Below, piece after piece: positions 1-64,000 of a stretch of 64,000 nucleotides of DNA. The DNA is taken from positions 41,872-105,871 of IMG/VR virus record IMGVR_UViG_3300009182_000030; one strand, 5' to 3'. The notes under the pieces were generated by a model that was not told where the DNA came from, searched no databases, and worked only from the letters and a program-made list of their open reading frames with translations. The translations under genes were made by a program, and so were the position numbers. How positions within the stretch are numbered: position 1 is the first letter of the stretch; the number at the start of each line of letters is the position of its first letter. Source of the stretch: a virus.

Positions 1-1
1 T

Positions 2-70
2 AATGCTATATTTGTTGGTAGTACAACTGATCTAAACAAAATGATACACAAATTGACTAAAGGAGATTGA
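2..70 (+). CDS. C-terminal fragment of an upstream phage gene
   Basis: An open frame enters from the left edge and ends in TGA at 68-70, two bases before the next start codon. Only about 22 residues are visible (ending in HKLTKGD), too few to assign a family. Its end overlaps the ribosome binding site AAAGGAG of the next gene, so it is probably the preceding gene of the same tail/baseplate operon. Confidence 0.6.
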   Translation, partial: NAIFVGSTTDLNKMIHKLTKGD

Positions 71-71
71 A

Positions 72-782
72 ATGAAGTTGCCTGTATATAAACATCCTGT
101 CTATACATTAACTCTACCATCAAATGGTAAACAGATTAAGTATAGACCATTTTTAGTAAAGGATGAGAAAAATTTGTTGCTTGCGCAGCAGAGCGAAATT
201 GAACTGAACATGATTGATACATTAAAGACAGTTGTAACTGACTGTATTTTGGATAAAAATGTTGATGTTGAGTCTATGCCAATTTTTGATTTAGAATATA
301 TCTTTACCCAACTACGTGCAAAATCAGTTGGTGAGATGGTAGAATTATTATTCACATGCAGAAATACTGAATGTGATGAGAAAACAAAAATCTCTTTCAA
401 GATCGATCCAGTTCTTGTTAAAGAAGAAGGACATACAAACAAAATTGATTTGTTTGATGGTGTTGGTGTTGTAATGAAATATGCCAGCGTAAATTTATTA
501 CATGAAATTGCCAAATTAGATTTGAACAATCCAGATGAGATTGTCAAATTGATTACTAAAACAATTGATTACATTTATGATTCTGAATCTGTATATCCAG
601 CTAGTGAACAGAAAGAAGAAGATTTGATTGCATTTGTTGAGGGATTACCAAGATCCCCTACAGAAAAACTTAAGAATTTCTTTCAATCGCCACCAAAACT
701 ACAACAGAGAGTTACTTATGATTGCCCAAAATGCAGCAACCATAACGAATACGATGTAGAAGGTATTGAAAGTTTTTTCTAA
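72..782 (+). CDS. 26: T4 gp26-like baseplate/tail assembly protein
   Basis: This 236-residue protein resembles the T4 gp26 baseplate family, recognised from its overall pattern. Residues about 96-104 (C-x5-C) and a C-x2-C near residue 223 could bind a metal. AAAGGAG lies 6 bases upstream of the ATG. The last codons TTT TTC TAA form a perfect T-TTT-TTC slippery heptamer, and a small ORF in the -1 frame follows at once. By position, just upstream of a tape-measure-like gene, the pair resembles the G/GT tail-assembly chaperones of lambda-type phages. Family assignment is fairly secure; the chaperone role is inference. Confidence 0.75.
   Translation: MKLPVYKHPVYTLTLPSNGKQIKYRPFLVKDEKNLLLAQQSEIELNMIDTLKTVVTDCILDKNVDVESMPIFDLEYIFTQLRAKSVGEMVELLFTCRNTECDEKTKISFKIDPVLVKEEGHTNKIDLFDGVGVVMKYASVNLLHEIAKLDLNNPDEIVKLITKTIDYIYDSESVYPASEQKEEDLIAFVEGLPRSPTEKLKNFFQSPPKLQQRVTYDCPKCSNHNEYDVEGIESFF
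773..779 (+). promoter_or_regulatory. candidate -1 ribosomal frameshift slippery site
   Basis: The heptamer T TTT TTC sits in phase (TTT at 774-776, TTC at 777-779) directly before the gene 26 stop codon TAA at 780-782. The -1 frame has a stop at 767-769, just upstream of the heptamer, and then stays open to 967. This is the layout expected of programmed -1 frameshifting of the X-XXY-YYZ type. Confidence 0.6.
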
Positions 783-967
783 TTTGTCTTAGCCATGAAA
801 GTTTGGTAAATTATTATCAGATTAACTTTGGGTTGTTACAGCACCATAAGTATTCGCTTGAAGATTTAGAAAACATGATGCCGTTTGAGCGAGAGATCTA
901 CGTTACTATGTTAATAAATTACCTAGAACAAGAAAAAGAACGAATCAAGGAAAGACTTAAAAGATGA
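779..967 (+). CDS. small ORF in -1 frame after gene 26 (gp51 position), probably a frameshift extension
   Basis: The frame encodes about 62 residues, including a segment LEDLENMMPFEREIY and a charged helical tail. It has no ATG before 875, where two adjacent ATGs would give only a 30-residue product, and no Shine-Dalgarno sequence. Independent initiation is therefore unlikely, and synthesis as a gp26 fusion by frameshifting at 773-779 is favoured. Its stop overlaps the next gene (ATGA at 964-967). T4 has gene 51, a hub assembly catalyst, at the matching position, but homology was not tested. A TTG start at 803 is an alternative. Confidence 0.6.
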   Translation, partial: LICLSHESLVNYYQINFGLLQHHKYSLEDLENMMPFEREIYVTMLINYLEQEKERIKERLKR

Positions 968-2826
968 GACTAGTCTTAGATAGAATAGAAGATCAGCAGT
1001 CAGGAAGCACCAAACTAAAACAGTTTGCAGGTGACTTAGCAGACACACTCAAATCTACGTACGAAAAGAAAATACGTCCAGGTGCAATGGGTGGGATTCC
1101 TGGCGCAGGTAAGTTTAGTTCTTCATTTCTAGGATCTCTTGGATTTACTGGTCTTGCTGAATCAGTAAAAGAAAATGCTGAAGCAAAAGAAGCCAAACGA
1201 CAAGAAAAAGAAAAGTTCGTTGGCGATTTCCAGCAATATTCTGATGCTGGTAAAACACTATCATCAAATACAGCAAGAGATGTAGCTGAATCTTTATATG
1301 ATGAAATTGAAGCAAAGACAAAAGAATTAAAGAAACTTCAAGAAGAAGCTGATAAACAAAAGAAAGCTGGATATGGAGTAGATCCAGAAAATGCAAAGAA
1401 ACAAGAAGAACTACTCAAAGCAATTCAAGCAATCGATCCAAGAAATAAAGGTAAGGGAGCAAGTGACAAAGATATTCAAGCTGTTGATGCTGATAATAAA
1501 AAAATAGAAGATGGAAAGAAACAAGAAGAAATAATAAAGGCACTTGACCCAAACAAAAATCAAGGATCAAGCGACAAGAACATTCAAGCAGTTCAAGCTG
1601 ATGAAGCGAAGATAGAAACTGCTGAGAAACAAAAAGAAACATTTGAAGTTAATAAAAAAGAGCAAGAAGATTTAACTGCTCTCTACACCATTACCGATGA
1701 CCACTTCAAGAAACAGGATAAGTGGAATGAAGATTCCATGAAACTTCTTGAAACTATTGCTGCCAATGGAACAGGTGGCGGTGGTGGTGGAGGTGGCTTA
1801 CTATCATCAGCAGCTGAGATGGCTGGTGATTTAATGGGCAATGGTAAGGGTAAAGGTGGTGGTAAATTAGGTAAGTTGGGTAAGGTAGGTAAATTCCTTA
1901 CTGGAAATGCTGGTAAAATTGCTGGTGTTGGTGCTGGTTTATTATCTGTTGGTACTGCTGCTTACGAAGGATATAATGAATATAATCAAGCTGACGAACA
2001 AGTTAAGTCAGGTGAAATTACCAAAGAGCAAGGGCAAGAAAAAAAAGGTGAAGCAGTTGGTGGCGCAGTAGGTGGTGCTGCTGGTGGATGGGCAGGTGCT
2101 TCAACAGGCGCATCAGCAGGTGCTGCGATTGGAACACTGCTGTTTCCTGGAGTTGGTACTGTTATTGGTGGTGCTCTTGGTGCTGCAGCAGGTGGTGCTC
2201 TTGGATATTGGGGTGGTAAAAAAGTAGGACAAACAGTAGGTGGCGGTGCAGTAAAAGGTTATCAAGCACTTGGTGGTAATGATCCAAATTCTGGTGCAAT
2301 GGAAAATGTTGATGCGATGGGCAACCCAACTGGTATGTCTAGTGATAGTTCTCCACCATCCAACGCAGATCCTAAGAAAGATAAACTAGCAAGAGATTGG
2401 GCTTGGTCAATTATGACTGAGCAAGCAGGAGATAAAAAACCTGACGCATCTATCAAAGCACAAGTTGATACTATCATGAAAACTGATACTCAACTACAAA
2501 CACAAGCAAAAGCATATCTCGAAAATAAAAAAGCTGGTGCTAAGAAAGTTGACAAATCGCAACAAATATCCAAAGTTGAAGCACAACCAGAAAGAGTTTC
2601 ACCAGATACAGGTAATGCTCTTGCTCAAAGAACTAACGAAGTTGAAGATGCTAGATCTGCTGCTCAGAACAATTCAAATATAGTAAATGCACCACAATCT
2701 AGTGTAACAAATATTACGAATAATAATGGTGGTGGAAAAGAATCATCTAAGCCATCTGCAAGAAATGATGAAACCACTTACCAAAGATACCTAGATAGAA
2801 GATATTATCCAATGCGCGATTTTTAA
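964..2826 (+). CDS. tape-measure/hub-like structural protein
   Basis: This 620-residue protein has a long Lys/Glu/Gln-rich coiled-coil region (about 60-260), a run of nine glycines near 268-277, and a Gly/Ala-zipper hydrophobic region (about 310-430, GGAVGGAAGGWAGAS and similar). The C terminus is polar. Length and composition match tail tape-measure proteins, and T4 gp29, which has that role, is of similar size. It begins in an ATGA overlap after the gene 26/frameshift unit, as tape measures follow tail chaperones. No catalytic motif is visible. The tape-measure role is inferred; another internal tail or hub protein is possible. Confidence 0.5.
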   Translation: MRLVLDRIEDQQSGSTKLKQFAGDLADTLKSTYEKKIRPGAMGGIPGAGKFSSSFLGSLGFTGLAESVKENAEAKEAKRQEKEKFVGDFQQYSDAGKTLSSNTARDVAESLYDEIEAKTKELKKLQEEADKQKKAGYGVDPENAKKQEELLKAIQAIDPRNKGKGASDKDIQAVDADNKKIEDGKKQEEIIKALDPNKNQGSSDKNIQAVQADEAKIETAEKQKETFEVNKKEQEDLTALYTITDDHFKKQDKWNEDSMKLLETIAANGTGGGGGGGGLLSSAAEMAGDLMGNGKGKGGGKLGKLGKVGKFLTGNAGKIAGVGAGLLSVGTAAYEGYNEYNQADEQVKSGEITKEQGQEKKGEAVGGAVGGAAGGWAGASTGASAGAAIGTLLFPGVGTVIGGALGAAAGGALGYWGGKKVGQTVGGGAVKGYQALGGNDPNSGAMENVDAMGNPTGMSSDSSPPSNADPKKDKLARDWAWSIMTEQAGDKKPDASIKAQVDTIMKTDTQLQTQAKAYLENKKAGAKKVDKSQQISKVEAQPERVSPDTGNALAQRTNEVEDARSAAQNNSNIVNAPQSSVTNITNNNGGGKESSKPSARNDETTYQRYLDRRYYPMRDF

Positions 2827-2835
2827 GGAAAAATT

Positions 2836-3432
2836 ATGTTAGCTGAAATGTATTATGAACCAGACTTCTTGTCAAATGAAGAATGCCTTTATTTGATTCA
2901 ACACTATAAAGAAAATGAAGATAAGTCAAAACGTGGAGCATGTGGATATCCCCCACACAGAAGAATCAATTTCTTAAAACGAATATCAAATGTATTGACA
3001 GTTGATAAAGAAGATCCAAAAATAAAAGAGATTAATGATAAAGTCTTCGATAAAATCAAACAAGTAAACGAAGATGTGTTCTTCTTTGATATTGATTATG
3101 ATTACTCATCCAAACTAGATTACCCTACCATTGTGCATTATGATGGAAATGAGAAGGCATTTTGGTCAAAACAAGCGCATGTGAACTGGATTTCTAACAA
3201 TATGCAGCAAAAACTCTTTGTTTCTGTTACTCTTTCTGCGCAAGAGGAATATGAGGGTGGCGATGTTATTTACTACTTTGGTAAACATCAAGATCGCCCA
3301 ACACCAAAAGAACATCGTCAGCGTGGTCTACTTACAATTTTCCCATCGTTCCGAGCAACGCAAACTATGCCTGTACTCTCAGGTGTCAAATATACCTACG
3401 ACTTCAGATTCGAAGGTCCATGTTGGAAATAA
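2836..3432 (+). CDS. 2OG-Fe(II) oxygenase-fold protein with altered catalytic residues
   Basis: The 198-residue sequence has the phage prolyl-hydroxylase-like pattern YEGGDV (about residue 137), FPSF (about 169) and a final GVKYTYDF strand. The expected HxD motif reads HVN (about 115), the distal histidine after FPSF is absent (RATQT), and the 2-oxoglutarate-binding Arg is Lys. The fold assignment is reasonable, but activity is doubtful. It follows AAGGA and lies nine bases after the tape-measure-like gene, so a structural role for the fold is possible. Confidence 0.6.
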   Translation: MLAEMYYEPDFLSNEECLYLIQHYKENEDKSKRGACGYPPHRRINFLKRISNVLTVDKEDPKIKEINDKVFDKIKQVNEDVFFFDIDYDYSSKLDYPTIVHYDGNEKAFWSKQAHVNWISNNMQQKLFVSVTLSAQEEYEGGDVIYYFGKHQDRPTPKEHRQRGLLTIFPSFRATQTMPVLSGVKYTYDFRFEGPCWK

Positions 3433-3453
3433 AAAAAGGGAGCCGAAGCTCCC
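3431..3453 (-). terminator. intrinsic terminator of gene 32 transcript
   Basis: Read on the minus strand, GGGAGC-TTCG-GCTCCC is followed by seven T residues. It lies 24 bases beyond the stop codon of gene 32 and touches the end of the convergent plus-strand gene. Confidence 0.85.
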
Positions 3454-3476
3454 CCAAAATTGCTCAGAGTATTTAA

Positions 3477-4391
3477 TTACTCGTTAGCAAGTTTCTGAAA
3501 ATAAGATAAGTCATCTTCATCATCAGCAGTTGTAGCAGCAACACGTGGTTGTGGTGCTGGCTTGCTAACACGCTCAGGTGCAGCTGCAGCAGGACGATCT
3601 TCTTCTTCAGCCATTTGGGCAGCAGAACGAGAAGGAGCAGATTCACCGCTCAATACCATCTCCAGTTTTTTCTTCAATTCGTCATAAGACTTGAAGTTCT
3701 TACGATCTGTGAATTCAGATAACTTGTATTGCTTAGAAACAATAGCAAGTTTCTCTTCATCAGTTGGAGCAATTTCAGTTTGCTCATTGAATTGAGATTG
3801 GTCGTAGTTAGAATAACCATCAACCTTGCGCATACGTAGTTTAAAGTCTGCGCCTTCCCACAAATCAAACACGAGAACTGGCTTCTCATCTTCAAACGTA
3901 GGGTTGGCTTTGTCCATAATCTTATCAAAGATTTTCTTACCAAACTTAAACAACTTAACAGTGCCATTGTTCTCTGGTTTAGCAGGATCGTTGATGATAT
4001 AGACGTTAGCAATGTAAGATAACTTACGTTTTTGCTTGCGAGCAATTTCTTTATTGGCTTCAGAGCCAGAATTCCACAAACGTGAATTCAACTCACCAAC
4101 AGGATCGTTCTCACCGAGAGTCGTTAGACTGTTCTCGATGTACCATTTACCAGTTGGACCTTGGAAACTGTGATTGAACACACGTGCCCATGGGAACTCG
4201 TCGCCTTCTACTCGTGGGAGAAAACGAATCGTTGCGGTAGCATTTCCTGCTTTGTCTGGAGTAAGTTTCCAGAAACGATCGTCTTCATAAGATTTGCCAC
4301 CACCTTCAGATGGTTTGGCAATTTTGTCGAACTCTCCAAGGATCTTAGAAAAATCTTGGTTGCGTGACTTGCGTAATGTTTGAATATCCAT
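3477..4391 (-). CDS. 32: gp32-like single-stranded DNA-binding protein
   Basis: This 304-residue protein matches T4 gp32: an N-terminal basic LAST-type motif (LRKSRNQDFSK, residues 6-16), a core OB-fold region with GKWYIENSL, and a strongly acidic C-terminal tail (DDEDDLSYFQKLANE) used by gp32 to recruit replication partners. The zinc-binding cysteines of T4 gp32 are replaced (LGENDPVGELNS), so the zinc site seems lost. Upstream on the same strand lie 59 and 33, the classic T4 neighbourhood. It ends at a strong terminator and probably has its own late-type box at 4460-4466. Confidence 0.93.
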   Translation of the reverse strand: MDIQTLRKSRNQDFSKILGEFDKIAKPSEGGGKSYEDDRFWKLTPDKAGNATATIRFLPRVEGDEFPWARVFNHSFQGPTGKWYIENSLTTLGENDPVGELNSRLWNSGSEANKEIARKQKRKLSYIANVYIINDPAKPENNGTVKLFKFGKKIFDKIMDKANPTFEDEKPVLVFDLWEGADFKLRMRKVDGYSNYDQSQFNEQTEIAPTDEEKLAIVSKQYKLSEFTDRKNFKSYDELKKKLEMVLSGESAPSRSAAQMAEEEDRPAAAAPERVSKPAPQPRVAATTADDEDDLSYFQKLANE

Positions 4392-4459
4392 TTGTATTTC
4401 CTTTGTCGTATAAAAGTGTATTTAAATTGTCGTATTTCACATTAGTCATGATATACAAC

Positions 4460-4466
4460 TATTTAG
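4460..4466 (-). promoter_or_regulatory. candidate late promoter CTAAATA upstream of gene 32
   Basis: CTAAATA, a late-type motif of T4-like aquatic phages, overlaps the end of the preceding gene about 70 bases before the gene 32 start. It would give a leader of roughly 60 bases. The motif is short, so chance occurrence is possible. Confidence 0.35.
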
Positions 4467-5297
4467 TCATAGTATATCTGAAACTTCAGTTTCTGTCAAG
4501 TTTTTTTCTCCAATTTCTTCTTCCTTCGGCTTGGCTTGCCAGAATGGAATTTGAATAATTGGAGCATCAAGGTATCCGCTCAGTACATATTGCGTATCCT
4601 CAATTTTGTCATCCTCAAAATAAATTTGATGGAAGTATAGTGGGTCATAAATTACCACACTATTGTATTCGAATTTCTCGTAGGCATATGGTTTCCAATT
4701 TTCATTGCCTTCGAAGTTTGTCCATTTAACTTTTTCTGGATTCTCTTGTTGTTTATATACAGGAAAAATTGTATTAAACAATTCTTCATCACAACCTTTG
4801 ATCTCATCATTGTATCTTGCGTAAATATGCTCTGGGTCAATGACAGCTTGGAAAAACCCCATCCCCATTTTAGCATCCTTAGACAAACACAATTGTGTTG
4901 CTAATGGATATGGTGAGAACCTTGGCATATTGTTATTGTTGGTAGCAACCATATCAGTATGATAGATTCCAGAGGTATAATACCATGAAGACATCTTAGA
5001 TTCAAATGAAGTAAATTCTTTAAACAACTGAGCATATAACTTTGTCAGTGTTGGAATTTCCAGTGAACTAATCAACTGTCGATATCCAGGTGTGTTAATT
5101 TCAACATCACCACCATAGGCATTATGTTTCTGCATAATCTCAACAAACGCATCTGGATCTTGTAAAACATTTTTAATCACATAATACTGCAAGCCAGTGT
5201 TTTTATCGGAAACAGTTTCTACTTCCAATTTCTTACTCACAGCAATTGATTCGAAATGTTTACTTCTGTCTATCAGATTGAATTTGTTCAAACTCAT
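4467..5297 (-). CDS. putative 2OG-Fe(II) oxygenase-like protein (DUF6445-like)
   Basis: This protein of about 276 residues contains an HTD motif (GIYHTDMV) and a later YFHQIYF segment, consistent with an HxD...H iron site. The overall layout recalls the DUF6445-type oxygenase-like family; this is pattern recognition. The start was placed at the ATG at 5297, preceded by GAGGAAG, rather than at an upstream ATG overlapping the previous gene further. It lies between gene 59 and gene 32, where T4 has no equivalent. Confidence 0.5.
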   Translation of the reverse strand: MSLNKFNLIDRSKHFESIAVSKKLEVETVSDKNTGLQYYVIKNVLQDPDAFVEIMQKHNAYGGDVEINTPGYRQLISSLEIPTLTKLYAQLFKEFTSFESKMSSWYYTSGIYHTDMVATNNNNMPRFSPYPLATQLCLSKDAKMGMGFFQAVIDPEHIYARYNDEIKGCDEELFNTIFPVYKQQENPEKVKWTNFEGNENWKPYAYEKFEYNSVVIYDPLYFHQIYFEDDKIEDTQYVLSGYLDAPIIQIPFWQAKPKEEEIGEKNLTETEVSDIL

Positions 5298-5448
5298 GTT
5301 CTTCCTCTTCTTCATAATCTTCCTCGTCTTCAAAGAAGACTGTATTTTGGTTTTTAGTATACTTCTTTTCTAGAATACTATTTAGACGCTTTTTAGCACC
5401 ACGTCCATATTCGTCAAATGACTTTTCTTTCCTGTATGTATGACCCAT
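5260..5448 (-). CDS. small acidic-tailed phage protein
   Basis: The 62-residue product starts MGHTYRKEKSFDEYGRG, is basic at the N terminus and ends in a Glu/Asp-rich stretch. It starts two bases after the gene 59 stop and overlaps the next gene by 38 bases. I do not recognise the family; a nucleic-acid or replisome accessory role is only suggested by position. Confidence 0.6.
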   Translation of the reverse strand: MGHTYRKEKSFDEYGRGAKKRLNSILEKKYTKNQNTVFFEDEEDYEEEEEHEFEQIQSDRQK

Positions 5449-5449
5449 T

Positions 5450-6067
5450 TTAGAACTCTTGAATAAACTCCAAATAAATTGGTTTGACCTTTGCCTCATC
5501 AAATTTCACAAATGGTTTGGTTTTGATGATGCGACGAATATCATCCGAGAATAGATTACCGATGGATGTTTTCCAAGTATCTAAGAACGGATGAAACTTA
5601 TCCAACATCACAATTGTCTCAAGTGTTATATGGTTGCCCAGAAACATTTGAAATAAATGTGGTATGGTTGGAAACTTTGATTGAATGTCAGGTAGAAACT
5701 TAATCTCGTTTGTCTCATAATGCAAACGAATCTTACTCAAGTCATTTTTAAAGATTTGAGTAATTGATTCTTTTCTACGATTCCACTCTTTTAAATTCTG
5801 GTCAGATTCAGAGGTGCCATAAATGATATCAGTATTGCCCCATGCTCCATAAGCAAAGTTGGCAATTAGATATTGTGCCATCTCAGATTTTTTATCGAAT
5901 TTATCCGCAAACTTTTCATATAGTGATGATTGGTTTCGTTCGTCAAACTTTTTGTACGAAACACGAACATGATCTCGGCTGTCTGTGATATCATACTTAT
6001 CAGTCATAAAGTGTAATTTCACAGCAAGATACATTCTATAAGCATTAATTGCTTTGTTACTGGACAT
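5450..6067 (-). CDS. 59: gp59-like loader of replicative helicase
   Basis: The sequence from MSSNKAINAYRMYLAVKLHF resembles T4 gp59 (YKLYLMIKQH... at its N terminus) and has similar length (about 205 residues versus 217). In T4, gp59 loads the gp41 helicase on gp32-coated forks. The start at 6067 overlaps the gp33 stop (ATGTCCAGTAA). Its position beside 33 and 32 supports the call. Confidence 0.82.
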   Translation of the reverse strand: MSSNKAINAYRMYLAVKLHFMTDKYDITDSRDHVRVSYKKFDERNQSSLYEKFADKFDKKSEMAQYLIANFAYGAWGNTDIIYGTSESDQNLKEWNRRKESITQIFKNDLSKIRLHYETNEIKFLPDIQSKFPTIPHLFQMFLGNHITLETIVMLDKFHPFLDTWKTSIGNLFSDDIRRIIKTKPFVKFDEAKVKPIYLEFIQEF

Positions 6068-6329
6068 CGATGTCGAGAGTGGCTGGCTTTGGGAAATAGT
6101 TGAGTTCTGTAGCATTAACTTTAATTTTATCTTTAAGTGATTTGTTTATCAGCTTCTTAATATCTTCTGGTTCAATAAAATTTTCTTTACAATATTCTAA
6201 TACAGCATCCATGTGCGAGATGCGTCTATCCTTGACTATCTGTTCAATGTAGAGAGAAAATTCTTTTGGACTATTAAACATTCTTGTTAAGATAATATCT
6301 TGATTGTGCAACACATCGTTCAATATCAT
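6057..6329 (-). CDS. 33: gp33-like late transcription coactivator
   Basis: The 90-residue protein has the segments MDAVLEYCKENFIEPEDIKKLI and LKDKIKVNATELNYF, typical of gp33 homologues in T4-like phages. gp33 links the sliding clamp to phage-modified RNA polymerase at late promoters. AAAGGA precedes the ATG at 6329. It sits between 59 and a small gene, as in T4-type gene order, and agrees with the late-type promoter boxes seen elsewhere in the window. Confidence 0.75.
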   Translation of the reverse strand: MILNDVLHNQDIILTRMFNSPKEFSLYIEQIVKDRRISHMDAVLEYCKENFIEPEDIKKLINKSLKDKIKVNATELNYFPKPATLDIDVQ

Positions 6330-6549
6330 TGTATTCCTTTAACATAATTTTATATTGCTTCCAAGAAGCACTGTCAAACTGGTCAGATTGATTCATTTCT
6401 TCTTCAAACTCATCAAGGAACAATGAGAATTGTTTATCGAGTTTCATTTTTTCTAGAACAAATGTTTGATGTACATCATCGATATTGACATTTGTGTCAG
6501 CCATATACATATATCTGTTAATGGCATCCTTGGCTTCAATTACATTCAT
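6274..6549 (-). CDS. small conserved-looking early protein
   Basis: The 91-residue acidic, helical protein (MNVIEAKDAINRYMYMADT...) is coupled to its neighbours: its start overlaps the previous stop (ATGA) and its end overlaps gp33 by 56 bases. T4 has dsbA near this position, but I see no clear similarity. Function unknown. Confidence 0.7.
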   Translation of the reverse strand: MNVIEAKDAINRYMYMADTNVNIDDVHQTFVLEKMKLDKQFSLFLDEFEEEMNQSDQFDSASWKQYKIMLKEYNDIERCVAQSRYYLNKNV

Positions 6550-6704
6550 GCTACATCTTTTCCGTTGAGATGTTCTTTTAAAAACTTCACAACTTGACTA
6601 TATCTAGTAAAAACAAAAGTTTGGTCTATCAATTCGTCTTCAATGTCTTTGTTAATACTCACCACAAATCCATTGTCAACTTTTTTAATGTTAATTTCTA
6701 ACAT
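6546..6704 (-). CDS. small 52-residue early protein
   Basis: The ORF MLEINIKKVDNGFVVSIN... ends in ATGA overlapping the next start and is preceded by GGAGGAAGTAT, a strong ribosome binding site. It is the first gene after the promoter at 6739-6767. The beta-hairpin-like start and helical end resemble many small T4-like phage proteins of unknown role. Confidence 0.7.
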   Translation of the reverse strand: MLEINIKKVDNGFVVSINKDIEDELIDQTFVFTRYSQVVKFLKEHLNGKDVA

Positions 6705-6738
6705 ATACTTCCTCCATAATTATCAACACGGTATTATT

Positions 6739-6767
6739 ATTATACTATAAATCGGTATTATTGTCAA
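6739..6767 (-). promoter_or_regulatory. early sigma70-type promoter
   Basis: TTGACA (6762-6767) and TATAAT (6739-6744) are 17 bp apart on the minus strand. It overlaps the 3' end of the preceding gene and drives the 33-59-32 operon. Confidence 0.85.
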
Positions 6768-7827
6768 GCATTAGATCGTCTTCTGTGATATTTAATATCG
6801 AATCAAATACAGATTCTAATGTTTGCTCACGATCGCCACTGTTACTGTGCCATACTGTCATTGTCTGCGATGATTCGAAATGCTCTTTCATTTCAGAGTA
6901 ATCGATATATACTGTTTTATCTTGTTTAAATTTCGGTTTCTGTAAATAGAATTCGGAAACCATTGCGAAAGATGTATCTTGATCATTCAAAATATCTTTT
7001 GATTTATCAAACATTGGGATCAATTCTGGCCAATGATTTTTTAAGAACAGTGGCTTTAAACAGTATTCGAATATTTTATTGTATTCATCGACTGGTATTA
7101 AATTTGGTGTGTAGATTAACTCTTGCGAATTGACAAACGACAACAGTTCTTTACTCATAATAAATGAAGCAATCAACTCTGGTGTGTATAAGAAGAAATT
7201 TGAAATAGCATTTTCTTCTCTGTCAATGAAGTATTGTTGAATTGGCGATGATGGTATTTTCCAAGAGCATTCGCTATATGTAGTACCATCTATTCCGATT
7301 GGATATCTGTTTAATTCCATGAGTTTTCCAGATACAAAAAACCCACCATGTTCAAGTCTTACTTGTTCTTGAACCCATAGATTCATCAGTTCTTGCGAAG
7401 TAACAAAACTGTATTGTTTGATTATTGGTGCGCAAAATTCTTTAAAGAAAGTTGGCATATGAATTTTAAACAACAAGTATCTGAGTTTAAATTTCTCACA
7501 AAATTTCTTTGCTTGTTGAACATCATCTACGTTAAGATTGTTTCCCATTGATGGAATACAAATAGTAAAATCTAATTGCGCTTCCAACATTGAGAAACAA
7601 ATCACTTGCGTATCGAGACTACTGTCCCACATAACATAAAGACGTCTTTGAGTTTGCTGAGAAATAGTGTCAGCTGCAATAATACACTCTTCACGGAATG
7701 AAGAATACTCACGTTTACATGCACCGATACCAACTCGCAAGGTTTGGGATTCTTGTGATTGATTATTAAACCACTTATTGTGATCCCATCCCCAACGAAA
7801 ATGATTATTCAGTGTATACTGAAACAT
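6745..7827 (-). CDS. degenerate asparagine-synthetase-like (PP-loop) protein
   Basis: This 360-residue protein resembles the three other PP-loop proteins in the window (13925, 30657, 45353) in layout. The ATP-pyrophosphatase signature SGGxDS is replaced by DSSLDT (near residue 68-73, after YVMW), and the FFWW signature is not conserved. It may have lost pyrophosphatase activity or represent a distant branch. It starts in a TAATG overlap with the RNase H-like gene. I cannot name its substrate. Confidence 0.45.
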   Translation of the reverse strand: MFQYTLNNHFRWGWDHNKWFNNQSQESQTLRVGIGACKREYSSFREECIIAADTISQQTQRRLYVMWDSSLDTQVICFSMLEAQLDFTICIPSMGNNLNVDDVQQAKKFCEKFKLRYLLFKIHMPTFFKEFCAPIIKQYSFVTSQELMNLWVQEQVRLEHGGFFVSGKLMELNRYPIGIDGTTYSECSWKIPSSPIQQYFIDREENAISNFFLYTPELIASFIMSKELLSFVNSQELIYTPNLIPVDEYNKIFEYCLKPLFLKNHWPELIPMFDKSKDILNDQDTSFAMVSEFYLQKPKFKQDKTVYIDYSEMKEHFESSQTMTVWHSNSGDREQTLESVFDSILNITEDDLMLDNNTDL

Positions 7828-8309
7828 TATGCAGCCCTTGCGTAATCCATAACAAACTTCATTCTATCTGCAGCATATGAAGCAGCAAATGCTTTTGGTT
7901 TAACCAGAGGAACAACATTACACATTCCCTTGATGTAACCAATCGCTTCATTGATAACGCAACTTGATCCATGCATTTCATTTGGATTAATATCTAAATG
8001 AACTTCAATATCATTTGGGATTGCTTGAGCAAGTTGTAAATAGAGATCGGCAACTTTATATACTTCGTTCATCAAACGCATACGAGGTTTGTCTTGCTTT
8101 TGATCAAAGTCTTGTTCTTTTTGAATAGCACCAAAGATTTTACATCCATTGTTACCATTGATGTGAACAACAACAGCGAGAATATAATCAGCCATCCAGC
8201 CTTTATCAACTCGGTATCTTTCAGAGTCACAACCAATATACACTTTGGTATCTGGTCCACAGTTTTCAATAAACTCTCTCACTTCGTTGATATCAATTTC
8301 TCTTTTCAT
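7827..8309 (-). CDS. RNase H-like fold protein (DUF458/YkuK-like)
   Basis: The 160-residue protein opens its core with VYIGCDSER, followed by a second strand set with VEVHLDINPNEMHGSS-type residues (DIEVHLDIN), matching the predicted RNase H-like DUF458 family. AGGAG precedes the ATG. Acidic residues at GCDSE and HLDIN could bind metal. Nuclease activity is unproven for the family. It lies just downstream of tRNA-Leu, and tRNA processing is a possible but untested role. Confidence 0.65.
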   Translation of the reverse strand: MKREIDINEVREFIENCGPDTKVYIGCDSERYRVDKGWMADYILAVVVHINGNNGCKIFGAIQKEQDFDQKQDKPRMRLMNEVYKVADLYLQLAQAIPNDIEVHLDINPNEMHGSSCVINEAIGYIKGMCNVVPLVKPKAFAASYAADRMKFVMDYARAA

Positions 8310-8323
8310 TACTTTCTCCTAAC

Positions 8324-8408
8324 TGGTGCGAGTAGCCAGAATCGAACTGGCACGACCGAAGTCGAGAGATTTTAAGTCTCTTGTGTCTACCTATTTCACC
8401 ATACTCGC
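8324..8408 (-). tRNA. tRNA-Leu (UAA)
   Basis: Class II cloverleaf with acceptor GCGAGTA/TACTCGC, anticodon loop CTTAAAA, long variable arm, T arm GCCAG-TTCGATT-CTGGC and encoded ACCA end. Confidence 0.95.
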
Positions 8409-8415
8409 ATTTACC

Positions 8416-8493
8416 TGGAGCACAGAGTGAGATTCGAACTCACGACTTTACGGATTTGCAATCCGTTGCATTTGACCTCTCTGCCATCTGTGC
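8416..8493 (-). tRNA. tRNA-Cys (GCA)
   Basis: Acceptor GCACAGA/TCTGTGC, anticodon loop TTGCAAA, T arm GTGAG-TTCGAAT-CTCAC, encoded TCCA end. Confidence 0.95.
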
Positions 8494-8494
8494 A

Positions 8495-9028
8495 CTAATA
8501 TGCCCACGCTACATACGTATACCTTATACCCTTTGTTACTTCTGTTACACTATGTGGGTAGATAAAGGTTGATGGAAACATAATTATGTCTCCCTGCTTC
8601 ATCTCTATTACTTCTTTGTTCAATAAAAATTGTCCACCATCATAGTTATCATTTAGTGCTCCCAAAAATGTTAGCACTGGAATACCATCTGTTTTATTTC
8701 TGCGTATCAGATCAAAATGTTCTGACATCACAGTTCCAGTTTTATACTTGTTCAATCTTATATTGCTATGATTGCTTACAAGGTTTGTTAATTTTAACTC
8801 ATCGTAGTATTTTTGTAAAGCAATTTGTAGATATGGTTTTAGAATATCCAAGTTTTTATTGTAAAGAACATCCAACTCTTTAGTGTGTTGTGGTTTCTTT
8901 TCATCAGCAACATTGTTATACCAGTTATGCGTTTTCCATTCTTCATCAGTATCGTACTGTTGAATTACAGTTTCACATATATCTTTGGGCACAACATTAA
9001 AAACTCTTACAAAATGTTTTACGTCCAT
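8495..9028 (-). CDS. 2OG-Fe(II) oxygenase (prolyl-hydroxylase-like)
   Basis: The 177-residue protein has an intact iron and cosubstrate site: HFD (about 103-105), YDGG (about 129), FPS...YPHSV with the distal His (about 158) and GIRYTYVAW with the 2-oxoglutarate-binding Arg. Such small oxygenases are common in T4-like aquatic phages and usually have unknown targets. It lies between tRNA-Ile and tRNA-Cys genes and ends one base before the latter. Contrast the altered family member at 2836. Confidence 0.85.
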   Translation of the reverse strand: MDVKHFVRVFNVVPKDICETVIQQYDTDEEWKTHNWYNNVADEKKPQHTKELDVLYNKNLDILKPYLQIALQKYYDELKLTNLVSNHSNIRLNKYKTGTVMSEHFDLIRRNKTDGIPVLTFLGALNDNYDGGQFLLNKEVIEMKQGDIIMFPSTFIYPHSVTEVTKGIRYTYVAWAY

Positions 9029-9037
9029 ACGTTTCCT

Positions 9038-9114
9038 TGGTGGGCTGAGTGGGATTCTAACCCACGATCAATCGATTATGAGTCGACTGCTTTAGGACTC
9101 TAAGCTACCAGCCC
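9038..9114 (-). tRNA. tRNA with CAU anticodon, probably Ile2 (lysidine type)
   Basis: Acceptor GGGCTGG/TCAGCCC, loop CTCATAA, T arm GTGGG-TTAGAAT-CCCAC, encoded ACCA. The anticodon arm and following bases (CGACTCATAATCG...TGATCG) resemble bacterial tRNA-Ile2 more than tRNA-Met; elongator Met remains possible. The first 15 bases overlap the end of the thioredoxin gene. Confidence 0.85.
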
Positions 9115-9348
9115 AAATTTTTTACGAATAGCAGCTGGTGCCTGCGTTCCCATAATCCTGTCTACCTCAACACCATCTTTCATCAAGACCAATGTTGGTA
9201 CACTACGAACTTTAAATTGATTTGCCATATCTGAATTCTCATCAATATCAACTTCTTCAACCTCAACTCCGAGTGGATCTTTCTCTAACATTTTAGATAA
9301 AGACTTACATGGTTGACACCAACTAGCACTAAACTTAATTACTTTCAT
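9100..9348 (-). CDS. thioredoxin/glutaredoxin-like protein
   Basis: The 82-residue protein MKVIKFSASWCQPCKSL carries a CQPC active site (residues 11-14) and a cis-Pro segment VRSVPT. It is shorter than host thioredoxins (about 105), as common for phage forms. It could reduce the NrdAB ribonucleotide reductase or the AhpC encoded in this window. CAGGAG precedes the start. Its last codons GGG CTG GTA GCT TAG are also the first 15 bases of the downstream tRNA. Confidence 0.9.
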   Translation of the reverse strand: MKVIKFSASWCQPCKSLSKMLEKDPLGVEVEEVDIDENSDMANQFKVRSVPTLVLMKDGVEVDRIMGTQAPAAIRKKFGLVA

Positions 9349-9365
9349 GTTTTCTCCTGTTAAAT

Positions 9366-9440
9366 TGGCCTCGCCAGCAGGAATCGAACCCACATTATAG
9401 GTGTAGAAGACCCATGTATTATCCGTTATACGATGGCGAG
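9366..9440 (-). tRNA. tRNA-Arg (UCU)
   Basis: Acceptor CTCGCCA/TGGCGAG, anticodon loop CTTCTAC, T loop TTCGATT, encoded GCCA end. Confidence 0.93.
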
Positions 9441-9447
9441 AAAAAAT

Positions 9448-9537
9448 TGGCGGTGAGTCAGGGAGTCGAACCCTGTCAGCTACTTTCATAACTGTACGGA
9501 TTAGCAATCCGCTGCATTACCATCCTGCCCACTCACC
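9448..9537 (-). tRNA. tRNA-Ser (GCU)
   Basis: Class II tRNA with acceptor GGTGAGT/ACTCACC, loop TTGCTAA, long variable arm, encoded GCCA end. Confidence 0.95.
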
Positions 9538-9673
9538 TTGTTACTTTACGTAGCAACTTATACCAGTAATATTTAAACCCTCTCCAAGTTGGGAGAAAAT
9601 TCATGTCCCAGAAAAACCCAACTTCTTTGGGCACATTTCCGTACGCTTTTTGTAATGTTTCGTCTGACTTCAT
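9533..9673 (-). CDS. small basic-tailed protein coupled to phosphoesterase
   Basis: The 46-residue ORF MKSDETLQKAYGNVPKEVGF... starts in an ATGA overlap with the phosphoesterase stop and ends with TGA inside the first bases of tRNA-Ser. Its C terminus is aromatic and basic (RGFKYYWYKLLRK). Translational coupling makes it credible; the function is unknown. Confidence 0.6.
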   Translation of the reverse strand: MKSDETLQKAYGNVPKEVGFFWDMNFLPTWRGFKYYWYKLLRKVTR

Positions 9674-10251
9674 GTTGGTCCATTCCCATTTTTAAATCCA
9701 ATCGTTCCACCTTCTTCTTTGATTCTGTCAATGACTTCTTCAAAAAGAATAGGACGAAAGTCAGTTTGTTCTACGCAAACGCAATGGTAACGTGTGTCAA
9801 CAATGTCAGTAATTTTGCCACCAAATCCAGGTAACATAACTCTATTGCTATGAGTATGTCCATGAATGTTGACACCAAACCTACCAAGACTTTCAGGATG
9901 AAGCGGAATATGTGAAAGAATCATTCCATTCATCACATGATATGCACGCAGTTCACGAAAGTGTTGACGATATTCTTCATCTCTAAAGATATCATGGTTA
10001 CCACGAATCAGAACCTTATCGCCATTCAGTCTACGCATGATTCCCAGTGCTTTCCTGTTAATCACTACGTCACCAAGATGATAAACTTTGTCTGTTGGTT
10101 TGACAGTTTCGTTCCATGCTTTTACCATGGCTTCATCCATTTCCTCAGGATTATCCCAAGGACGAAGTTTTGTAACACCATCATTGCGAGTAAACTTACA
10201 AACACCCATGTGTCCGAAGTGAGTATCGCTGACTAAAAATACGCTTGGCAT
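9670..10251 (-). CDS. calcineurin-like metallophosphoesterase
   Basis: The 193-residue protein has the family motifs in order: DTHFGH (near residue 9), GDVV (about 60), GNHD (about 84), HIPLH (about 112) and GHTHS (about 130). These ligands bind two metal ions. GGAGGAG overlapping the previous stop supports the ATG at 10251. Phage members include nucleic-acid phosphatases and cyclic-nucleotide hydrolases; the substrate cannot be told. Two other members are at 22507 and 42004. Confidence 0.88.
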   Translation of the reverse strand: MPSVFLVSDTHFGHMGVCKFTRNDGVTKLRPWDNPEEMDEAMVKAWNETVKPTDKVYHLGDVVINRKALGIMRRLNGDKVLIRGNHDIFRDEEYRQHFRELRAYHVMNGMILSHIPLHPESLGRFGVNIHGHTHSNRVMLPGFGGKITDIVDTRYHCVCVEQTDFRPILFEEVIDRIKEEGGTIGFKNGNGPT

Positions 10252-10253
10252 AA

Positions 10254-10682
10254 TCACTCCTCCTTGTAAGTTAGTCCAAGAACCTGCATCAATTTTTTCT
10301 TCACACGAAGATTTGGTTGACGATAATTATCAGTTGGTGTAAATCCCATCATGGTCGCAACTTCAACAACTGCCCCACTGCGACAAATACCAGCAAAACA
10401 ATGAACGACTACATTCATACGCTGATCAAGTGCGCGATTCAACAGAGCAATAATATTTTCTGCTTGCTCATCCTGAAATTTACACTCATCAGGAAAATCA
10501 TCCTCATCCTCAGCATCAAGAAATTCAAATTCATGAACCTCTTTGAAGTTGTGTTTGGGGTTTGGCTTCCAACCAGCAGGATCGGTAATGCTAATAAGCA
10601 TAGCATTCGGTCCAGCATCGTAGTGAAATCCAGTGTTTACATCAGAAGCTGCTACGTTTTCGATAAATCTAATTGTTTCCAT
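10254..10682 (-). CDS. dual-specificity/tyrosine phosphatase-like protein
   Basis: The 142-residue protein contains VVHCFAGICRSGAV, the HC-x5-R(S) phosphatase loop (Cys at about 98, Arg at about 104). An upstream Asp-rich segment (LDAEDEDDFPDE) may supply the general acid. It is the first gene after the promoter at 10689-10717 and is followed at once by the metallophosphoesterase, so both may act on related phosphorylated substrates. The substrate is unknown. Confidence 0.82.
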   Translation of the reverse strand: METIRFIENVAASDVNTGFHYDAGPNAMLISITDPAGWKPNPKHNFKEVHEFEFLDAEDEDDFPDECKFQDEQAENIIALLNRALDQRMNVVVHCFAGICRSGAVVEVATMMGFTPTDNYRQPNLRVKKKLMQVLGLTYKEE

Positions 10683-10688
10683 ACCTAT

Positions 10689-10717
10689 ATTATACCTGAT
10701 TATTGCTTAAAAGTCAA
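10689..10717 (-). promoter_or_regulatory. early sigma70-type promoter
   Basis: TTGACT (10712-10717), 17-bp spacer and TATAAT (10689-10694), preceded by CAGG at the -10 side as in the other early promoters. It lies just upstream of the phosphatase gene. Confidence 0.82.
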
Positions 10718-10737
10718 TACCCCTGGAAACTCTTATC

Positions 10738-10813
10738 TGGAGCGGGAGACGAGACTCGAACTCGCGACATCTTGCTTGGCAAGCAAGTGCTCTACCAACT
10801 GAGCTACTCCCGC
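10738..10813 (-). tRNA. tRNA-Gly (GCC)
   Basis: Acceptor GCGGGAG/CTCCCGC, anticodon loop TTGCCAA, T arm GCGAG-TTCGAGT-CTCGT, encoded TCCA end. Confidence 0.96.
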
Positions 10814-10816
10814 ATT

Positions 10817-10892
10817 TGGCACCCCCTGATGGACTCGAACCACCGCATGTCGGAATCAAAATCCGATGCCTTACCAACTTGGCGAAGAGGGT
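10817..10892 (-). tRNA. tRNA-Gln (UUG)
   Basis: Acceptor ACCCTCT/AGGGGGT, anticodon loop TTTTGAT, T loop TTCGAGT, encoded GCCA end. Confidence 0.95.
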
Positions 10893-10900
10893 ATAATAAA

Positions 10901-10976
10901 TTTGTGGCAGGTGAGGTATCTAGTCATTGTCTAGACAACGACTTGCCCATTCTCCTTTTACTTTCCTTACCACAAA
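10901..10976 (-). ncRNA. tRNA-sized structured spacer RNA (candidate)
   Basis: This 76-base spacer between tRNA-Trp and tRNA-Gln is closed by TTTGTGG/CCACAAA and holds a central hairpin (GTCGTTG-TCTAGA-CAATGAC) that pairs fully only on the minus strand through a G-U pair. It has no T loop or CCA end, so it is not a normal tRNA. It may be a small stable RNA, as known in the T4 tRNA cluster, or a processing element. Confidence 0.4.
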
Positions 10977-10978
10977 AC

Positions 10979-11052
10979 TGGCATCCCGATAGGGACTCGA
11001 ACCCCAACCAACAGTTTTGGAGACTGCTATGCTGCCATTACACCATCGAGAT
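10979..11052 (-). tRNA. tRNA-Trp (CCA)
   Basis: Acceptor ATCTCGA/TCGGGAT, anticodon loop CTCCAAA, T loop TTCGAGT, encoded GCCA end. Confidence 0.95.
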
Positions 11053-11056
11053 ATTT

Positions 11057-11323
11057 TTACTTTTCTATAACAGCGACAACATGTTCTTCAGTAAGAATAA
11101 CACGTTGAGCACCTTCAAGAACAACAATCTGTGACTTGCCCCAATCAATGAGAACAACATCACCAACATTAACAAGTGTTACTTCTGGACCAACAGCCAA
11201 CACAGTCGCAGTTTTAGATTCGCGAGTTGAGTCAGCACCTTCAAGGATAATTCCTGATGCAGTTTTTGTTTCTGCTTTATTCTCTGCAACAAGAACACGT
11301 TTTCCTAATGGTTTTGCAATCAT
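11057..11323 (-). CDS. GroES-like co-chaperonin (first copy)
   Basis: The 88-residue protein starts MIAKPLGKRVLVAENKAETK and has the GroES mobile-loop region KTASGIIL (about 20-27), a VLAVGPE segment and a GDVVLIDW segment. T4 uses its own co-chaperonin (gp31) with host GroEL to fold the major capsid protein; this copy may do likewise. It ends four bases before tRNA-Trp. A second GroES-like gene lies 0.3 kb upstream. Confidence 0.9.
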   Translation of the reverse strand: MIAKPLGKRVLVAENKAETKTASGIILEGADSTRESKTATVLAVGPEVTLVNVGDVVLIDWGKSQIVVLEGAQRVILTEEHVVAVIEK

Positions 11324-11395
11324 AATAATCCTCTGTTATTTTAAATTAGTGACATACTACTTATCCTTTTATACTCCGTATGTCAGGGAGAGGTT

Positions 11396-11484
11396 TGGCG
11401 GAAGAACTGAGATTCGAACTCAGGGACCTTGTTACAGTCGGCAGTTTTCAAGACTGCTGGTTTAAACCACTCACCCACTCTTCC
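11396..11484 (-). tRNA. tRNA-Ser (UGA)
   Basis: Class II tRNA with acceptor GGAAGAG/TTCTTCC, anticodon loop CTTGAAA, long variable arm, T arm CTGAG-TTCGAAT-CTCAG, encoded GCCA end. Confidence 0.95.
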
Positions 11485-11492
11485 TTAAACTT

Positions 11493-11567
11493 TGGCACCC
11501 AATGAGAGAATCAAACTCCCAACCCAGCGTTCGTAGCACTGTGTGATATTCATTTCACCAATCGGGT
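11493..11567 (-). tRNA. tRNA-Arg (ACG)
   Basis: Acceptor ACCCGAT/ATTGGGT, anticodon loop CTACGAA, T loop TTTGATT, encoded GCCA end. A34 would need host TadA to form inosine. Confidence 0.93.
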
Positions 11568-11569
11568 AT

Positions 11570-11644
11570 TGGTACCTCGTGACAGATTCGAACTGCCGAC
11601 CTTCTCCGTGTAAAAGAGACACTCTACCACTGAGTTAACGAGGC
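11570..11644 (-). tRNA. tRNA-Val (UAC)
   Basis: Acceptor GCCTCGT/ACGAGGT, anticodon loop TTTACAC, T loop TTCGAAT, encoded ACCA end. It follows the second GroES-like gene by one base. Confidence 0.95.
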
Positions 11645-11645
11645 A

Positions 11646-11921
11646 TTATTCTTCAATGAGCATTAAGATTTCTTTCTCAGAAACCATAACTCTTTTCTTT
11701 CCTTCTACATCAATCTCGTGTGCTTTATGCCAATTCACAATACACACATCACCTATTTTTACAGTCTTAGTATCTGGACCAATGCCAAGTACAGTACAGT
11801 GCCAAGTGTTTCCACCAACACCATTTTCTTGACCAAGATCTAACTCAATACCACTTGCTGTTTTTGTATCTTTCTTGTTCTTAGCAAGATAGACCATATC
11901 TTTAATTGGTTTAATTTCCAT
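11646..11921 (-). CDS. GroES-like co-chaperonin (second copy)
   Basis: The 91-residue protein starts MEIKPIKDMVYLAKNKKDTK and keeps the mobile-loop sequence KTASGIEL and a GDVCIVNWHK segment. It differs clearly from the first copy (11057), with an insertion (QENGVGGNTWHC). The two could form mixed rings or serve different GroEL clients. It lies between an oxygenase gene and tRNA-Val. Confidence 0.87.
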   Translation of the reverse strand: MEIKPIKDMVYLAKNKKDTKTASGIELDLGQENGVGGNTWHCTVLGIGPDTKTVKIGDVCIVNWHKAHEIDVEGKKRVMVSEKEILMLIEE

Positions 11922-11923
11922 AA

Positions 11924-12625
11924 TTATCCTTTAATATAACCTGCTTTAATGTGTTCTTCAAGTGTAAGATATCCGTATTCTTCTGGCTTTGGATAAACAT
12001 ACTGATCATAATGGTCAGAGTTTGTTCTTCCAACTGGCATACAGTTTGCTCCAATAATCATTCTATATGTGCTTGGCGATGGTAGAGCTACATGATTTGC
12101 CCAAGACGGAAATATAATTGCCGTTCCTGGAACAAATGGAATCTGTTCTTGAATCGAGAAAAACTTTCTCGCACCTTTTTTAATTCTAGGCACAATCTGA
12201 AACAGATTAGCATTATGATTCTTAAAAGCAGTACCATTCGCATTACCATCTATATCAAACAAATACAAAACACCTGCTAGAAAGGTATTGGCATGAACAT
12301 GTTCATGGTGATTGCCACCTTGCTTATGTCTGGTTGCCCACATTGATGTAATACCAATATCTTTTTCATAACCACATTTATCCATCACATCCTCAAAACA
12401 TGATGTAAAAAATTCTGTAACTTCAGACAGTTGAGGATGTAATGTTTTATCATTTAAATTACCATCAGTAATTTGTAAACCATTACGTTCTCTTTCAACA
12501 AAAAAGTTTTTGTCTTGAGCCAAGTACGTTGTCAATTCCTTTTGTTTCTTCTGAAAATCAGGAAACTGATAACGCCAAACTGGTGTCGGAAAGAAATCGT
12601 GACGATCTAAAAAATTATTGTTCAT
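11924..12625 (-). CDS. 2OG-Fe(II) oxygenase family protein
   Basis: The 233-residue protein has HEHVHANTFLAGVLYL (about 106-121), where a histidine pair begins the iron site, and FPSWANHVALPS (about 170-181) with the distal His. This is the layout of the phage 2OG-FeII_Oxy_5-type family, which often has longer N termini starting with a target-like PTPVW segment. It is translationally linked to the DUF2061 gene by an 11-base overlap. The substrate is unknown. Confidence 0.78.
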   Translation of the reverse strand: MNNNFLDRHDFFPTPVWRYQFPDFQKKQKELTTYLAQDKNFFVERERNGLQITDGNLNDKTLHPQLSEVTEFFTSCFEDVMDKCGYEKDIGITSMWATRHKQGGNHHEHVHANTFLAGVLYLFDIDGNANGTAFKNHNANLFQIVPRIKKGARKFFSIQEQIPFVPGTAIIFPSWANHVALPSPSTYRMIIGANCMPVGRTNSDHYDQYVYPKPEEYGYLTLEEHIKAGYIKG

Positions 12626-12851
12626 CTACTTTCTTACCCCAATCAGACACATTCCAAGCACGTTCATGGAAGAAGTACATAATGCTATTTACGACAAGCG
12701 CAAAACTAACAACACCAAGTCCTACCATCCAGCTACCACTTGCTAACCAACCACCAATAAAATTGGTAATCGTCACAAGGATACGCCATGTAATAACTTT
12801 AGCAAGAGATCGTGGAATACGTTCTTGAAATTTCGTTTTAAAATTAAACAT
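12615..12851 (-). CDS. DUF2061 small membrane protein
   Basis: The 78-residue protein has two predicted membrane segments and the family signature KVITWRI near residue 18 and YFFHERAWN near residue 59. Function is unknown. It is the first gene after the promoter/terminator junction at 12869-12929, with GGAGAATTATT before the ATG. Confidence 0.85.
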   Translation of the reverse strand: MFNFKTKFQERIPRSLAKVITWRILVTITNFIGGWLASGSWMVGLGVVSFALVVNSIMYFFHERAWNVSDWGKKVDEQ

Positions 12852-12868
12852 AATAATTCTCCAAAATG

Positions 12869-12898
12869 AAAAAAGAGCTGGGGTTTATTCCAACTCTT
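12869..12898 (-). terminator. intrinsic terminator overlapping promoter start
   Basis: AAGAGTTGG pairs with CCAGCTCTT on the minus strand and is followed by a T run. The 5' arm lies between the -10 box and the predicted start point of the promoter at 12901-12929, so transcripts starting there would lack part of the stem while read-through transcripts would form it. Confidence 0.7.
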
Positions 12899-12900
12899 TT

Positions 12901-12929
12901 ATTATACTTTACTTTTGATTATTTGTAAA
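12901..12929 (-). promoter_or_regulatory. early sigma70-type promoter
   Basis: TTTACA (12924-12929), 17-bp spacer, TATAAT (12901-12906). It lies between the solute-binding-protein gene and the DUF2061 gene. Confidence 0.75.
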
Positions 12930-12935
12930 GTTTTT

Positions 12936-13880
12936 TTATGCTTCCTGTATTCGTTGGACTAATCCAGGACTAAAGTATGTAGAGAATCGAGTATATACTT
13001 TGGATGTTAATTCTTTAAATTTCGATTTCTCTGTTTCATTCATTCTTACTACTTCAACATTATTATCTGCGCATTGTTGTAAGATGTTTGGTATATCTGC
13101 TACCGAAGTTTGTCTTTCTTGTCTAGCAGCATTAAATGCAGCTGTTGACATAATTTCTTGAGTAGCTTCATCAAACTGACTGAAGAATTGTTTATTGACA
13201 ATAATTGATGTCAAAAACAAACTATGTTCAGTGTCATTAACAACTTCGAATGTTTTATGCTGCTCTAGTGGGAACACACGAACGTATGTTGATTCACCAG
13301 CTTCAATAAGACCTTGCTCAACAGCAGAATGCATTTCTTCTAAAGAGATACGATCTTTTGGCACAGCACCAAGCATTTTAAATGTCTCAACAGCAACTGG
13401 GCTGCGAGCCACACGAACTTTTTTACCACGCCAAGAATCAACTGTATCAGCACGGAAATTAGCAGGAACAATTCTGAACCCACCTGAATATGTAAAACTC
13501 ATTGCCTTCGTGTTGGAATTTTTCTCCACACTTGAAAGCAACTCTGCACCGATTTCGCCTTCTAATACACGATCAGCATGATCATGATCTTTGAATAAGA
13601 AAGGTAAATCTAATGCATGTAAATCTTTGTTGTAGTCAGCCAACCATGTTGTGTAGATATGGCTCATTTCAATTTCGCCAGAATCAATCAACCCCATTAA
13701 GTCGTCTTTCATAATGTGTTTGCCATCATTGTATTTTTCTGAATAATCAGACAATGATAGAACTTCGCACTGGAAATTACCACCAGTCTTTTCATTTACT
13801 TCGGCTACAAATGCCTCAGCTACTTTTACAAAGTAGTCAATTGGTTCATGGGCAATCACCCAACGAATTGGTTTTGTCAT
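12936..13880 (-). CDS. TRAP-type (DctP-like) solute-binding protein without signal peptide
   Basis: The 314-residue protein matches TRAP transporter substrate-binding proteins: a GGFRIVP segment with the conserved ligand Arg (about 134-140), WRGKKVRVARSPVAVETFKMLGA (about 149-170) and an EEMHSAVEQGLIEAGE region. Host proteins of this family carry signal peptides; this one starts MTKPIRWVIAHEP with none, so it would stay in the cytoplasm unless the true start differs. No membrane TRAP components are nearby. A T4-late-type box lies 34 bases upstream. A ligand-binding role not involving transport is possible. Confidence 0.82.
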   Translation of the reverse strand: MTKPIRWVIAHEPIDYFVKVAEAFVAEVNEKTGGNFQCEVLSLSDYSEKYNDGKHIMKDDLMGLIDSGEIEMSHIYTTWLADYNKDLHALDLPFLFKDHDHADRVLEGEIGAELLSSVEKNSNTKAMSFTYSGGFRIVPANFRADTVDSWRGKKVRVARSPVAVETFKMLGAVPKDRISLEEMHSAVEQGLIEAGESTYVRVFPLEQHKTFEVVNDTEHSLFLTSIIVNKQFFSQFDEATQEIMSTAAFNAARQERQTSVADIPNILQQCADNNVEVVRMNETEKSKFKELTSKVYTRFSTYFSPGLVQRIQEA

Positions 13881-13913
13881 TTTATCTCCTGATATAAGGT
13901 ACTATTACAACCT

Positions 13914-13921
13914 TATTTATA
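13914..13921 (-). promoter_or_regulatory. T4-type late promoter TATAAATA
   Basis: TATAAATA, the exact T4 late -10 consensus, reads on the minus strand 34 bases before the DctP-like start, in the short gap after the PP-loop gene. Confidence 0.6.
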
Positions 13922-13924
13922 TGA

Positions 13925-15187
13925 CTAATTTGGCCAATCTATATCATAACGCTGTAAATGGTATTTAAAATATCGTCTTACAGATAGGTTTTTTCTGTTC
14001 AAGATTTGGTAGTTGGAATCAAGTCCAAGTAAATGACGTCCTCTAACATCTTTTCGAACTTCCCTTGGTTTGCGTTTTGAGTTCAAATTTCCCAAAGATT
14101 CCAGCTTGGTTTTGAAATGGAAGTACCAGTCGTTCTTGTCTAGATCGTAGATATATTGTCGCTGAGCATATTTGTATGTTGCAAGAGTACTACCAATTTT
14201 CTGACCATTGTTATTGTTAGCCATACTCCATTGTTGATATTCGCCACCATTATACCAGTTTTCCATTGAGTCAATACATTCGCGAATCGGTATGGTATAA
14301 TTAAAGTAGATCGCACCACGAACTGAACAATTTAAATACTTGACATTAAAAATTAACCACCAAAAGAAATCGTGTAAACTATGAATAGGAACAGATCCAG
14401 TATTGGCATTATGAACATACTTATGGTACAACAGCCTACCAAACTCACGACCCTCTGGTGTATTGTTATATGATAGATGTTTGATAATTAAATCTTTATA
14501 CAAACTATAATGAGCATCAGCAGAAGATATCTTATTTTTGATTGACAATAAGTTTTGTCTTACCTCAGGACTTAAATCCTGAATGTAGTAATCGTAGTTG
14601 TGGTATAATTGTAAACCAATTGATGTACCAAAAATACAATCACCTTCGTCTGCAGTAATTGGTCTATAACCATCACGAATTAAATCATCATAGAAACATG
14701 TATATGAATCAATTACTTTTAATTTATTGTGTATAAATTTTTCCCAGAATACTGGATTTTCAGCAATACTATGTATGCTGGCGCAGACAACAACTGATTT
14801 TAATTCTTCTTCATTTAAGTTTTTAATCAACGAAGCAAGAACCAGTGTACTATCCATACCACCAGAATACATCACAACAAGTTTCTCACCATTATGAATT
14901 CTTTGACGCATTTGAAGCGCACGTTCATCAGTAACTTGTTCATACGATTTTGAGAAGTTTGGATCATATGGTGGCATTTCAAATCCAGGAATCAAAGGTT
15001 GTTTCCATGGCAACGACCACTCGCCATTGCGTGTGACAAATCTATTTTGCGTTAGACGTTTTGCAATATCAATGTAGAACTTTCCACCTGCGCCACATTC
15101 TTCTCTGGTCTCTGCCCAGAAACCTTGTTGTGGGGTTTGGTCTAGTCGAATGTTATAAAAATAAATTGGGTCGTCTAATGCTATCAT
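13925..15187 (-). CDS. asparagine-synthetase-like ATP-pyrophosphatase (PP-loop) protein
   Basis: The 420-residue protein has VVMYSGGMDSTLV (about 107-119), the PP-loop, and ADEGDCIFGTSIG (about 178-190), matching the second ATP motif of asparagine synthetases. It shares HDFFWW (about 271) and a W-x-M-x-N element with the proteins at 30657 and 45353. It lacks the glutaminase domain of AsnB, so it probably adenylates a carboxylate, with ammonia or another amine as nucleophile; the substrate is unknown. The start overlaps the stop of the partner gene (ATGA). Confidence 0.75.
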   Translation of the reverse strand: MIALDDPIYFYNIRLDQTPQQGFWAETREECGAGGKFYIDIAKRLTQNRFVTRNGEWSLPWKQPLIPGFEMPPYDPNFSKSYEQVTDERALQMRQRIHNGEKLVVMYSGGMDSTLVLASLIKNLNEEELKSVVVCASIHSIAENPVFWEKFIHNKLKVIDSYTCFYDDLIRDGYRPITADEGDCIFGTSIGLQLYHNYDYYIQDLSPEVRQNLLSIKNKISSADAHYSLYKDLIIKHLSYNNTPEGREFGRLLYHKYVHNANTGSVPIHSLHDFFWWLIFNVKYLNCSVRGAIYFNYTIPIRECIDSMENWYNGGEYQQWSMANNNNGQKIGSTLATYKYAQRQYIYDLDKNDWYFHFKTKLESLGNLNSKRKPREVRKDVRGRHLLGLDSNYQILNRKNLSVRRYFKYHLQRYDIDWPN

Positions 15188-15900
15188 AAAATTTTCAGAT
15201 TTGGAACTTCATCAAGGAATTTATAATACTCATTGGCAAGAGTAACAACTTTGTTGTAGTCTTTCTCCCAAACACCTTTGATATTATCACGTGCTTCTTC
15301 AACACTGTTTGACATATAAAGTTGTTTCTTTACTTCTTTAATTACACCATCTTCAAATTTGGTTGCGTCTCTATATAATGTTACACCATTCAACCAGTCA
15401 TTTGGTAAATATTGTTCAGCAAAAGTTTTGTTATCAACATAATTGACAATCGTATTAGATAAACTCAAAGCATATACACATCTATTAACATACTCAGCGT
15501 ATTCTTTCAGCTGAATTAACTTATCGTATCTACTACCTGTGTCAAATTCTTTTGGTAATCCAACTTCAACAAGTTGTGTTGCGTCGTTTAACACTTTTAC
15601 TGTAGGAATTTGACTGGTAATTAAATCAGCAGCAGCACCACGTTTCTCTGCTGTCTTATTGAACACCATGTAATTTAAACAGTTATCATTGGTCATACCA
15701 CTAGTAATTTTGGGCAGAACATAAACTGTGGTCGCGATCTTTGAAGACAAAAGTTGAGCGGTCTGCAGTGTAATCCAGTAATCATAATCATCAAGCATAA
15801 GCCAACGATCAAAAATCTGACAGTAGATACCATTCGTTCTTCTATTTCCTTCCTCGTCGTAGTACATGTTATCTACGATTTTAATAGTGTTACGTTGCAT
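15184..15900 (-). CDS. partner protein of the PP-loop enzyme (unknown)
   Basis: The 238-residue protein starts MQRNTIKIVDNMYYDEEGN, with a beta-rich N-terminal half and a helical C-terminal half. I recognise no family. It is coupled by ATGA to the PP-loop gene. Genes of similar size and layout precede the PP-loop genes at 31765 and 46450, which suggests a paired function such as substrate presentation. Confidence 0.7.
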   Translation of the reverse strand: MQRNTIKIVDNMYYDEEGNRRTNGIYCQIFDRWLMLDDYDYWITLQTAQLLSSKIATTVYVLPKITSGMTNDNCLNYMVFNKTAEKRGAAADLITSQIPTVKVLNDATQLVEVGLPKEFDTGSRYDKLIQLKEYAEYVNRCVYALSLSNTIVNYVDNKTFAEQYLPNDWLNGVTLYRDATKFEDGVIKEVKKQLYMSNSVEEARDNIKGVWEKDYNKVVTLANEYYKFLDEVPNLKIL

Positions 15901-15913
15901 AATTTATCCTTAA

Positions 15914-15987
15914 TGGTGGAGGATGAGAGAATCGAACTCTCAATAATGACTTGCAAAGCCATGGTTATCCCATTTAACTAATCCCCC
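15914..15987 (-). tRNA. tRNA-Ala (UGC)
   Basis: Acceptor GGGGGAT/ATCCTCC, anticodon loop TTTGCAA, T arm GAGAG-TTCGATT-CTCTC, encoded ACCA end. Confidence 0.95.
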
Positions 15988-15990
15988 AAT

Positions 15991-16068
15991 TGGTCTCAGT
16001 AGAAGGATTCGAACCTTCGACCCCCTGCTCCCAAAGCAGGTGCGCTAACCAGACTGCGCTACACTGAG
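15991..16068 (-). tRNA. tRNA-Pro (UGG)
   Basis: Acceptor CTCAGTG/TACTGAG, anticodon loop TTTGGGA, T arm GAAGG-TTCGAAT-CCTTC, encoded ACCA end. Confidence 0.96.
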
Positions 16069-16075
16069 TTAATTT

Positions 16076-16150
16076 TGGTGGTGATGGTTGGATTCGAGCC
16101 AACGACCCCCTGCGTATGAAGCAGATGCACTACCACTGTGCTACATCACC
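16076..16150 (-). tRNA. tRNA-Met (CAU), elongator type
   Basis: Acceptor GGTGATG/CATCACC fully paired (so not initiator), anticodon loop TTCATAC, T loop CTCGAAT, encoded ACCA end. Confidence 0.9.
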
Positions 16151-16157
16151 GAAATTC

Positions 16158-16240
16158 TGGTGCCCCAAGAGAGACTCGAACTCTCACGCTTGCGCACTGG
16201 CTTCTAAGACCAGCGTGTCTACCAATTCCACCATCGGGGC
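16158..16240 (-). tRNA. tRNA-Leu (UAG)
   Basis: Class II tRNA with acceptor GCCCCGA/TTGGGGC, anticodon loop CTTAGAA, long variable arm, encoded ACCA end. Confidence 0.95.
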
Positions 16241-16259
16241 ATACTTCTACTTCAATAAA

Positions 16260-16333
16260 TGGTGCCCCCACACAGAATCGAACTGCGGATTGATGCTTAC
16301 AAGGCAACTGTTATACCATTTAACTATGAGGGC
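16260..16333 (-). tRNA. tRNA-Thr (UGU)
   Basis: Acceptor GCCCTCA/TGGGGGC, anticodon loop CTTGTAA, T loop TTCGATT, encoded ACCA end. One mismatch in the anticodon stem. Confidence 0.92.
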
Positions 16334-16339
16334 AATAAC

Positions 16340-16414
16340 TGGCTCCAGTGGCTGGGATCGAACCAACGACCAATTGATTAACAGTCAACTGCACTACCGC
16401 TGTGCTACACTGGA
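16340..16414 (-). tRNA. tRNA-Asn (GUU)
   Basis: Acceptor TCCAGTG/CACTGGA, anticodon loop CTGTTAA, T loop TTCGATC, encoded GCCA end. Confidence 0.94.
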
Positions 16415-16422
16415 ATAATGAA

Positions 16423-16638
16423 TTTGTAAGTTGTGCCACCATCGTTATTGGCACCATTCACCTGTTTATACAAGGGCGACCAGGACTCGGTACGTCACTT
16501 GGGATTCATCCAGTTGATACGCCACCTGTATACCTCCACCGTAAACGGCGATAAGTCGGAATCGAACCGCAACCTTTTACTAACTTGGTCCTTCGAAGAA
16601 ACTTCATTAGCATGACTTCACTTGCTGACACTTACAAA
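16423..16638 (-). ncRNA. structured spacer RNA between tRNA-Met and tRNA-Asn (candidate)
   Basis: This 216-base spacer is closed by a 9-bp inverted repeat (ACTTACAAA/TTTGTAAGT at its ends) beginning three bases after a tRNA CCA end. Inside are a long imperfect stem (TATACAGG-GGCG with CGCC-TTGTATA) and a GTGCCA/TGGCAC hairpin. No convincing gene or full tRNA fits, although one stretch (GGTTCGATTCC) resembles a T loop. Confidence 0.4.
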
Positions 16639-16641
16639 ACT

Positions 16642-16718
16642 TGGTAGCGGAGGTTGGATTCGAACCAACGATTCTTGGCTTATGAGACCAAGCGGATAGA
16701 CCACTTCCATACACCGCA
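16642..16718 (-). tRNA. tRNA-Met (CAU), possibly initiator
   Basis: Anticodon loop CTCATAA and T arm GTTGG-TTCGAAT-CCAAC with encoded ACCA. The first acceptor pair is T1/T72, unpaired as in bacterial initiators, and there is a second T-T mismatch at pair 6. The anticodon stem has only two of the three G-C pairs typical of initiators. Confidence 0.88.
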
Positions 16719-16760
16719 ACAATTATATTATGTATATATCTGTTACATACATAAAACAAC

Positions 16761-16836
16761 TGGTGGGACTGCTGGGACTCGAACCCAGAATTGGCAGATT
16801 AAAAGTCTGCTGTGATAACCATTTCACTACAATCCC
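16761..16836 (-). tRNA. tRNA-Lys (UUU)
   Basis: Acceptor GGGATTG/CAGTCCC, anticodon loop CTTTTAA, T arm CTGGG-TTCGAGT-CCCAG, encoded ACCA end. Confidence 0.95.
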
Positions 16837-16868
16837 ATTCGCTTTCGAACTTTCGTCTTTCGTTTCAT
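16827..16868 (-). CDS. 13-residue basic micro-ORF between tRNA genes
   Basis: MKRKTKVRKRMGL is preceded by TAAGGAG eight bases before its ATG and stops with TAG inside the first ten bases of tRNA-Lys. The ribosome binding site is as good as that of any real gene here. The product could be a tiny RNA-binding peptide, or its translation could affect tRNA maturation. It may be chance. Confidence 0.35.
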   Translation of the reverse strand: MKRKTKVRKRMGL

Positions 16869-16888
16869 TACTTTCTCCTTAAAAAAAT

Positions 16889-16963
16889 TGGTACCCAAGG
16901 GTGGGAACGATCCACCGACCCTCGCCTTATCAAGACGATGCTCTACCACTGAGCTACTTGGGC
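16889..16963 (-). tRNA. tRNA-Ile (GAU)
   Basis: Acceptor GCCCAAG/CTTGGGT, anticodon loop TTGATAA, encoded ACCA. The T loop reads ATCGTTC instead of the usual TTCGANN. Confidence 0.92.
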
Positions 16964-16971
16964 ATTATTAT

Positions 16972-17047
16972 TGGTGCTGCCTAGTAGAATCGAACTACTT
17001 TCAATGGTTCTTCAAACCACCGCTATGACCACATCAGCTAAAGCAGC
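16972..17047 (-). tRNA. tRNA-Phe (GAA)
   Basis: Acceptor GCTGCTT/AGGCAGC, anticodon loop TTGAAGA, T loop TTCGATT, encoded ACCA end. Confidence 0.94.
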
Positions 17048-17049
17048 AT

Positions 17050-17124
17050 TGGGGTGTCGTATGAGAATTGAACTCATGATGACGGAATCACAATCCGTAG
17101 TTTTACCACTAAACTAACAACACC
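17050..17124 (-). tRNA. tRNA-His (GUG)
   Basis: Anticodon loop TTGTGAT, acceptor GTGTTGT/ACGACAC plus the His-specific extra G(-1) opposite the discriminator C, then CCA. T loop TTCAATT. Confidence 0.95.
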
Positions 17125-17130
17125 ATAAGA

Positions 17131-17205
17131 TGGCGGTCTCAAGGGGTAACGATCCCCTTCTTCGACAGTGACAGTGTCGTGTGCGTCCATGAACACTTTG
17201 AGACC
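17131..17205 (-). tRNA. tRNA-Asp (GUC)
   Basis: Acceptor GGTCTCA/TGAGACC, anticodon stem CGACA/TGTCG with loop CTGTCAC, encoded GCCA. T loop ATCGTTA is atypical, like that of tRNA-Ile (GAU). Confidence 0.9.
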
Positions 17206-17333
17206 TGAATAAGTTGGCATTACGAAGTTTAGCCGTGCATCTTTCGTGCGCACCGAATAGACTGACTGACGTCAGCCCCAAATAACACGCTAGACCCTTT
17301 GTCTAGATTGACAGCAACGATAGTTGCTGTTTA
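17206..17333 (-). ncRNA. hairpin-rich spacer between tRNA-Tyr and tRNA-Asp (candidate)
   Basis: The 128-base spacer contains ACAGCAAC-TATC-GTTGCTGT (8-bp stem, tetraloop, 17311-17330), CTAGAC-AAAGG-GTCTAG (17290-17306) and further short stems, without a start codon/ribosome-binding-site pair. It is probably folded RNA removed during tRNA processing or a small stable RNA. Confidence 0.35.
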
Positions 17334-17418
17334 TGGTGGATGCGGTTGGAGTCGAACCAACAGTGCCAGAGGCGGGAGATTTACAGTCTCCTGGGGTTAC
17401 CAGTTTTCCTACACATCC
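17334..17418 (-). tRNA. tRNA-Tyr (GUA)
   Basis: Class II tRNA with acceptor GGATGTG/CGCATCC, anticodon loop CTGTAAA, long variable arm, encoded ACCA end. Confidence 0.96.
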
Positions 17419-17541
17419 ATTAGTAGAATTCTCTGCACTATTTGCCTACGTTCAACAGCTTTACTCGAGTTTACTGTTTATTGCGTAAGTTACATAACGA
17501 ATGATCAATCCTCTGTGCTTACAGAGAATTCTACTAATGGA
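17416..17541 (-). ncRNA. 20-bp-stem-closed spacer between tRNA-Gly and tRNA-Tyr (candidate RNA)
   Basis: A perfect 20-bp inverted repeat (17416-17435 and 17522-17541) bounds an 86-base interior. The stem includes the discriminator and CCA of tRNA-Gly (UCC) on one side and the first three bases of tRNA-Tyr on the other. In the transcript this would form one long hairpin, like the processing stems around rRNAs. No ORF fits. Confidence 0.6.
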
Positions 17542-17611
17542 GCGGAATATCAGAATCGAACTGATGACCGAAGATTGGAAATCTGCTGTTTTACCATTAA
17601 ACTAATCCCGC
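17538..17611 (-). tRNA. tRNA-Gly (UCC)
   Basis: Acceptor GCGGGAT/ATTCCGC, anticodon loop TTTCCAA, T loop TTCGATT, encoded TCCA end. One mismatch in the anticodon stem. Confidence 0.93.
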
Positions 17612-17649
17612 AACTATATGGCAACCTGAGTGTCTCACGACAAGTCTGC

Positions 17650-17891
17650 TACCATAGTAAAATACATGAGGATGATCAGCAACAACCATCACCCGATGGC
17701 TAACCACGTATTCGTCATACGATTGGTTGCTTCTCACATTACGTTCCAACTTTCTCCAGCGTGACCACCGTATCCACCTTTCGGCTTCGTTTCCATCTTT
17801 CGTGTAATCTAGCGAGAGCCAATCCGTCGATTGGTTATCCTCTCCTAGATCACCTACTGGTTTTGGTAACCCAATGCATTTTACTATGGTA
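17650..17891 (-). ncRNA. 14-bp-stem-closed structured spacer RNA (candidate)
   Basis: A 14-bp perfect inverted repeat (17650-17663, 17878-17891) starts at the ACCA end of tRNA-Glu. The interior holds at least three perfect hairpins: CCAATC-GACG-GATTGG, CGTAT-GACGA-ATACG and CCATC-GGGT-GATGG. The frame across it is open but has no usable start, so a folded noncoding RNA of about 240 bases is preferred. Confidence 0.5.
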
Positions 17892-17962
17892 CTCGATGGG
17901 GGAATCGAACCCCTCCTTCCTGCCGTGAAAGAGCAGTGTCCTAACCGATAGACGAATCGAGC
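17887..17962 (-). tRNA. tRNA-Glu (UUC)
   Basis: Acceptor GCTCGAT/ATCGAGT, anticodon loop CTTTCAC, T arm AGGGG-TTCGATT-CCCCC, encoded ACCA end. It is the first tRNA after the operon promoter. Confidence 0.95.
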
Positions 17963-17970
17963 ACATGGTG

Positions 17971-17990
17971 AACAAATTTTTAAAGAACAG
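17971..17990 (-). promoter_or_regulatory. rRNA-type boxA antitermination site in tRNA leader
   Basis: TGTTCTTTAAAAATT on the minus strand lies nine bases upstream of tRNA-Glu. It resembles the Nus-factor boxA of bacterial rRNA leaders (E. coli TGCTCTTTAACA), and I recall similar forms in betaproteobacterial rrn leaders. A short TGGGC/GCCCA hairpin lies just upstream. It fits a long, untranslated tRNA transcript that needs protection from Rho. Confidence 0.65.
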
Positions 17991-18075
17991 TTGGCTGGGC
18001 TTTGCCCATTTAATGTTTCCTGCTCAGCGTTTTGCTTTTCAGCGTGCTTCGCGTTTTGAAACAACCTCAGAAACA

Positions 18076-18104
18076 ATTATATCTCATTTCTGTTTATTTG
18101 TCAA
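18076..18104 (-). promoter_or_regulatory. early sigma70-type promoter of the tRNA operon
   Basis: GCTTGACA (-35 at 18099-18104), 17-bp spacer, TATAAT (18076-18081). Transcription would enter a leader of about 100 bases with boxA before tRNA-Glu. The leader shows no convincing gene. Confidence 0.87.
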
Positions 18105-18130
18105 GCACTATTTCTAGTAGCCTACAAAAC

Positions 18131-18161
18131 AAAAAACCCCAAGGACTTTCATCTCTTGGGG
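18131..18161 (-). terminator. intrinsic terminator upstream of tRNA promoter
   Basis: CCCCAAG pairs with CTTGGGG on the minus strand, followed by six T residues. It ends the short transcript from the promoter at 18342-18370 and insulates the tRNA promoter. Confidence 0.85.
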
Positions 18162-18185
18162 TACTTTGGTTTGGAAACTTTTCGT

Positions 18186-18305
18186 TTACCTTACCGTACC
18201 CCCACGAATCTCTGGATTGTTATAGCCAAATGCTGATGTGCGTGTATCTCCAGCCCATGACTTCATGGTCTTATGACTTTGGAGATGTAAACACATTTGT
18301 AACAT
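18186..18305 (-). CDS. possible 39-residue ORF between promoter and terminator
   Basis: The ORF MLQMCLHLQSHKTMKSWAG... has AAAAGGA 11 bases before its ATG, slightly far. It lies alone between a strong promoter and a terminator, so that unit either encodes this small protein or makes a short noncoding RNA. No family recognised. Confidence 0.35.
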   Translation of the reverse strand: MLQMCLHLQSHKTMKSWAGDTRTSAFGYNNPEIRGGTVR

Positions 18306-18341
18306 TTGAAATTAAAATCCTTTTCATTCATCGAGGTATCA

Positions 18342-18370
18342 ATTATACCTCTTTTATTTATATAAGTCAA
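18342..18370 (-). promoter_or_regulatory. early sigma70-type promoter
   Basis: GCTTGACT (-35 at 18365-18370), 17-bp spacer, TATAAT (18342-18347). It overlaps the stop of the MazG-like gene. Confidence 0.83.
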
Positions 18371-18654
18371 GCACTATTTTCAGTTGTTTCGGAAAATATT
18401 TTTGACCATGTTTGAAGTTTATTCAACTTCTCATTCTTCGCAGTCATAACAGCAGCTTCGCTAACGATACCGCTGTCAATCAGCAAGTCAATCATACACA
18501 TTAAATCACCAACTTCTTCTTCAAGATGTTGTCGATTGCTCAATCCTTTGAAGAAATCGTCAGCACCAAACCGAAACACTTTACTAATCGCCTGAGTTAC
18601 CTCGGCACATTCTTCCTGCGTAATCAGCAGGATTTCTTTTTGTACTTCATTCAT
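18367..18654 (-). CDS. MazG-like nucleotide pyrophosphohydrolase
   Basis: The protein of about 95 residues has the all-alpha NTP-pyrophosphohydrolase pattern: EECAEVTQAISK (E-x3-E type) and EEVGDLMCMID (E-x2-D type) for metal binding. Phage MazG proteins are proposed to lower ppGpp or to cleanse nucleotide pools. It starts at an ATG overlapping the previous stop (TGATG). A second member is at 33336. Confidence 0.82.
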   Translation of the reverse strand: MNEVQKEILLITQEECAEVTQAISKVFRFGADDFFKGLSNRQHLEEEVGDLMCMIDLLIDSGIVSEAAVMTAKNEKLNKLQTWSKIFSETTENSA

Positions 18655-18788
18655 CACTTCAATTCCTTTTCCTCAATATACCATTCTTGCAAATCGTAGT
18701 ATTTCGCAGCTTTTTCTGCTTCTTCTCTACTACGATATACTGCTAGGTTATCGCCTTCGTCAATCAGAATGTAAACATATGTCTTCAT
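18654..18788 (-). CDS. small 44-residue early protein
   Basis: The ORF MKTYVYILIDEGDNLAVYRS... is coupled to the MazG-like gene by TGATG. The beta-strand start followed by a charged helix (SREEAEKAAKYYD) is typical of small T4-like early proteins. Function unknown. Confidence 0.65.
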   Translation of the reverse strand: MKTYVYILIDEGDNLAVYRSREEAEKAAKYYDLQEWYIEEKELK

Positions 18789-18819
18789 ACGCTTAACTCC
18801 CCAATCTTTTTCTGATTCA

Positions 18820-19077
18820 TTATGCGTACTCATAAAATTTAACAGTCGGATCCAACTTCTGAAGTTGTTGGGCTACAGTTGTCAACTCGCGATACTTCGC
18901 TTGAACCACACTGCGTGGCAACTCACCATCACAAGTCAAATTCTCAGGACTCAAGTCAGCATGAATTTTATCTGCCAAACTTTGACGATCGGCATGACTA
19001 TCGAGACTGTATTGTTTACCTTTGAAAATCGAATTCCACTGGTTTGTCTTGGCAACATAAGCATTTAACTGTTTCAT
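18820..19077 (-). CDS. small early protein of unknown function
   Basis: The start at 19077 (MKQLNAYVAKTNQWNSIF) was chosen because AAAAAGGA lies just upstream; an ATG 24 bases earlier is less well placed. The 85-residue product is mixed charged and helical, with a final LDPTVKFYEYA. It is the first gene after the promoter at 19108-19136. No family recognised. Confidence 0.65.
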   Translation of the reverse strand: MKQLNAYVAKTNQWNSIFKGKQYSLDSHADRQSLADKIHADLSPENLTCDGELPRSVVQAKYRELTTVAQQLQKLDPTVKFYEYA

Positions 19078-19107
19078 TTCAAGTTCCTTTTTGATCATCA
19101 TAAGATA

Positions 19108-19136
19108 ATTATACGTCTAAACCGAATTTATGTCAA
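19108..19136 (-). promoter_or_regulatory. early sigma70-type promoter
   Basis: GCTTGACA (-35 at 19131-19136), 17-bp spacer, TATAAT (19108-19113). Confidence 0.87.
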
Positions 19137-19247
19137 GCACTTTCTTTAATAACCTTACAGTCTGTAGGGGTATCTGTAAGTCCTTGAAAGTAAACGATTT
19201 GTTTTAGGACTGTAACTCTTAGGTCTAACTAGAAACCCAACACCGCT
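19137..19247 (-). ncRNA. noncoding leader between two tandem early promoters
   Basis: The roughly 110-base stretch has no start codon with a ribosome binding site. It can form CTTACAG/CTGTAAG or, alternatively, TTACAGTC/GACTGTAA, which share the same right-hand arm. It may be an untranslated leader or a small RNA; the two pairings are mutually exclusive. Confidence 0.3.
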
Positions 19248-19276
19248 ATTATACACCGACTGTTAATTAATGTCAA
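19248..19276 (-). promoter_or_regulatory. early sigma70-type promoter (upstream of tandem pair)
   Basis: TTGACA (19271-19276), 17-bp spacer, TATAAT (19248-19253), directed leftward and divergent from the plus-strand cluster that starts at 19339. Confidence 0.82.
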
Positions 19277-19301
19277 ATGCTTTTCCGAACCCCCCAAAGG
19301 G

Positions 19302-19308
19302 ATAAATA
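19302..19308 (+). promoter_or_regulatory. candidate late promoter (ATAAATA)
   Basis: GATAAATATA on the plus strand fits the late box of T4-like phages and lies 30 bases before the start of the plus-strand cluster. Confidence 0.45.
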
Positions 19309-19338
19309 TAATTCGAATCCCATAAAAACAATAAAAAA

Positions 19339-20121
19339 ATGGATCCCTTAACACTCTTTGCGCTTGCGAATGGGGCAGTCTCGGCTGTCAAGGCAGGATG
19401 TAAACTATACAAAGACATAAAGGGTGCTGCTGGTGAAGTCAAAGATGTTCTAAAAGATTTAGATAACCAGTTCAATAAACTTCATCCACCAGAAAAACCT
19501 GCTACTGTTGCACAGAAAAATGCTTATATACAGGAAAAGAATCGTGTAATCGAGTTAAACAAAAAAGCCAATGCTAATGATCACACTGGTGTGTATACTG
19601 AGATCGGCGAACATCTAGGTACATACTACGATAACTATTACAAATGTATTGCTATTTTTGATGAAGAAGAAAAGAAGAGTAAGAATGAAATTTATACAGG
19701 CGACGCCAGTTTAGGTAAACGTGCTTTACAACGTGTCTTGATGCGCAAACAATTAGAACAGATGGGCACTGAATTGCGTGAGATTATGGTATATCAAAGC
19801 CCACCTGAACTTGGTGCACTTTATACTGAAGTTGAAGAGATGATGGGAGTTATGGGCAAACAGCAGAAGAGTCTTATCATCCAACAAATGAAGAGGCATG
19901 CAATTGAAGAAAAGCGCAGAGCTGCAAGAAGAAGACAACTTAATGAGCAATGTTTATGGGGAATTGGTGTTATGGTTTGTATTTTCTTTTTTTTCTTTAT
20001 AATGATGTTAGTAGCAAAATCTCGCCAAGAAATGTATCCACAATATGGTAATGAGTTATTCCCAAAGACAGAGGAACAACGAAGAAGAGAAGCATTGCCA
20101 CAGGTATATGTAGGCAGATAA
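19339..20121 (+). CDS. membrane-anchored coiled-coil protein, unknown
   Basis: The 260-residue protein has an amphipathic N terminus (MDPLTLFALANGAVSAVKAG), a charged helical middle and one strong membrane segment near 207-227 (MVCIFFFFFIMMLV), preceded by a basic RRAARRRQ stretch. The ATG lacks a clear Shine-Dalgarno. It heads a plus-strand cluster of membrane and exported proteins. I do not recognise a family; a role at the host membrane is inferred. Confidence 0.75.
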   Translation: MDPLTLFALANGAVSAVKAGCKLYKDIKGAAGEVKDVLKDLDNQFNKLHPPEKPATVAQKNAYIQEKNRVIELNKKANANDHTGVYTEIGEHLGTYYDNYYKCIAIFDEEEKKSKNEIYTGDASLGKRALQRVLMRKQLEQMGTELREIMVYQSPPELGALYTEVEEMMGVMGKQQKSLIIQQMKRHAIEEKRRAARRRQLNEQCLWGIGVMVCIFFFFFIMMLVAKSRQEMYPQYGNELFPKTEEQRRREALPQVYVGR

Positions 20122-20128
20122 CTAAATA
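20122..20128 (+). promoter_or_regulatory. candidate late promoter CTAAATA
   Basis: CTAAATA overlaps the end of the preceding gene, 44 bases before the next ATG. Confidence 0.35.
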
Positions 20129-20171
20129 AAAGAGCGGTAAGTCTAATAATAAAAATAAAAGGAAGACTAAA

Positions 20172-20516
20172 ATGGCAGAAGAAAACAAACAGAACGACAA
20201 AGGTGCATTCATCGAGAAGTTGCTATTTGCACTATTACCATTACTAATCGGTTCTACTGGTTATCTGATTAGTGCATTGGGTTCATTACAACATGATGTA
20301 ACGATTTTAAATCAGAAAGTAAGTTTGGTTGTTACCACAGATAACAAACAAGCATCTAACACTGGTGCTGAATTGGCTCGTGAGAAACTACGTCAAGATC
20401 TTGAAAAAGAAATCCAAAAGAATCGTGATAGTATCATGGAGAATAGAACTCACATTGCTATCATTGAAGATAGACAAGGAATCAAAAATAAGATTGGTCC
20501 AGTAAAATCTGATTAA
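20172..20516 (+). CDS. small membrane protein with coiled coil
   Basis: The 114-residue protein has a short charged N terminus, one membrane segment (LLFALLPLLIGSTGYLISAL, about 17-36) and a charged helical tail. This is the topology of phage membrane-tethered coiled-coil or holin-accessory proteins. AAAAGGAAG precedes the ATG. Function unknown. Confidence 0.7.
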   Translation: MAEENKQNDKGAFIEKLLFALLPLLIGSTGYLISALGSLQHDVTILNQKVSLVVTTDNKQASNTGAELAREKLRQDLEKEIQKNRDSIMENRTHIAIIEDRQGIKNKIGPVKSD

Positions 20517-20526
20517 GGAAATTAAA

Positions 20527-21051
20527 ATGGCAGAAGTAAAACAATTATCACGCAGCGAACGTGAAGCATTAATTAAAGACAAGGCTGGTTGGGTAATTGT
20601 TGTATTTGCAGCATTACTTGCGATTAATACATATATGGCTGGTGGTAACAGTAGTAAAGTATTAAACAACACAATTGATGCAAATAATACTTGGGCATTT
20701 TATCAAGCAAAATCAATCAAGCAGACTCTCGCAGAAATGAGATTAGAAGATGCTAAGGATCCTAAGAAAATTAGAGAGTTAGCAGCTAAGATTGAACGCT
20801 ACGAATCTGATCCAAAAACTGGAGAAGGTAAAAAAGAATTGATGGCAAAAGCACGCCACCTCGAAGATGAGAGAGCAGTTGCTAAGTCACGTTCACCATG
20901 GTATACATACGCAGGAAGTTTGTTTCAAATTGCGATTGTATTACTAACAGCATCTATTCTTTCAGTCAAGAATAGTTTGTTTAATGCAAGTGTAGGAGTA
21001 GGCATAATTGCAGCGATATTGATGTCGCAAGCATTGTGGTTATGGATTTAA
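20527..21051 (+). CDS. multi-spanning membrane protein, unknown
   Basis: The 174-residue protein has a membrane segment near 22-40 (GWVIVVFAALLAINTYMAG), a charged middle and two near the C terminus (about 125-172, including QIAIVLLTASIL). AAGGAAATTAAA precedes the ATG. It follows another membrane gene in the same cluster; joint assembly is possible. Confidence 0.7.
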   Translation: MAEVKQLSRSEREALIKDKAGWVIVVFAALLAINTYMAGGNSSKVLNNTIDANNTWAFYQAKSIKQTLAEMRLEDAKDPKKIRELAAKIERYESDPKTGEGKKELMAKARHLEDERAVAKSRSPWYTYAGSLFQIAIVLLTASILSVKNSLFNASVGVGIIAAILMSQALWLWI

Positions 21052-21069
21052 TTTTTTAAAAGGAATGAT

Positions 21070-21927
21070 ATGGATATCGAAATGAAAATCAGAAACGCGA
21101 AATATATTTGTTTGTTTATGTTAGCAGTAATAGTTGGTAGTTATGCTTTCCACGCAATGGCTTGGACTCAGCGTCAACCATTACCAGTAGCAGAATGTAA
21201 AGTACATGCACCTTACGGTTTCCCACAAACAGGTGGTGCTACTCCAATTTGTCGTCAAGCATATTTGGTTGGTTATGATGCTGTTGCAAAATTACCAAAA
21301 TTTGTAACATATGAGTTGGCTCCAAAAAATGCACTTGGTTGCGTTGCTCGTACTAATGCTTTTGCTGCTGACCAATCTGTTCAAGGTGGTGCAGTTCCAG
21401 GTGATTATGTTGCTACAAATTATGACAAAGGACATATGGCTCCAGATGGAGATTTGTCTTGGGATCCGCAAGTAGAGTATGAATCTTTTTTGATGACCAA
21501 TATGTCACCCCAAGCTGGCTCTTTGAATCGTGGCATATGGAAACTGTTAGAGACCTCTGTAAGAGGATGGTCCGTTCAAAGAAACCAATCGTATACGATT
21601 TATGTTGGAGGCATCTATGGTGCGACTGACAGAAAAATTGGTAATGGTGTTATCGTTCCTCATGGGTTTTATAAAATTGTAATTAACAATCAAACCAATG
21701 AAGTTGCTGGTTGGTCATTCCCTCATGTACCACCATACCCAAATTTGGGTAACGACTTACGTCCTTTCCGCAAACCAATCGCTGATATTCAGAAAGAAGC
21801 TGGTGTTAAATACGCATTCCCAGCTGGCGCAATCGAACTTGCTCCAGGAAAAGAATGGCCAGTTGATTTTGGTGCACTAACAAAAGCAAAACGTGCTAAG
21901 TGTGGTGCAGGAGCAAACGATGACTAA
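21070..21927 (+). CDS. exported DNA/RNA non-specific endonuclease (NucA/Serratia type)
   Basis: The 285-residue protein has the beta-beta-alpha-metal nuclease signature DKGHMAPDGD (about 121-130; usually DRGHMAP) with the catalytic His, and NMSPQAGSLNRGIW (about 144-157) with the metal-binding Asn. A hydrophobic N-terminal segment ending AMAW suggests a signal peptide. The enzyme would act in the periplasm or outside, not on the host chromosome directly; degrading incoming DNA or released nucleic acid is plausible. Confidence 0.88.
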   Translation: MDIEMKIRNAKYICLFMLAVIVGSYAFHAMAWTQRQPLPVAECKVHAPYGFPQTGGATPICRQAYLVGYDAVAKLPKFVTYELAPKNALGCVARTNAFAADQSVQGGAVPGDYVATNYDKGHMAPDGDLSWDPQVEYESFLMTNMSPQAGSLNRGIWKLLETSVRGWSVQRNQSYTIYVGGIYGATDRKIGNGVIVPHGFYKIVINNQTNEVAGWSFPHVPPYPNLGNDLRPFRKPIADIQKEAGVKYAFPAGAIELAPGKEWPVDFGALTKAKRAKCGAGANDD

Positions 21928-22270
21928 AATTATCACAGCTTTAGTTGTACTTCAGATTGCTGCTTGTTCAGTAATCTTACCAATACCACATGATCCAGTT
22001 ATGTTTGGATATTTGGTTGATACAAAAATTGCTGTAGATAGATTAAGTTGTGATGAGAAAACATGGGCATGGGAAACTGCCCAATCTCAAATCGAGAGAT
22101 TAAAAGTTTATTCAACTCTAAGGCATGACCCACAAGCAGAAGCAGCAGTAAAACTTGAAAATGCTATTAAGAAAGCAAAAGATTCAAATAATAAAACATT
22201 CTGCGAATCAATTCTTAAACTTAATAAAACACGTATCGACGTAATTGTTGATGCATGGAAGGGAAGATAA
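21920..22270 (+). CDS. putative lipoprotein
   Basis: The start at 21920 (MTKIITALVVLQIAACSV) overlaps the nuclease stop by eight bases. The hydrophobic N terminus followed by IAAC is a lipobox. The mature part is helical with two further Cys (SCDEK and FCES). It may be tethered to the membrane near the nuclease or act as an outer-membrane lipoprotein. No family recognised. Confidence 0.65.
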   Translation: MTKIITALVVLQIAACSVILPIPHDPVMFGYLVDTKIAVDRLSCDEKTWAWETAQSQIERLKVYSTLRHDPQAEAAVKLENAIKKAKDSNNKTFCESILKLNKTRIDVIVDAWKGR

Positions 22271-22271
22271 A

Positions 22272-22505
22272 ATGTTAGAGCAATTAAGAGAAACAGCTGG
22301 ACTTGGTGGTCCAGCTGCAGGATTAGCAAATGAGTTATTGGTTCTTCAAGATCAATTTACTTCTGGTCAACTTACTAGAGAAGAGTTTGAATTTTTGGTT
22401 TCAGAAATTGCAAATATTCGTGCTCAGCAAGAGTTAGCATCTGATGAAATGGCTTGTCGTTTCATTATAGAATCAGCAAAGAATATACTGTCGATGGTAG
22501 CGTAG
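22272..22505 (+). CDS. small helical protein, unknown
   Basis: The 77-residue protein MLEQLRETAGLGGPAAGLAN... begins one base after the lipoprotein stop. It is acidic and helical without membrane segments. The later part (LTREEFEFLVSEIANIRAQQ) looks like a short helical bundle. Function unknown. Confidence 0.7.
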   Translation: MLEQLRETAGLGGPAAGLANELLVLQDQFTSGQLTREEFEFLVSEIANIRAQQELASDEMACRFIIESAKNILSMVA

Positions 22506-22506
22506 A

Positions 22507-23262
22507 ATGAAAAAATATCGCTCAATTTTTATTAGCGATGTTCATTTAGGTACTCGTGATTGTCAAGCTGACAAACTGAATAATTTTTTAAAGCACAACT
22601 CCTGCGATACTTTATATCTCGTAGGAGATATTATTGATGCTTGGAAAATACAACAAAATAAATGGCGATGGAAACAATCACACTCGAACGTCGTACGTAG
22701 AATTCTTGGTCACGCCAAACGTGGAACAAGAGTAGTTTATGTAGCAGGTAATCATGATGAATTCCTAAGACCTATGATTCCGTATGGTTTCAGCTTCGGT
22801 CTAATTGAAATAAAAAATCAAACAGAACATATTGGTGCGGATGGTAAGCACTATCTAATCACACATGGAGATTTGTTTGATGGTATCACAAGACTTGCTC
22901 CATGGCTTGCATTTCTTGGTGATAAATTATATGACTTGGTTCTTGATTGGAATTCAAGTTTTAATTGGATTCGTCACAAATTTGGATTTGGGTATTGGTC
23001 ACTATCAAAATACTTGAAACATAAAGTTAAGAAGGCATCTGATTTTATGTTTCAATTTGAACGTAATCTAGCAGGTTATTGTAAGAAACGTGGCTTCGAT
23101 GGTGTGATTTGCGGACATATTCACCACGCTGAAATAAAAGAGATAGATGGTGTTATATACATGAATGACGGAGATTGGGTTGAGTCATGTACTGCTCTGG
23201 TTGAGCATTATGATGGCAAGTGGGAAATAATTACATGGACTAAGGAGAATGACAATCCATGA
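22507..23262 (+). CDS. LpxH-like metallophosphoesterase (UDP-2,3-diacylglucosamine hydrolase family)
   Basis: The 251-residue protein has FISDVHLGTRD (about 8-18), VGDIIDAW (about 39), GNHDE (about 78), THGDLFD (about 118) and CGHIHHAE (about 199). This arrangement, including the DxH...GDxxD...GNHD...H...GHxH order, matches COG2908 enzymes that act on lipid A precursors or related UDP/CDP lipids. It overlaps the glycosyltransferase gene (ATGA), which supports a shared role in altering the host surface. Confidence 0.85.
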   Translation: MKKYRSIFISDVHLGTRDCQADKLNNFLKHNSCDTLYLVGDIIDAWKIQQNKWRWKQSHSNVVRRILGHAKRGTRVVYVAGNHDEFLRPMIPYGFSFGLIEIKNQTEHIGADGKHYLITHGDLFDGITRLAPWLAFLGDKLYDLVLDWNSSFNWIRHKFGFGYWSLSKYLKHKVKKASDFMFQFERNLAGYCKKRGFDGVICGHIHHAEIKEIDGVIYMNDGDWVESCTALVEHYDGKWEIITWTKENDNP

Positions 23263-23999
23263 TAGAAGATAAAGTAACAATTGTAGTTCCTTGTAAAAAT
23301 GAAGAGAACTACATTCCTCATCTATTGTTGCACTTGCGCCAGCAAGAAGGTATTGGTAATACAAGAATCATTATCGCAGACTGTTCTACAGATAATACAC
23401 GAGAAGTCATTCAAGTTATGAGAGGTAACTTGAATGTGGAAATTATTGATGGTGGTCCAGTTTCTATTGCTAAAAACAATGGAGCAAAGTTAGCTACTAC
23501 TCCATATGTTTTATTCATTGATGCAGATGTGCGATTCTTCAGTGATACAGTTATCCGTGATACTGTAGAAGAATTAGAAAAAAGAAATTTGGATCTTATT
23601 GGTTTGCGTATTAAATGCTATGATAAAGATAAAAGAACGCAGATTGGATTTATGCTGTTCAACGCAATCAATATTGTTATGAGTAAGAAAGTGCCATTCG
23701 CTGTAGGTGCATATGCTCTTACACGAAAAGATAAATTTTACGAGTATGGTGGTTTCGCTGAAAAGTATGGAACGAGCGAAGACTTTTTCTTGTCTAAGCA
23801 GTACGATCCTAAAAAATTCAAATTAGTAAAGCACTACTTCGGACAAGACAGTCGAAGATTCAAGCGAATGGGTTACACTGGTATGGCAATGTATCTTGTC
23901 AAGAATTTCTTAAATCGAAATAATGAAAGATACTGGAATAACTTAGATTATTCTAAGTACTGGGATACTACCAAGACCCATCGTCAATCACAACACTAA
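23259..23999 (+). CDS. family 2 glycosyltransferase
   Basis: The 246-residue protein opens VTIVVPCKNEENYIPHLLLHL and carries DCSTDNT (about 42) and FIDADVRF (DxD-type, about 87-94), the nucleotide-sugar and metal-binding motifs of GT-A fold family 2 enzymes. The C-terminal part (about 140-215) could contact a lipid or acceptor; no clear membrane span is seen. With the upstream LpxH-like enzyme it may modify lipopolysaccharide to block superinfection. Confidence 0.88.
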   Translation: MIEDKVTIVVPCKNEENYIPHLLLHLRQQEGIGNTRIIIADCSTDNTREVIQVMRGNLNVEIIDGGPVSIAKNNGAKLATTPYVLFIDADVRFFSDTVIRDTVEELEKRNLDLIGLRIKCYDKDKRTQIGFMLFNAINIVMSKKVPFAVGAYALTRKDKFYEYGGFAEKYGTSEDFFLSKQYDPKKFKLVKHYFGQDSRRFKRMGYTGMAMYLVKNFLNRNNERYWNNLDYSKYWDTTKTHRQSQH

Positions 24000-24150
24000 T
24001 CCCAACAAACAATAGTGTCAATTTACAGAACCATGATTTTGGTCCCATAATTTCATCACGACCACTTGCCCACCCCAATCTCCAGTGGAAGGGGTTAACT
24101 ACTATCGTGATGAAAACACCTGAATATTGAATCCATTTTGCTATTTTCAT
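23968..24150 (-). CDS. small conserved-type membrane protein
   Basis: The 60-residue protein MKIAKWIQYSGVFITIVVNP... starts in a TAATG overlap with the ClpP-like stop and overlaps the end of the convergent glycosyltransferase gene by 32 bases. It has one or two membrane segments and the NPFHWRLGW and VIDDGSW patterns that I associate with a small phage membrane family of unknown role. Confidence 0.65.
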   Translation of the reverse strand: MKIAKWIQYSGVFITIVVNPFHWRLGWASGRDEIMGPKSWFCKLTLLFVGISVVIDDGSW

Positions 24151-24710
24151 TAATATAAATCCTTAACTTGATCACAAATCCCCAGTTTTAGTGCTTCTTT
24201 TGCACTCAACCAAACATCCTGAGGTGGGAGAAGTTTCTCACGGATAGATGGCTCATCTAGACCTGTGCACTTTTTATAATGTAACATAAGTCGTTTGGTT
24301 GTTAAATCATATTCTTTTACCGTAGCAATAAGTTCATGTTCTTTTCCGAACGAACCCCAACTATATTGATGCGATAGAATTGATGTATTTGGTGTAAGCA
24401 GACGATGTCCTTTCTCACCAGCAATAAACATCAATAATCCAGCAGATGCAATTTGTCCAAGCCCAATAGTTCGGATTGGCGTAGCACTGCCTTTCATACA
24501 ATCAATGACTGCGAAGGCAGCATTAAGATCGCCACCTGGAGAACAAATTACAAGATTAAGTAAATCGTATTGTTCTTCGCCCATGTTACAAGCAAAAATC
24601 CACTCAACAATCTGCCTACATGAAGTCATAGTAACTTCGTCCATAAATAGCAGAAAATTTTGTTTCGGGGCATTACCTGCATTCAAATTGATATTAAGTT
24701 TTTCTGTCAT
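24150..24710 (-). CDS. ClpP-like serine protease
   Basis: The 186-residue protein has the ClpP fold pattern: VICSPGGDLNAAFAVIDCM (oxyanion region, about 54-73), GQIASAGLLM with the nucleophile Ser (about 89), SILSHQYSWG with the catalytic His (about 114), and PPQDVWLSAKEAL with the acid (about 164). Phage ClpP-like enzymes may process capsid proteins or replace host ClpP. The window also encodes a tmRNA with a ClpXP-type tag. Confidence 0.87.
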   Translation of the reverse strand: MTEKLNINLNAGNAPKQNFLLFMDEVTMTSCRQIVEWIFACNMGEEQYDLLNLVICSPGGDLNAAFAVIDCMKGSATPIRTIGLGQIASAGLLMFIAGEKGHRLLTPNTSILSHQYSWGSFGKEHELIATVKEYDLTTKRLMLHYKKCTGLDEPSIREKLLPPQDVWLSAKEALKLGICDQVKDLY

Positions 24711-25248
24711 TTATTGTAATCACTTTCGGGTCAGTATAAAAAATATGTCTTCCAATTTTGGTAGTTTTTTGTAACTTTGACCATCCTGGAGAGACATAGT
24801 CGGCATGATAATATATAGCACCCTTTGTTACATCATCAATAACTTGATAGTTGAAGTAAACATAAAGTGCCACTTGTCTTACATCATTATATAATTCTTT
24901 CTGTGTTGCTGATACAGCTTTCTTACCTTCACAAAACCAAGTGAATTGGCACGTTGATTTTACTTTTTGTTTAACAACTCCGCAGACGCTGTCTTCAAAC
25001 ACGTTTGATTTGACACGATTTAATGTAACCAAACCTACTGCAATTTTGCCAGTCTCTGGTTCATAACCTGCTTCGTAAAATATATTATCTGTTAAACAGT
25101 CAATTTCCTTCTTCTCTTTTGCATTTAGATGTGTATATGGAACATCTACAATCTTTGTTCCTGCTTTTGAATTTTGCGTTGCGGTAAACAACAGTGCAAC
25201 AAATAATATAATTGTTATTAAAATTGAAATTAGATATTTCAAAATCAT
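24694..25248 (-). CDS. SleB-like cell wall hydrolase with N-terminal membrane anchor
   Basis: The 184-residue protein has a hydrophobic N terminus (about 4-24) and the SleB/Hydrolase_2 pattern NIFYEAGYEPETGKIAVG (about 55-72), CQFTWFCEG (about 101-109), GAIYYHADYVSPGW (about 141-154) and KIGRHIFY (near 165). The Glu in YEAG is the likely catalytic residue. It may be exported to the periplasm as a second peptidoglycan hydrolase besides the GH19 enzyme at 28338. Confidence 0.83.
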   Translation of the reverse strand: MILKYLISILITIILFVALLFTATQNSKAGTKIVDVPYTHLNAKEKKEIDCLTDNIFYEAGYEPETGKIAVGLVTLNRVKSNVFEDSVCGVVKQKVKSTCQFTWFCEGKKAVSATQKELYNDVRQVALYVYFNYQVIDDVTKGAIYYHADYVSPGWSKLQKTTKIGRHIFYTDPKVITINDRKT

Positions 25249-25301
25249 CTCCTTAATTAGTTAAAGAGTAAGGGTGATGAAACCCCTACTCCAATCCCAT
25301 A

Positions 25302-25586
25302 TCAGGTGGACTTCTTGATAGTAGTCTTTTCTTGTGTAGTTTGTGGGGATACGTTAGAAACAAAACCATTCAGCGTTTGTGCTTTGCTGATGATATCATT
25401 TTCTGATGGGAAGGCAGGGAATCCTGGATGATCAGGAATCGTGCCACCATTTAGTTTAGCAGATTCGACTTTCGTTTGCCAGTCGTTGCTAATTTGTTCA
25501 CGTTTGCCGTAGTACTCATCGCTGAGCATATCTTTGGCCATTTTTAAAAGTTCGAGACGAATCTCAAAAGGTGTCATATTTGACAT
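25302..25586 (-). CDS. conserved T4-like phage protein, unknown
   Basis: The 94-residue protein starts MSNMTPFEIRLELLKMAKDML, a sequence pattern I recognise from T4-like aquatic phages, with a less ordered C terminus ending in KTTIKKST. GGAGAAAACT precedes the ATG. A late-type box lies 60 bases upstream, suggesting virion or assembly use; the function is unknown. Confidence 0.75.
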   Translation of the reverse strand: MSNMTPFEIRLELLKMAKDMLSDEYYGKREQISNDWQTKVESAKLNGGTIPDHPGFPAFPSENDIISKAQTLNGFVSNVSPQTTQEKTTIKKST

Positions 25587-25645
25587 AGTTTTCTCCTTGT
25601 GTTGTGTGTAAAAAAATCAAATTGTGTGTTCATGATATAGACTAT

Positions 25646-25652
25646 TATTTAG
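25646..25652 (-). promoter_or_regulatory. candidate late promoter CTAAATA
   Basis: CTAAATA on the minus strand, 60 bases before the ATG at 25586 in an otherwise gene-free gap. Confidence 0.4.
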
Positions 25653-25663
25653 TCAAATGTGAT

Positions 25664-25693
25664 ACTGGGAAGACGAATCTTCCCAGTTTTTTT
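25664..25693 (+). terminator. plus-strand intrinsic terminator inside minus-strand block
   Basis: ACTGGGAAG-ACGAAT-CTTCCCAGT is followed by T residues on the plus strand. On the minus strand the T run is missing. It would stop rightward antisense transcription coming from the plus-strand cluster that ends at 23999. Confidence 0.6.
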
Positions 25694-25698
25694 ACGAA

Positions 25699-26265
25699 TT
25701 AAAACGATCTAGTATAAGATACGTATGTTCGATTAAAAGCATTATCACCATTTACATCATCATAGCCAAGAGAGATACTGTCTTTCTTGGTAATAGCATA
25801 ACCCAATGAGTAACGAATTGAGTTTGTTGTATCTGATTTATCAGAAGCAAATGCTGTACGGAAACGATAACCAAGTTTAGCAGTCAAACCTTCAACTGGA
25901 GTTTTAACAATAACTCCTGGCTCTACTGAGTAGTAAGCGAAATTCTTACCACCAGTAATACGCTCACCAACAGCACCACGTGCGTAACCAGTAATAAAGT
26001 TATCACCGATCAATCCCATTTTGCCTGTAACACCAGCTTCATAACGTGAGGAAACTGTATTTGCAGAATCAGTAGCTGTGTTTAGAATGCTAACATCACC
26101 ATCGATTTGTTTTGTTAGAGATGTTTTAACATCTAACTTGTACACATCACTCATGGCTTTACTAGAATCTGCTTCTTGACGTCCATAAGTTACTGTTGCT
26201 GAAGTGTCGGCGAATGCCATTGAAGATGCAGCGAGCAATGCTGCTGCGATTAGTTTTAATTTCAT
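25699..26265 (-). CDS. outer-membrane beta-barrel protein
   Basis: The 188-residue protein has a classical signal peptide (MKLKLIAAALLAASSMAFA, cleavage after AFA), alternating hydrophobic strands, and a C-terminal YVSYTRSF ending in Phe, the BAM recognition signal. The size suits an 8-10-stranded barrel. Host outer-membrane proteins look alike, so a captured or mimic porin is likely. It could block phage receptors, change permeability or interact with the lipoprotein and exported proteins of this phage. Confidence 0.85.
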   Translation of the reverse strand: MKLKLIAAALLAASSMAFADTSATVTYGRQEADSSKAMSDVYKLDVKTSLTKQIDGDVSILNTATDSANTVSSRYEAGVTGKMGLIGDNFITGYARGAVGERITGGKNFAYYSVEPGVIVKTPVEGLTAKLGYRFRTAFASDKSDTTNSIRYSLGYAITKKDSISLGYDDVNGDNAFNRTYVSYTRSF

Positions 26266-26283
26266 GTAATATCCTTTAAAAAT

Positions 26284-26329
26284 TCAAAAAACAAAATGGC
26301 AGGTTCTTCTGTTACGAGGTGAACCTGCC
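26284..26329 (-). terminator. terminator hairpin after tmRNA coding piece
   Basis: GGCAGGTTC pairs with GAACCTGCC on the minus strand, followed by ATTTTGTTTTTT. It ends the tmRNA transcript 18 bases after the tag region ends; the hairpin may also belong to the mature RNA. Confidence 0.75.
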
Positions 26330-26346
26330 GAAACCCTAAGCAGTGT

Positions 26347-26379
26347 TTAGGCTGCTAATGCGTAGACAGAGTCGTTTGC
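26347..26379 (-). other. tmRNA tag reading frame ANDSVYALAA
   Basis: GCA AAC GAC TCT GTC TAC GCA TTA GCA GCC TAA encodes ANDSVYALAA, close to the E. coli tag ANDENYALAA, starting with the GCA resume codon after an A-rich stretch. The ALAA end is a ClpXP degradation signal. Confidence 0.93.
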
Positions 26380-26464
26380 ATTTACTTTTTTTATGCGATT
26401 TACAGTCGTCATCTACTGTGTTGCCGTCTCTACTATCTCACCCTGTCGAAACCTAGTCACCCCC

Positions 26465-26535
26465 ATCAAAAGCACTTCTCGTTTTACATTCCCCTGAATA
26501 CATCATTTCTGGTTCAGCTAATACGCAAATGCTTT
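26465..26535 (-). other. tmRNA intervening segment removed on maturation
   Basis: This segment joins the CCA end of the acceptor piece (26536) to the first G of the coding piece (26464). Its ends pair with each other (CAAAAGCA/TGCTTTTG) so that the acceptor stem is continued as a hairpin. Confidence 0.8.
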
Positions 26536-26597
26536 TGGTGGAGGTGGGGAGAATCGAACTCCCGTCCAGAATGCCTTCGCTTTGAAGGGATTACAAC
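26536..26597 (-). ncRNA. acceptor piece of two-piece tmRNA
   Basis: It contains the T arm and CACCTCC-ACCA acceptor end, preceded by a CCTTC/GAAGG hairpin (CCCTTCAAAGCGAAGG). The 5' boundary is estimated and lies just after the stop of the 43-residue basic peptide gene. Confidence 0.75.
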
Positions 26598-26599
26598 AA

Positions 26600-26731
26600 T
26601 TACTTAACTGCTTGAGTGTGCTTGTGTTTCAAAGACTTCTTAAGCAGTTTCATCCAAAACTTCTTAACCTTGTCTGCTTTATGCTCGACTTCGGCTTTGT
26701 TTAGTTTTAAAATTAGTGCCTTAACTTTCAT
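26600..26731 (-). CDS. 43-residue basic peptide upstream of tmRNA
   Basis: The ORF MKVKALILKLNKAEVEHKAD... is rich in Lys and His and predicted helical. It starts in an ATGA overlap with the exported-protein gene, so translation is likely coupled. It ends only a few bases before the tmRNA acceptor piece. Charge suggests binding to RNA or membranes; no family recognised. Confidence 0.6.
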   Translation of the reverse strand: MKVKALILKLNKAEVEHKADKVKKFWMKLLKKSLKHKHTQAVK

Positions 26732-27069
26732 TGATTCGGTACCAATACTTGTCTGTAGCAATTACAGTATGCGTCAAGGATATTTTCATAATGATAGCCA
26801 TACGGCATTGCTGGTTGTTGATAGATTACCTGTGGTGGCATTTGTTGAACCACAACAGGTGGTTGTTGAACCACAACAGGTGGTTGTTGAACCACAACAG
26901 GTGGATAATAATATGGCTGAGGACGATGCAACTCATAACCAATAATACCACCAATAATAGCTGGACCAACCCAACCAACATGACCACCACCATACCCACG
27001 TCCTCCATGGGCGAATGCTTGACCACTGATGCTTAATGCAGCAATAAGAACCAAAACGAACTTTTTCAT
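26728..27069 (-). CDS. exported Gly/Pro-rich protein with PPVVVQQ repeats
   Basis: The 113-residue protein has a signal peptide (MKKFVLVLIAALSISGQAFA), a Gly/His-rich start (HGGRGYGGGH), a hydrophobic GPAIIGGIIGY element and three near-identical PPVVVQQ repeats encoded by a 21-bp tandem DNA repeat. Two cysteines (YCNCY) lie near the C terminus. It resembles small exported bacterial proteins with glycine-zipper-like parts. It has its own strong early promoter at 27096-27124. Confidence 0.75.
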   Translation of the reverse strand: MKKFVLVLIAALSISGQAFAHGGRGYGGGHVGWVGPAIIGGIIGYELHRPQPYYYPPVVVQQPPVVVQQPPVVVQQMPPQVIYQQPAMPYGYHYENILDAYCNCYRQVLVPNQ

Positions 27070-27095
27070 TTTACTCTCCTAGTTTCCATAATATA

Positions 27096-27124
27096 ATTAT
27101 ACCTGAAAACGGAATTAATGTCAA
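27096..27124 (-). promoter_or_regulatory. early sigma70-type promoter
   Basis: GCTTGACA (-35 at 27119-27124), 17-bp spacer, TATAAT (27096-27101). It drives the exported-protein, basic-peptide and tmRNA unit, which ends at the terminator at 26284-26329. Confidence 0.88.
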
Positions 27125-27131
27125 GCACTAT

Positions 27132-27689
27132 TTATAACGTGGAACCACCTACAGGACGATTGCAAGCGCACAATTCGCCAGTCTGCAAGGCATCCAGAAT
27201 TCGAAGAGTCTCATCTGGGCTTCTGCCTACATCTGTGTTGTTTATCGTCATGTGTTGAATTACATTTGCTGGGTCAATAATATATGTAGCTCTGAATGCA
27301 CAACCTGTCAAATCGTTGAATGCACCAAGTTGGTTAATTAACCCATCTGTCCATTCATTGTTCTCATTTCTAAACATGTTTCTTACTGTGTCTGCAAACA
27401 TCCAACTCTTTAGATTTGTCAAAGTCATGTCCGCATTTTTCCAAGCAATTTTACAGTATTCATTATCTGTACTACCGATAAGTAATTCTGCATCACGTTT
27501 TGCGAATTCGTCATGTAGATTATCGTATCCAACAATTTCTGTTGGGCAAACAAATGTAAAATCTTTTGGATAATAAACAACGACTTTCCATTTTCCTGGA
27601 AAAGATTGTTCATTAATCTGTTCAAATGTGTTGTCTGGTTTAACACCAACTAACACAAATGGATCTAATTGTTGTCCTAGCATTTTCAT
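27132..27689 (-). CDS. ahpC: AhpC-type 2-Cys peroxiredoxin
   Basis: The 185-residue protein has the peroxidatic motif DFTFVCPTE (about 43-51) and a C-terminal resolving segment GELCACNRP. It resembles the AhpC subgroup with the CxC tail known from Mycobacterium. The enzyme reduces peroxides with electrons from thioredoxin or AhpD/AhpF-like partners; a thioredoxin-like protein is encoded at 9100. It is coupled to the nuclease gene by ATGA. Peroxiredoxins are rare in phages. Confidence 0.9.
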   Translation of the reverse strand: MKMLGQQLDPFVLVGVKPDNTFEQINEQSFPGKWKVVVYYPKDFTFVCPTEIVGYDNLHDEFAKRDAELLIGSTDNEYCKIAWKNADMTLTNLKSWMFADTVRNMFRNENNEWTDGLINQLGAFNDLTGCAFRATYIIDPANVIQHMTINNTDVGRSPDETLRILDALQTGELCACNRPVGGSTL

Positions 27690-28336
27690 ATTTTGTAAGT
27701 CTCCTTATATGTCTTTCTCAATTCAATAAATTTTCCAATCCACTCATCACGCTTTTCATGGAACACTAATGTTTGTTGTCCATCGACAGCCATAATAATA
27801 ATTAGATTGGGAACTGAAACACCAGTTCGTTCTTCAAATGCAACAGCATACGCTGAGCATTGCATAAAATACCCATGAATATCGTCACGAGATTTCATTC
27901 TTGCTGAAGTCTTAAAGTCAATTACTGCTTTCTTACCATTGTATTCTGCAATACAATCTACCGTTCCAGCCACTTCTAAGTGGTCAGAATATAGTGGCGA
28001 CTCCAGCGCACATACGTTGTTTATTTTTTTGAGTTCTGGTAATATCTCAACCCAAGTTTCGTAGTCAACGAGATTTGGTTCAACATGTTCATTATTGAGA
28101 TATGTTTCGCAGAGGGAATGAACTCTGGTTCCACGCTTTGCTGCTTTGGTGCTGATTCGATTGGCTTCTTCGTTTCCGACTCTGTTTCGCCATGCGATGA
28201 TTGCTTCTTTGCCAAGCAATCCTGTAACTGTGGTGACGGAAGGATAGCGTTTACCCGACGGAGTTTCATATAGTCTTCCGTCGGGAGTATCGATGCGTGG
28301 TAGTTTGTGTAAATCATAATGTAAATGAGTAATCAT
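27686..28336 (-). CDS. PD-(D/E)XK exonuclease-like protein
   Basis: The 216-residue protein has YPSVTTVTGLL, GTRVHSLCETYL (about 69-80), EVAGTVDCIAEYNGKKAVIDFKTS (Asp and DFK, about 121-145) and a Q-C-x-A-Y-A helix, in the order of RecB/Cas4-type exonucleases. The catalytic D...DxK is visible as TVDC and IDFK. T4-like aquatic phages often carry this gene; it may act in recombination or host DNA breakdown. Confidence 0.8.
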   Translation of the reverse strand: MITHLHYDLHKLPRIDTPDGRLYETPSGKRYPSVTTVTGLLGKEAIIAWRNRVGNEEANRISTKAAKRGTRVHSLCETYLNNEHVEPNLVDYETWVEILPELKKINNVCALESPLYSDHLEVAGTVDCIAEYNGKKAVIDFKTSARMKSRDDIHGYFMQCSAYAVAFEERTGVSVPNLIIIMAVDGQQTLVFHEKRDEWIGKFIELRKTYKETYKI

Positions 28337-28337
28337 A

Positions 28338-28961
28338 TTAGTCCATAGTTTGAATTGCAGCCTTACATGCGTGGAAATGATTAATGCGATCTGCTAATCC
28401 AATTTCACCACCATTGATTTTATGTGTCAATGTTTTCATGTCCTCTTGGTCAGCCCAAGTATTTAAATTATTTTTCCACCAGAACCATGCAGCTGACATA
28501 GCAGCACCTTCATATGTTTCTAGATACTCAACAGCTTCGTCAATAGTTAGACCAAGATCTGCTGCAAATGATTCATAGTTATTTTTACCAGTCAATTGAA
28601 TTAATCCACGACCACGGTATTTGAAACCATCACCAGATTCTTCATCGCCATTACCCATGCGATTAGCATAGACACGATTTGCGATTGCTTCTGGATTGCG
28701 TTCGTATGGTTGAGCAGCTTCTAGTGTTGGGAAATACTTATGGAAAGTACCAACCAAACCTTGTGCGCCATAATTCAAATTTTCTTTAACAGCATTGAAA
28801 CCACCTGACTCATGACCAACTTGTGCTAAGAAACAAGCAAGTCTTGATGTTCCAGTAATGTCATATGTTGTGCAAGCAGTAGTTAAACCCTCAACGAAAC
28901 CTTGTAGTTTCTCTGGCTTTGTTTGTGGTGCGATCGTTTGTAATAGTTGTAAGGTGATCAT
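28338..28961 (-). CDS. GH19-type endolysin
   Basis: The 207-residue protein has the family 19 lysozyme/chitinase pattern: FLAQVGHESGGF (catalytic Glu about 53), ENLNYGAQGL and YRGRGLIQLTGKNNY (about 114-128). It cleaves the glycan chains of peptidoglycan. There is no signal peptide, so release needs a holin, for which the membrane proteins at 19339-21051 or 52898 are candidates. The start overlaps the phoH stop (ATGA). Confidence 0.92.
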   Translation of the reverse strand: MITLQLLQTIAPQTKPEKLQGFVEGLTTACTTYDITGTSRLACFLAQVGHESGGFNAVKENLNYGAQGLVGTFHKYFPTLEAAQPYERNPEAIANRVYANRMGNGDEESGDGFKYRGRGLIQLTGKNNYESFAADLGLTIDEAVEYLETYEGAAMSAAWFWWKNNLNTWADQEDMKTLTHKINGGEIGLADRINHFHACKAAIQTMD

Positions 28962-29725
28962 CTCTTATCCTCGTAATCTTCGTATTTTAATTTAGCCAAG
29001 ATATAATCTTTGACTAGCGATGAGCGAACAATGTCATCTACGGTAAATTCAATTCTAGTAAATGCTTTCATGTGTTGGGCAATATCAAAGAATTTTAAAA
29101 TACCACTAACATCGGTCTTACGTTTATTTAGGTCGGTCTGACGATAGTCGCCACACCAAATAATTTTAGACATATGTCCAACACGTGTCATAACAGTATC
29201 AATCTCATCATAATTTAAATTCTGCATTTCATCAACGATAATGATAGCGTTGTCGAAAGACATACCACGAATAAATGAAGTAGAAATAAATTGAATATAA
29301 CCTTGCTCTTCCAATCTATCCCATGCATCCTTACGATCAAATAACTGATGGCAAATCTGACGATAGGGTTGTTCGTAGATTTCCATTTTCTCACCAACAT
29401 CTCCTGGTAGATGTCCCATTTCTCGAGACTGTACCGCAGAGCGAACAACAATAATTTTATTGAATGGGTTACTTTTATCTAACACTTCTTCGATTGCTTT
29501 GTATAAAGCAATAAAAGTTTTTCCTGTTCCTGCTACACCATGTAATGCTATAAAATAATCACCTTGTTTATATGCGTCGAAGAATCCTTTTTGATTTGAT
29601 GTTAATGGCTGAAAAGTTTTTAAATTATCTAATCTCAGCTTTAACTGATTACTCGCTACTGGTTTGGTTTCACGTTCTTCATAATGTATGTCTACTATTT
29701 TCTTAGCTGCAGAAGTGCGTGCCAT
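28958..29725 (-). CDS. phoH: PhoH-like ATPase
   Basis: The 255-residue protein has a Walker A GVAGTGKTF (about 60-68), IIVVRS, GHLPGDVGEK (about 104-113) and Walker B AIIIVDEMQN (about 158-167) with the conserved GDYRQTDL element. This is the PhoH family, common in T4-like phages, and likely an RNA/DNA-linked helicase-like ATPase. Its role in infection is unsettled. Confidence 0.93.
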   Translation of the reverse strand: MARTSAAKKIVDIHYEERETKPVASNQLKLRLDNLKTFQPLTSNQKGFFDAYKQGDYFIALHGVAGTGKTFIALYKAIEEVLDKSNPFNKIIVVRSAVQSREMGHLPGDVGEKMEIYEQPYRQICHQLFDRKDAWDRLEEQGYIQFISTSFIRGMSFDNAIIIVDEMQNLNYDEIDTVMTRVGHMSKIIWCGDYRQTDLNKRKTDVSGILKFFDIAQHMKAFTRIEFTVDDIVRSSLVKDYILAKLKYEDYEDKR

Positions 29726-29744
29726 TCGTATTTCCCTATTTTTG

Positions 29745-29972
29745 TTAACGAATATTGTCCTTTAAAGTGCTTCCTGGCATACTGCCATGAATTTTTTGAA
29801 GGACATCTCTAAACCCTCCAGGAAGTTTTGGTGTATCGCGAACTAATGCTGGCGCACCAATAACTGATTCCATGTGTGGGTTTTCTTTTAGAAATTCTTC
29901 TCGCTGAGACCAACTCATAAACTTCTCAGTGATCTCTTCGGTTTCTTTATTTTTAAAGACGTATGTAGGCAT
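29745..29972 (-). CDS. conserved small T4-like phage protein
   Basis: The 75-residue protein MPTYVFKNKETEEITEKFMS... resembles FmdB-like N termini but lacks zinc-ribbon cysteines. The GGFRDVLQKIH pattern is familiar from T4-like aquatic phages. Function unknown. Confidence 0.75.
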   Translation of the reverse strand: MPTYVFKNKETEEITEKFMSWSQREEFLKENPHMESVIGAPALVRDTPKLPGGFRDVLQKIHGSMPGSTLKDNIR

Positions 29973-29976
29973 ATTT

Positions 29977-30660
29977 TTATTTAGTCAGGTAAGTGCGATT
30001 TAGCATAGTATGATTGTGGTCAGTTGGACCCCAATCGCCATCTGGGTGATAAGCCAAAACAACCATCTCTTGTCCAGTTGTGACAAATCTATGTTTCTCT
30101 TGTTGTTCTATACAGAAAATAGCACCAGTTTCTAATTGAATACTTGTTTCTGTGATGTCACCATCATCATTTTTCCAAGGATTGATTGTAGCATAACCAG
30201 TTCCTCTCACAACTATACCAAATCTGATACTTGGGTGTGTATGATAAGACTGCTCAGTACCTTTCGGAAAATGTAACATATTCAATGATGGATCACCAAG
30301 TCTTGATGGATAGATTAGCAATGAATCTGAACATCCATCAATGTATGATAGACGACCACGTTCTTCTAGTGGACCACCAATTATATTTTGCCCACGATAT
30401 CCGATGCGTGTAAACACAGCAACCTTACCTACGTAAAATAGTTTTTCATGATCATGTGACCAGTAACAGAAATAATCTCCCTGCGTAGCAACTTTACCAT
30501 TTGGGAAATTAACATCGCCTTCGATCACATAACCATAGATTGTTGAATACTCTTTTGTATAAAAATATCCTTGGTCACCAATTTCATTAATGTCAAAAAG
30601 ATTCGCAATAGATGGATACATAGTATCAGATCTATCGATATATGTTTGTCCAGTAATCAT
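29977..30660 (-). CDS. cupin-domain protein coupled to PP-loop enzyme
   Basis: The 227-residue protein has SYHTHPSIRFGIVVRG (about 137-152) and EKHRFVTTGQ (about 186), giving a cupin metal site of the HxH...H type. An N-terminal cupin-like half (YGYVIEGDVNF) suggests a bicupin. It is coupled by ATGA to the PP-loop gene at 30657, forming a three-gene cassette with 31765. It may be an oxygenase or isomerase acting on the product of the PP-loop enzyme; that is inference. Confidence 0.7.
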   Translation of the reverse strand: MITGQTYIDRSDTMYPSIANLFDINEIGDQGYFYTKEYSTIYGYVIEGDVNFPNGKVATQGDYFCYWSHDHEKLFYVGKVAVFTRIGYRGQNIIGGPLEERGRLSYIDGCSDSLLIYPSRLGDPSLNMLHFPKGTEQSYHTHPSIRFGIVVRGTGYATINPWKNDDGDITETSIQLETGAIFCIEQQEKHRFVTTGQEMVVLAYHPDGDWGPTDHNHTMLNRTYLTK

Positions 30661-31778
30661 ATAAAAGAGTTATCCTTAATCAAAAATAGTTGTGGGTCCA
30701 GTTTGTCATGATAATTGTAGTTTTCATCAATCGCAAACTTCATTGGTTTGGCATAACAGATACTGTTGAGATTATTACTGTCTACCTTATTTGTTATATA
30801 GTCGTTATCGTATAAATCCAAAATATATTCTTTGGCTTGTGGCTTTCCTTCAAGTTTATTGTGATTGTTCATTGCCCATAATTGAAACACATCACTAGTA
30901 AAGAAGCCAATATAATTTTGTTCTGGAAATAATGTATCAGTATGTTCAGCAAAAGCAAGTAATCTTGTATAGGTTTTATCCCAACGCAAACACATATATA
31001 ACCACCAGAAAAAATCTCTAAGATTTGTCAACTCAACAGGAGATTTAGCAGCAACCTGTTTCATGTAACCAATTAGTTTCTCTGTTTCTTCCTGTTCTCT
31101 AAACATATAATCGTCTTTTGTGTTTAGAAGAATCATTAAGTTATCATCTGTTACTGGCATTACCAAATCTCTCTCATCATACTGAGCAAGTTTTGTTGAC
31201 CCAAAAATCTCATCGCCACCATGACCAAATACGCATACATAATCTTCGCGACCAAGATAGTGTGAAAACAGAATCGATGGTAGTGACAAAAATTTACCAA
31301 GTATATTATCTTGATAAAACTTCTCTTGTAATGCAGTTTCTGATGTAGCGATGTAGATATCTCTACGTTGCGATATTGTTGTGTTCTTAATAAAGGCAGT
31401 TACCATTGCGGTACTGTCAATACCACCACCATAAAACAGAATCAATTTTTGATTTGGCTTTAAATTTGATAGAATTAGTATTGCTCTGGCATCACAACAT
31501 TCTTCAAATGTGTAAGAAACTTTAGTGTATTCAGGAAGTGGAGAAATTGATGTTGTGTTGAATGGTGTTATCAAAGTATTTGTTCTGTCATGAACAGCAC
31601 CATTGCCACCAAAGTAGTAAGAAAATTTATAGAAGTTTTCCATTCCTGGAAAATTTGGGAACATAGATTCACTGAAGAATTTATGTTTTGTTATGTGGCG
31701 ATTGATACCATAGTTATAGTAACGTGTGTCATAGAAAACTTCAGCAGTGTTCAAAAAGATCAGTTTAGAAGTTTGCAT
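30657..31778 (-). CDS. asparagine-synthetase-like ATP-pyrophosphatase (PP-loop) protein
   Basis: The 373-residue protein has LILFYGGGIDSTAM (about 112-125; PP-loop with the first Ser replaced by Gly), FGHGGDEIFGSTKL (about 186-199) and RDFFWW (about 252), aligning with the proteins at 13925 and 45353. There is no N-terminal glutaminase. The likely reaction is ATP-dependent carboxylate adenylation followed by amide bond formation. It is flanked by a partner gene (overlap of 14 bases) and a cupin gene (ATGA). Confidence 0.75.
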   Translation of the reverse strand: MQTSKLIFLNTAEVFYDTRYYNYGINRHITKHKFFSESMFPNFPGMENFYKFSYYFGGNGAVHDRTNTLITPFNTTSISPLPEYTKVSYTFEECCDARAILILSNLKPNQKLILFYGGGIDSTAMVTAFIKNTTISQRRDIYIATSETALQEKFYQDNILGKFLSLPSILFSHYLGREDYVCVFGHGGDEIFGSTKLAQYDERDLVMPVTDDNLMILLNTKDDYMFREQEETEKLIGYMKQVAAKSPVELTNLRDFFWWLYMCLRWDKTYTRLLAFAEHTDTLFPEQNYIGFFTSDVFQLWAMNNHNKLEGKPQAKEYILDLYDNDYITNKVDSNNLNSICYAKPMKFAIDENYNYHDKLDPQLFLIKDNSFI

Positions 31779-32301
31779 AAAGGTAAGACTCTTTTATCAG
31801 TTTATTATATGTGTCGTTTACTTCAATCAAAGAAGCGCACTCTTTAATTTGTTTTGTAAATCTGTATTTGAATCTTTCGATTTCTTCTTTTCTACTGTTA
31901 GTAAAAGAATTAGATTTCCAGTTCCCATTCTCTGCACCAATTTGATCAAATTCAGCATCAGTCATTTTATATAACATATCAAGGCAAGCTGCTTTCTCGC
32001 TGAGGATTACCAGTCTATACATCTCTTGATTGTTTCTGACATTTCTTCTTGTGATTACACCTGTGTTTAATTTAAACACAAAACCATGAGGTAGGTTTGG
32101 ATTGCAATCTAATGGGAGTTTGTGATTCGTGTTGATATTTGTCCACAATTTTGTATTGTGATCCATCATATTGGTAACAGTCTCTAAATGGTTTGAAAGG
32201 CAGATAAATCTGCCAGTATTTGCTTCAAGTACAGCGTGTATTTTAGAAGACTTGTTAATTATATTTGGAATTAAATTATAATTTTCTAGTTCATACTTCA
32301 T
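31765..32301 (-). CDS. partner protein of PP-loop enzyme (unknown)
   Basis: The start at 32301 (MKYELENYNLIPNIINKSSK) was chosen because the ATG overlaps the previous stop. The 178-residue protein has a beta-rich first half (HAVLEANTGRFICLS, GFVFKLNTGVI) and a helical second half, like the proteins preceding the PP-loop genes at 13925 and 45353. No known family. Confidence 0.65.
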   Translation of the reverse strand: MKYELENYNLIPNIINKSSKIHAVLEANTGRFICLSNHLETVTNMMDHNTKLWTNINTNHKLPLDCNPNLPHGFVFKLNTGVITRRNVRNNQEMYRLVILSEKAACLDMLYKMTDAEFDQIGAENGNWKSNSFTNSRKEEIERFKYRFTKQIKECASLIEVNDTYNKLIKESYLYANF

Positions 32302-32833
32302 TAGCAATCCAAGATGGTTGTTCACGATTTTTCCAAGAGAACATTCTTTGTTTGTCCCCAAGGTAGTAATTCATATAAGATTTTATTGAATTACCAGCTA
32401 CTTTGTATTTATCTGGCATCGCAGGAGTTGGTTCAGTAAACTCGCCTTTTGGAATTTTATAAGGAACACGACGAAGTGGAATTATCAATTTCTCACATGC
32501 GTGTACCTTGTTATATCGATAAGTGTATTCATCCATCAATTCACGCCACATCACATAGAGCCAATCATAATTTTTATCAGATTTCCTTACCCAAATAGCG
32601 GAAGGGTGATTGATATGGGTAGCACTATACAAAATACCATCACGATTGTCAGAAAGTTCATATCGTGTCTGTTTTCTTCCAGATTTAGATAGACCAACAA
32701 TTTGTATACCATCAAGAACACGATGAGCAGTAGAAAGAAGTTGTGCATATTCTAGAATCATCTTTACGCAGTGTTTATCGACATGCATTTCTGCACAGGT
32801 TTGGGGATCATTATCAAGATAAAAAATATTCAT
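32291..32833 (-). CDS. conserved phage protein, N-terminal CAEMHVDKH motif
   Basis: The 180-residue protein begins MNIFYLDNDPQTCAEMHVDK and continues HCVKMILEYAQLLSTAHR, a pattern widely seen in T4-like and other phages. It faintly resembles pyrimidine-dimer DNA glycosylase-like proteins, but I cannot confirm this. His and Cys residues in the N-terminal motif suggest a metal or active site. Confidence 0.75.
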   Translation of the reverse strand: MNIFYLDNDPQTCAEMHVDKHCVKMILEYAQLLSTAHRVLDGIQIVGLSKSGRKQTRYELSDNRDGILYSATHINHPSAIWVRKSDKNYDWLYVMWRELMDEYTYRYNKVHACEKLIIPLRRVPYKIPKGEFTEPTPAMPDKYKVAGNSIKSYMNYYLGDKQRMFSWKNREQPSWIANEV

Positions 32834-33339
32834 TTCTTTATAATTTCTTCAAGAGCAGTTAATTGTAAAATGAGATTATCCAAACGCATCAGAGTTGTGT
32901 CAATATGTTTATCATTATGAAGAATACCATGACCACCTTCTTTATCAAATGGTGTAATGCAACCAATTGAGTCATCAATTAGAATTGAAGTTGATGTTGC
33001 GTATTCTGCTTTTTCCTCTTTGCTTCGAACGAAATTTGCTTTATATGGAATGTTATGTTTTTTCAACCAAACAAGTTTTTGACGCTTGGCTTCAACACCT
33101 TGAGAAATATCATGCGTTCCCATTGAAGTTAAAATCTCAACGCGAATTTTACCTGTTAGAGATGCGACATGCCTTAGCAATCTATTTGCGTTTGGCATAG
33201 GATCTAACTTCTCAAAGATCTGATGTTCCATAACTGAAGAACGAAACTTCTTTCGATCTTCTTTATGTGGGTCGTACTGCTTATACTCTTTGTCAAAGTC
33301 AGCAAGTACACCATCCATATCCAAATATAACGTAATCAT
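32830..33339 (-). CDS. HAD-family 5'(3')-nucleotidase-like protein
   Basis: The start at 33339 is in an ATGA overlap with the upstream stop. The 169-residue protein has YLDMDGVLADFD (HAD motif I, nucleophile Asp), ILTSMG (motif II region) and ILIDDSIGCI (motif IV). This is the pattern of deoxynucleotidases such as NT5C, which would tune dNMP pools beside the dCMP deaminase and ribonucleotide reductase of this phage. Confidence 0.82.
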   Translation of the reverse strand: MITLYLDMDGVLADFDKEYKQYDPHKEDRKKFRSSVMEHQIFEKLDPMPNANRLLRHVASLTGKIRVEILTSMGTHDISQGVEAKRQKLVWLKKHNIPYKANFVRSKEEKAEYATSTSILIDDSIGCITPFDKEGGHGILHNDKHIDTTLMRLDNLILQLTALEEIIKK

Positions 33340-33716
33340 TTTTTTACAAATTTTCCAAAATCGGGTGGTTTCCAACCCTCTGGTTTTAAAATCTTACCAT
33401 CTTCACGACGGATAACTTTGCCTGTTAACTTGTCAATTTTTGCGAGATTACTCCAAGCACCTTCATCCCATGCTCTTTCACAATCCCAACCACGTGCTTT
33501 CATATATCCAACAATTACCCATATCATATCAAAGCAAGCATCAAGCTGTTCAGCATCATCACTTGCTGCTTCTGCTTCCCAAAACTCATCTTGTTCTTCT
33601 TTGATGAGTTTTAAATACAGATGCGCAAGATCAGAAACCTTGTCGTCTGGTGTACTTGGGTATTGTTGCCCACAAGCATGTAGGAAAACTGATACATCAG
33701 TAAATACTTTACTCAT
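33336..33716 (-). CDS. MazG/PRA-PH-like pyrophosphohydrolase
   Basis: The 126-residue protein has KLIKEEQDEFWEA (E-x2-x-E helix, about 36-48) and EQLDACFDMIWVIVGYM (about 55-71; D-x3-D), the metal sites of all-alpha NTP pyrophosphatases. Its C terminus (GKVIRREDGKILKPEGWKPP) is characteristic of a phage subgroup. It precedes the nucleotidase gene, consistent with nucleotide-pool control. Confidence 0.8.
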   Translation of the reverse strand: MSKVFTDVSVFLHACGQQYPSTPDDKVSDLAHLYLKLIKEEQDEFWEAEAASDDAEQLDACFDMIWVIVGYMKARGWDCERAWDEGAWSNLAKIDKLTGKVIRREDGKILKPEGWKPPDFGKFVKK

Positions 33717-34152
33717 GATTAGTACTAATTGTTGGATTTAAACCAAGACCACAACCAGATGGTTCCCAGCAAACATTCTGCCCCATCTGTTCACGTGACA
33801 TACCACACTTAGAACATTTCTCACCACCATAGTTGGCAAATGGCCACATGTTATTGATTGGTTTGTTACGATCAGTTTCGTAATAATATTCAGAATGCCC
33901 ATCGCCCTCTGTTTCTAAATCATAATCAGAAAGAAAATCTTCACCAGCAGGTGTTAGACTAACAAAATCTTGTGACTCATCAACAAGCATGTAGCGTTCA
34001 TTGATATCAAAAATAAAACCACATCCACGAAGGAAATCGTTGAAATGGTCAGCGATTTTATCATGCGTAATTTCGGTAAAAGTATGACGGACTTCTTGAA
34101 TGTTTCCATCTTCATCTTCATACTCACGAATAAAAATATAACGATCTGTCAT
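33709..34152 (-). CDS. acidic protein with C-terminal zinc-ribbon-like motif
   Basis: The 147-residue protein is acidic throughout and ends with C-x2-C...C and further Cys (KCSKCGMSREQ, VCWEPSGCG). It overlaps its neighbours on both sides. No family recognised; metal binding is inferred. Confidence 0.65.
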   Translation of the reverse strand: MTDRYIFIREYEDEDGNIQEVRHTFTEITHDKIADHFNDFLRGCGFIFDINERYMLVDESQDFVSLTPAGEDFLSDYDLETEGDGHSEYYYETDRNKPINNMWPFANYGGEKCSKCGMSREQMGQNVCWEPSGCGLGLNPTISTNHE

Positions 34153-34340
34153 TTAATGTTCCTTTTTCTACATTCTTCCATAACTTTGACTGGCACATCA
34201 GGATGCCAACCACCCATTAACATTCTACAATCATAGGTAACTTGATCAACGACCTTACCTGAAAAATACAAAGCAGCGATTAATGCAGCTGTTGGTACAA
34301 CCATAATCAATATGCCCAATACTTTATGATTAAATATCAC
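34149..34340 (-). CDS. small membrane protein with GTG start
   Basis: The 63-residue ORF from GTG at 34340 has AAGGCGAG upstream and overlaps the previous stop. One membrane segment (GILIMVVPTAALIAALYF) is followed by YDCRMLMGGWHPDVPVKV, a pattern seen in small T4-like membrane proteins. Longer starts would run deep into the neighbour. Confidence 0.6.
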   Translation of the reverse strand: MIFNHKVLGILIMVVPTAALIAALYFSGKVVDQVTYDCRMLMGGWHPDVPVKVMEECRKRNIK

Positions 34341-34638
34341 GTGTCTCGCCTTCTTTTGTAAAGAAAACTTCCATCTTCTTCTCATCGCCCCAACTCTTAC
34401 AATAATCATTGTCGATATCACAAAGAGCCAACGCTTCCGCTTCAGTAACAATTCGATGACTCATGATAGTTTCACCAACATGTTTCTGTGAGAATTCTTT
34501 TGCTGTTTCACAAGTAACATCATCAAGCGCATATTCAGGGTTAGAAGCAGGTGCCTCAACCATATATCTCTCACGAAACATAGAAACTGTTTCAACCATT
34601 ACCCAAACTTTATCACCAGTATTTGCTTTAGTCGCCAT
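34330..34638 (-). CDS. conserved-looking phage protein, unknown
   Basis: AAGGAG precedes the ATG at 34638 (MATKANTGDKVWVMVETVSM). The 102-residue protein looks like a small alpha/beta fold with YVVEAP-like strand patterns and no catalytic motif. It overlaps the upstream gene by 11 bases. Confidence 0.65.
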   Translation of the reverse strand: MATKANTGDKVWVMVETVSMFRERYMVEAPASNPEYALDDVTCETAKEFSQKHVGETIMSHRIVTEAEALALCDIDNDYCKSWGDEKKMEVFFTKEGETRDI

Positions 34639-35167
34639 CTTTATTTCTCCTTGCTTGTACTTCTGCTTCATGTGTATCACACAAAGTGCGAATCCACCCA
34701 CCACTACGTCTCTCACCAATTGAACCACACTCTTCGCATGTAAGACCACTCATAGATTCAGCCAACGAAACTGCACCATTGACGTATTCATCGCCACCAC
34801 TATAATAAAAACGTAGTGTTCCAAACTTTTCTTTTATTTGGTCGATAGTAACCTGAGGAATCTCTGGTGGAATAATAACACCATTCTTCATAGTCTCTTC
34901 GGCTTGTTCAATTTCATAATCAGATGGCTCACGAGCACCACCAGAATAAAATTTCAACAGCGCATCATAACCTTGTTCACGTGCATTGAATTTCTCAACA
35001 TCACGCTGACGATTTTTGTTTTTCCAATCAATATGACTTTGGATGTTCTGACAAAGTGTATTCAAAATATTGAACCAACCAGCACCGCATGCGATACCAC
35101 CATATTTCCCAACAAACATTTTAGGAAATACAGCTGGAAAATAATCTTGCATTTCTTCGCTAGTCAT
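34628..35167 (-). CDS. conserved phage protein with zinc-finger-like C terminus
   Basis: The 179-residue protein contains IKEKFGTLRFYYSGGDEYV (about 110-128) and CEECGSIGERRSGGW...C (about 143-160), a combination seen in many phages but of unknown role. CxxC...C-x2-H would bind one zinc ion. Confidence 0.75.
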   Translation of the reverse strand: MTSEEMQDYFPAVFPKMFVGKYGGIACGAGWFNILNTLCQNIQSHIDWKNKNRQRDVEKFNAREQGYDALLKFYSGGAREPSDYEIEQAEETMKNGVIIPPEIPQVTIDQIKEKFGTLRFYYSGGDEYVNGAVSLAESMSGLTCEECGSIGERRSGGWIRTLCDTHEAEVQARRNKDGD

Positions 35168-35377
35168 TTAGTTCACCACTTTTTCAGTCCACTCAATCGC
35201 CATCATCTTTGACAAGAATTCATCGAACTCTTCTTTAGAAGCATGCTCTTTAAACTCTTGACCCATAATACCAAGGAAAACACCAAATACTTGCATTGGG
35301 TTTTTGTTTTCTTTATAAACCAGTTCATCGTAGAAAGAACGAATCCTTGGGTACAACTCTTCAAAATTATCTTCCAT
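35168..35377 (-). CDS. small acidic early protein
   Basis: GGAGATAAA precedes the ATG at 35377 (MEDNFEELYPRIRSFYDELV). The 69-residue protein is acidic and helical. Function unknown. Confidence 0.65.
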   Translation of the reverse strand: MEDNFEELYPRIRSFYDELVYKENKNPMQVFGVFLGIMGQEFKEHASKEEFDEFLSKMMAIEWTEKVVN

Positions 35378-35378
35378 T

Positions 35379-35810
35379 TTATCTCCAAGTTCTATGTGCT
35401 TCAGCAACGTGTTCATTACCATCATATTCTTCAATCACATAATCAACATCATCTGGAATTTCTACAACTGCCAATTCAGCGTGTTGACCCCATGCTTTAT
35501 GTCCCAGTTCTTCAACTGATTGAACCAAAGCTGGATCATGTCGTTCGATCTCTCGTTCATAAACAGTTTGTTCAGAACGCAACTTATTGTAAGCCTGACG
35601 ATCTTCCATAGACATAGAGTAGAATGCATCACCTTCTTTATCTTCAACACGATCTTCTGGCTTAACTAGCCAGTAAGTCCAAAACTTCCAGCTACCAATA
35701 CCCGTGTCTTGTTCTGGATACACAGTGATACCTTTGATCTCAAAGTATCGCATAACTGCCTCATGGCTCAAACCAAAACCACCGAAACAACGATTGATTA
35801 CTACTTTCAT
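35379..35810 (-). CDS. conserved phage protein (MKVVINRCFGGFGLS family)
   Basis: The 143-residue protein begins MKVVINRCFGGFGLSHEAVM and ends with VVEIPDDVDYVIEEYDG and HRTWR. These segments recur in proteins of many unrelated phages. No enzymatic motif is known to me. It overlaps the next gene upstream by ATGA. Confidence 0.8.
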   Translation of the reverse strand: MKVVINRCFGGFGLSHEAVMRYFEIKGITVYPEQDTGIGSWKFWTYWLVKPEDRVEDKEGDAFYSMSMEDRQAYNKLRSEQTVYEREIERHDPALVQSVEELGHKAWGQHAELAVVEIPDDVDYVIEEYDGNEHVAEAHRTWR

Positions 35811-36016
35811 ATATTTTCCTCATCAATACCAAGGGACTTACCAATTACTTTTGCTTTTATCATATCTGGGATAGAATGATATGGTGGTTCCAAAATGAAT
35901 GGACAACAATCAACACCCCAAGAATAATTTTTAAAAAAATTTCTTACAACATCAATATCCTTCTTTGAATCTTTATCAAAGAATCGTTTAGGTTTTACAA
36001 TCTTTTCAAGAATCAT
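35807..36016 (-). CDS. small early protein, unknown
   Basis: The 69-residue protein MILEKIVKPKRFFDKDSKKD... has a conserved-looking WGVDCCPFILEPPYHSIPDM segment with two cysteines. It is the first gene after the promoter at 36023-36051. Function unknown. Confidence 0.65.
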   Translation of the reverse strand: MILEKIVKPKRFFDKDSKKDIDVVRNFFKNYSWGVDCCPFILEPPYHSIPDMIKAKVIGKSLGIDEENI

Positions 36017-36022
36017 AGTATA

Positions 36023-36051
36023 ATTATACCCTTTTTTTTATTATTAGTCAA
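36023..36051 (-). promoter_or_regulatory. early sigma70-type promoter
   Basis: GCTTGACT (-35 at 36046-36051), 17-bp spacer, TATAAT (36023-36028), overlapping the end of the dCMP deaminase gene. Confidence 0.85.
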
Positions 36052-36487
36052 GCACTTTCATTACTTCTATGTTACATTTTTTAAGAAATTCTATTCCCAA
36101 TTCATCGCGATACGAATTTCGATAATACACATTTCGAATTCCTGCTCCGTAAATTAGTTTAGAACAATGAATGCATGGAGCATGAGTACAAAACATAGTA
36201 GAGTTAACACCAGCTTCACCATCTCGGGCAAGTTTACTGATCGCATTTGCTTCCGCATGAATTACCTCTTCTTTCGTCTTACTAATGACGCCACTATCTT
36301 CGTTAGTTTCGACCAAATCAATGTACTCACATTCGTTGTCCCAACCTGCTGGTGTGCCGTTGTAGCCAATCGATATGACACGATTGTCTTTGACCACGAT
36401 TGCTCCGACTTTAAGTCGCTTGGCGTAGCTGAGTTTGGCGAACCTCTCAGCCATGTCCAAATACGCATCAATCCACTTTTTCTGCAC
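36044..36487 (-). CDS. dCMP deaminase
   Basis: The 147-residue protein has VIHAEANAI (zinc His and catalytic Glu, about 75-83) and THAPCIHCSKLI (zinc cysteines, about 102-113), the zinc-dependent deaminase signature. It would convert dCMP to dUMP for ThyX (51028) to make dTMP, in keeping with an AT-rich genome. It overlaps the next upstream gene by 20 bases. Confidence 0.9.
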   Translation of the reverse strand: MQKKWIDAYLDMAERFAKLSYAKRLKVGAIVVKDNRVISIGYNGTPAGWDNECEYIDLVETNEDSGVISKTKEEVIHAEANAISKLARDGEAGVNSTMFCTHAPCIHCSKLIYGAGIRNVYYRNSYRDELGIEFLKKCNIEVMKVLD

Positions 36488-36965
36488 TCTTCGCTACCTT
36501 TTTCGTTGTCGCTTTTTTTGCTGGTTCTGCTACCACCACACCTTCTGGCAAAACATCAGGGAAGTTTGCCTTAACAAATTCTGCTGTAATTTTTGGGTAA
36601 AGACTATCGATAACTTGATCTTTAACTGCGATTAGAATTTTCGCTTCTGATGGATGAATCGATTCAAGCAGTTGAACAAATAGTTGCTCGCGACGAAGAC
36701 GTTTCTTAACATCACTAAACTTAGTGAAAATGTAGAAACGACGTGCTTCATTCATCAGATGAACAGGTACCATACCCAATGGTTGTGCGGATGGTTTAAA
36801 TGGTGGCGCACCCTCTGGTAAATCGAAATGATACTCAACATCAAATGCACATTTCAATATAGTTTTAAAAGGAAAATTGTCTTTGTAATCAACAGCTTTT
36901 TTTGGATCCTTGTTAATTGCCTCAAAAATTTCTGGCAAGTAAGTTGGTTTGATATTTGTGCTCAT
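36468..36965 (-). CDS. DUF6433-like T4-like phage protein
   Basis: The 165-residue protein has LFVQLLESIHPSEAKILIA (about 95-113), matching a conserved T4-like family of unknown function (DUF6433, from memory). The C terminus is Lys/Ala rich and probably flexible. It is coupled to rnh. Confidence 0.7.
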   Translation of the reverse strand: MSTNIKPTYLPEIFEAINKDPKKAVDYKDNFPFKTILKCAFDVEYHFDLPEGAPPFKPSAQPLGMVPVHLMNEARRFYIFTKFSDVKKRLRREQLFVQLLESIHPSEAKILIAVKDQVIDSLYPKITAEFVKANFPDVLPEGVVVAEPAKKATTKKVAKSAEKVD

Positions 36966-37858
36966 TAGAACTCCTCAATTTCTTCTAGTAGTAAACGGCA
37001 ACGATGGTCCATAAGATATTTCATGGCTGTCATTTTGTCACCCTTTGGTGGATTATTTAGATAACATCCAATAATTGCATTTTGGATATTCTCTGGGATA
37101 AAATTAAAATCAACAAGCGTAGCATTGCGATGCCAGTTACGACGCTCTTCATCATTTTTACAAGCATTGAATCCATTCTCAATAAACTCTTGAAGACGTT
37201 TTGCGCTCACAGGTTTTTGTCGTTCGCCTGTCATAAACACATCATCTTTACTGAGAATATTTGGAATACCATCATCACCTGCCTTAACAATGTGAGTAAT
37301 AGTCTTTTCATGTAATTCTTTGTGTGTAGCTTTAATAAACTTTTTAGTATTCGGCGACCACTGTGTCACATTATCATATTTCTGAAGTTGTATAAAGTCA
37401 TGGTCAGATGAAAGAATTAGCATCTTCTGTGGTTCAGTAACCAAACCTTCTTCAACAAGTTGGTTTTCTTGAGACCATTTACATAATACTGCAACAATAT
37501 CATCTGCTTCTGCTTCATCAATATGCATAACACGATATGGGAAATACTCAGCAACATCCTGACGCATTGCATTCAATGTATCAAAGATAAGTGTCCAAGG
37601 TAAATCGCTTTTGTCACGTGCTTTCTTTCTACCAGCTTTATAATACTGGAAGAAATCTCTGCGCCAGTACTTACGTCCGTCACAACAAAGAACAATCTCA
37701 CCATATTCTTTACCGTATTTCTTTTTAAAAGATTTGATTGAAGACAGTGTTACGTGTCGAATCAAATTGATAACCTTGTCCTGATCTCCACTCTTCAAGT
37801 CTTGTTGAAAAGTTAAAATAGAAGCAAGGGCAACTTGCGAGTAGTCAATTAAAATCAT
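36965..37858 (-). CDS. rnh: T4 RNase H-like 5'-3' exonuclease
   Basis: The 297-residue protein has the flap/5' nuclease fold pattern: MILIDYSQVALA (first acidic residue), IVLCCDGRKYWRRDFFQYYK (about 55-75), DEAEADDIVAVL (about 114-125) and LILSSDHDFIQLQ-like SSDHDFIQLQ (about 148). T4 RNase H removes primers from lagging-strand fragments with gp32. Its start overlaps the next gene upstream closely. Confidence 0.9.
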   Translation of the reverse strand: MILIDYSQVALASILTFQQDLKSGDQDKVINLIRHVTLSSIKSFKKKYGKEYGEIVLCCDGRKYWRRDFFQYYKAGRKKARDKSDLPWTLIFDTLNAMRQDVAEYFPYRVMHIDEAEADDIVAVLCKWSQENQLVEEGLVTEPQKMLILSSDHDFIQLQKYDNVTQWSPNTKKFIKATHKELHEKTITHIVKAGDDGIPNILSKDDVFMTGERQKPVSAKRLQEFIENGFNACKNDEERRNWHRNATLVDFNFIPENIQNAIIGCYLNNPPKGDKMTAMKYLMDHRCRLLLEEIEEF

Positions 37859-37859
37859 A

Positions 37860-38963
37860 TCAATATACTTTCACGAGGATACATTCCTCATTAATTCTGC
37901 CATTCGGAGATGCTTCAGTTCCTTTGATTAGTTTATACGCAGCATTCATAGGACGCTTCGACATCGTCATCATAGGTTTCAACTGTTCCGCAGGTTTGCG
38001 TAGGGTTTTAGAACCAGATGTTTTCGTATCATAATTTAGAATAGACGTACCTTTGACAGTCAACATTCCACCTTCGATCGCACGATATACTTGGAGTTTA
38101 CGATACTTCGTATTATATACCCAAAGTTCATTAGAACCAACGATAGTCGGTGCGGAGATGGATTTGATTCCAAGTTCAGTATCTTCTTTCTTAAATTTCA
38201 AATTCTTGACAATCTCACCAGCAGGTTTTGCTTTACGAGCACGTGGTTTACGAACAGCAACTTTCTTGGCTTGTTCACAGTTACCGATGATCGTTTCAAT
38301 CAAACTGATAAATCGCTTCAACTGTGGCTTGGTAAAGTTTGAGTAACCTTCAACAAGTTGCTCATCATTACCTTCAAGCACTTCTTGTAGTTCAGCCAGC
38401 AATGGACGATAGAAATCCGCAAGCAGTTTAGCAACTGGTGTTGAGATACCATTCATAGAAATCTTAAAGTTGGCAGGACAACCAGACATAACGAATTCGT
38501 CAATCTGACCATCAATCTCGCCACCGATCTCTCGGCTCTTCTCTATGATACGATCCTGAATAGAAACAACAACAGCTGTCTTTGCTTGAACAACTTGTTT
38601 TACTGGTAGGGGTTTTTGTAGAATTTCTTGAACACGTGTAGTGATGTATTCTTCTTCTTTCTGCGATAGAAAAGAACCACGTGACTTCATGCGAAGTAGA
38701 ACACCAAGAGAATGAAATTCCCAATCTGATATTTCTTCGAAATGATCAACGATAGCAGTCTCTTTCAATTTCTTGAAGTAAGAGATTGCCCATGCTTTAC
38801 GTTGTTTGCTGTCTGCTTCGTTAGCATACCAGTTCAACGATTTACTAAGTTGAACCGAATATGCTTCGGAAGTTTCTGCACTGATAATTGGCTCATCGGT
38901 TTTGCCACTGGCACGATTGATGAGTTGTTGACGTTTGGTAGCTTGCGCTTCATTCATAGACAT
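37860..38963 (-). CDS. conserved T4-like phage protein beside rnh
   Basis: The 367-residue protein has no signature I can name. Its C-terminal half (about 245-365) contains LWVYNTKYRKLQVYRA and TLRKPAEQLKPM, a pattern I recall from T4-like aquatic phages. A basic stretch RKPRARKAKPAG near 236 could bind nucleic acid. AAGGAG lies upstream of the ATG, and a strong early promoter precedes it. Confidence 0.75.
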   Translation of the reverse strand: MSMNEAQATKRQQLINRASGKTDEPIISAETSEAYSVQLSKSLNWYANEADSKQRKAWAISYFKKLKETAIVDHFEEISDWEFHSLGVLLRMKSRGSFLSQKEEEYITTRVQEILQKPLPVKQVVQAKTAVVVSIQDRIIEKSREIGGEIDGQIDEFVMSGCPANFKISMNGISTPVAKLLADFYRPLLAELQEVLEGNDEQLVEGYSNFTKPQLKRFISLIETIIGNCEQAKKVAVRKPRARKAKPAGEIVKNLKFKKEDTELGIKSISAPTIVGSNELWVYNTKYRKLQVYRAIEGGMLTVKGTSILNYDTKTSGSKTLRKPAEQLKPMMTMSKRPMNAAYKLIKGTEASPNGRINEECILVKVY

Positions 38964-38985
38964 ATTTGTCTCCTTTCAAGTATAT

Positions 38986-39014
38986 ATTATACCTGAAAAT
39001 TGATTATTTGTCAA
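38986..39014 (-). promoter_or_regulatory. early sigma70-type promoter
   Basis: GCTTGACA (-35 at 39009-39014), 17-bp spacer ending CAGG, TATAAT (38986-38991), upstream of the rnh operon. Confidence 0.88.
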
Positions 39015-39017
39015 GCA

Positions 39018-39209
39018 TTATTTTGAAGAAAAAGACAACCCTTTACCACCGACTACAGCACCCAAAATCAAGGCAGCACACCAAGTATCGAACGAAATTG
39101 GGATCGCCAGAACTGGGAACAGGGCATTGAGAGACCAGATCGTTGCGATTGGTCCAAGGATAATAACAGCGAGTGCGAACAGTAGAATCAAGACGAGTTT
39201 CATTTTCAT
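39018..39209 (-). CDS. small inner-membrane protein
   Basis: The ATG at 39209 (MKMKLVLILLFALAVIIL) gives 63 residues with two membrane segments and IATIWSLNALF and VVGGKGLSF elements, common in small T4-like membrane proteins. Function unknown. Confidence 0.65.
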   Translation of the reverse strand: MKMKLVLILLFALAVIILGPIATIWSLNALFPVLAIPISFDTWCAALILGAVVGGKGLSFSSK

Positions 39210-39210
39210 T

Positions 39211-39444
39211 TTATTTACCTTTGATAATTGCCAATTTTTCACATGTAGAACGTGACTTGTCATTGTTTGATGTAATCTGTGTTGCACATGCTGCTGCCAC
39301 TGGATCAATACCACGCTCAATTGCTTTTGTTACAATCTCTTTTGTATTGTTACTATCAATCACATTGTAGTATGTCATACAACCAGAAACTGTAATAATC
39401 ACAGCACTAATCGCTGTTATAAAAATGCTTTCAAATTCAGACAT
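39211..39444 (-). CDS. small membrane/lipoprotein-like protein
   Basis: The ATG at 39444 follows AAGGAG. The 77-residue protein MSEFESIFITAISAVIITVS... has one membrane segment followed by GC, possibly a lipobox, and a hydrophilic tail with ERGIDPVAAACA. Function unknown. Confidence 0.65.
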   Translation of the reverse strand: MSEFESIFITAISAVIITVSGCMTYYNVIDSNNTKEIVTKAIERGIDPVAAACATQITSNNDKSRSTCEKLAIIKGK

Positions 39445-39898
39445 TTTTTTCTCCTTCAATTTTTTTGGCTTCTTCGACCAGCGTAACGCTGAGAGAATCT
39501 GCGTCAATAATGTTGTCATCATCTCCAAAAACAACTGGCTCAGGTGTTGGAGGATACTCAGAATCTTCTGACAATGAACATTCAAATTCTTTAATAGAAT
39601 CGAATCGGAAAGAACGCCAATCTTGTTTGTCCAAATCAAATACAGATATCGTCGCATCTGACGTACCTTTACCAGTACCTTTAGGATGTTTCTCTTGTGG
39701 GATATGTTCTTCATCTAGAGTGCACCTCATTACCCTTTCTTCGCCATTAATTTTAAAAAATGTAACCTGTACTTCAGCTATATGAAGCAAACCTTTGAAC
39801 CATTTTTTAAAGTTCGGATGATTCAATTCTTCCTTTGCTCTTTGCATTTCTTCTTTAGACAATACTTCTGTCGCTTGTACATCAATAATTTCACTCAT
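39437..39898 (-). CDS. WYL_2/SH3-like phage protein (DUF2693-like)
   Basis: The 153-residue protein has VQVTFFKINGEERVMRCTL (about 44-62) and TISVFDLDKQDWRSFRFDSI (about 83-102), matching the Sm-like beta-barrel phage family called WYL_2. The fold suggests nucleic-acid or protein binding, and the acidic C terminus may interact with partners. It overlaps neighbours on both sides. Confidence 0.7.
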   Translation of the reverse strand: MSEIIDVQATEVLSKEEMQRAKEELNHPNFKKWFKGLLHIAEVQVTFFKINGEERVMRCTLDEEHIPQEKHPKGTGKGTSDATISVFDLDKQDWRSFRFDSIKEFECSLSEDSEYPPTPEPVVFGDDDNIIDADSLSVTLVEEAKKIEGEKNV

Positions 39899-40223
39899 TA
39901 ACTTTCTCCTTAAATAATAATTCGGAACCTTCTGCTACTAGTGCTTTCTTACCAGGAAATCTTTTACTGAAGATAGAATTTATCTCAATTAAATCTTTGC
40001 CTTGACAAACAAATTCACTTGTGTGTTTGTCATACAAAAAGAACATTTCATTCTGTTTCTCTACAGTAACAACCATAATATGTTCTTTATAGAGTCTCTG
40101 CGCTTCAGCAAGGGACTCAGCAATTTCTTCACGTATTAGTTTCCTTGCCTGATGTTTTGCGTATAAATGAATAAACCAAAAAACATTAGCAATCAAAAAT
40201 AATAGAGTGAGAATTGTTTCCAT
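39891..40223 (-). CDS. membrane-anchored phage protein
   Basis: The ATG at 40223 overlaps the upstream stop (TGATG). The 110-residue protein has one N-terminal membrane segment (ILTLLFLIANVFWFIHLY) followed by a basic helix (KHQARKLIREEI) and a soluble domain. Function unknown. Confidence 0.65.
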   Translation of the reverse strand: METILTLLFLIANVFWFIHLYAKHQARKLIREEIAESLAEAQRLYKEHIMVVTVEKQNEMFFLYDKHTSEFVCQGKDLIEINSIFSKRFPGKKALVAEGSELLFKEKVNE

Positions 40224-40891
40224 CAAAACAGATCTCCTGTTGTGTCCTCTTCTTCATCAGGATAGTGTTTAACTTCCCATTTGAGAACTGCTAAATCTTG
40301 TTGCACCTCAGTGTCAATCCAACCTTCATTTCCACTGCAGTACCAATCAAGATAATCACCAGTACACAGAATATCAGCAACAAGACCGCCAGTTGATCTC
40401 CAGCTGTAGCTGATTACTTGACCATCTTTGTGTAGTTGATTGTTGCACAATGTAGAATAGAAACGCTTGCAATAATCTTTGCTAGTGCGCATCTTAAGTT
40501 TGATTGTTGTGCTATCTTGAATATCTCTAAACAAATTGATACGATTGTTATCTACATGGTCAGTGTCATCCTCAACAAAAGATTGTTGTTTTTCTTTCGC
40601 CTCAGCCATTTCTTGATAGAATTTTTCCATCCACTTTTCGCGATTACGAATTCCCAACTTAGATTTGATGACATCAAAGAAACTTAGAAATTGTTCAAAC
40701 TGCTCTTCTTCAAAAAACATTTCAGTTTTATTGAATTTCAGTTTACCTTCTTTGTCATGGCTTCCCAAAATAACATGTGTCAAACCATGACCAATCTCAA
40801 ATACATTTACGTAAGTGATTGTATCGCCATGATCGATTTCAAGGTGTTCGTGTAGGGTGTTATCAAGTTCAGATTGGAATTGATTTAGCAC
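40223..40891 (-). CDS. phage protein of unknown function
   Basis: The 222-residue protein probably starts with GTG at 40891, eight bases after AAGGAG. It is acidic with mixed alpha/beta character, and Cys residues (YCKRF, LCNN, ILCTGDYLDWYCSG) without clear zinc spacing. I recognise no family. Confidence 0.6.
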   Translation of the reverse strand: MLNQFQSELDNTLHEHLEIDHGDTITYVNVFEIGHGLTHVILGSHDKEGKLKFNKTEMFFEEEQFEQFLSFFDVIKSKLGIRNREKWMEKFYQEMAEAKEKQQSFVEDDTDHVDNNRINLFRDIQDSTTIKLKMRTSKDYCKRFYSTLCNNQLHKDGQVISYSWRSTGGLVADILCTGDYLDWYCSGNEGWIDTEVQQDLAVLKWEVKHYPDEEEDTTGDLF

Positions 40892-41018
40892 GATGTTTCT
40901 CCTTACGTTTATATTGCTTCTTACTTAACTCAACTCTTTGACGATATTTTGATGTGCGCAGATCTTTAGCAATCCAATTTCTTGGCTTACTTGACTGTAT
41001 AACCAGCGTGCATTCCAT
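40869..41018 (-). CDS. small basic phage protein
   Basis: The 49-residue ORF includes KPRNWIAKDLRTSKYRQRVE, a pattern common among small basic phage proteins. It overlaps the previous gene by 32 bases and the next by 23. The ATG at 41018 lacks a strong Shine-Dalgarno, so the start is uncertain. Confidence 0.6.
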   Translation of the reverse strand: MECTLVIQSSKPRNWIAKDLRTSKYRQRVELSKKQYKRKEKHRAKSIPI

Positions 41019-41172
41019 ACCCATCATCGTGTCCCTTTGCGTAATGAACAGAAGTCAGTGCTCTTAGAAACTCTGACAACTCCTTATATTTTACCTCGCC
41101 CAAGGTATTTTCGTCAAGTCCTAAAATCGAAACTATTTTAGAACAAGCATGATCAACCTCATGCGGATACAT
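40987..41172 (-). CDS. small early protein
   Basis: The start at 41172 (MYPHEVDHACSKIVSILGLD) overlaps the upstream gene. The 61-residue protein is helical and ends in GMHAGYTVK. Function unknown. Confidence 0.6.
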   Translation of the reverse strand: MYPHEVDHACSKIVSILGLDENTLGEVKYKELSEFLRALTSVHYAKGHDDGYGMHAGYTVK

Positions 41173-41383
41173 CTTCTTTTTCTCTCTTGAATGATTGACG
41201 CTTTGCTGCTTCTTCAGACAGCTGAGCACTAATCATCGCACGTTTAAATGCAGATCTATCTTCTTCAGATTTAAACTTACCCAAAGCAAGATATCGTTTT
41301 GTTTGTTTATGCATTTTAAAATTCTTATCTGGCTTCAATTCGAAGGGGATATAAACTTCATGTGTTTTTTGTTTCTTTGCCAT
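41159..41383 (-). CDS. small charged early protein
   Basis: The 74-residue protein MAKKQKTHEVYIPFELKPDK... is highly charged with a long helix. It follows a well-placed AAGGAAAATT. Function unknown. Confidence 0.65.
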   Translation of the reverse strand: MAKKQKTHEVYIPFELKPDKNFKMHKQTKRYLALGKFKSEEDRSAFKRAMISAQLSEEAAKRQSFKREKEDVSA

Positions 41384-41391
41384 AATTTTCC

Positions 41392-41679
41392 TTATGTTAA
41401 CATTCTAATTAAACCTACCATATCAATTGTTGTTAGCAAGAGATAGTTAGCCAGCATCCCAAAAGATTTCCTAGTATAAGCGCACCAAGCATAGATTGCA
41501 CAACCAGTAATCCAGACAGGATAAAGAGCAAGTAATGGAGGATTCGGTACTGTGATCGCCATTGTAAGAGAGCAAAAAATGCTGATAGCCCAAGCAAGCA
41601 ACTCGAGAACGAAACGAAAACGATTTGAAGTCCAGTCATCTTTAATCCATCCCCATGTATTTAATAGTATATCATTCAT
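41392..41679 (-). CDS. three-span membrane protein of T4-like phages
   Basis: The 95-residue protein has WGWIKDDWTSNRFRF then three membrane segments with VPNPPLLALYPVWITGC and SFGMLANYLLL. It recalls PnuC-like nicotinamide riboside transporters in part but is shorter. Function uncertain. Confidence 0.65.
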   Translation of the reverse strand: MNDILLNTWGWIKDDWTSNRFRFVLELLAWAISIFCSLTMAITVPNPPLLALYPVWITGCAIYAWCAYTRKSFGMLANYLLLTTIDMVGLIRMLT

Positions 41680-42007
41680 ATTTCATTTCTAGCCAGTTAG
41701 TTTTTTCTGGTAGAACCTCCATTATAATTTGTTTGTCTTGCATTCTTTTGATAAAATCTTCAAGAATACCTTTACCGTACATATTTGTACCATAAACATC
41801 TTTATGACATTCGTAGACAGAACCAGACCAACCCTCAAAAGAATATACGTTTCCCTCAAGAGTAACATTGGTAATTCCGCTATTCATTTTCCATGAATCA
41901 GCACCAGCCCATCCACCAAACCAACAAGCGAAAACTTTATGGATTGGTGGTGAGTTTGGTGCAGTAATTTTAACAACTACCCATCTATCTGGTCTGTATT
42001 CGCTCAT
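41672..42007 (-). CDS. conserved phage protein, unknown
   Basis: The 111-residue protein contains DRWVVVKI, WFGGWAGADSWKMNSGIT and GWSGSVYECHKDVYG, which I recognise as a conserved phage pattern without known function. It overlaps the phosphoesterase gene by ATGA. Confidence 0.7.
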   Translation of the reverse strand: MSEYRPDRWVVVKITAPNSPPIHKVFACWFGGWAGADSWKMNSGITNVTLEGNVYSFEGWSGSVYECHKDVYGTNMYGKGILEDFIKRMQDKQIIMEVLPEKTNWLEMKYE

Positions 42008-42876
42008 ACTTCTACCACCTTCAATTTAAAATTATCAGCAATTTCTTCGTAACCATGATAACCACGTGGATTACAAACAACACGTGTCTCACCAATCATA
42101 TAATCAAACAACTCATGCGTATGCCCATGAGTCCACAATTTAATCTGTGGGCGATCAAGAATAAACTCACTCAAGTCGCTATGATATCCACCATTCATTT
42201 CTCTATCATCTTTATACTTAGGATGACAACTAGCATGCGATGGAGTGTGGTGACCAACAACAACAAACTTCTTATCATGTTTCTCAGCGACAACTGTTTT
42301 GATAAACTCAAGCATTTCCTTGTGATCATCAACAGCATCTTGTGGACTAAACTTAGCAACACGTGTTCTGAATGTTGGTTTATCTGGATTATCAGGATCG
42401 TCAAAGGTTTTGTATGTTACTTCACGATTACTATTATCAACACAGCGGAAGTCGTTCATCATACGTGTAATCATATGAAGAGTCAACGGATCCTCTTTAT
42501 TCATATCAGTCCATAATGTTCCACCAATAAATGTTATATCATCAACAATATATGTTTCTTTATCTAAGATGTGTAGATTAGTAAGATACTCAAGTCGTTT
42601 CTTAACATCAGAGATTGTGTATTTAAAGTCGCCATGATAATGCTCATGATTGCCAACAATATAAATTACATGCGGAAATCGAGCAGAGCATTCTTGAAAG
42701 AATGTGTGATACCTTGAAGACTTACCGAAGTCAACAATCCCATATGAATCATGATCCATCAAATCACGAATAACACAGATATCACCAGATAAAATTAACA
42801 CATCAATATCGCCTGGATTTTCCAGCGATAGTTTTGAAAACTCTAAGTGAAGATCTGAGCAAATTGCTATTTTCAT
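42004..42876 (-). CDS. calcineurin-like metallophosphoesterase
   Basis: The 290-residue protein has SDLHLEFS (about 7-14), LSGDIC (about 29), VGNHEHYH (about 73), VVGHHTPS (about 206) and THGHTHE (about 249), the full two-metal site. It is the third phosphoesterase of the window and is unlike the others in spacing. The GGTLWTDM segment is common in phage/bacterial members acting on small molecules. Substrate unknown. Confidence 0.87.
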   Translation of the reverse strand: MKIAICSDLHLEFSKLSLENPGDIDVLILSGDICVIRDLMDHDSYGIVDFGKSSRYHTFFQECSARFPHVIYIVGNHEHYHGDFKYTISDVKKRLEYLTNLHILDKETYIVDDITFIGGTLWTDMNKEDPLTLHMITRMMNDFRCVDNSNREVTYKTFDDPDNPDKPTFRTRVAKFSPQDAVDDHKEMLEFIKTVVAEKHDKKFVVVGHHTPSHASCHPKYKDDREMNGGYHSDLSEFILDRPQIKLWTHGHTHELFDYMIGETRVVCNPRGYHGYEEIADNFKLKVVEV

Positions 42877-42878
42877 AT

Positions 42879-43220
42879 CTAACCCCTTCGCATTCTTGCG
42901 ATTTCCTTTGCTTCATCATCACTAAAGATGGGTACAGCATTTGATTTATGTAACGTACCGATACCAATCATTTTGGTACCAGTATAAACTTTTCCTGTTA
43001 TTGGCTTAGTTGCAGTGCCAAGACCGCTGTTGAGACTAGGATAGTGCTTAGTGTGTCTCCGTAATACATCAGATTTTGGTGGACTGTAAACTTCAAATCG
43101 ATCAGTTTTCTTTTCATCTTTAACATCATATTTCCTTTTCAGTTTTTCCCATGACTCTGCTGCCAGCATCGCTTGACGCTTGTGCTCGGCAGATTTGTAT
43201 TTAACCTTTTGTTTACGCAT
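42879..43220 (-). CDS. conserved phage protein (LHKSNAVPIF family)
   Basis: The 113-residue protein has LRRHTKHYPSLNSGLGTATK and MIGIGTLHKSNAVPIFS, a pattern present in many phages. The N terminus is basic. Function unknown. It follows the promoter at 43226-43254. Confidence 0.8.
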   Translation of the reverse strand: MRKQKVKYKSAEHKRQAMLAAESWEKLKRKYDVKDEKKTDRFEVYSPPKSDVLRRHTKHYPSLNSGLGTATKPITGKVYTGTKMIGIGTLHKSNAVPIFSDDEAKEIARMRRG

Positions 43221-43225
43221 AAGTA

Positions 43226-43254
43226 ATTATACCTCAGATAAGATTAAAAGTCAA
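43226..43254 (-). promoter_or_regulatory. early sigma70-type promoter
   Basis: GCTTGACT (-35 at 43249-43254), 17-bp spacer ending GAGG, TATAAT (43226-43231). Confidence 0.85.
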
Positions 43255-43260
43255 GCATTT

Positions 43261-43401
43261 TTACAGAAAATTATCGCCGTAAACTTCTTTTAAAGCAGTC
43301 TGAAGTTTTAACGCAGAAAGACAGATTTCAAAAGTCTCTCCTTCTACGGAAAGGTCTCCTAATTTTTCTAAAAATTCGGCTAATTCAGAATCCGTAAACA
43401 T
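43261..43401 (-). CDS. small acidic early protein
   Basis: AGGAG precedes the ATG at 43401 (MFTDSELAEFLEKLGDLSVE). The 46-residue protein lies alone between two early promoters. Function unknown. Confidence 0.6.
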   Translation of the reverse strand: MFTDSELAEFLEKLGDLSVEGETFEICLSALKLQTALKEVYGDNFL

Positions 43402-43423
43402 AAGTTCTCCTGTTGAAAACTTT

Positions 43424-43452
43424 ATTATACTCCGAATTCGTTTAAATGTCAA
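43424..43452 (-). promoter_or_regulatory. early sigma70-type promoter
   Basis: TTGACA (43447-43452), 17-bp spacer ending CGGAG, TATAAT (43424-43429). Confidence 0.85.
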
Positions 43453-43463
43453 TACCCCAAAAT

Positions 43464-43487
43464 GAAAAACCCTACCAGTGGTAGGGT
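43464..43487 (-). terminator. intrinsic terminator after membrane coiled-coil gene
   Basis: ACCCTACC-ACT-GGTAGGGT followed by TTTTC on the minus strand, 22 bases beyond the stop at 43509 and just ahead of the next promoter. Confidence 0.85.
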
Positions 43488-43508
43488 CTTTTGGAGCCAA
43501 GGCAGTGC

Positions 43509-44834
43509 TTATCTAAATTCGGTTCTCGAATCAGGCATTACAACATTCGTTGGTTTTGGTGCTTCCGAATTTATATGGACATGGGAATCTTCTTTCTTCT
43601 CATCAAAAGGATCTTTTGGGTTGAAGTCAGAATTTAATTGTTCTGGGTCAAGTTGAAAAGTTGTTTCTGGTTCTTCGTTAACATACAACATTGGTTCATT
43701 TGTGTTATCTGTTTTTGAAAAATATTCTTTGACAACTTTCTTAAATTCCTCAGGCACTTCTTTCGGTGGCTCAGGAATTAACCATGTGTCTTTTGCTGGT
43801 TCTTCAACTGCAACTGTTTCAACTTTTTGTTCAGTTTGTAGTTGGTTAAGAGAATCAACAATTTGACTCCAGTATTTATTTTGATCGTCCTCAGTTTCCT
43901 CATCACTTTGTTCTTCATCCGTCTCATCTTGTTCCTTTAATTCAGTTGTTGTTTCATAATACCATGAAGGACTTACAGATTCTTCAGGACGTACCATCGG
44001 AAATGGGAAAGTAGGTAAATGCGAATCTTCCTCTTCCTCATCAGCTTCCGCTGGTTCATCAACTACTTTAATTTGTTCATCTTCAGGTTTTCTGTTTAGC
44101 ATTTCTCTATTTGCTGCAATCAACATCAACACAGCCATAGGATCAAAAACAAAAACAATCAGAAGAATAACGATACGAACTGATTTCTCTAGAATAGTAT
44201 CGTCAAGAACATCTCCGTAGATTAACGCTGCGATGTATTTGATCGGACCGACTTCGGCTTCGACTTTGCGGAGTTCGCTCGCGACTGGGGCACGCTCTTC
44301 GTTGTACTTGGCGATTTTGGCTTGCGAGGTTTGGATTTCGTTGAGGAGACTGTTTCTTTCTTTGGCTTGACTTCTACGGATGGCGACGGAGCGATCGGCT
44401 CCACGATCATCTGTGGTTCTTGCGAGGGTTTGGTCAACTTGTGAATCCAGTTGAGAAATTGCTTTACGAGCTGCATCGACATTATCCTTTTCTGTTTTAA
44501 TTTTCTCGTTGAGAATTGCTATCTTAGATGCCACATCTCCAGTTGGAACTGCTTGGTCTAAGTGCGCTTTACTTAGGTATCCGAAAATACCCATGCTTGT
44601 TAGTAGCATTAGGATGACAAGTGCCGATGTGAAGTAAGTCTTCAATAACATCGGTGCTGTCTTCCAATTTCTATATAGCCATGATGCAGAAACCAATTTA
44701 CTTGCTTCTAAAATTGATCCCATCACAGCGATAGGAATAACTGCTGTTGAGAAAATAGCAATCAATCCCATCACAGAATAATACGCTGCTACTGCGGACA
44801 ATGCAAAACCGCATGTAAATAGTAGGTATATCAT
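43509..44834 (-). CDS. T4-like membrane protein with central coiled coil
   Basis: The 441-residue protein has four membrane segments in its first 90 residues or so (FALSAVAAYYSVMGLIAIF and following), a coiled coil (about 98-195), a further membrane segment near 225-240 (VRIVILLIVFVFDPMAVLML) and an acidic, disordered C terminus. EASKLVSASWLYRNWK is a pattern I recall from T4-like aquatic phages. It may anchor a phage complex to the host membrane; function unknown. Confidence 0.75.
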   Translation of the reverse strand: MIYLLFTCGFALSAVAAYYSVMGLIAIFSTAVIPIAVMGSILEASKLVSASWLYRNWKTAPMLLKTYFTSALVILMLLTSMGIFGYLSKAHLDQAVPTGDVASKIAILNEKIKTEKDNVDAARKAISQLDSQVDQTLARTTDDRGADRSVAIRRSQAKERNSLLNEIQTSQAKIAKYNEERAPVASELRKVEAEVGPIKYIAALIYGDVLDDTILEKSVRIVILLIVFVFDPMAVLMLIAANREMLNRKPEDEQIKVVDEPAEADEEEEDSHLPTFPFPMVRPEESVSPSWYYETTTELKEQDETDEEQSDEETEDDQNKYWSQIVDSLNQLQTEQKVETVAVEEPAKDTWLIPEPPKEVPEEFKKVVKEYFSKTDNTNEPMLYVNEEPETTFQLDPEQLNSDFNPKDPFDEKKEDSHVHINSEAPKPTNVVMPDSRTEFR

Positions 44835-45220
44835 TTTTTTATATGCTTCCTGTGTGTTTTAATCATAATCCATTCATTATAATAATTATCGTCTAAAAGT
44901 ACATTTAAGTCAAATTGGAATTTTGCTTCCCAATAATTTGTATTACCTCTAGTTGGACACAACATCAATATTTTGCGAGAAAAGTTCTCGACACCATATT
45001 TATTGATATCTTCAATTAGGACTTTGTTCGAACCCCAGTAATCACGCCAATTACTCTCTACCCTTGTTCTTTTCTTTTTACCTTTTACTTGTCGTGTTTT
45101 TGCTTCGGTAAAATACTTCCGACCGATATATTTCTTACCAGTCAGATTATTTGTAATCTCGTAGATGAAACCATACCAATCACCAGCATCTACGAATGGT
45201 TCGTTATTGTGGTGCCACAT
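44831..45220 (-). CDS. GIY-YIG-like endonuclease
   Basis: The start at 45220 (MWHHNNEPFVDAGDWYGFIY) overlaps the previous stop. The 129-residue protein has WYGFIYEITN (GIY variant) followed by KKYIGRKYF (YIG element), an Arg in the next helix and WRDYWGS. The GIY-YIG nuclease domain is complete but short and may be a freestanding Seg-type or conserved T4-like endonuclease. Confidence 0.7.
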   Translation of the reverse strand: MWHHNNEPFVDAGDWYGFIYEITNNLTGKKYIGRKYFTEAKTRQVKGKKKRTRVESNWRDYWGSNKVLIEDINKYGVENFSRKILMLCPTRGNTNYWEAKFQFDLNVLLDDNYYNEWIMIKTHRKHIKK

Positions 45221-45350
45221 CGGTGGGTGGCGCAGGTGGAGGTGTTGGTTGAGCACCTTCTGCTTGTGCGGTGTCCATTGAGGAACCCTGTGGGTTTTTT
45301 AATTTGCTAAACCAATCATTACCTTGTAGTTCGCTTGGGTTTTCTGCCAT
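45204..45350 (-). CDS. small Pro-rich phage protein
   Basis: The 48-residue ORF MAENPSELQGNDWFSKLKNP ends in a Pro/Ala-rich tail. It starts two bases before the upstream PP-loop gene stop would end. Low complexity makes its assignment uncertain, but spacing and overlap with the next gene favour it. Confidence 0.55.
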   Translation of the reverse strand: MAENPSELQGNDWFSKLKNPQGSSMDTAQAEGAQPTPPPAPPTDVAPQ

Positions 45351-45352
45351 CT

Positions 45353-46450
45353 TTACCTCATAAAACTGTTATTGGGAACATAGAATTCATTTGGATCTAA
45401 ATCATAAATGTATTCATATTCACTACTTAGTGCTACTGGTGTATCACGTTGTAGAAACAGTTTGTATAGGCTACCAGCTTTCATTTTAAAATCTCTATAC
45501 TCTTGGTCTTTAGTATAGTCATAGATAACTTCTTTGGCATGGAATTTATAAGATTCCCAGTTATGTTTAATCTTCAACTGTTTGTTTGACATACTCCAAA
45601 TCTGAAAGTAATCTTCAGTAAAAAAATGATGGAAATATGTGTTAACAAAATCTTTATCAATGTTCTTACGAATTGTTTTATCAACACGCAATATCATTCT
45701 GAAGAAAACAGATTGCCACTTAAAGTTGAAGTTGTACCACCAGAAAAAATCAAATACAGTTTTGATTTCACAAGGTGCTTGTTTTCCATGCTCGTGTAAT
45801 ATTTCATACCAAACATTTGCGAATGGTTCTGTTAAACCACGCTGCATAAAATAATCAACTACAATTTCTCTAGTATATGGCGAATGAATGATCTCAAAAC
45901 TAAATCGATTCTTGAAGTCTCCGATAACATCAGTACCAAACAATTGATCGTTGTGTTCACCACCAATAATCAAATACTTCTTATCAAAGTAAAGTGTCAT
46001 TCTGTCACTTGGCTTGACTGTTAATTTTCCACGAATGTGATTTTGATAGAAGTTTGGATTCTCACGAATGCTATCCATACTCATGACAACAACAAGTCTA
46101 TCGCGATCTGACTCAGGGATTACTTTTAAAAATGATACTAGAACAAGAGTTGAATCAATACCACCAGAGTAAAACACATAAAGTGGTAAGTCCATTTGTT
46201 TTGACTTCTCATATAATTCAGTTGCTCTTTTCTCGCAACATTGTTCATATGTTAAATCATATTTACTTAAATCTGTTGGCATAACATTTGGTTCATACAG
46301 TTTAAATCTGTATGGCATAATAACACGCTCTGAACGATCAACTAGACTTACGTTCAAGTTGATCATTTCATAAATGCTACCCCACTCAGGACATCCAGCA
46401 GCAGGATGTTCTCTAAGAATATCGCAGTTGGCAAGATATAATTCTTTCAT
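45353..46450 (-). CDS. asparagine-synthetase-like ATP-pyrophosphatase (PP-loop) protein
   Basis: The 365-residue protein starts at the ATG in a TGATG overlap with its partner. It has LYVFYSGGIDSTLVLVSF (PP-loop, about 95), IGGEHNDQLFGTDV (about 165-178) and FDFFWWYNFNFKW (about 230), aligning with 13925 and 30657. There is no glutaminase domain. An ATP-dependent amide or similar bond formation is likely, with unknown substrate. Confidence 0.77.
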   Translation of the reverse strand: MKELYLANCDILREHPAAGCPEWGSIYEMINLNVSLVDRSERVIMPYRFKLYEPNVMPTDLSKYDLTYEQCCEKRATELYEKSKQMDLPLYVFYSGGIDSTLVLVSFLKVIPESDRDRLVVVMSMDSIRENPNFYQNHIRGKLTVKPSDRMTLYFDKKYLIIGGEHNDQLFGTDVIGDFKNRFSFEIIHSPYTREIVVDYFMQRGLTEPFANVWYEILHEHGKQAPCEIKTVFDFFWWYNFNFKWQSVFFRMILRVDKTIRKNIDKDFVNTYFHHFFTEDYFQIWSMSNKQLKIKHNWESYKFHAKEVIYDYTKDQEYRDFKMKAGSLYKLFLQRDTPVALSSEYEYIYDLDPNEFYVPNNSFMR

Positions 46451-47082
46451 CAGCAATGCGCATTTCTAACCAAAGCATGACAGGCATCTTTAAATCCTTG
46501 TCTTAATTCATCTCTGGTTGATAGTTTATTAAATTTGTCAACATAAACACCAAACCATGCGAAATTTCTCATCTTGATCAACCCACTGGTTTCAAGCATG
46601 AGTGTAAGTTCTTCATATGCTGTTTTGTTGGAAATATTGTGAGCAGATGCATATTCAACTATACCATTAGCATATGTATCTGTCTTTGGATCACTGGCTT
46701 CCATATCTTTAATCAGGAATGCCATAATAGATTCGTCAAAATATAAGACGGATCTTTCATTTTGTCTACGGAATTGTTCTTCTAAAGCATGAATGTAATG
46801 GGCACGAACAGAAGCAATTTTCTTGCGATCCATATACTCTTTGGTTATCAACAACTCTGGCATATAACCAATCCAAGTATCTTGTTTTGGTGTGAGTCTC
46901 AGCTTGTCTTTTTCAAAGTCAAACTGTTTAAGTTCTTGAGCAACCGAATCGATCTCTATTGGTATAACAACAACATCAGTGTTAATCATTCCTTTAGAAA
47001 CTGCGATAGCAGTAGTAAATGATTTTGGTAATGCTAAGATCGCTTTAGTTGATACATCAATTACGGTATATAAAGCACTCAT
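46450..47082 (-). CDS. partner protein of PP-loop enzyme (unknown)
   Basis: The 210-residue protein has a beta-rich first half (MSALYTVIDVSTKAILALPK) and a helical second half (YEELTLMLETSGLIKMRNFA). It is coupled to both neighbours. Similar-sized genes precede the PP-loop genes at 13925 and 30657. No known family. Confidence 0.68.
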   Translation of the reverse strand: MSALYTVIDVSTKAILALPKSFTTAIAVSKGMINTDVVVIPIEIDSVAQELKQFDFEKDKLRLTPKQDTWIGYMPELLITKEYMDRKKIASVRAHYIHALEEQFRRQNERSVLYFDESIMAFLIKDMEASDPKTDTYANGIVEYASAHNISNKTAYEELTLMLETSGLIKMRNFAWFGVYVDKFNKLSTRDELRQGFKDACHALVRNAHC

Positions 47083-47231
47083 TCTTCATCATCAATTAGT
47101 TCTTCTTCCTCATATATATCGCTGCCACAAAATGGACAATATACGATATCGTTTTTGGTATAGTCGCCTTCTTTAAATTTTATGCTGCCATGCGCTCCGC
47201 AGCTTTCGCAATCAAAATGTTTAAGTGCCAT
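47079..47231 (-). CDS. small zinc-ribbon protein
   Basis: The 50-residue protein has CESCGAHGS and VYCPFCGSD, a C-x2-C...C-x2-C zinc ribbon. It starts in TAATG overlap with the nrdB stop and ends in ATGA overlap with the next gene. Such ribbons are common in T4-like phages; role unknown. Confidence 0.78.
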   Translation of the reverse strand: MALKHFDCESCGAHGSIKFKEGDYTKNDIVYCPFCGSDIYEEEELIDDEE

Positions 47232-48214
47232 TATGCCCACACCTCTCCCCACTGACCAGATAACGCACCTTTAGCGTAGTCAGTAGCACGATTTTCAAAA
47301 AAGTTTGTATGAGTCGGTGCATTAATCATTTCTTCTACCCATGGTAGTGGGTTTTTCTTAACTTTGAATATTCCTTTTAAGCCAAGAGAAATTAAGCGAC
47401 GATCTGCGATGTAACGAATATACTGTTTAACATCTTCTGGTGTTAACTCTTCCATAGCACCCATAGAGAATGCCAAGTCAATAAATTTTTCTTCAAGAGA
47501 AACCATTTTCTCAGCGATAGTATATATCTGAGATTTCAAATCATCATTCCAGATTTCTTTGTTTTCTTCAATGTATGTTCTAAACAATTTAATCATTGAT
47601 TCAGCATGCATTGTTTCATCAACAATAGACCATGTGATGATTTGTCCCATACCTTTCATTTTGCCATGTCGTGGAAAATTCAACAACATAATGAATGATG
47701 AGAACAACTGCATACCTTCAGTAAAAGCAGAGAACGCAGCAATATTTGTTGCTACTGATTCCATTGTACCATTCTTATTTGAAAGATCAACAAAGTAATC
47801 GTGTTTGTCTTTCATTTCAGCATATTCCAAAAACTCATTATATGTTGTTTCTGGCATACCAAGTGTTTCAATTAGGTGTGAGTAACCTGCAACGTGTAAT
47901 GCTTCTCTTGCTGCGAATCCCATCAACATCATTCTTATTTCTGGTTGTGGGAAGTATGGTAGGTAATTCTTCACGTATCCTCCCGCCACATCCACATCCC
48001 CTTGGACAAAGAATCGCAGAATGTTTGTAAGGAAGTGTTTTTCTTCTTGTGTTAATTTCTTTTTCCAATCTTTGACATCCTCCATCATTGGTACTTCTGT
48101 GTGTAACCAGTGGGCTTGTTCATGTTTTAACCAAGCATTATATGCCCACGGATAATGGAATGGTTTAAAGGAACTACGCTCATCTGTTAATTTTAATTTT
48201 GTTTTTTTAATCAT
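47231..48214 (-). CDS. nrdB: ribonucleotide reductase small subunit
   Basis: The 327-residue protein has the class Ia R2 metal and radical-site residues: DVKDWKKKLTQEEKHFL, FAAREALHVAGYSHLIETLG (with E and H ligands) and SIVDETMHAESMIKLF (E and H ligands). It supplies the tyrosyl radical for NrdA. The gene is in the same operon as nrdA, thyX and primase, with small genes in between. Confidence 0.95.
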   Translation of the reverse strand: MIKKTKLKLTDERSSFKPFHYPWAYNAWLKHEQAHWLHTEVPMMEDVKDWKKKLTQEEKHFLTNILRFFVQGDVDVAGGYVKNYLPYFPQPEIRMMLMGFAAREALHVAGYSHLIETLGMPETTYNEFLEYAEMKDKHDYFVDLSNKNGTMESVATNIAAFSAFTEGMQLFSSFIMLLNFPRHGKMKGMGQIITWSIVDETMHAESMIKLFRTYIEENKEIWNDDLKSQIYTIAEKMVSLEEKFIDLAFSMGAMEELTPEDVKQYIRYIADRRLISLGLKGIFKVKKNPLPWVEEMINAPTHTNFFENRATDYAKGALSGQWGEVWA

Positions 48215-48449
48215 CTTTTTTTCTAATCCTAATTCCTACATATGTTCCGAAAAATGCACCAAGACATGCTGGTATCAACAGCCAATGGTCAACTGTATAG
48301 TTTATTACTGCTACACTTGCAACTAAAAATACAATTACACCCCATACACTGGATACCAATGCTTTATCTTCGTTTACTGCTTTTAAATAGTATGTATAAA
48401 ATACATCAGTGAAAAACAGAGCAAAGAAAACAACAATCCATTCTGTCAT
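48207..48449 (-). CDS. small membrane protein
   Basis: The 80-residue protein MTEWIVVFFALFFTDVFYTY has three membrane segments and overlaps nrdB by eight bases. The GTYVGIRIRKK end is basic. Function unknown. Confidence 0.7.
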   Translation of the reverse strand: MTEWIVVFFALFFTDVFYTYYLKAVNEDKALVSSVWGVIVFLVASVAVINYTVDHWLLIPACLGAFFGTYVGIRIRKKDD

Positions 48450-48577
48450 TTTTCTTCAACCTGTTTTTCTATTTTCTTAATTGGTTCAGGAAAGTATGGC
48501 TCAATCACATAATGATTAGCACTCCACCATCCGATTGCAGAAAAGAATCCAACAACCACCCAACTAGCAACTAGCAT
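48446..48577 (-). CDS. small membrane protein
   Basis: The 43-residue ORF MLVASWVVVGFFSAIGWWSA has one membrane segment and a charged tail, with ATGA coupling to the next gene. Function unknown. Confidence 0.65.
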   Translation of the reverse strand: MLVASWVVVGFFSAIGWWSANHYVIEPYFPEPIKKIEKQVEEK

Positions 48578-48578
48578 A

Positions 48579-49229
48579 TTATTTCTCCGTAAGTTCATTA
48601 ACAAAATTCAACAATAGATCATGGTGTTTTCCACCATTCCAGTATTTGTTTATATACTGCCATGGTTTCTCATACCAATATAAAGGTGCTTCTGGATGAC
48701 AACCAATTATTCCAACTCTTCCTTTGATGATCGCCATCGGATCACCATTAGCATATCTAGCGATTGTTTTGAATTTGGTTTCATCACCAATCAAAGCACA
48801 ACCATCATAGAAATACATTTTCTCTTCTTGTCCATTCCAAGTAACAGAAGCTACTGTACCAAAACTTCGTTTGACTCCAGCATTTGGTCTTTTGATATAT
48901 TGAACAGCACGAACATCTTCAATTATGTCAAGATACCATTGGTCAGCCCAATAAGCACCCATACATATACCAAGATAATACCCACCATCTTCAATAAACT
49001 TGGCTATTCTATTTCCAGTTCTCCTAGTAAAAAACTTATAAAAAGAATCAGAATCCCCAAGCCCACCAGGAAAAGCAACAATATCAACACCATTAAAAAA
49101 ATTAACATCTTCTATATCCTTCTCATTAAATGTTTTTACATTATAATTTGAAGAAAGAGATTTCGTCATTGCTTCTACACAATCTTCAGAACACTCTGGA
49201 TCATGTAAAAAAAGTGCGATGGTTTTCAT
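48579..49229 (-). CDS. class I glutamine amidotransferase-like protein (BPL_N type)
   Basis: The 216-residue protein has VAFPGGLGDS (about 51-60), GICMGAYWADQ with the nucleophile Cys (about 93) and GCHPEAPL with His and Glu (about 173-180). This is the GATase triad in the biotin-ligase N-terminal-like branch. It may produce ammonia or act as a hydrolase. It could in principle feed the glutaminase-less PP-loop enzymes, but it lies in the nrd operon. Confidence 0.8.
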   Translation of the reverse strand: MKTIALFLHDPECSEDCVEAMTKSLSSNYNVKTFNEKDIEDVNFFNGVDIVAFPGGLGDSDSFYKFFTRRTGNRIAKFIEDGGYYLGICMGAYWADQWYLDIIEDVRAVQYIKRPNAGVKRSFGTVASVTWNGQEEKMYFYDGCALIGDETKFKTIARYANGDPMAIIKGRVGIIGCHPEAPLYWYEKPWQYINKYWNGGKHHDLLLNFVNELTEK

Positions 49230-51014
49230 TTACCCCTCACATGCTAAACAATCGTTTCCTTCTGCTAAGGCACGTAAGTCAATTTCTTGTATGACTTCGC
49301 GTTCAATTTTTTTGGCTACTTTATCAGCCTTACCAATTTTCTCACTACGACAATAATATAAAGTCTTTAAACCTGATTTCCATGCTTGAAAGTGTACGGC
49401 ATGGAGGTATTTAACATTCGCATCAGGTCTGAAGAATAAGTTGAGAGATTGGGCTTGGTCAATATACTCTTGTCGATCAGCTGCGTGTTGGACAAGCCAG
49501 CGTTGGTCAATCTCCATACTTGTTTTGAATACATCTTTTGTCCAGTCATCCAGTATGTCCAGATGTTGGACGGAACCATCATTTGCGATGATACTTGACC
49601 AGATTTCGTTATAATCCATTTTGCTGTCTGCATCACATTTCTCCTTAATAATTTTATCGAGCCATTTATTTTTGTTTAACGAAGAACCCGATAGAGTGTC
49701 TTGACGATAAGCATTGGCACGCAAAGGTTCAATAGAAGGAGAAGTATTGCCCATGATAATGGAAGAAGAAGCATTGGGAGCAATAGCCATAAGATGACTA
49801 AAGCGATTCCCAGTACCCACTGCATCAAGTGCTTCACCTCTATCCAATCCCAGTTCTTTATTAGCACGATCTAAACCTTCTCTGATATGTTTGAATATTT
49901 GTTTATTTTTTCCTACAGCCTGTGCTGATTCCCATGGTATGTTATTTTTTTGCAGATAGGCGTGCCATCCAAGAGCACCCACACCGATGCTTCTTTCACG
50001 CATGGCTGAGAATTTTGCACGCTCAATGGAGGAAGGCGCATTAAGAATAAAATACTGAAGAACATTATCAAGCATTTCTGCAGTATCACGAAGGAATAGA
50101 GGATCGTTTTTCCACTCATCATAGTACTCCAAGTTTAGTGAAGACAAGCAACAAACAGCAGTACGTTGCTCATTGGTTGGTAAAATAATTTCTGAACAAA
50201 GATTTGATTGATGTACTTTAAGACCTTTATCCTTCAACCATTGCGGTAATGCATTGTTACTTGTTGTAATGAAATGTAGATATGGTTCACCAGTCATCAT
50301 GCGTAGTTCTAAAATCTGTTGCCACAACGCACGAGCAGAAACAACTTCACGAATGACACCACTATGTGGATCTTTTAGTTCCCATGAGTCATCTGCTTCT
50401 GGATCAAGCATACAGTTTTCAATAATCTGCATAAATTCATCAGGAATATTAACAGCATGATGTAAATTTAAACAGCGTAAATTTTGATCGCCTGTCGGCT
50501 TACGCATTTCTAAGAAAGGGATAATGTCTGGATGATCAATAGACAAGTAAGCAGCATAACTGCCCCTGCGAGTACGACCCTGACGATATGCCAAAGAACT
50601 GGCATCATAGATTTTGAGGTGAGGCATAACTCCAGTACTTTTATCGTCAGCCGAACGAATACCAAAGCCAATCCCAACACCACCGCCCAACATACTAAGC
50701 CAATTTGTCTCAGATAGATTATCAACTAGACCCTCCGCTGTATCTTCAATATAATTAAGGAAACATGATATAGGCATACCACGCTTACTTCTTCCGAAAC
50801 TGAGAATAGGTGTCGAATAGCTGAGCCAATGTTTGCTTGAGTATTCATACAGTCGTTGTGCATGTTCTGGATTACTACCAAATTTTGTGCTAACGAATGC
50901 AAATCTTTCTTGTGGCGACTTCTCTTCATCTTTCATGTAACTTTCTTGTAATCTTTTGATTCCTAGTGAATCGAAAAGTGCATCTCTCTCGTAGTTCAGT
51001 ACGATCTCTGACAT
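49230..51014 (-). CDS. nrdA: ribonucleotide reductase large subunit
   Basis: Starting at the ATG at 51014 (MSEIVLNYERDALFDSLGIK), the 594-residue protein has GGGVGIGFGIRS, NLCSEI with the active-site Cys, FSAMRERSIGVGALG, and LYYCRSEKIGK plus a C-terminal CLAC redox pair. It lacks the N-terminal ATP cone, so overall activity control by dATP is probably absent. The C-terminal cysteines would be reduced by thioredoxin or glutaredoxin. Confidence 0.95.
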   Translation of the reverse strand: MSEIVLNYERDALFDSLGIKRLQESYMKDEEKSPQERFAFVSTKFGSNPEHAQRLYEYSSKHWLSYSTPILSFGRSKRGMPISCFLNYIEDTAEGLVDNLSETNWLSMLGGGVGIGFGIRSADDKSTGVMPHLKIYDASSLAYRQGRTRRGSYAAYLSIDHPDIIPFLEMRKPTGDQNLRCLNLHHAVNIPDEFMQIIENCMLDPEADDSWELKDPHSGVIREVVSARALWQQILELRMMTGEPYLHFITTSNNALPQWLKDKGLKVHQSNLCSEIILPTNEQRTAVCCLSSLNLEYYDEWKNDPLFLRDTAEMLDNVLQYFILNAPSSIERAKFSAMRERSIGVGALGWHAYLQKNNIPWESAQAVGKNKQIFKHIREGLDRANKELGLDRGEALDAVGTGNRFSHLMAIAPNASSSIIMGNTSPSIEPLRANAYRQDTLSGSSLNKNKWLDKIIKEKCDADSKMDYNEIWSSIIANDGSVQHLDILDDWTKDVFKTSMEIDQRWLVQHAADRQEYIDQAQSLNLFFRPDANVKYLHAVHFQAWKSGLKTLYYCRSEKIGKADKVAKKIEREVIQEIDLRALAEGNDCLACEG

Positions 51015-51027
51015 AGTTAATTTCCTG

Positions 51028-51687
51028 TTATTCTTGTTGTATAAATTCTGACGATAATGGAAATACTTCAGCAATTACTTTTGCGCATGCTTTAGCAATT
51101 TCCATATGTTCTTTTTGTGTGCCATTGCCAGATCGTAATTGTATATAGTGAATCCAACTTCTGACAGTTCCATTCATGTAAAGTCTTGATACTGTCAATC
51201 CTTCTGGCAACACTGCTCTTGCTTGTTCTTTGGCAATGCCATTTGCAATAGCCCACTTATACACATTTTTACAAATAGAAAGCACCCGATCCTGCTGTTC
51301 TTCCCACCTTTTTTGTAAATACTCATCATCTGTCTCAACGCTATTTTGACGATTCTTAGTATCTTGAAGACGTGCTTCTCTAATCTCAAAATCTAAATCC
51401 TGAGTCGGATCTGCATAACGCTGTGAAAATTCTTGAAACGAGAATGAACGATGGCGTAGCATTTGTCTTGCGATGTCACGTGTTGTTGTGATTTCAAGAC
51501 AAATATTTACCATCTCTAATGGCGACCAATGCTGATTCTTAATCAGATATCTGATCAACTTCTCACTTGTTTCTTTGTTGTTTTGGTTGCTAGGATTACT
51601 AACACGAGCACAGAACGCAACTAATTCTGTCATGTTTTCAGCAAAATATTCTGCTGGTTGCGAAAATGATATGAGTTCAATCTTCAT
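51028..51687 (-). CDS. thyX: flavin-dependent thymidylate synthase ThyX
   Basis: The 219-residue protein has RHRSFSFQEFSQRY (about 79-92), the ThyX signature RHRxxSxxxxSxR. It makes dTMP from dUMP using FAD and NADPH, replacing the host ThyA route. It stands in the same operon as nrdA. Confidence 0.95.
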   Translation of the reverse strand: MKIELISFSQPAEYFAENMTELVAFCARVSNPSNQNNKETSEKLIRYLIKNQHWSPLEMVNICLEITTTRDIARQMLRHRSFSFQEFSQRYADPTQDLDFEIREARLQDTKNRQNSVETDDEYLQKRWEEQQDRVLSICKNVYKWAIANGIAKEQARAVLPEGLTVSRLYMNGTVRSWIHYIQLRSGNGTQKEHMEIAKACAKVIAEVFPLSSEFIQQE

Positions 51688-51811
51688 GTAATTCTTTATC
51701 CTTTAATTCTTCCGAAGGTTTTGGTTTCTTTCCGAAAATGCGTTCATAGCCATCGTCCCATTTCTCTTGATCTTCTGGTCGACGCTTATCGCCTTTACCA
51801 CCATCGCTCAT
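51677..51811 (-). CDS. small conserved phage protein (MSDGGKG family)
   Basis: The 44-residue ORF MSDGGKGDKRRPEDQEKWDD...ERIFGKK matches a small phage family. It starts between primase and thyX and overlaps the thyX start by 11 bases. Role unknown. Confidence 0.75.
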   Translation of the reverse strand: MSDGGKGDKRRPEDQEKWDDGYERIFGKKPKPSEELKDKELHED

Positions 51812-51821
51812 TCTACTCTCC

Positions 51822-52838
51822 TTAACATTTTTTCCACTGATTAAATTTAACTGTTGCCTCTAAACCAGAAACAGTGTTTTCATCAATTAGATTGACGATT
51901 TTATCCTGCGACCATCCTGCTTTAAACAAGTCATTAATATCTTTATAACCTGTTTCTGGCATCAATGACACAGTATATCCTTTATCTATACACTTTGCAA
52001 TTTGCTTACATAAATCTTTGTTTCTTGGTTCGTTATCAAATACGACTACAAGTTTAGAAACAAGACCACGCATATAATTTGAATCAAAAGAGGAGCCAGC
52101 AACTGCAATAGAATTGGGTAAGAAGAGACTATCAATTGGTCCCTCAACTGCATAAACTTTTTTACCAAAGTCAACTCTCTCAAGTCCATAAATTCTCTCC
52201 ATATTATCATCAAGTTTAACTGTCATATATCTTGGTTCTTCGTTACCGAATGCCCGACCTTGGAATGCATAAACTTTACCATGATCGTTGAAGAAAGGAA
52301 TTACCAATCTTGGGTGTTCATTTTCTTCTTCAGAAGTGTATGTATATTTAACGCTGTTTACATACTTCTTCCACTTCGGACAATAATAAAGTAGATCAAA
52401 ATATTCGTTTGGGATTAAACGAGATTCTACATATACTCTGGCTGGATGTTCAGGGGGTAAGGTATCAATTCTACGCAACCCTTCTAAAATCTTATCTTTT
52501 AACTCAGTAAACACTGGTTTTGTGTCTGGATATGCTATATTTTTATGAGAATTGTGCTTATTTGCACCAGACTGATAACGCTCTACTACATATTGTTCAT
52601 AGAGATATGAGTCAACATGCTTGATCAAATTACCGACGTTCGTGCTTACACCACAATTATGACATTTGTAGAATAAATCGGTTTTCTTTTGGAATATGTA
52701 GCCACGTGCCTTCAGCTTGTTTTTCTTCGAATCCCCACAGAATGGGCAAGAAAAATTGAAGGTGTAGTCACTCTGCTGTTTGAAATTACGCAGCCGTGTA
52801 CTTAACTGGGAGATGTATTTGTGATCAATATGTAACAT
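51822..52838 (-). CDS. 61: gp61-like DNA primase
   Basis: The 338-residue protein has an N-terminal zinc finger (CPFCGDS...YKCHNCG, about 31-63), a catalytic TOPRIM region with VYAVEGPIDSLF (about 230) and VVVFDNEPR (about 268), where the acid residues bind metal. T4 gp61 makes RNA primers with the gp41 helicase. The gene starts just after a promoter overlapping a terminator. Confidence 0.87.
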   Translation of the reverse strand: MLHIDHKYISQLSTRLRNFKQQSDYTFNFSCPFCGDSKKNKLKARGYIFQKKTDLFYKCHNCGVSTNVGNLIKHVDSYLYEQYVVERYQSGANKHNSHKNIAYPDTKPVFTELKDKILEGLRRIDTLPPEHPARVYVESRLIPNEYFDLLYYCPKWKKYVNSVKYTYTSEEENEHPRLVIPFFNDHGKVYAFQGRAFGNEEPRYMTVKLDDNMERIYGLERVDFGKKVYAVEGPIDSLFLPNSIAVAGSSFDSNYMRGLVSKLVVVFDNEPRNKDLCKQIAKCIDKGYTVSLMPETGYKDINDLFKAGWSQDKIVNLIDENTVSGLEATVKFNQWKKC

Positions 52839-52844
52839 AACATA

Positions 52845-52873
52845 ATTATACTCCGAATCATATAAAAAAGCAA
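52845..52873 (-). promoter_or_regulatory. sigma70-type promoter within terminator
   Basis: TTGCTT (52868-52873) and TATAAT (52845-52850) have 17-bp spacing. The -35 box is the 3' arm of the terminator stem at 52869-52890. Confidence 0.65.
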
Positions 52874-52890
52874 GTTATTTTTAACTTGCT
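52863..52890 (-). terminator. intrinsic terminator before primase operon
   Basis: AGCAAGTTA-AAAA-TAACTTGCT followed by six T residues on the minus strand, eight bases beyond the stop at 52898. Confidence 0.88.
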
Positions 52891-52897
52891 TTCGGAA

Positions 52898-53218
52898 TTA
52901 CTTTAGAAACTTCGAGAAGAAGTCCAGATGCCCCATGAGATATCCACAAACAATTGCACCACCAACAATCATAAATCTCCACTTTTCTAAAATCTCAACA
53001 CGACTTTTAATATCACCAAGTGTTTTTGTCATAACATTATGTTGTTCAGAATCTGCTTTGGCAAGATCGTCGATTTTCTTGTCAATGTGATCCGTAATCT
53101 CACGAGTAGTGGTCGTGATTCGAGAATGCAGTTCTTTGATGTCTTGTTTCACATCTGCAACGTCCTCTTTTATGCCTTCTACTTGTGCTTCCAATTTGGC
53201 TATTCTTTCTGCATCCAT
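52898..53218 (-). CDS. coiled-coil protein with C-terminal membrane anchor
   Basis: The 106-residue protein is a long coiled coil (about 5-75) followed by one membrane segment (FMIVGGAIVCGYLMG). This is the XhlA-like lysis-accessory topology. It lies next to the spanin-like genes and could help disrupt the membrane at lysis. Confidence 0.65.
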   Translation of the reverse strand: MDAERIAKLEAQVEGIKEDVADVKQDIKELHSRITTTTREITDHIDKKIDDLAKADSEQHNVMTKTLGDIKSRVEILEKWRFMIVGGAIVCGYLMGHLDFFSKFLK

Positions 53219-53222
53219 GGCT

Positions 53223-53492
53223 TTACTTTACGCTTTCGAAAATTTCTTTTTGTGTCTTATACCATTCATTCCAAGTATCATTTTTATTTTGGCATTCATG
53301 GTACTGCGAATAATTCTCTGAAACAACTTTCAAGACTTCGCTCAATTTGCTAGTCGATTCGGTTTGTTTCAAATCAGGACATGGTGTTGTCAATTCGGTT
53401 GGGACATCAGGAAATTTTCTTTTCACTGTGACTGTCGTAGAACAACCAGCAACTAAAACAAGAAACAGTGTGAGAGTAATGTATTTAATCAT
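53223..53492 (-). CDS. Rz1-like outer-membrane spanin lipoprotein
   Basis: The 89-residue protein has a lipobox (LTLFLVLVAGCSTT) followed by a Pro-rich segment (FPDVPTELTTPCP) and a helical tail. This is the pattern of o-spanins that pair with inner-membrane spanins. It follows the i-spanin-like gene by ATGA overlap. Confidence 0.7.
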   Translation of the reverse strand: MIKYITLTLFLVLVAGCSTTVTVKRKFPDVPTELTTPCPDLKQTESTSKLSEVLKVVSENYSQYHECQNKNDTWNEWYKTQKEIFESVK

Positions 53493-53938
53493 TTCTTCAC
53501 CTCTGGTTTCTTAGCTGCCTCATTAAGGATATCAAGTGCTTCTGGGATGACCTCGCATTTAGCGTCCATCTTTTCTGCTACATTTACAATCTTCTCTTGT
53601 ATAACTATCTTCGTATCGTGTATAACTTTTACTTTATCTACGTATACTTTTTTAATGACAGTATTTACTTCTTGCGACTTTGCTTCAGCAATAGCAACTT
53701 TTGCTTCTGCTTCTTTAACTTTATCACGCCACTCCATTTCTGTGGCATAACTTCCATAAAAATATACACCTGCGATTGCAAGTAAAGAACCAATTAACTG
53801 AATTGGTGTCTTGTATATTTTTAATGGTGGTATAAAGTTTACAAATAAACTCAACACATACATACCAACACCACTAGCAAGAATTGCTAATACTGCAAGA
53901 TGTAACCAACTATCAGGAACAAAACTAAGAAGCCACAT
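53489..53938 (-). CDS. inner-membrane spanin-like protein
   Basis: The 149-residue protein has two or three N-terminal membrane segments (LAVLAILASGVGMYVLSLF and IQLIGSLLAIAGVYFYG) and a long coiled coil (about 68-125), ending basic. It resembles i-spanins, although more membrane segments than usual are present. It is coupled to the Rz1-like lipoprotein gene. Confidence 0.65.
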   Translation of the reverse strand: MWLLSFVPDSWLHLAVLAILASGVGMYVLSLFVNFIPPLKIYKTPIQLIGSLLAIAGVYFYGSYATEMEWRDKVKEAEAKVAIAEAKSQEVNTVIKKVYVDKVKVIHDTKIVIQEKIVNVAEKMDAKCEVIPEALDILNEAAKKPEVKK

Positions 53939-54455
53939 TTACAGCTTTCCTTCTCGCTAACATTTGATATTTTTTAATACTATTCTTACGAATAATAGGC
54001 TCATCAGTTTTTACTCCAGCACCAGTGTGGTTTGCTGGTATACCACCACCTTCGCCATCTTCATTCAGTAAAAACTTTTCTACTAATAAATGTTCATCAA
54101 CTAATAGTATATCCTCTTTTTGAATTTTTGTCAAAAGATCTATATACTGCTCTTCAAGATTTGTTGAAGATTTATTATTATCAAGACATTCTTTTACAAG
54201 AAAATATGCTGCTGCAAGATTACCAATTTTTGTATTTAACAAAGGAATCTTTTGCATGATTTTGCGCAAACGAAAAGTCAATCTGTGCAACATAGTATAG
54301 GCATCTTTTTCAGTATATGTCATGTCCTTGATTTTCTTTTGGGGACTGCCATTCTGATCAATTAGACCAAGTTTATATGCTTTTGTTTTTTCAAATGGTG
54401 TTACCAACATCGAAAGAACTCTAAAAGCAATCAGATTGTCAACTAATTGCGACAT
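53925..54455 (-). CDS. conserved T4-like assembly-region protein
   Basis: The 176-residue protein has LVTPFEKTKAYKLGLIDQNG and EKDAYTMLHRLTFRLRKIM, which I recognise as a T4-like aquatic phage family in the structural region. C-terminal IIRKNSIKKYQMLARRKA is basic. Function unknown; a virion or scaffolding role is likely by position. Confidence 0.7.
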   Translation of the reverse strand: MSQLVDNLIAFRVLSMLVTPFEKTKAYKLGLIDQNGSPQKKIKDMTYTEKDAYTMLHRLTFRLRKIMQKIPLLNTKIGNLAAAYFLVKECLDNNKSSTNLEEQYIDLLTKIQKEDILLVDEHLLVEKFLLNEDGEGGGIPANHTGAGVKTDEPIIRKNSIKKYQMLARRKAVNVAS

Positions 54456-54826
54456 TAAATTTTCCTTAATTCTTGTATGACTCTGTCGTCTAATCTTAAA
54501 TCAGTAACTGCTATTGATGTCCCTGGAATACTATCTGGCATTCTTTGAATATAGATTAAAAATGTTGCCAGTAATCCCCAGTCATCAGGATCAATTTTGT
54601 AGAACAGCATTTGTACTGCTGCGTCATTAAACAAGTTGAAAAGAACGATGAGGTGGTTGAGGATTAATCTCTCTTTTAACTCATCGTTCTTCTTATATCT
54701 TGTAAATAATTTCTTCAAATACAAAAACTTTTTTAGATCTTCCTCAAATTCACTTACTGTTGAACATTGAGGATTATCATAGTTATGCATTGCATAATGT
54801 AAAAATTCAGTCTCACTTTTAAACAT
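54455..54826 (-). CDS. conserved T4-like phage protein, unknown
   Basis: The start at 54826 (MFKSETEFLHYAMHNYDNPQ) has no strong Shine-Dalgarno but is close to the previous stop; a start at 54898 is possible but would overlap by 68 bases. The 123-residue protein has LKKFLYLKKLFTRY and LNHLIVLFNLFNDAAVQMLF, a helical pattern known in T4-like phages. Confidence 0.65.
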   Translation of the reverse strand: MFKSETEFLHYAMHNYDNPQCSTVSEFEEDLKKFLYLKKLFTRYKKNDELKERLILNHLIVLFNLFNDAAVQMLFYKIDPDDWGLLATFLIYIQRMPDSIPGTSIAVTDLRLDDRVIQELRKI

Positions 54827-54830
54827 AACA

Positions 54831-55772
54831 TTATGCGTCGTGTAATTGAACTCCGTAAGATGGGGCAGTTGTTGACCCTGTTGATGCGTATGTTGCACCA
54901 GTTACTGGATACCAGCGACCTGTACCGTCAATCTTCAACCAAGCAAACTGCATAATATACTTACCAGCAATAGCTGCTGTTCTGTATTTGTAGTACTTAG
55001 TACCTTGCTCAGATGCATTCAATGCATAAATTGATTGAGAGTTTGTGGTAGTTTGGTTCAATACGAATGTCCAAATCTTACCAGAGTCAGCATCGCTCAT
55101 ACCTGTTGTTGGTAGAGTAATGTTATAACTTGCTGCACCTGATTGGTTCAAGTAGATTAGCGAAGTTACGTTCAAGTTAGCGTATGTTAAATCTGTAGAT
55201 GCAGAGATAGAAATACTGTTTGTGTTATTAGTAATACCACCAGAAGTTCCAACGAAGCCCAATGATGGGAATTTTGGATACTGGGTTTGTGACCACATAT
55301 TACCACCAGCATCGATAGCAGATAACTGAGTACCACCAACCTTAACACTCAACACACGAGATGAAGATGAAGAAGCAGTATTAGTAACTTGGAAATCGAG
55401 GGAAGTAAATACTTGAGCAGCGTTGTTCCAAGTTTCAACTAATGTCAAACTTGTACCACCGATTGTACCCAAATCACCTACGTTAAATGTAAACTTAGTA
55501 TTACTACCATTGCTCAACAGCAATGTTGGTAAGTTTGATGCACTACCAGTAACACGGAAAATACCGTTAGTAGAACTACCACCAGTACCTTTGATGATGT
55601 AAGAGTTGGTTGTTAATGTTAATGTTGGATTAACAGCTGACGATGTCGTCAATCCAGACAACAAATTGTCAAGGGTTAGTTGACGATTGTCGCCTGATTG
55701 AACGATCAAGAATCGTTCAGCACCAGTCAGCGAAGCTGCTGAGTTTAGTTCTGAGATCTTTTTAGATGCCAT
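54831..55772 (-). CDS. tail-fibre-like structural protein
   Basis: The 313-residue protein starts MASKKISELNSAASLTGAER and is rich in Ser, Thr, Asn and Gly with short beta repeats, as in fibre and decoration proteins. It ends in a small knob-like domain (about 240-313). A late-type box lies upstream at 55801. Fibre or virion structural function is inferred from composition and position. Confidence 0.7.
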   Translation of the reverse strand: MASKKISELNSAASLTGAERFLIVQSGDNRQLTLDNLLSGLTTSSAVNPTLTLTTNSYIIKGTGGSSTNGIFRVTGSASNLPTLLLSNGSNTKFTFNVGDLGTIGGTSLTLVETWNNAAQVFTSLDFQVTNTASSSSSRVLSVKVGGTQLSAIDAGGNMWSQTQYPKFPSLGFVGTSGGITNNTNSISISASTDLTYANLNVTSLIYLNQSGAASYNITLPTTGMSDADSGKIWTFVLNQTTTNSQSIYALNASEQGTKYYKYRTAAIAGKYIMQFAWLKIDGTGRWYPVTGATYASTGSTTAPSYGVQLHDA

Positions 55773-55800
55773 TTTAAGTTTCCTTGGTTAGATTATAAAG

Positions 55801-55808
55801 TTATTTAT
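55801..55808 (-). promoter_or_regulatory. candidate late promoter (ATAAATAA)
   Basis: ATAAATAA on the minus strand lies 28 bases upstream of the fibre-like gene, in the gap after the next gene. Confidence 0.5.
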
Positions 55809-57115
55809 TAGGTATTTGGAGTTTCAATTTCAACTAATGAATTAGCATCATCACCAGAAATTAAGCTACGACCAGCTACTAAAACTTCATAACGTACACG
55901 ACCAGCGAGACCACCAGTACCAACAGTACGACGAACCCATCCTGGGCTGGCCATAATAGCATGCGAACCAGAACCTAATGTAGCAGTTGCAGTAGCTGCA
56001 TCAGATGTACCTTGTAGTTCAAAATACTGAGCAGCATTACCAGTACCAGTAATATCAATAACTGTTTCAGTTGTATATGTAAGACCAATTAAAGTACCAG
56101 CAGTTGTAACGATAGCAGTACCATCTTCAGCAGTAAGAGTAAAACCAGTTACGCTTGGTGAAGTACCAGTAACTGCAGAAACTTTATAAGTTGTTCCAGT
56201 TGCGTAACTAGTAATAGTACCTGTACCAGTATTTGTACCAGTAATAGTAATACGATCACTAGCAGCAAGAGTAGAGTTACCACAAGTAAATTGACCACCA
56301 GTACCAGAAGTAGCAACAGTAGCTGTTAATGTACCAGTTGTGTTAGCAGCTTTAACTTCGAATGCGTTAGCAGTACGACCAGCAGTAGCCACATAGTAAG
56401 TTGTACCAGAAGTTAAACCAGTAGCAGATGTTGAACCACCATTGTTATAAGCAACAGCGTCACCAGCAACTAATAAGTGACCAGTGTATGCGATAGTATC
56501 AGTACTAGTAGTAACTGAAGCTGTTGCAATAGTACGACGTGGCTTACTGATAGCAACAGTTGGTGCTGAAGTATAAGAAGAACCACCATTGCTCAATACA
56601 ATTGTAGAAACTGCATTAGAAGCAACAGTTGTTGATGCAGCTGCAGAAGAACCACCACCACCACTGAATGTTACAGTTGGTGTAGTGCTTGAGTTGTCAG
56701 TTGCGATATAACGAGCACCTGCGCTACTAATAGCAACAGAAACTACGTTATCACCACCAGCTTTAATTTCAGTTGCACTAATACCATATACTTTTGTAAT
56801 TGCTGAAACACCACTGGCTTGATTAGAGTCTTGATATACAAATTTTGGTTGTTGCTGAATTTTAAAGTTAGCAATTGCCAATGATGAATTTGTTGTGCCA
56901 GTAAAGTTATTGGCTAATGTCAATGCAGTATCAGAAGTAACTGATAGTACACGTGCTTTTGTTACAGTTCCTGAGTTGATAATCAACGTGTCGCCGTTTT
57001 TAATATCGCTCAAGAATGTTGTACCACTGCCTGTTACAGCAGTAGATGCGTTTGTTACGCTGACAGTTGTTCCATTAGATGGTGCTGCAGCGTCTTGTTT
57101 ACCCCAAAGTGCCAT
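55808..57115 (-). CDS. virion structural protein with Ig-like/repeat strands
   Basis: The 435-residue protein starts MALWGKQDAAAPSNGTTVSV and has many Gly/Thr/Ser strands; GDNVVSVAISSAGARYIA and similar repeats suggest beta-sandwich modules. The MALWG start is familiar from T4-like aquatic phage structural proteins. Exact location in the virion is unknown. Confidence 0.72.
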   Translation of the reverse strand: MALWGKQDAAAPSNGTTVSVTNASTAVTGSGTTFLSDIKNGDTLIINSGTVTKARVLSVTSDTALTLANNFTGTTNSSLAIANFKIQQQPKFVYQDSNQASGVSAITKVYGISATEIKAGGDNVVSVAISSAGARYIATDNSSTTPTVTFSGGGGSSAAASTTVASNAVSTIVLSNGGSSYTSAPTVAISKPRRTIATASVTTSTDTIAYTGHLLVAGDAVAYNNGGSTSATGLTSGTTYYVATAGRTANAFEVKAANTTGTLTATVATSGTGGQFTCGNSTLAASDRITITGTNTGTGTITSYATGTTYKVSAVTGTSPSVTGFTLTAEDGTAIVTTAGTLIGLTYTTETVIDITGTGNAAQYFELQGTSDAATATATLGSGSHAIMASPGWVRRTVGTGGLAGRVRYEVLVAGRSLISGDDANSLVEIETPNT

Positions 57116-57135
57116 TTTTATTCTCCTTGTTTGTT

Positions 57136-59094
57136 TTATTTTGGCAGATGTAGTTTATAACCAGTTGAGTCATATCTATCATCGTCTGATTTCGCTGCTG
57201 AACCCTTTTGGCGTGCGCCTGAGGCAGCACCTTTTGGTCTTCCGCGACCACGCTTCTCCTGACCTTCAGGAGTGCTGGTTTCTTTCTCGGCTTTCTCGTA
57301 GTCACGCTCATGTCTGTAGCTACCATCACCTGTTCCAGTAATAGTACCAGTTCCACTTGCGGATTTACGTGATTCGCCTTTTTTCAAATCTGTATGTCCA
57401 TACTTTGCTTTATATTCTGGAGTTCCTGGCCACATGGCTTCGTCCAGTCCTTCTTGCATGTATGATTTAAATGAGTTTAGTTTCATGGTTTCCTCGTTTG
57501 TATCTTTATTACTACTAGTCATTGGTTGCAATGGATTCATTTTATTCTTTTGAACAATGCCAGTTTTTGGATCAACTGATGTAGTTGCATCTTTACCAAC
57601 CATTGCTAAAAATTGACGTCTACGAATTTCTCTATAATGTGGATCCATACCAGCACGATCAGCAAATTCATCGGCATATTGCTCTAATGATTTTTCTTTG
57701 TTTTGAGGTTCATCTGATACAGCAGCTTCCTGAATACCAGCGTCAACACCATATTTCGCTTTAACTGCTGCACCAATATTTTTACCTGTATGTTTTACAA
57801 TTTTACCATTTGGTGATTTTAACATAACAGTTGTTGTACCATCAGCATTTGTTTTCTTAGAGTGTAAAGAATATCCTTCTTCAGAGATAACTTCTTCATC
57901 TAATTTATCAGTAACTTTAAACTTATGAACAGTTCCTTTTTTCTTAGGATCATAAGAATCATGAGTTTGTTTCATGTGTACTTCAGTGTCGCTCTTATGC
58001 ATAACTTTACCAGAAACCTTGTCGCCAGTTTTTGGCTCATAGTAATCATGCTCTTGGCCAACAGACATATGTTTAGCCATGCTTGGATGCATACAGCCAG
58101 CACAAGCGTAATCACGATGATTGGCTTCATCTAAAGATTCAACTTCTTCTTTGTTTAGACGCTGCTTTGCTGCACCCATACCAGTAAGACGTTTTACGTA
58201 ACGATTCTTAGCATAGTTTGCTTCATCTTTGTCACCAGATTTTCTAGAATGAGCATTTGCTTTATTATCGTCTTTAGCAGCAGTATAATAGTTACCAAGT
58301 GTGGTTTTGCTTAATTCAGAAATCTCTTCAACTTCTTCATTTGTTTTTTTCTTTGATGCATAATAAGCACGAAGACTGTCATCAGTTTTGGCTTGAGCAG
58401 TTGGGTGACCAACTCTTGGTTTCATTTGTTCTTTTTTCTTTGGTGGAACTGGAGCAACAGGTGCTTGTTCATTCATGCAACCACATTTCATTTCACCACA
58501 CTCTGAGCATGCTTTCTTTTTAGCTGCTTCAGCAATACGAGAAAGTAAAGTTTGTTCTTTTACTGGAGAGATTGGTGATTGTGCGTTATTTTTTTGTTTG
58601 CGTTTTTGCATGTAAAGATCAAACTTAGCACCTTCAGTACCTTTACCACCATAGTGTTTTGGTGGAGTAACATCTTCTTTCATTGTATGGGCAGGAACAT
58701 GAGTTGTTCCACCACCATTAGCACCTTGGAAGTGAACATTGTCACCCATCTTCTTAGCTGTCCAGTGGCGACCAGTTTCGTCTTTGAATTTATGTTCTTG
58801 TTGATCTTTCAACTTAGCAATTTCTTGATGGTGTTCTGGATGTAAAGGAATAGAAAAATCAGATCCGTGATGAACAGTCTTCATAGTTCCCCATGAATAT
58901 TTCTGTGTATCTACTTTACCACCTTTACCCAACGCTTTGGCATTGTCTGGGGCATTTTTAGTTTGATCTTGTTTCTCTTCTTTACGAAGAATTTGCAAGT
59001 CTTGACCATCAATTTTACCATTGTGGTTTTTGTCGATCTTTTTTTGCTTTTTGGATAGTTCTTCCAAATACGCTAGTCTAAATGGATTACTCAT
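57136..59094 (-). CDS. large charged virion-internal-type protein with EF-hand-like motif
   Basis: The 652-residue protein has an EF-hand-like DKNHNGKIDGQD near residue 22, Lys/Glu/Gln-rich repeats including ISELSKTTLGNYYTAA, a CSECGEMKCGC metal-like cluster (about 196-206) and an AT-hook-like RGRPKG near the C terminus (about 627). It resembles internal or prohead-core proteins of T4-like aquatic phages. A DNA-binding or scaffold role is plausible but unproven. Confidence 0.65.
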   Translation of the reverse strand: MSNPFRLAYLEELSKKQKKIDKNHNGKIDGQDLQILRKEEKQDQTKNAPDNAKALGKGGKVDTQKYSWGTMKTVHHGSDFSIPLHPEHHQEIAKLKDQQEHKFKDETGRHWTAKKMGDNVHFQGANGGGTTHVPAHTMKEDVTPPKHYGGKGTEGAKFDLYMQKRKQKNNAQSPISPVKEQTLLSRIAEAAKKKACSECGEMKCGCMNEQAPVAPVPPKKKEQMKPRVGHPTAQAKTDDSLRAYYASKKKTNEEVEEISELSKTTLGNYYTAAKDDNKANAHSRKSGDKDEANYAKNRYVKRLTGMGAAKQRLNKEEVESLDEANHRDYACAGCMHPSMAKHMSVGQEHDYYEPKTGDKVSGKVMHKSDTEVHMKQTHDSYDPKKKGTVHKFKVTDKLDEEVISEEGYSLHSKKTNADGTTTVMLKSPNGKIVKHTGKNIGAAVKAKYGVDAGIQEAAVSDEPQNKEKSLEQYADEFADRAGMDPHYREIRRRQFLAMVGKDATTSVDPKTGIVQKNKMNPLQPMTSSNKDTNEETMKLNSFKSYMQEGLDEAMWPGTPEYKAKYGHTDLKKGESRKSASGTGTITGTGDGSYRHERDYEKAEKETSTPEGQEKRGRGRPKGAASGARQKGSAAKSDDDRYDSTGYKLHLPK

Positions 59095-59528
59095 TTAAGA
59101 TGGCTCCTTATCATCCAACCGTGCTTATTGTGGACATCAACACGCTCTGGAAGCGAGTTTAATAGTCCTTGTTTATTTAATTTTGTTGCTAACTCTATTG
59201 CTTTATTTAGGGATTCTATAACCTGATCATTCGTAATTAAGAGATCCTGAAGCATTTCTTCTGGTGTTATTGCTACAACACCTTCATTTACTGTTTTATA
59301 TTCATACATTTCGCTCAATGTTTTTGGCGCATATGCGCTTTGAGCACGAATCTCTTCAGCCAATAAATCTGAAGCATCAAAAAGATCTTCATACAAAGAC
59401 TGGAAAAAACTGTGTAGTTGAGAAAAGTGAATACCCTCAACATTCCAGTGATGACTATGTGCTTTGAAATACATCAAAAATGTATTTGCATGAGCAATTC
59501 TAAGCGACATTACTAATTCAGTATCCAT
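59091..59528 (-). CDS. dps: Dps-like ferritin (DNA protection)
   Basis: The start at 59528 (MDTELVMSLRIAHANTFLMY) follows AAAGGAAATA. The 145-residue protein has FKAHSHHWNVEGIHFSQLHS and LYEDLFDASDLLAEEIRA, placing the His, His, Asp/Glu residues of the Dps inter-subunit ferroxidase site. Dps dodecamers oxidise iron and protect DNA from peroxide. It sits inside the structural block next to the 886-residue gene, so it may be packaged or act on virion DNA. Confidence 0.82.
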   Translation of the reverse strand: MDTELVMSLRIAHANTFLMYFKAHSHHWNVEGIHFSQLHSFFQSLYEDLFDASDLLAEEIRAQSAYAPKTLSEMYEYKTVNEGVVAITPEEMLQDLLITNDQVIESLNKAIELATKLNKQGLLNSLPERVDVHNKHGWMIRSHLK

Positions 59529-59538
59529 ATTATTTCCT

Positions 59539-62199
59539 TTATTTCCCAGTACCAACTGAGGACTGAGTGTATTTATGATGTTGTAATCTTGCCTTTTCGA
59601 CTGAACGCACACGTGGTACCAGTCTACGTGCTAGACGTTGAATTAACTGTGGTCTAGCATGTAAAAATTTCTCTGCTCTTTCTTTTTCCTGAACAGATGC
59701 TGTGCTTGGGTCTTTTCTTAAAAGACGTTTCTTAACCATAAATGTGGCTAATCTTTTAGCACGCTTGTTTAATACTGGAATACTTGATGATTTCTTGAGA
59801 GCAATTTTTTCTTTTACTTCACGTTTAGATTTGCTACGTGCCCATCTTTGTCTGCGACGCATACGTTCAGTACGACCAATTGCTTCAGTCAATTCTTCTT
59901 GGAAACCTTCTTCATCAAGTTCCTCACCAGTTTCTGAATCAATAATTGCTAGTTCGTTATCATTATATGCTTCTAAAATATCTTCTAATAATGAAAGAGA
60001 ATCTATTTCGTCATAGAAATCTTCTTCTTTGATATCATCAAATCCTGGGATTACTGTATGTGGATTTTCTTCTTTAACATGTTTGAAATACTCAACTTGT
60101 TTTAGACGTTTCTTTGCGCCAGCAAGAGTTGGAGATTTGCCAAGGTTTTTATTACCATGTTCGCTCTCAACTTCGTATCCACCTTTAACTTTTTCGATAT
60201 GTTCTGGTACACAGTTAGGTACTTTTTTAGCACCTTTGTTTTTCATACCAATCATTTTATATCCAGACCAACATGGATTTACTGCTTCACCAAGTTCTTC
60301 CTTTGACTGTAGATAATCTCTAACAGTTGTGATATAGTCTTGTGCTAATGTAATTTTAGACTGAACCCACTCTGGCATGTTGTCGTCATCTTTGATCATA
60401 TCAATCAAATCTTTACAATTACGTAGGGTTGTTTGTAATTGTGTGCGAGCCATTTGACCTTCGTAATCGTACTCACCTGGATCGGTTTTAGATAATGCCT
60501 CATCGATCGCTTGAAGAATCTCTTCGTATTCTTCTTTGTTCAATGCTTTCTTAATACCTGCTGTAGTTTTATCAATCTGTTTACCAGTCGCTTTCATAAC
60601 ACCCATCCAGCGATCAGTTGATTTTTTATGTTTACCTTGTGCTGTTAAATCATCAGCAGATTTCTTTGCTGCTGTTTTATAACGATCTAACAACTCTGAT
60701 GACACTTCCTCAATTTTTTTTGTTTCCTGTGAGGAATTCATTTTATCTTGTTGATGTTTATCTTTTAATTCTTTTACTTTGTCTGACCAGTATTTGTGGT
60801 TTTTGTCAACATCATATCCATGTTTCTTCAAAGCACGACTAAATTTTTCATATGACGACAGCTTCTTTGTTTCATCCAACTCAAGATCTTCTTTAACAGT
60901 TGGATTTTGTGATATTGATTCAGAATTATGCAGACCAATATAATTATGATCATGAACCTTATAACCCTGTTTCTTATAGAAATGTATTGCGCCATCAATT
61001 GCAGAGTCTTTATCTTTGGCTTTTACTTTTGCTTTTCTATATTGTGTTTCTTTACGTTTCGTAACAGCTGAGTGGTTTGGATTTGACACAGTAACACCAA
61101 CCACATGATGTTGTTCTTCTGATGAACCAAGAGGATTTATTTCAGTAGAAGATTCATTCTCTTTGATATCAACTTTAGATGGAAGTAATTTCTGATCATA
61201 TTCAATTCCTGCTTCTCTTGCAGTTTGTAACATATTATGAATAATTGCAATGTACTCTGGGCGCATAGGTTTGCTTCTAACTTTGCGAAGAGCATTGTTA
61301 ATTAACTGTTCTGCGCTTGATGTTTTCTCAACATCAGTAACACCCAATGCGTTTGCTATAATTCTAGCAACTTTAATTTTGTCCGTAGCAGTAAATTTCA
61401 TTTCTGTAACAATTCCCTGGAAATTGAATGGTTTCTGAGAAATTATAACATCACGAATCCACTTGCTTACTAAATCGCCTTGTTCATTTTGAAGCAGTAA
61501 ATGATTTGAGCCACGTTTCTGAATTCTGTAAAGAGTATTATCTGCTTCTACAATATCGCCTACGTTGAATAACTCACCACGAAAATATGATTCTCTTAAC
61601 CAGTCTGTTGCTAACTTTACTTGTTCTTTAATAACTTCCAAACCAAAACCTGTGCGCATCTCATTCATTAGACGTTTAGCATCTACTGAGGTGATTGTGT
61701 TTGGGAGATTTTCTTTGAAGAGATCGTAGTCGCCTTTTTTGGCTGACTCACGCAATTTATTGACAGTTGTATCTTCATCGGCATTTCGTTCGCCTGTTGA
61801 TACAACTTTGATGCTATTGAAATTAAATTCTTTACCGTTGTGTTTTTCTAACAACTTTTGACACTCAGCAACTTGATCGATTCCAACAACCAAAACGATA
61901 CTGTTATATTTCTCGTTCAATTCAGTAGCAGCTTCTAAAAGGTTTCCTGCTGATTTGAATTTGGATTCTGGGAACATGCGATTAAGGTAATATACCTTAC
62001 GATCGGCTGGTAGGGGATTCTTTTTGTCGTCTTGCAGTGAAGACGTATAGATAATTTTTGTGGCATTCTGTTGTTCAGCTACCTGTTCAACAGTTTTGAT
62101 GAGAAGTTCGTGGTCTGCCGTTGGTGGCTGGAAGCTACCAAATGTGAATACTGCATTTTTAGAGGGCAACCCTCTTAAGAACTGGCTATATGCTTTCAT
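59539..62199 (-). CDS. nucleotidyltransferase-domain fusion protein
   Basis: The 886-residue protein starts with a nucleotidyltransferase-like domain (FTFGSFQPPTADHELLI, residues 18-34, a variant of the cytidylyltransferase GxFxPxHxGH motif; VVGIDQVAECQKL near 105). The remaining two thirds are charged and repeat-like, with several Glu-rich stretches and a basic C terminus (RMRRRQRWARSKSKRE, KRLATFMVKK). Members of this type occur in the structural region of T4-like aquatic phages. It may be an internal virion or prohead protein with an enzymatic head. Confidence 0.65.
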   Translation of the reverse strand: MKAYSQFLRGLPSKNAVFTFGSFQPPTADHELLIKTVEQVAEQQNATKIIYTSSLQDDKKNPLPADRKVYYLNRMFPESKFKSAGNLLEAATELNEKYNSIVLVVGIDQVAECQKLLEKHNGKEFNFNSIKVVSTGERNADEDTTVNKLRESAKKGDYDLFKENLPNTITSVDAKRLMNEMRTGFGLEVIKEQVKLATDWLRESYFRGELFNVGDIVEADNTLYRIQKRGSNHLLLQNEQGDLVSKWIRDVIISQKPFNFQGIVTEMKFTATDKIKVARIIANALGVTDVEKTSSAEQLINNALRKVRSKPMRPEYIAIIHNMLQTAREAGIEYDQKLLPSKVDIKENESSTEINPLGSSEEQHHVVGVTVSNPNHSAVTKRKETQYRKAKVKAKDKDSAIDGAIHFYKKQGYKVHDHNYIGLHNSESISQNPTVKEDLELDETKKLSSYEKFSRALKKHGYDVDKNHKYWSDKVKELKDKHQQDKMNSSQETKKIEEVSSELLDRYKTAAKKSADDLTAQGKHKKSTDRWMGVMKATGKQIDKTTAGIKKALNKEEYEEILQAIDEALSKTDPGEYDYEGQMARTQLQTTLRNCKDLIDMIKDDDNMPEWVQSKITLAQDYITTVRDYLQSKEELGEAVNPCWSGYKMIGMKNKGAKKVPNCVPEHIEKVKGGYEVESEHGNKNLGKSPTLAGAKKRLKQVEYFKHVKEENPHTVIPGFDDIKEEDFYDEIDSLSLLEDILEAYNDNELAIIDSETGEELDEEGFQEELTEAIGRTERMRRRQRWARSKSKREVKEKIALKKSSSIPVLNKRAKRLATFMVKKRLLRKDPSTASVQEKERAEKFLHARPQLIQRLARRLVPRVRSVEKARLQHHKYTQSSVGTGK

Positions 62200-62230
62200 T
62201 TAATCCATCTATATGTTGATATTATTCATT

Positions 62231-62237
62231 TATTTAG
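62231..62237 (-). promoter_or_regulatory. candidate late promoter CTAAATA
   Basis: CTAAATAAATG on the minus strand lies 31 bases before the start of the 886-residue gene. Confidence 0.45.
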
Positions 62238-62270
62238 TCATCTGGAGAGTTACCCCCTAGAGATAACATT

Positions 62271-62900
62271 CTATTGCATTAATAAAAAGAAATTACCAGG
62301 ATTTGCTGATACTGCCGCTTCTTTAATTGAAAAAGCAAAACTTGTAAAAGTGGCTGCTGTAGATGAGGATGTAGCAGTTCTTACGGTTGTTGCGCCAGCA
62401 CTTGTTTGCAATTCATCTACTAATAATATGCCCCTAATAGATGATGTTCCTGAAGCATTTACCCTTGTGTTTGTAGATGCTGGAGCAGTCCATGTTTGCG
62501 CTACAGTAACTTGTGCATAAAAACTAATAATATAATCATTATTTGTAGTTGTTGTTAATGAATTGGTTGCAATTGTTGAATTTCCAGACGTAGCTTGTTT
62601 AAATGTTCCAGTAACACCAAGTCCTGATTGACCACGATAAGCAACCATTACTACCCTAGTATTGGGTGAAGCAGATGTCATAACAACAGAAGATTCACTT
62701 GCACTAGCAGTTTTATAATAAACAAAACATATTGGTGCTGTAGCGTTATTGCTTAATAATGTCCATCCTGATGGAGTTGATACAGTTGTACCTGTAATGG
62801 CAATTATTAATAAATCACCAGCCGCATAACCAGTAGGCACAGTAACAGTTGGGTTTGTTCCTGAAGCTACTGTACCAGCCGCTACAAATGAAATAGCCAT
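62271..62900 (-). CDS. tail-fibre/adhesin-like structural protein
   Basis: The 209-residue protein starts MAISFVAAGTVASGTNPTVT and consists of short hydrophobic/polar strands with many Thr, Ser and Ala, typical of beta-sandwich virion or fibre proteins. It lies between the fibre gene at 62902 and the 886-residue gene. Exact role unknown. Confidence 0.65.
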   Translation of the reverse strand: MAISFVAAGTVASGTNPTVTVPTGYAAGDLLIIAITGTTVSTPSGWTLLSNNATAPICFVYYKTASASESSVVMTSASPNTRVVMVAYRGQSGLGVTGTFKQATSGNSTIATNSLTTTTNNDYIISFYAQVTVAQTWTAPASTNTRVNASGTSSIRGILLVDELQTSAGATTVRTATSSSTAATFTSFAFSIKEAAVSANPGNFFLLMQ

Positions 62901-62901
62901 C

Positions 62902-64000
62902 TTATGCTACCGCCACGCAACGCCAAACGCTAGAAGCAGCGTTCCATACAAAACCTACATCAAGACGATTTGTAGTAACAGTGGTCGTAGGAAGGGCTAC
63001 AGTAGAGGCTTCAAATTTTGCACCCCAAAGAATTGTCCTTGCAGCCGTACCTACAATGTAAATCCATAACTTTTGACCATCTGTAGGTGTACCAGACAAG
63101 TTAGTAGTAAATGATGTAATGTTAACCGCTTGCGCCGTTAAACCATACATATCCACGTTATCAGTGTTTATGGTAGGTGTTGCACTAGAAGTAGTGGTTG
63201 ATACTCTAGGTGTTACACGTTTGTTAGTAAGTGTTTCAGTACCATTAATAGTGGCTAATGTTCCACTTGTTGGCAAGGTTATAGCGGTTGTTCCAGAAAC
63301 AGTTAGTGTTGTTCCAAAAGCACCAGAAATTGTAAGCGTGCTTGATGCGTTATTTGCAACACCTGTACCGCCTTGTGCAGGAGTAACTGCGGCATTGGTT
63401 GTGAGAATTGTTGTTGTTGCATCTGGTAAGGTGTATGTTTTTTCTGCTGTAGTTGCACCACTAAACTTAGTAAAACCATTACCAGTACCACCATAAGTAG
63501 ACGCAATAATTTGAGTCAGTGCAGCAGAGCCATCAAAACTATTACCGTAGATAGCACGAGCAGTAGTAAGAGTTGCAGCAGAACCATCGATACTAGTAAT
63601 ACCAGTTAATGACTGTGAAGCAGAAGATCTATTGATAGCAATCGAAGTTGTACCAAGATAGAATGTTTGATTGTTTAACGCAACAGTACCAGTTGTGCTT
63701 GGTAGAGTAATTGTAGTTGAATCAGTACCAGCAAGAGTGATTGTATTATTAACAGTGAATGTTTTACCATCAGCAACAGCAAGAGTTGAACCAGTTGTTG
63801 GAGCAGTAATTGTTACTTTGTTAATAGATGTAGCAGAAGCAACCCCAAGAGTAGGTGTTGTTAATATTGGGCTAGTAAGAGTTTTGTTAGTTAATGTATC
63901 AGTCGTTGCTCGACCAACTAGCGTATCTGTTGCAGCTGGTAGAGTTAGAGTAGTAGTCCCTGCAACAGCAGTGGCTAGGACAGTAGTTGTCCCTGATGTT
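62902..64000 (-). CDS. tail fibre protein, 5' end beyond window
   Basis: The frame is open from 62902 to the right edge (at least 365 residues) with no stop. It has repeated GTTTLTLP, TDTLTNKTLTSP and LPSTTGTVALNNQTFYLGTT segments, the repeat pattern of long phage tail fibres. The C-terminal RCVAVA end may form a tip. The start and N-terminal attachment domain lie outside the window. It probably determines host binding. Confidence 0.82.
   Translation of the reverse strand, partial: TSGTTTVLATAVAGTTTLTLPAATDTLVGRATTDTLTNKTLTSPILTTPTLGVASATSINKVTITAPTTGSTLAVADGKTFTVNNTITLAGTDSTTITLPSTTGTVALNNQTFYLGTTSIAINRSSASQSLTGITSIDGSAATLTTARAIYGNSFDGSAALTQIIASTYGGTGNGFTKFSGATTAEKTYTLPDATTTILTTNAAVTPAQGGTGVANNASSTLTISGAFGTTLTVSGTTAITLPTSGTLATINGTETLTNKRVTPRVSTTTSSATPTINTDNVDMYGLTAQAVNITSFTTNLSGTPTDGQKLWIYIVGTAARTILWGAKFEASTVALPTTTVTTNRLDVGFVWNAASSVWRCVAVA

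Follow-up and report, generated by a model that had tools for sequence, protein, structure and literature searches.

A circularly permuted two-piece tmRNA gene in a viral contig of T4-like type, with a ClpP gene downstream

We analyzed a 64,000-nucleotide stretch of DNA (the window) covering positions 41,872 to 105,871 of the IMG/VR record IMGVR_UViG_3300009182_000030, a linear virus record of 105,871 bp. Its minus strand carries, at ~26600-26290, a complete circularly permuted tmRNA gene, identified by covariance models and ARAGORN. Based on its structure, covariation, tag conservation, phage context, and conserved position, we think it probable (about 0.8) that this is a functional gene of a phage lineage, whose product would be a two-piece tmRNA that works with the SmpB of the host. 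The gene is not novel in kind. It adds to the phage two-piece tmRNAs reported in 2022, when that of Methylophilales phage Melnitz was described and 53 were counted among phage genomes, nearly all of them aquatic (PMC9004378); a tmRNA database of 2025 holds 79 phage sequences (PMC11915505). The first-pass annotation of this DNA gave Alphaproteobacteria, some Cyanobacteria, and a Betaproteobacteria lineage as the known range of permuted two-piece tmRNA, but left out phages, where such RNAs were already known.

The window matched the Rfam model tmRNA_permuted (RF04321) over its full length at 26598..26347 with 147.9 bits (E 3e-29; gathering score 47), and beta_tmRNA (RF01850), also over its full length, at 26646..26277 with 151.9 bits (E 1e-46; gathering score 84). 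ARAGORN, which is independent of Rfam, called a permuted tmRNA with the tag ANDSVYALAA. The two Rfam scores and the ARAGORN call exclude chance, and the covariance search that the first-pass annotation had proposed as its check thus returned a match in permuted order. On the minus strand, a T-arm piece with an encoded ACCA comes first, followed by a 71-nt intervening segment and then a 5' piece containing GGGGGUG, GGUUUCGACAGGG, and the tag frame. The parts are as follows.

26536..26602 (5' end approximate), minus strand: tmRNA 3' (acceptor) piece, based on the RF04321 match, the sequence, and T-stem pairing; contains an H2 strand, the T-arm, the acceptor strand CACCTCC (26546-26540), and the encoded ACCA (26539-26536)
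26465..26535, minus strand: intervening segment, presumably removed in processing, based on stem pairing counts and the predicted fold
26537-26529 (left) and 26475-26467 (right), minus strand: arms CAAAAGCA(T)/(G)TGCTTTTG, which extend the acceptor stem
26298..26464 (3' end approximate), minus strand: tmRNA 5' piece, based on the RF01850 match; contains the acceptor strand GGGGGTG (26464-26458), GGTTTCGACAGGG, the mRNA-like part, and the final hairpin
26347..26379, minus strand: tag frame ANDSVYALAA plus TAA, from ARAGORN and synonymous variants in relatives
26285..26329, minus strand: final hairpin GGCAGGTTC/GAACCTGCC with conserved loop CCTCGTAACAGAA, based on helix covariation

All seven acceptor pairs form between the two pieces, and the CCA end is encoded. 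At the third pair, which is the position of alanine identity, the window has G-U; this pair is U-G in 23/23 aligned copies. The tag is read from GCA AAC GAC TCT GTC TAC GCA TTA GCA GCC TAA (26379-26347), with a GCN resume codon and a proteolysis-type end. A T-rich stretch comes after the final hairpin, and together they are likely a terminator. The order of the pieces, the complete 7-bp acceptor pairing, the tag frame, and the matching arms of the intervening segment had all been noticed in the first-pass annotation, and each was borne out here at the positions listed. Because the left arm takes in the C and A of CCA, the amino-acid-accepting end would be sequestered in the precursor until processing.

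We then compared this structure with other viral copies. A pattern scan of IMG/VR picked out at least 120 stretches, with ARAGORN permuted tmRNAs in most of them; a strict T-arm pattern had zero matches in viral contigs. From the pattern scan and from ClpP-anchored loci, at least nearly 70 permuted tmRNA copies were dissected in viral contigs besides the window, and the acceptor pairs were 7/7 in all of them. When the window was aligned with other viral copies (23 in total), standard pairs filled 91.2% of cells across five named helices, versus a shuffled mean of 77.8%, and 0/500 shuffles scored as high. As a control, sliding the partners by 1-3 columns lowered pairing to 40-54%, and cells changed on both sides numbered 105 against 28. 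Six of the seven acceptor pairs are invariant across the 23 copies and carry little weight in this test; support therefore comes from the T-stem (100% paired), the precursor stem, and the final hairpin, in which 7/8 pairs have changes on both sides. The intervening-segment stem alone was paired in 391/477 cells across 53 distinct viral sequences, versus 283 +/- 9 when shuffled. Since this stem is also visible in several bacterial copies (among L152-L161), it looks general to such precursors and not a phage invention.

The tag appears to be under constraint as well. Among the matches listed, ANDSVYALAA recurs in L043, L062, L071, and L101, the last three with synonymous codon differences from the window, and 47/71 viral tags end in ALAA. 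Predicted tags in L049, L088, L018, L093, L105, and L122 are extreme in length, at 23-31 aa or as short as 8 aa; some of these may be ARAGORN misreadings.

The contig is that of a T4-like phage of a freshwater type. Among T4-type genes, PHROGs matches include gp32 (6e-106), a baseplate hub (3e-59), primase, and an RNase H-type exonuclease. The nearest cultured relative by gp32 is Melnitz, at 53% identity, and a 24-kb megablast query had no close match among phage records. These hallmark genes, together with the covariance models, comparative structure, and tag conservation, support the earlier claim of a complete permuted tmRNA in a T4-like phage. The gene order of the window runs PhoH, a lysozyme-like gene, exonuclease, peroxiredoxin, a 113-aa ORF, a 43-aa ORF, tmRNA, a signal-peptide ORF, a 94-aa ORF, cell wall hydrolase, and ClpP, and the gp59/gp32 block follows after inserted genes and tRNAs. 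A more compact version of this arrangement is found in many viral contigs. In Melnitz (MZ577097), the order is PhoH, PDDEXK exonuclease, annotated SsrA, late-transcription coactivator, gp59, ThyX, and gp32. The window tmRNA thus occupies the same place, between the PhoH/PDDEXK-exonuclease pair and the gp59-ThyX-gp32 block, although in the window an insertion of tRNAs and genes precedes gp59/gp32.

Several other genes lie in this region. Clusters totaling 26 tRNA genes (8324-17962, minus strand) separate the tmRNA/ClpP block from the gp32 region, which are close together in relatives. A peroxiredoxin (AhpC-TSA) gene at 27132-27689 on the minus strand lies between the exonuclease and the tmRNA operon, with homologues in L050, L059, and L125-L127. 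A DctP-type TRAP-transporter solute-binding protein is encoded at 12936-13880 on the minus strand (Pfam DctP, E 1e-44) and is probably an auxiliary gene acquired from a host.

The genes and the promoter-like site around the tmRNA are as follows.

27096..27124, minus strand: sigma-70 promoter-like site TTGACA-17-TATAAT (12/12), the putative start of the transcription unit
26728..27069, minus strand: 113-aa ORF with an N-terminal hydrophobic stretch, the first gene of the putative unit; no Pfam or PHROGs match
26600..26731, minus strand: 43-aa lysine-rich ORF that overlaps the preceding stop (ATGA) and ends at the tmRNA; no Pfam match
25699..26265, minus strand: 188-aa ORF with a signal-peptide-like N-terminus, found in some relatives (L021, L062, L104, L110); its product may be beta-barrel-like
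25302..25586, minus strand: conserved 94-aa ORF, 61-89% identical in relatives
24694..25248, minus strand: cell wall hydrolase (Pfam Hydrolase_2, E 9e-23)
24150..24710, minus strand: ClpP-like serine peptidase (Pfam CLP_protease, E 5e-28), in synteny with the tmRNA

The first-pass annotation credited the tmRNA with its own early promoter. There is a perfect sigma-70 site ~500 nt upstream, but it stands ahead of the 113-aa and 43-aa ORFs, and no such site was found between these two ORFs and the tmRNA; the promoter appears to serve a small operon, not the tmRNA alone. Six other perfect sigma-70 sites occur elsewhere in the window, and thus this one looks like the usual early-type signal of the phage. 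A candidate T4-type late promoter at 27136-27129 was rejected, as its octamer TATAAATA is no more frequent in the window than chance would give. The 94-aa ORF was considered as a counterpart of Melnitz gene 90 (late-transcription coactivator) and is not the counterpart.

To place the RNA among known tmRNAs, we compared covariance models and built a tree. The best clan model was the betaproteobacterial one (RF01850) for the window and for 18/18 viral loci scanned. Like betaproteobacterial RF01850 tmRNAs, the window copy has the permutation, a tRNA-like domain, a 10-aa AND...A-type tag, and the intervening-segment stem; unlike them, it is phage-encoded and branches with other phage copies, and its intervening segment is 71 nt (ACCA to 5' piece), compared to a few to ~45 nt in the bacterial copies dissected. 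In a tree of viral copies and 12 bacterial permuted tmRNAs, based on a short alignment of 200 columns and with modest supports elsewhere, the window grouped with six viral copies at 98% SH-aLRT, nearest to L071/L062. In the same tree, 11/12 bacterial copies grouped together and the viral copies lay apart from most of them, as expected for a maintained phage gene. We could not assign a host from the tmRNA, given this separate grouping and a strong permuted tmRNA in only 14/300 genomes of the order searched; the latter makes a one-piece tmRNA in the host quite plausible. A tag-based pattern had zero matches in bacterial genomes, and thus no host with the tag ANDSVYALAA was found.

Melnitz likewise carries a permuted two-piece tmRNA in a T4-like phage with no SmpB found. 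Its tmRNA differs in scoring best with alpha_tmRNA (106.7 bits) and in a 14-aa tag, ANDNYVPVDYALAA, compared to 10 aa in the window. Just downstream of it lies a glutamine riboswitch, and Melnitz has no ClpP, whereas the window has a ClpP gene downstream. Synechococcus phage BUCT-ZZ01 (ON615601.1) has a permuted tmRNA at 116952-117248 on the minus strand (111.9 bits to RF04321). Permuted beta-type tmRNAs with the tag ANDTSFDVRLAA are present, unannotated in both records, in the Samunavirus phages of Pseudomonas aeruginosa SM1 (L003, NC_041877.1, 2974-3394) and UF_RH6 (L002, OQ383211.1, 2983-3403); Pseudomonas aeruginosa has a one-piece tmRNA. The tmRNAs of mycobacteriophages Bxz1 and Wildcat and of Bacillus phage G are of the standard, unpermuted form. 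They, too, are phage-encoded (PMC4131195).

For the functional two-piece tmRNA that we favor, we infer the following path from transcription to benefit. One precursor would be transcribed from the small operon, and its acceptor stem, with 7 pairs of its own and ~9 more contributed by the intervening segment, would join the two halves while host tRNA-processing enzymes cut out the intervening segment. The two pieces would stay together through the acceptor stem and H2, and host alanyl-tRNA synthetase would charge the CCA end, consistent with the G-U third pair. No SmpB was found in the 105.9-kb record (a fragment) or in another 14 virus records that included four ~170-kb relatives, while ten bacterial controls matched; host SmpB is assumed for this reason. 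Host SmpB would then deliver the phage tmRNA to ribosomes stalled on broken mRNA, where translation would resume on ANDSVYALAA, freeing the ribosome and marking the peptide for Clp proteolysis. The likely gain for the phage would be ribosomes that stay usable as host mRNA is degraded and host tmRNA perhaps becomes scarcer, a benefit in line with the 26 tRNA genes of the window. The role put forward in the first-pass annotation, to keep or redirect ribosome rescue in infected cells, is a reasonable proposal and had been made before by the Melnitz authors, whose suggestions were rescue or recycling (PMC9004378).

The ClpP gene ~1.6 kb downstream raises a further possibility, which would add to ribosome rescue rather than exclude it: fragments tagged by the tmRNA may be degraded by phage or mixed ClpP under host ClpX/ClpA, for amino acid recycling or removal of host proteins. 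The Ser, His, and Asp of the catalytic triad align to solved ClpP. ClpP accompanies the tmRNA in at least 17 tmRNA-anchored viral contigs, and a reverse, ClpP-anchored scan found a tmRNA upstream in 9/11 T4-type loci with enough upstream DNA, some of these loci being near-duplicates so that the counts are not independent events. In this clade, a ClpP gene usually comes after the tmRNA. We found no published mention of a tmRNA-ClpP link in an incomplete coverage of the literature, and this neighborhood is apparently an unreported detail. Four ~170-kb relatives encode a gp21-type prohead protease (Peptidase_S77) and ClpP at distant places, and therefore ClpP is probably not the prohead protease and was not found to be the only maturation protease of the phage; Peptidase_S77 had no match in the window's own, partial record.

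The association is looser in other phages. Melnitz has the tmRNA without ClpP (its gene 78, adjoining the cell wall hydrolase, was considered and is not ClpP), while no tmRNA was found near two T4-type ClpP loci (L129, L133) or nine ClpP loci of other contexts (L139-L147). The tmRNA is absent from at least one close relative, L129, and thus is not essential to the group. BUCT-ZZ01 has both ClpP and a permuted tmRNA, but they are 41 kb apart and its ClpP adjoins PhoH and an exonuclease instead of the tmRNA, so the tie may be to that neighborhood. Degradation of tagged fragments by this ClpP is therefore a tentative proposal, and we are equally doubtful that the two-piece tmRNA and a non-prohead ClpP form a co-inherited tag-and-degrade module in this freshwater T4-like clade. 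If they did, the phage would be supplying a pathway for quality control or protein recycling that works with SmpB and ClpX of the host.

It is very unlikely that the phage tmRNA acts as a decoy, competing for SmpB, EF-Tu, or ribosomes and lowering host rescue. Such a role has been proposed for the RNA of mycobacteriophage DS6A, which has the tRNA-like domain only, and a phage RNA cut down to that domain does inhibit host tmRNA (PMC4131195; PMC11915505). A decoy would not, however, need the mRNA-like part, resume codon, tag, stop codon, and final hairpin that are kept and constrained here. Recent chance capture of a host ssrA without phage function, for instance by imprecise excision, is more improbable still and already largely refuted: integration often takes place at ssrA genes and the covariance model types the RNA as betaproteobacterial, but the gene keeps its place across many divergent phage contigs and Melnitz, viral copies form groups separate from most of the bacterial ones, and structure and tag are constrained.

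The conserved position, strong covariation, and varied but constrained tag thus argue that the two-piece tmRNA gene is maintained and is not passenger DNA. That phages carry their own ribosome-rescue RNA suggests that stalled ribosomes matter during infection. The ClpP neighbor is the part most worth following up, as it makes the purpose of the tmRNA, whether rescue, recycling, or selective degradation, testable in cultured phages, with Melnitz offering the tmRNA only and BUCT-ZZ01 the tmRNA with ClpP.
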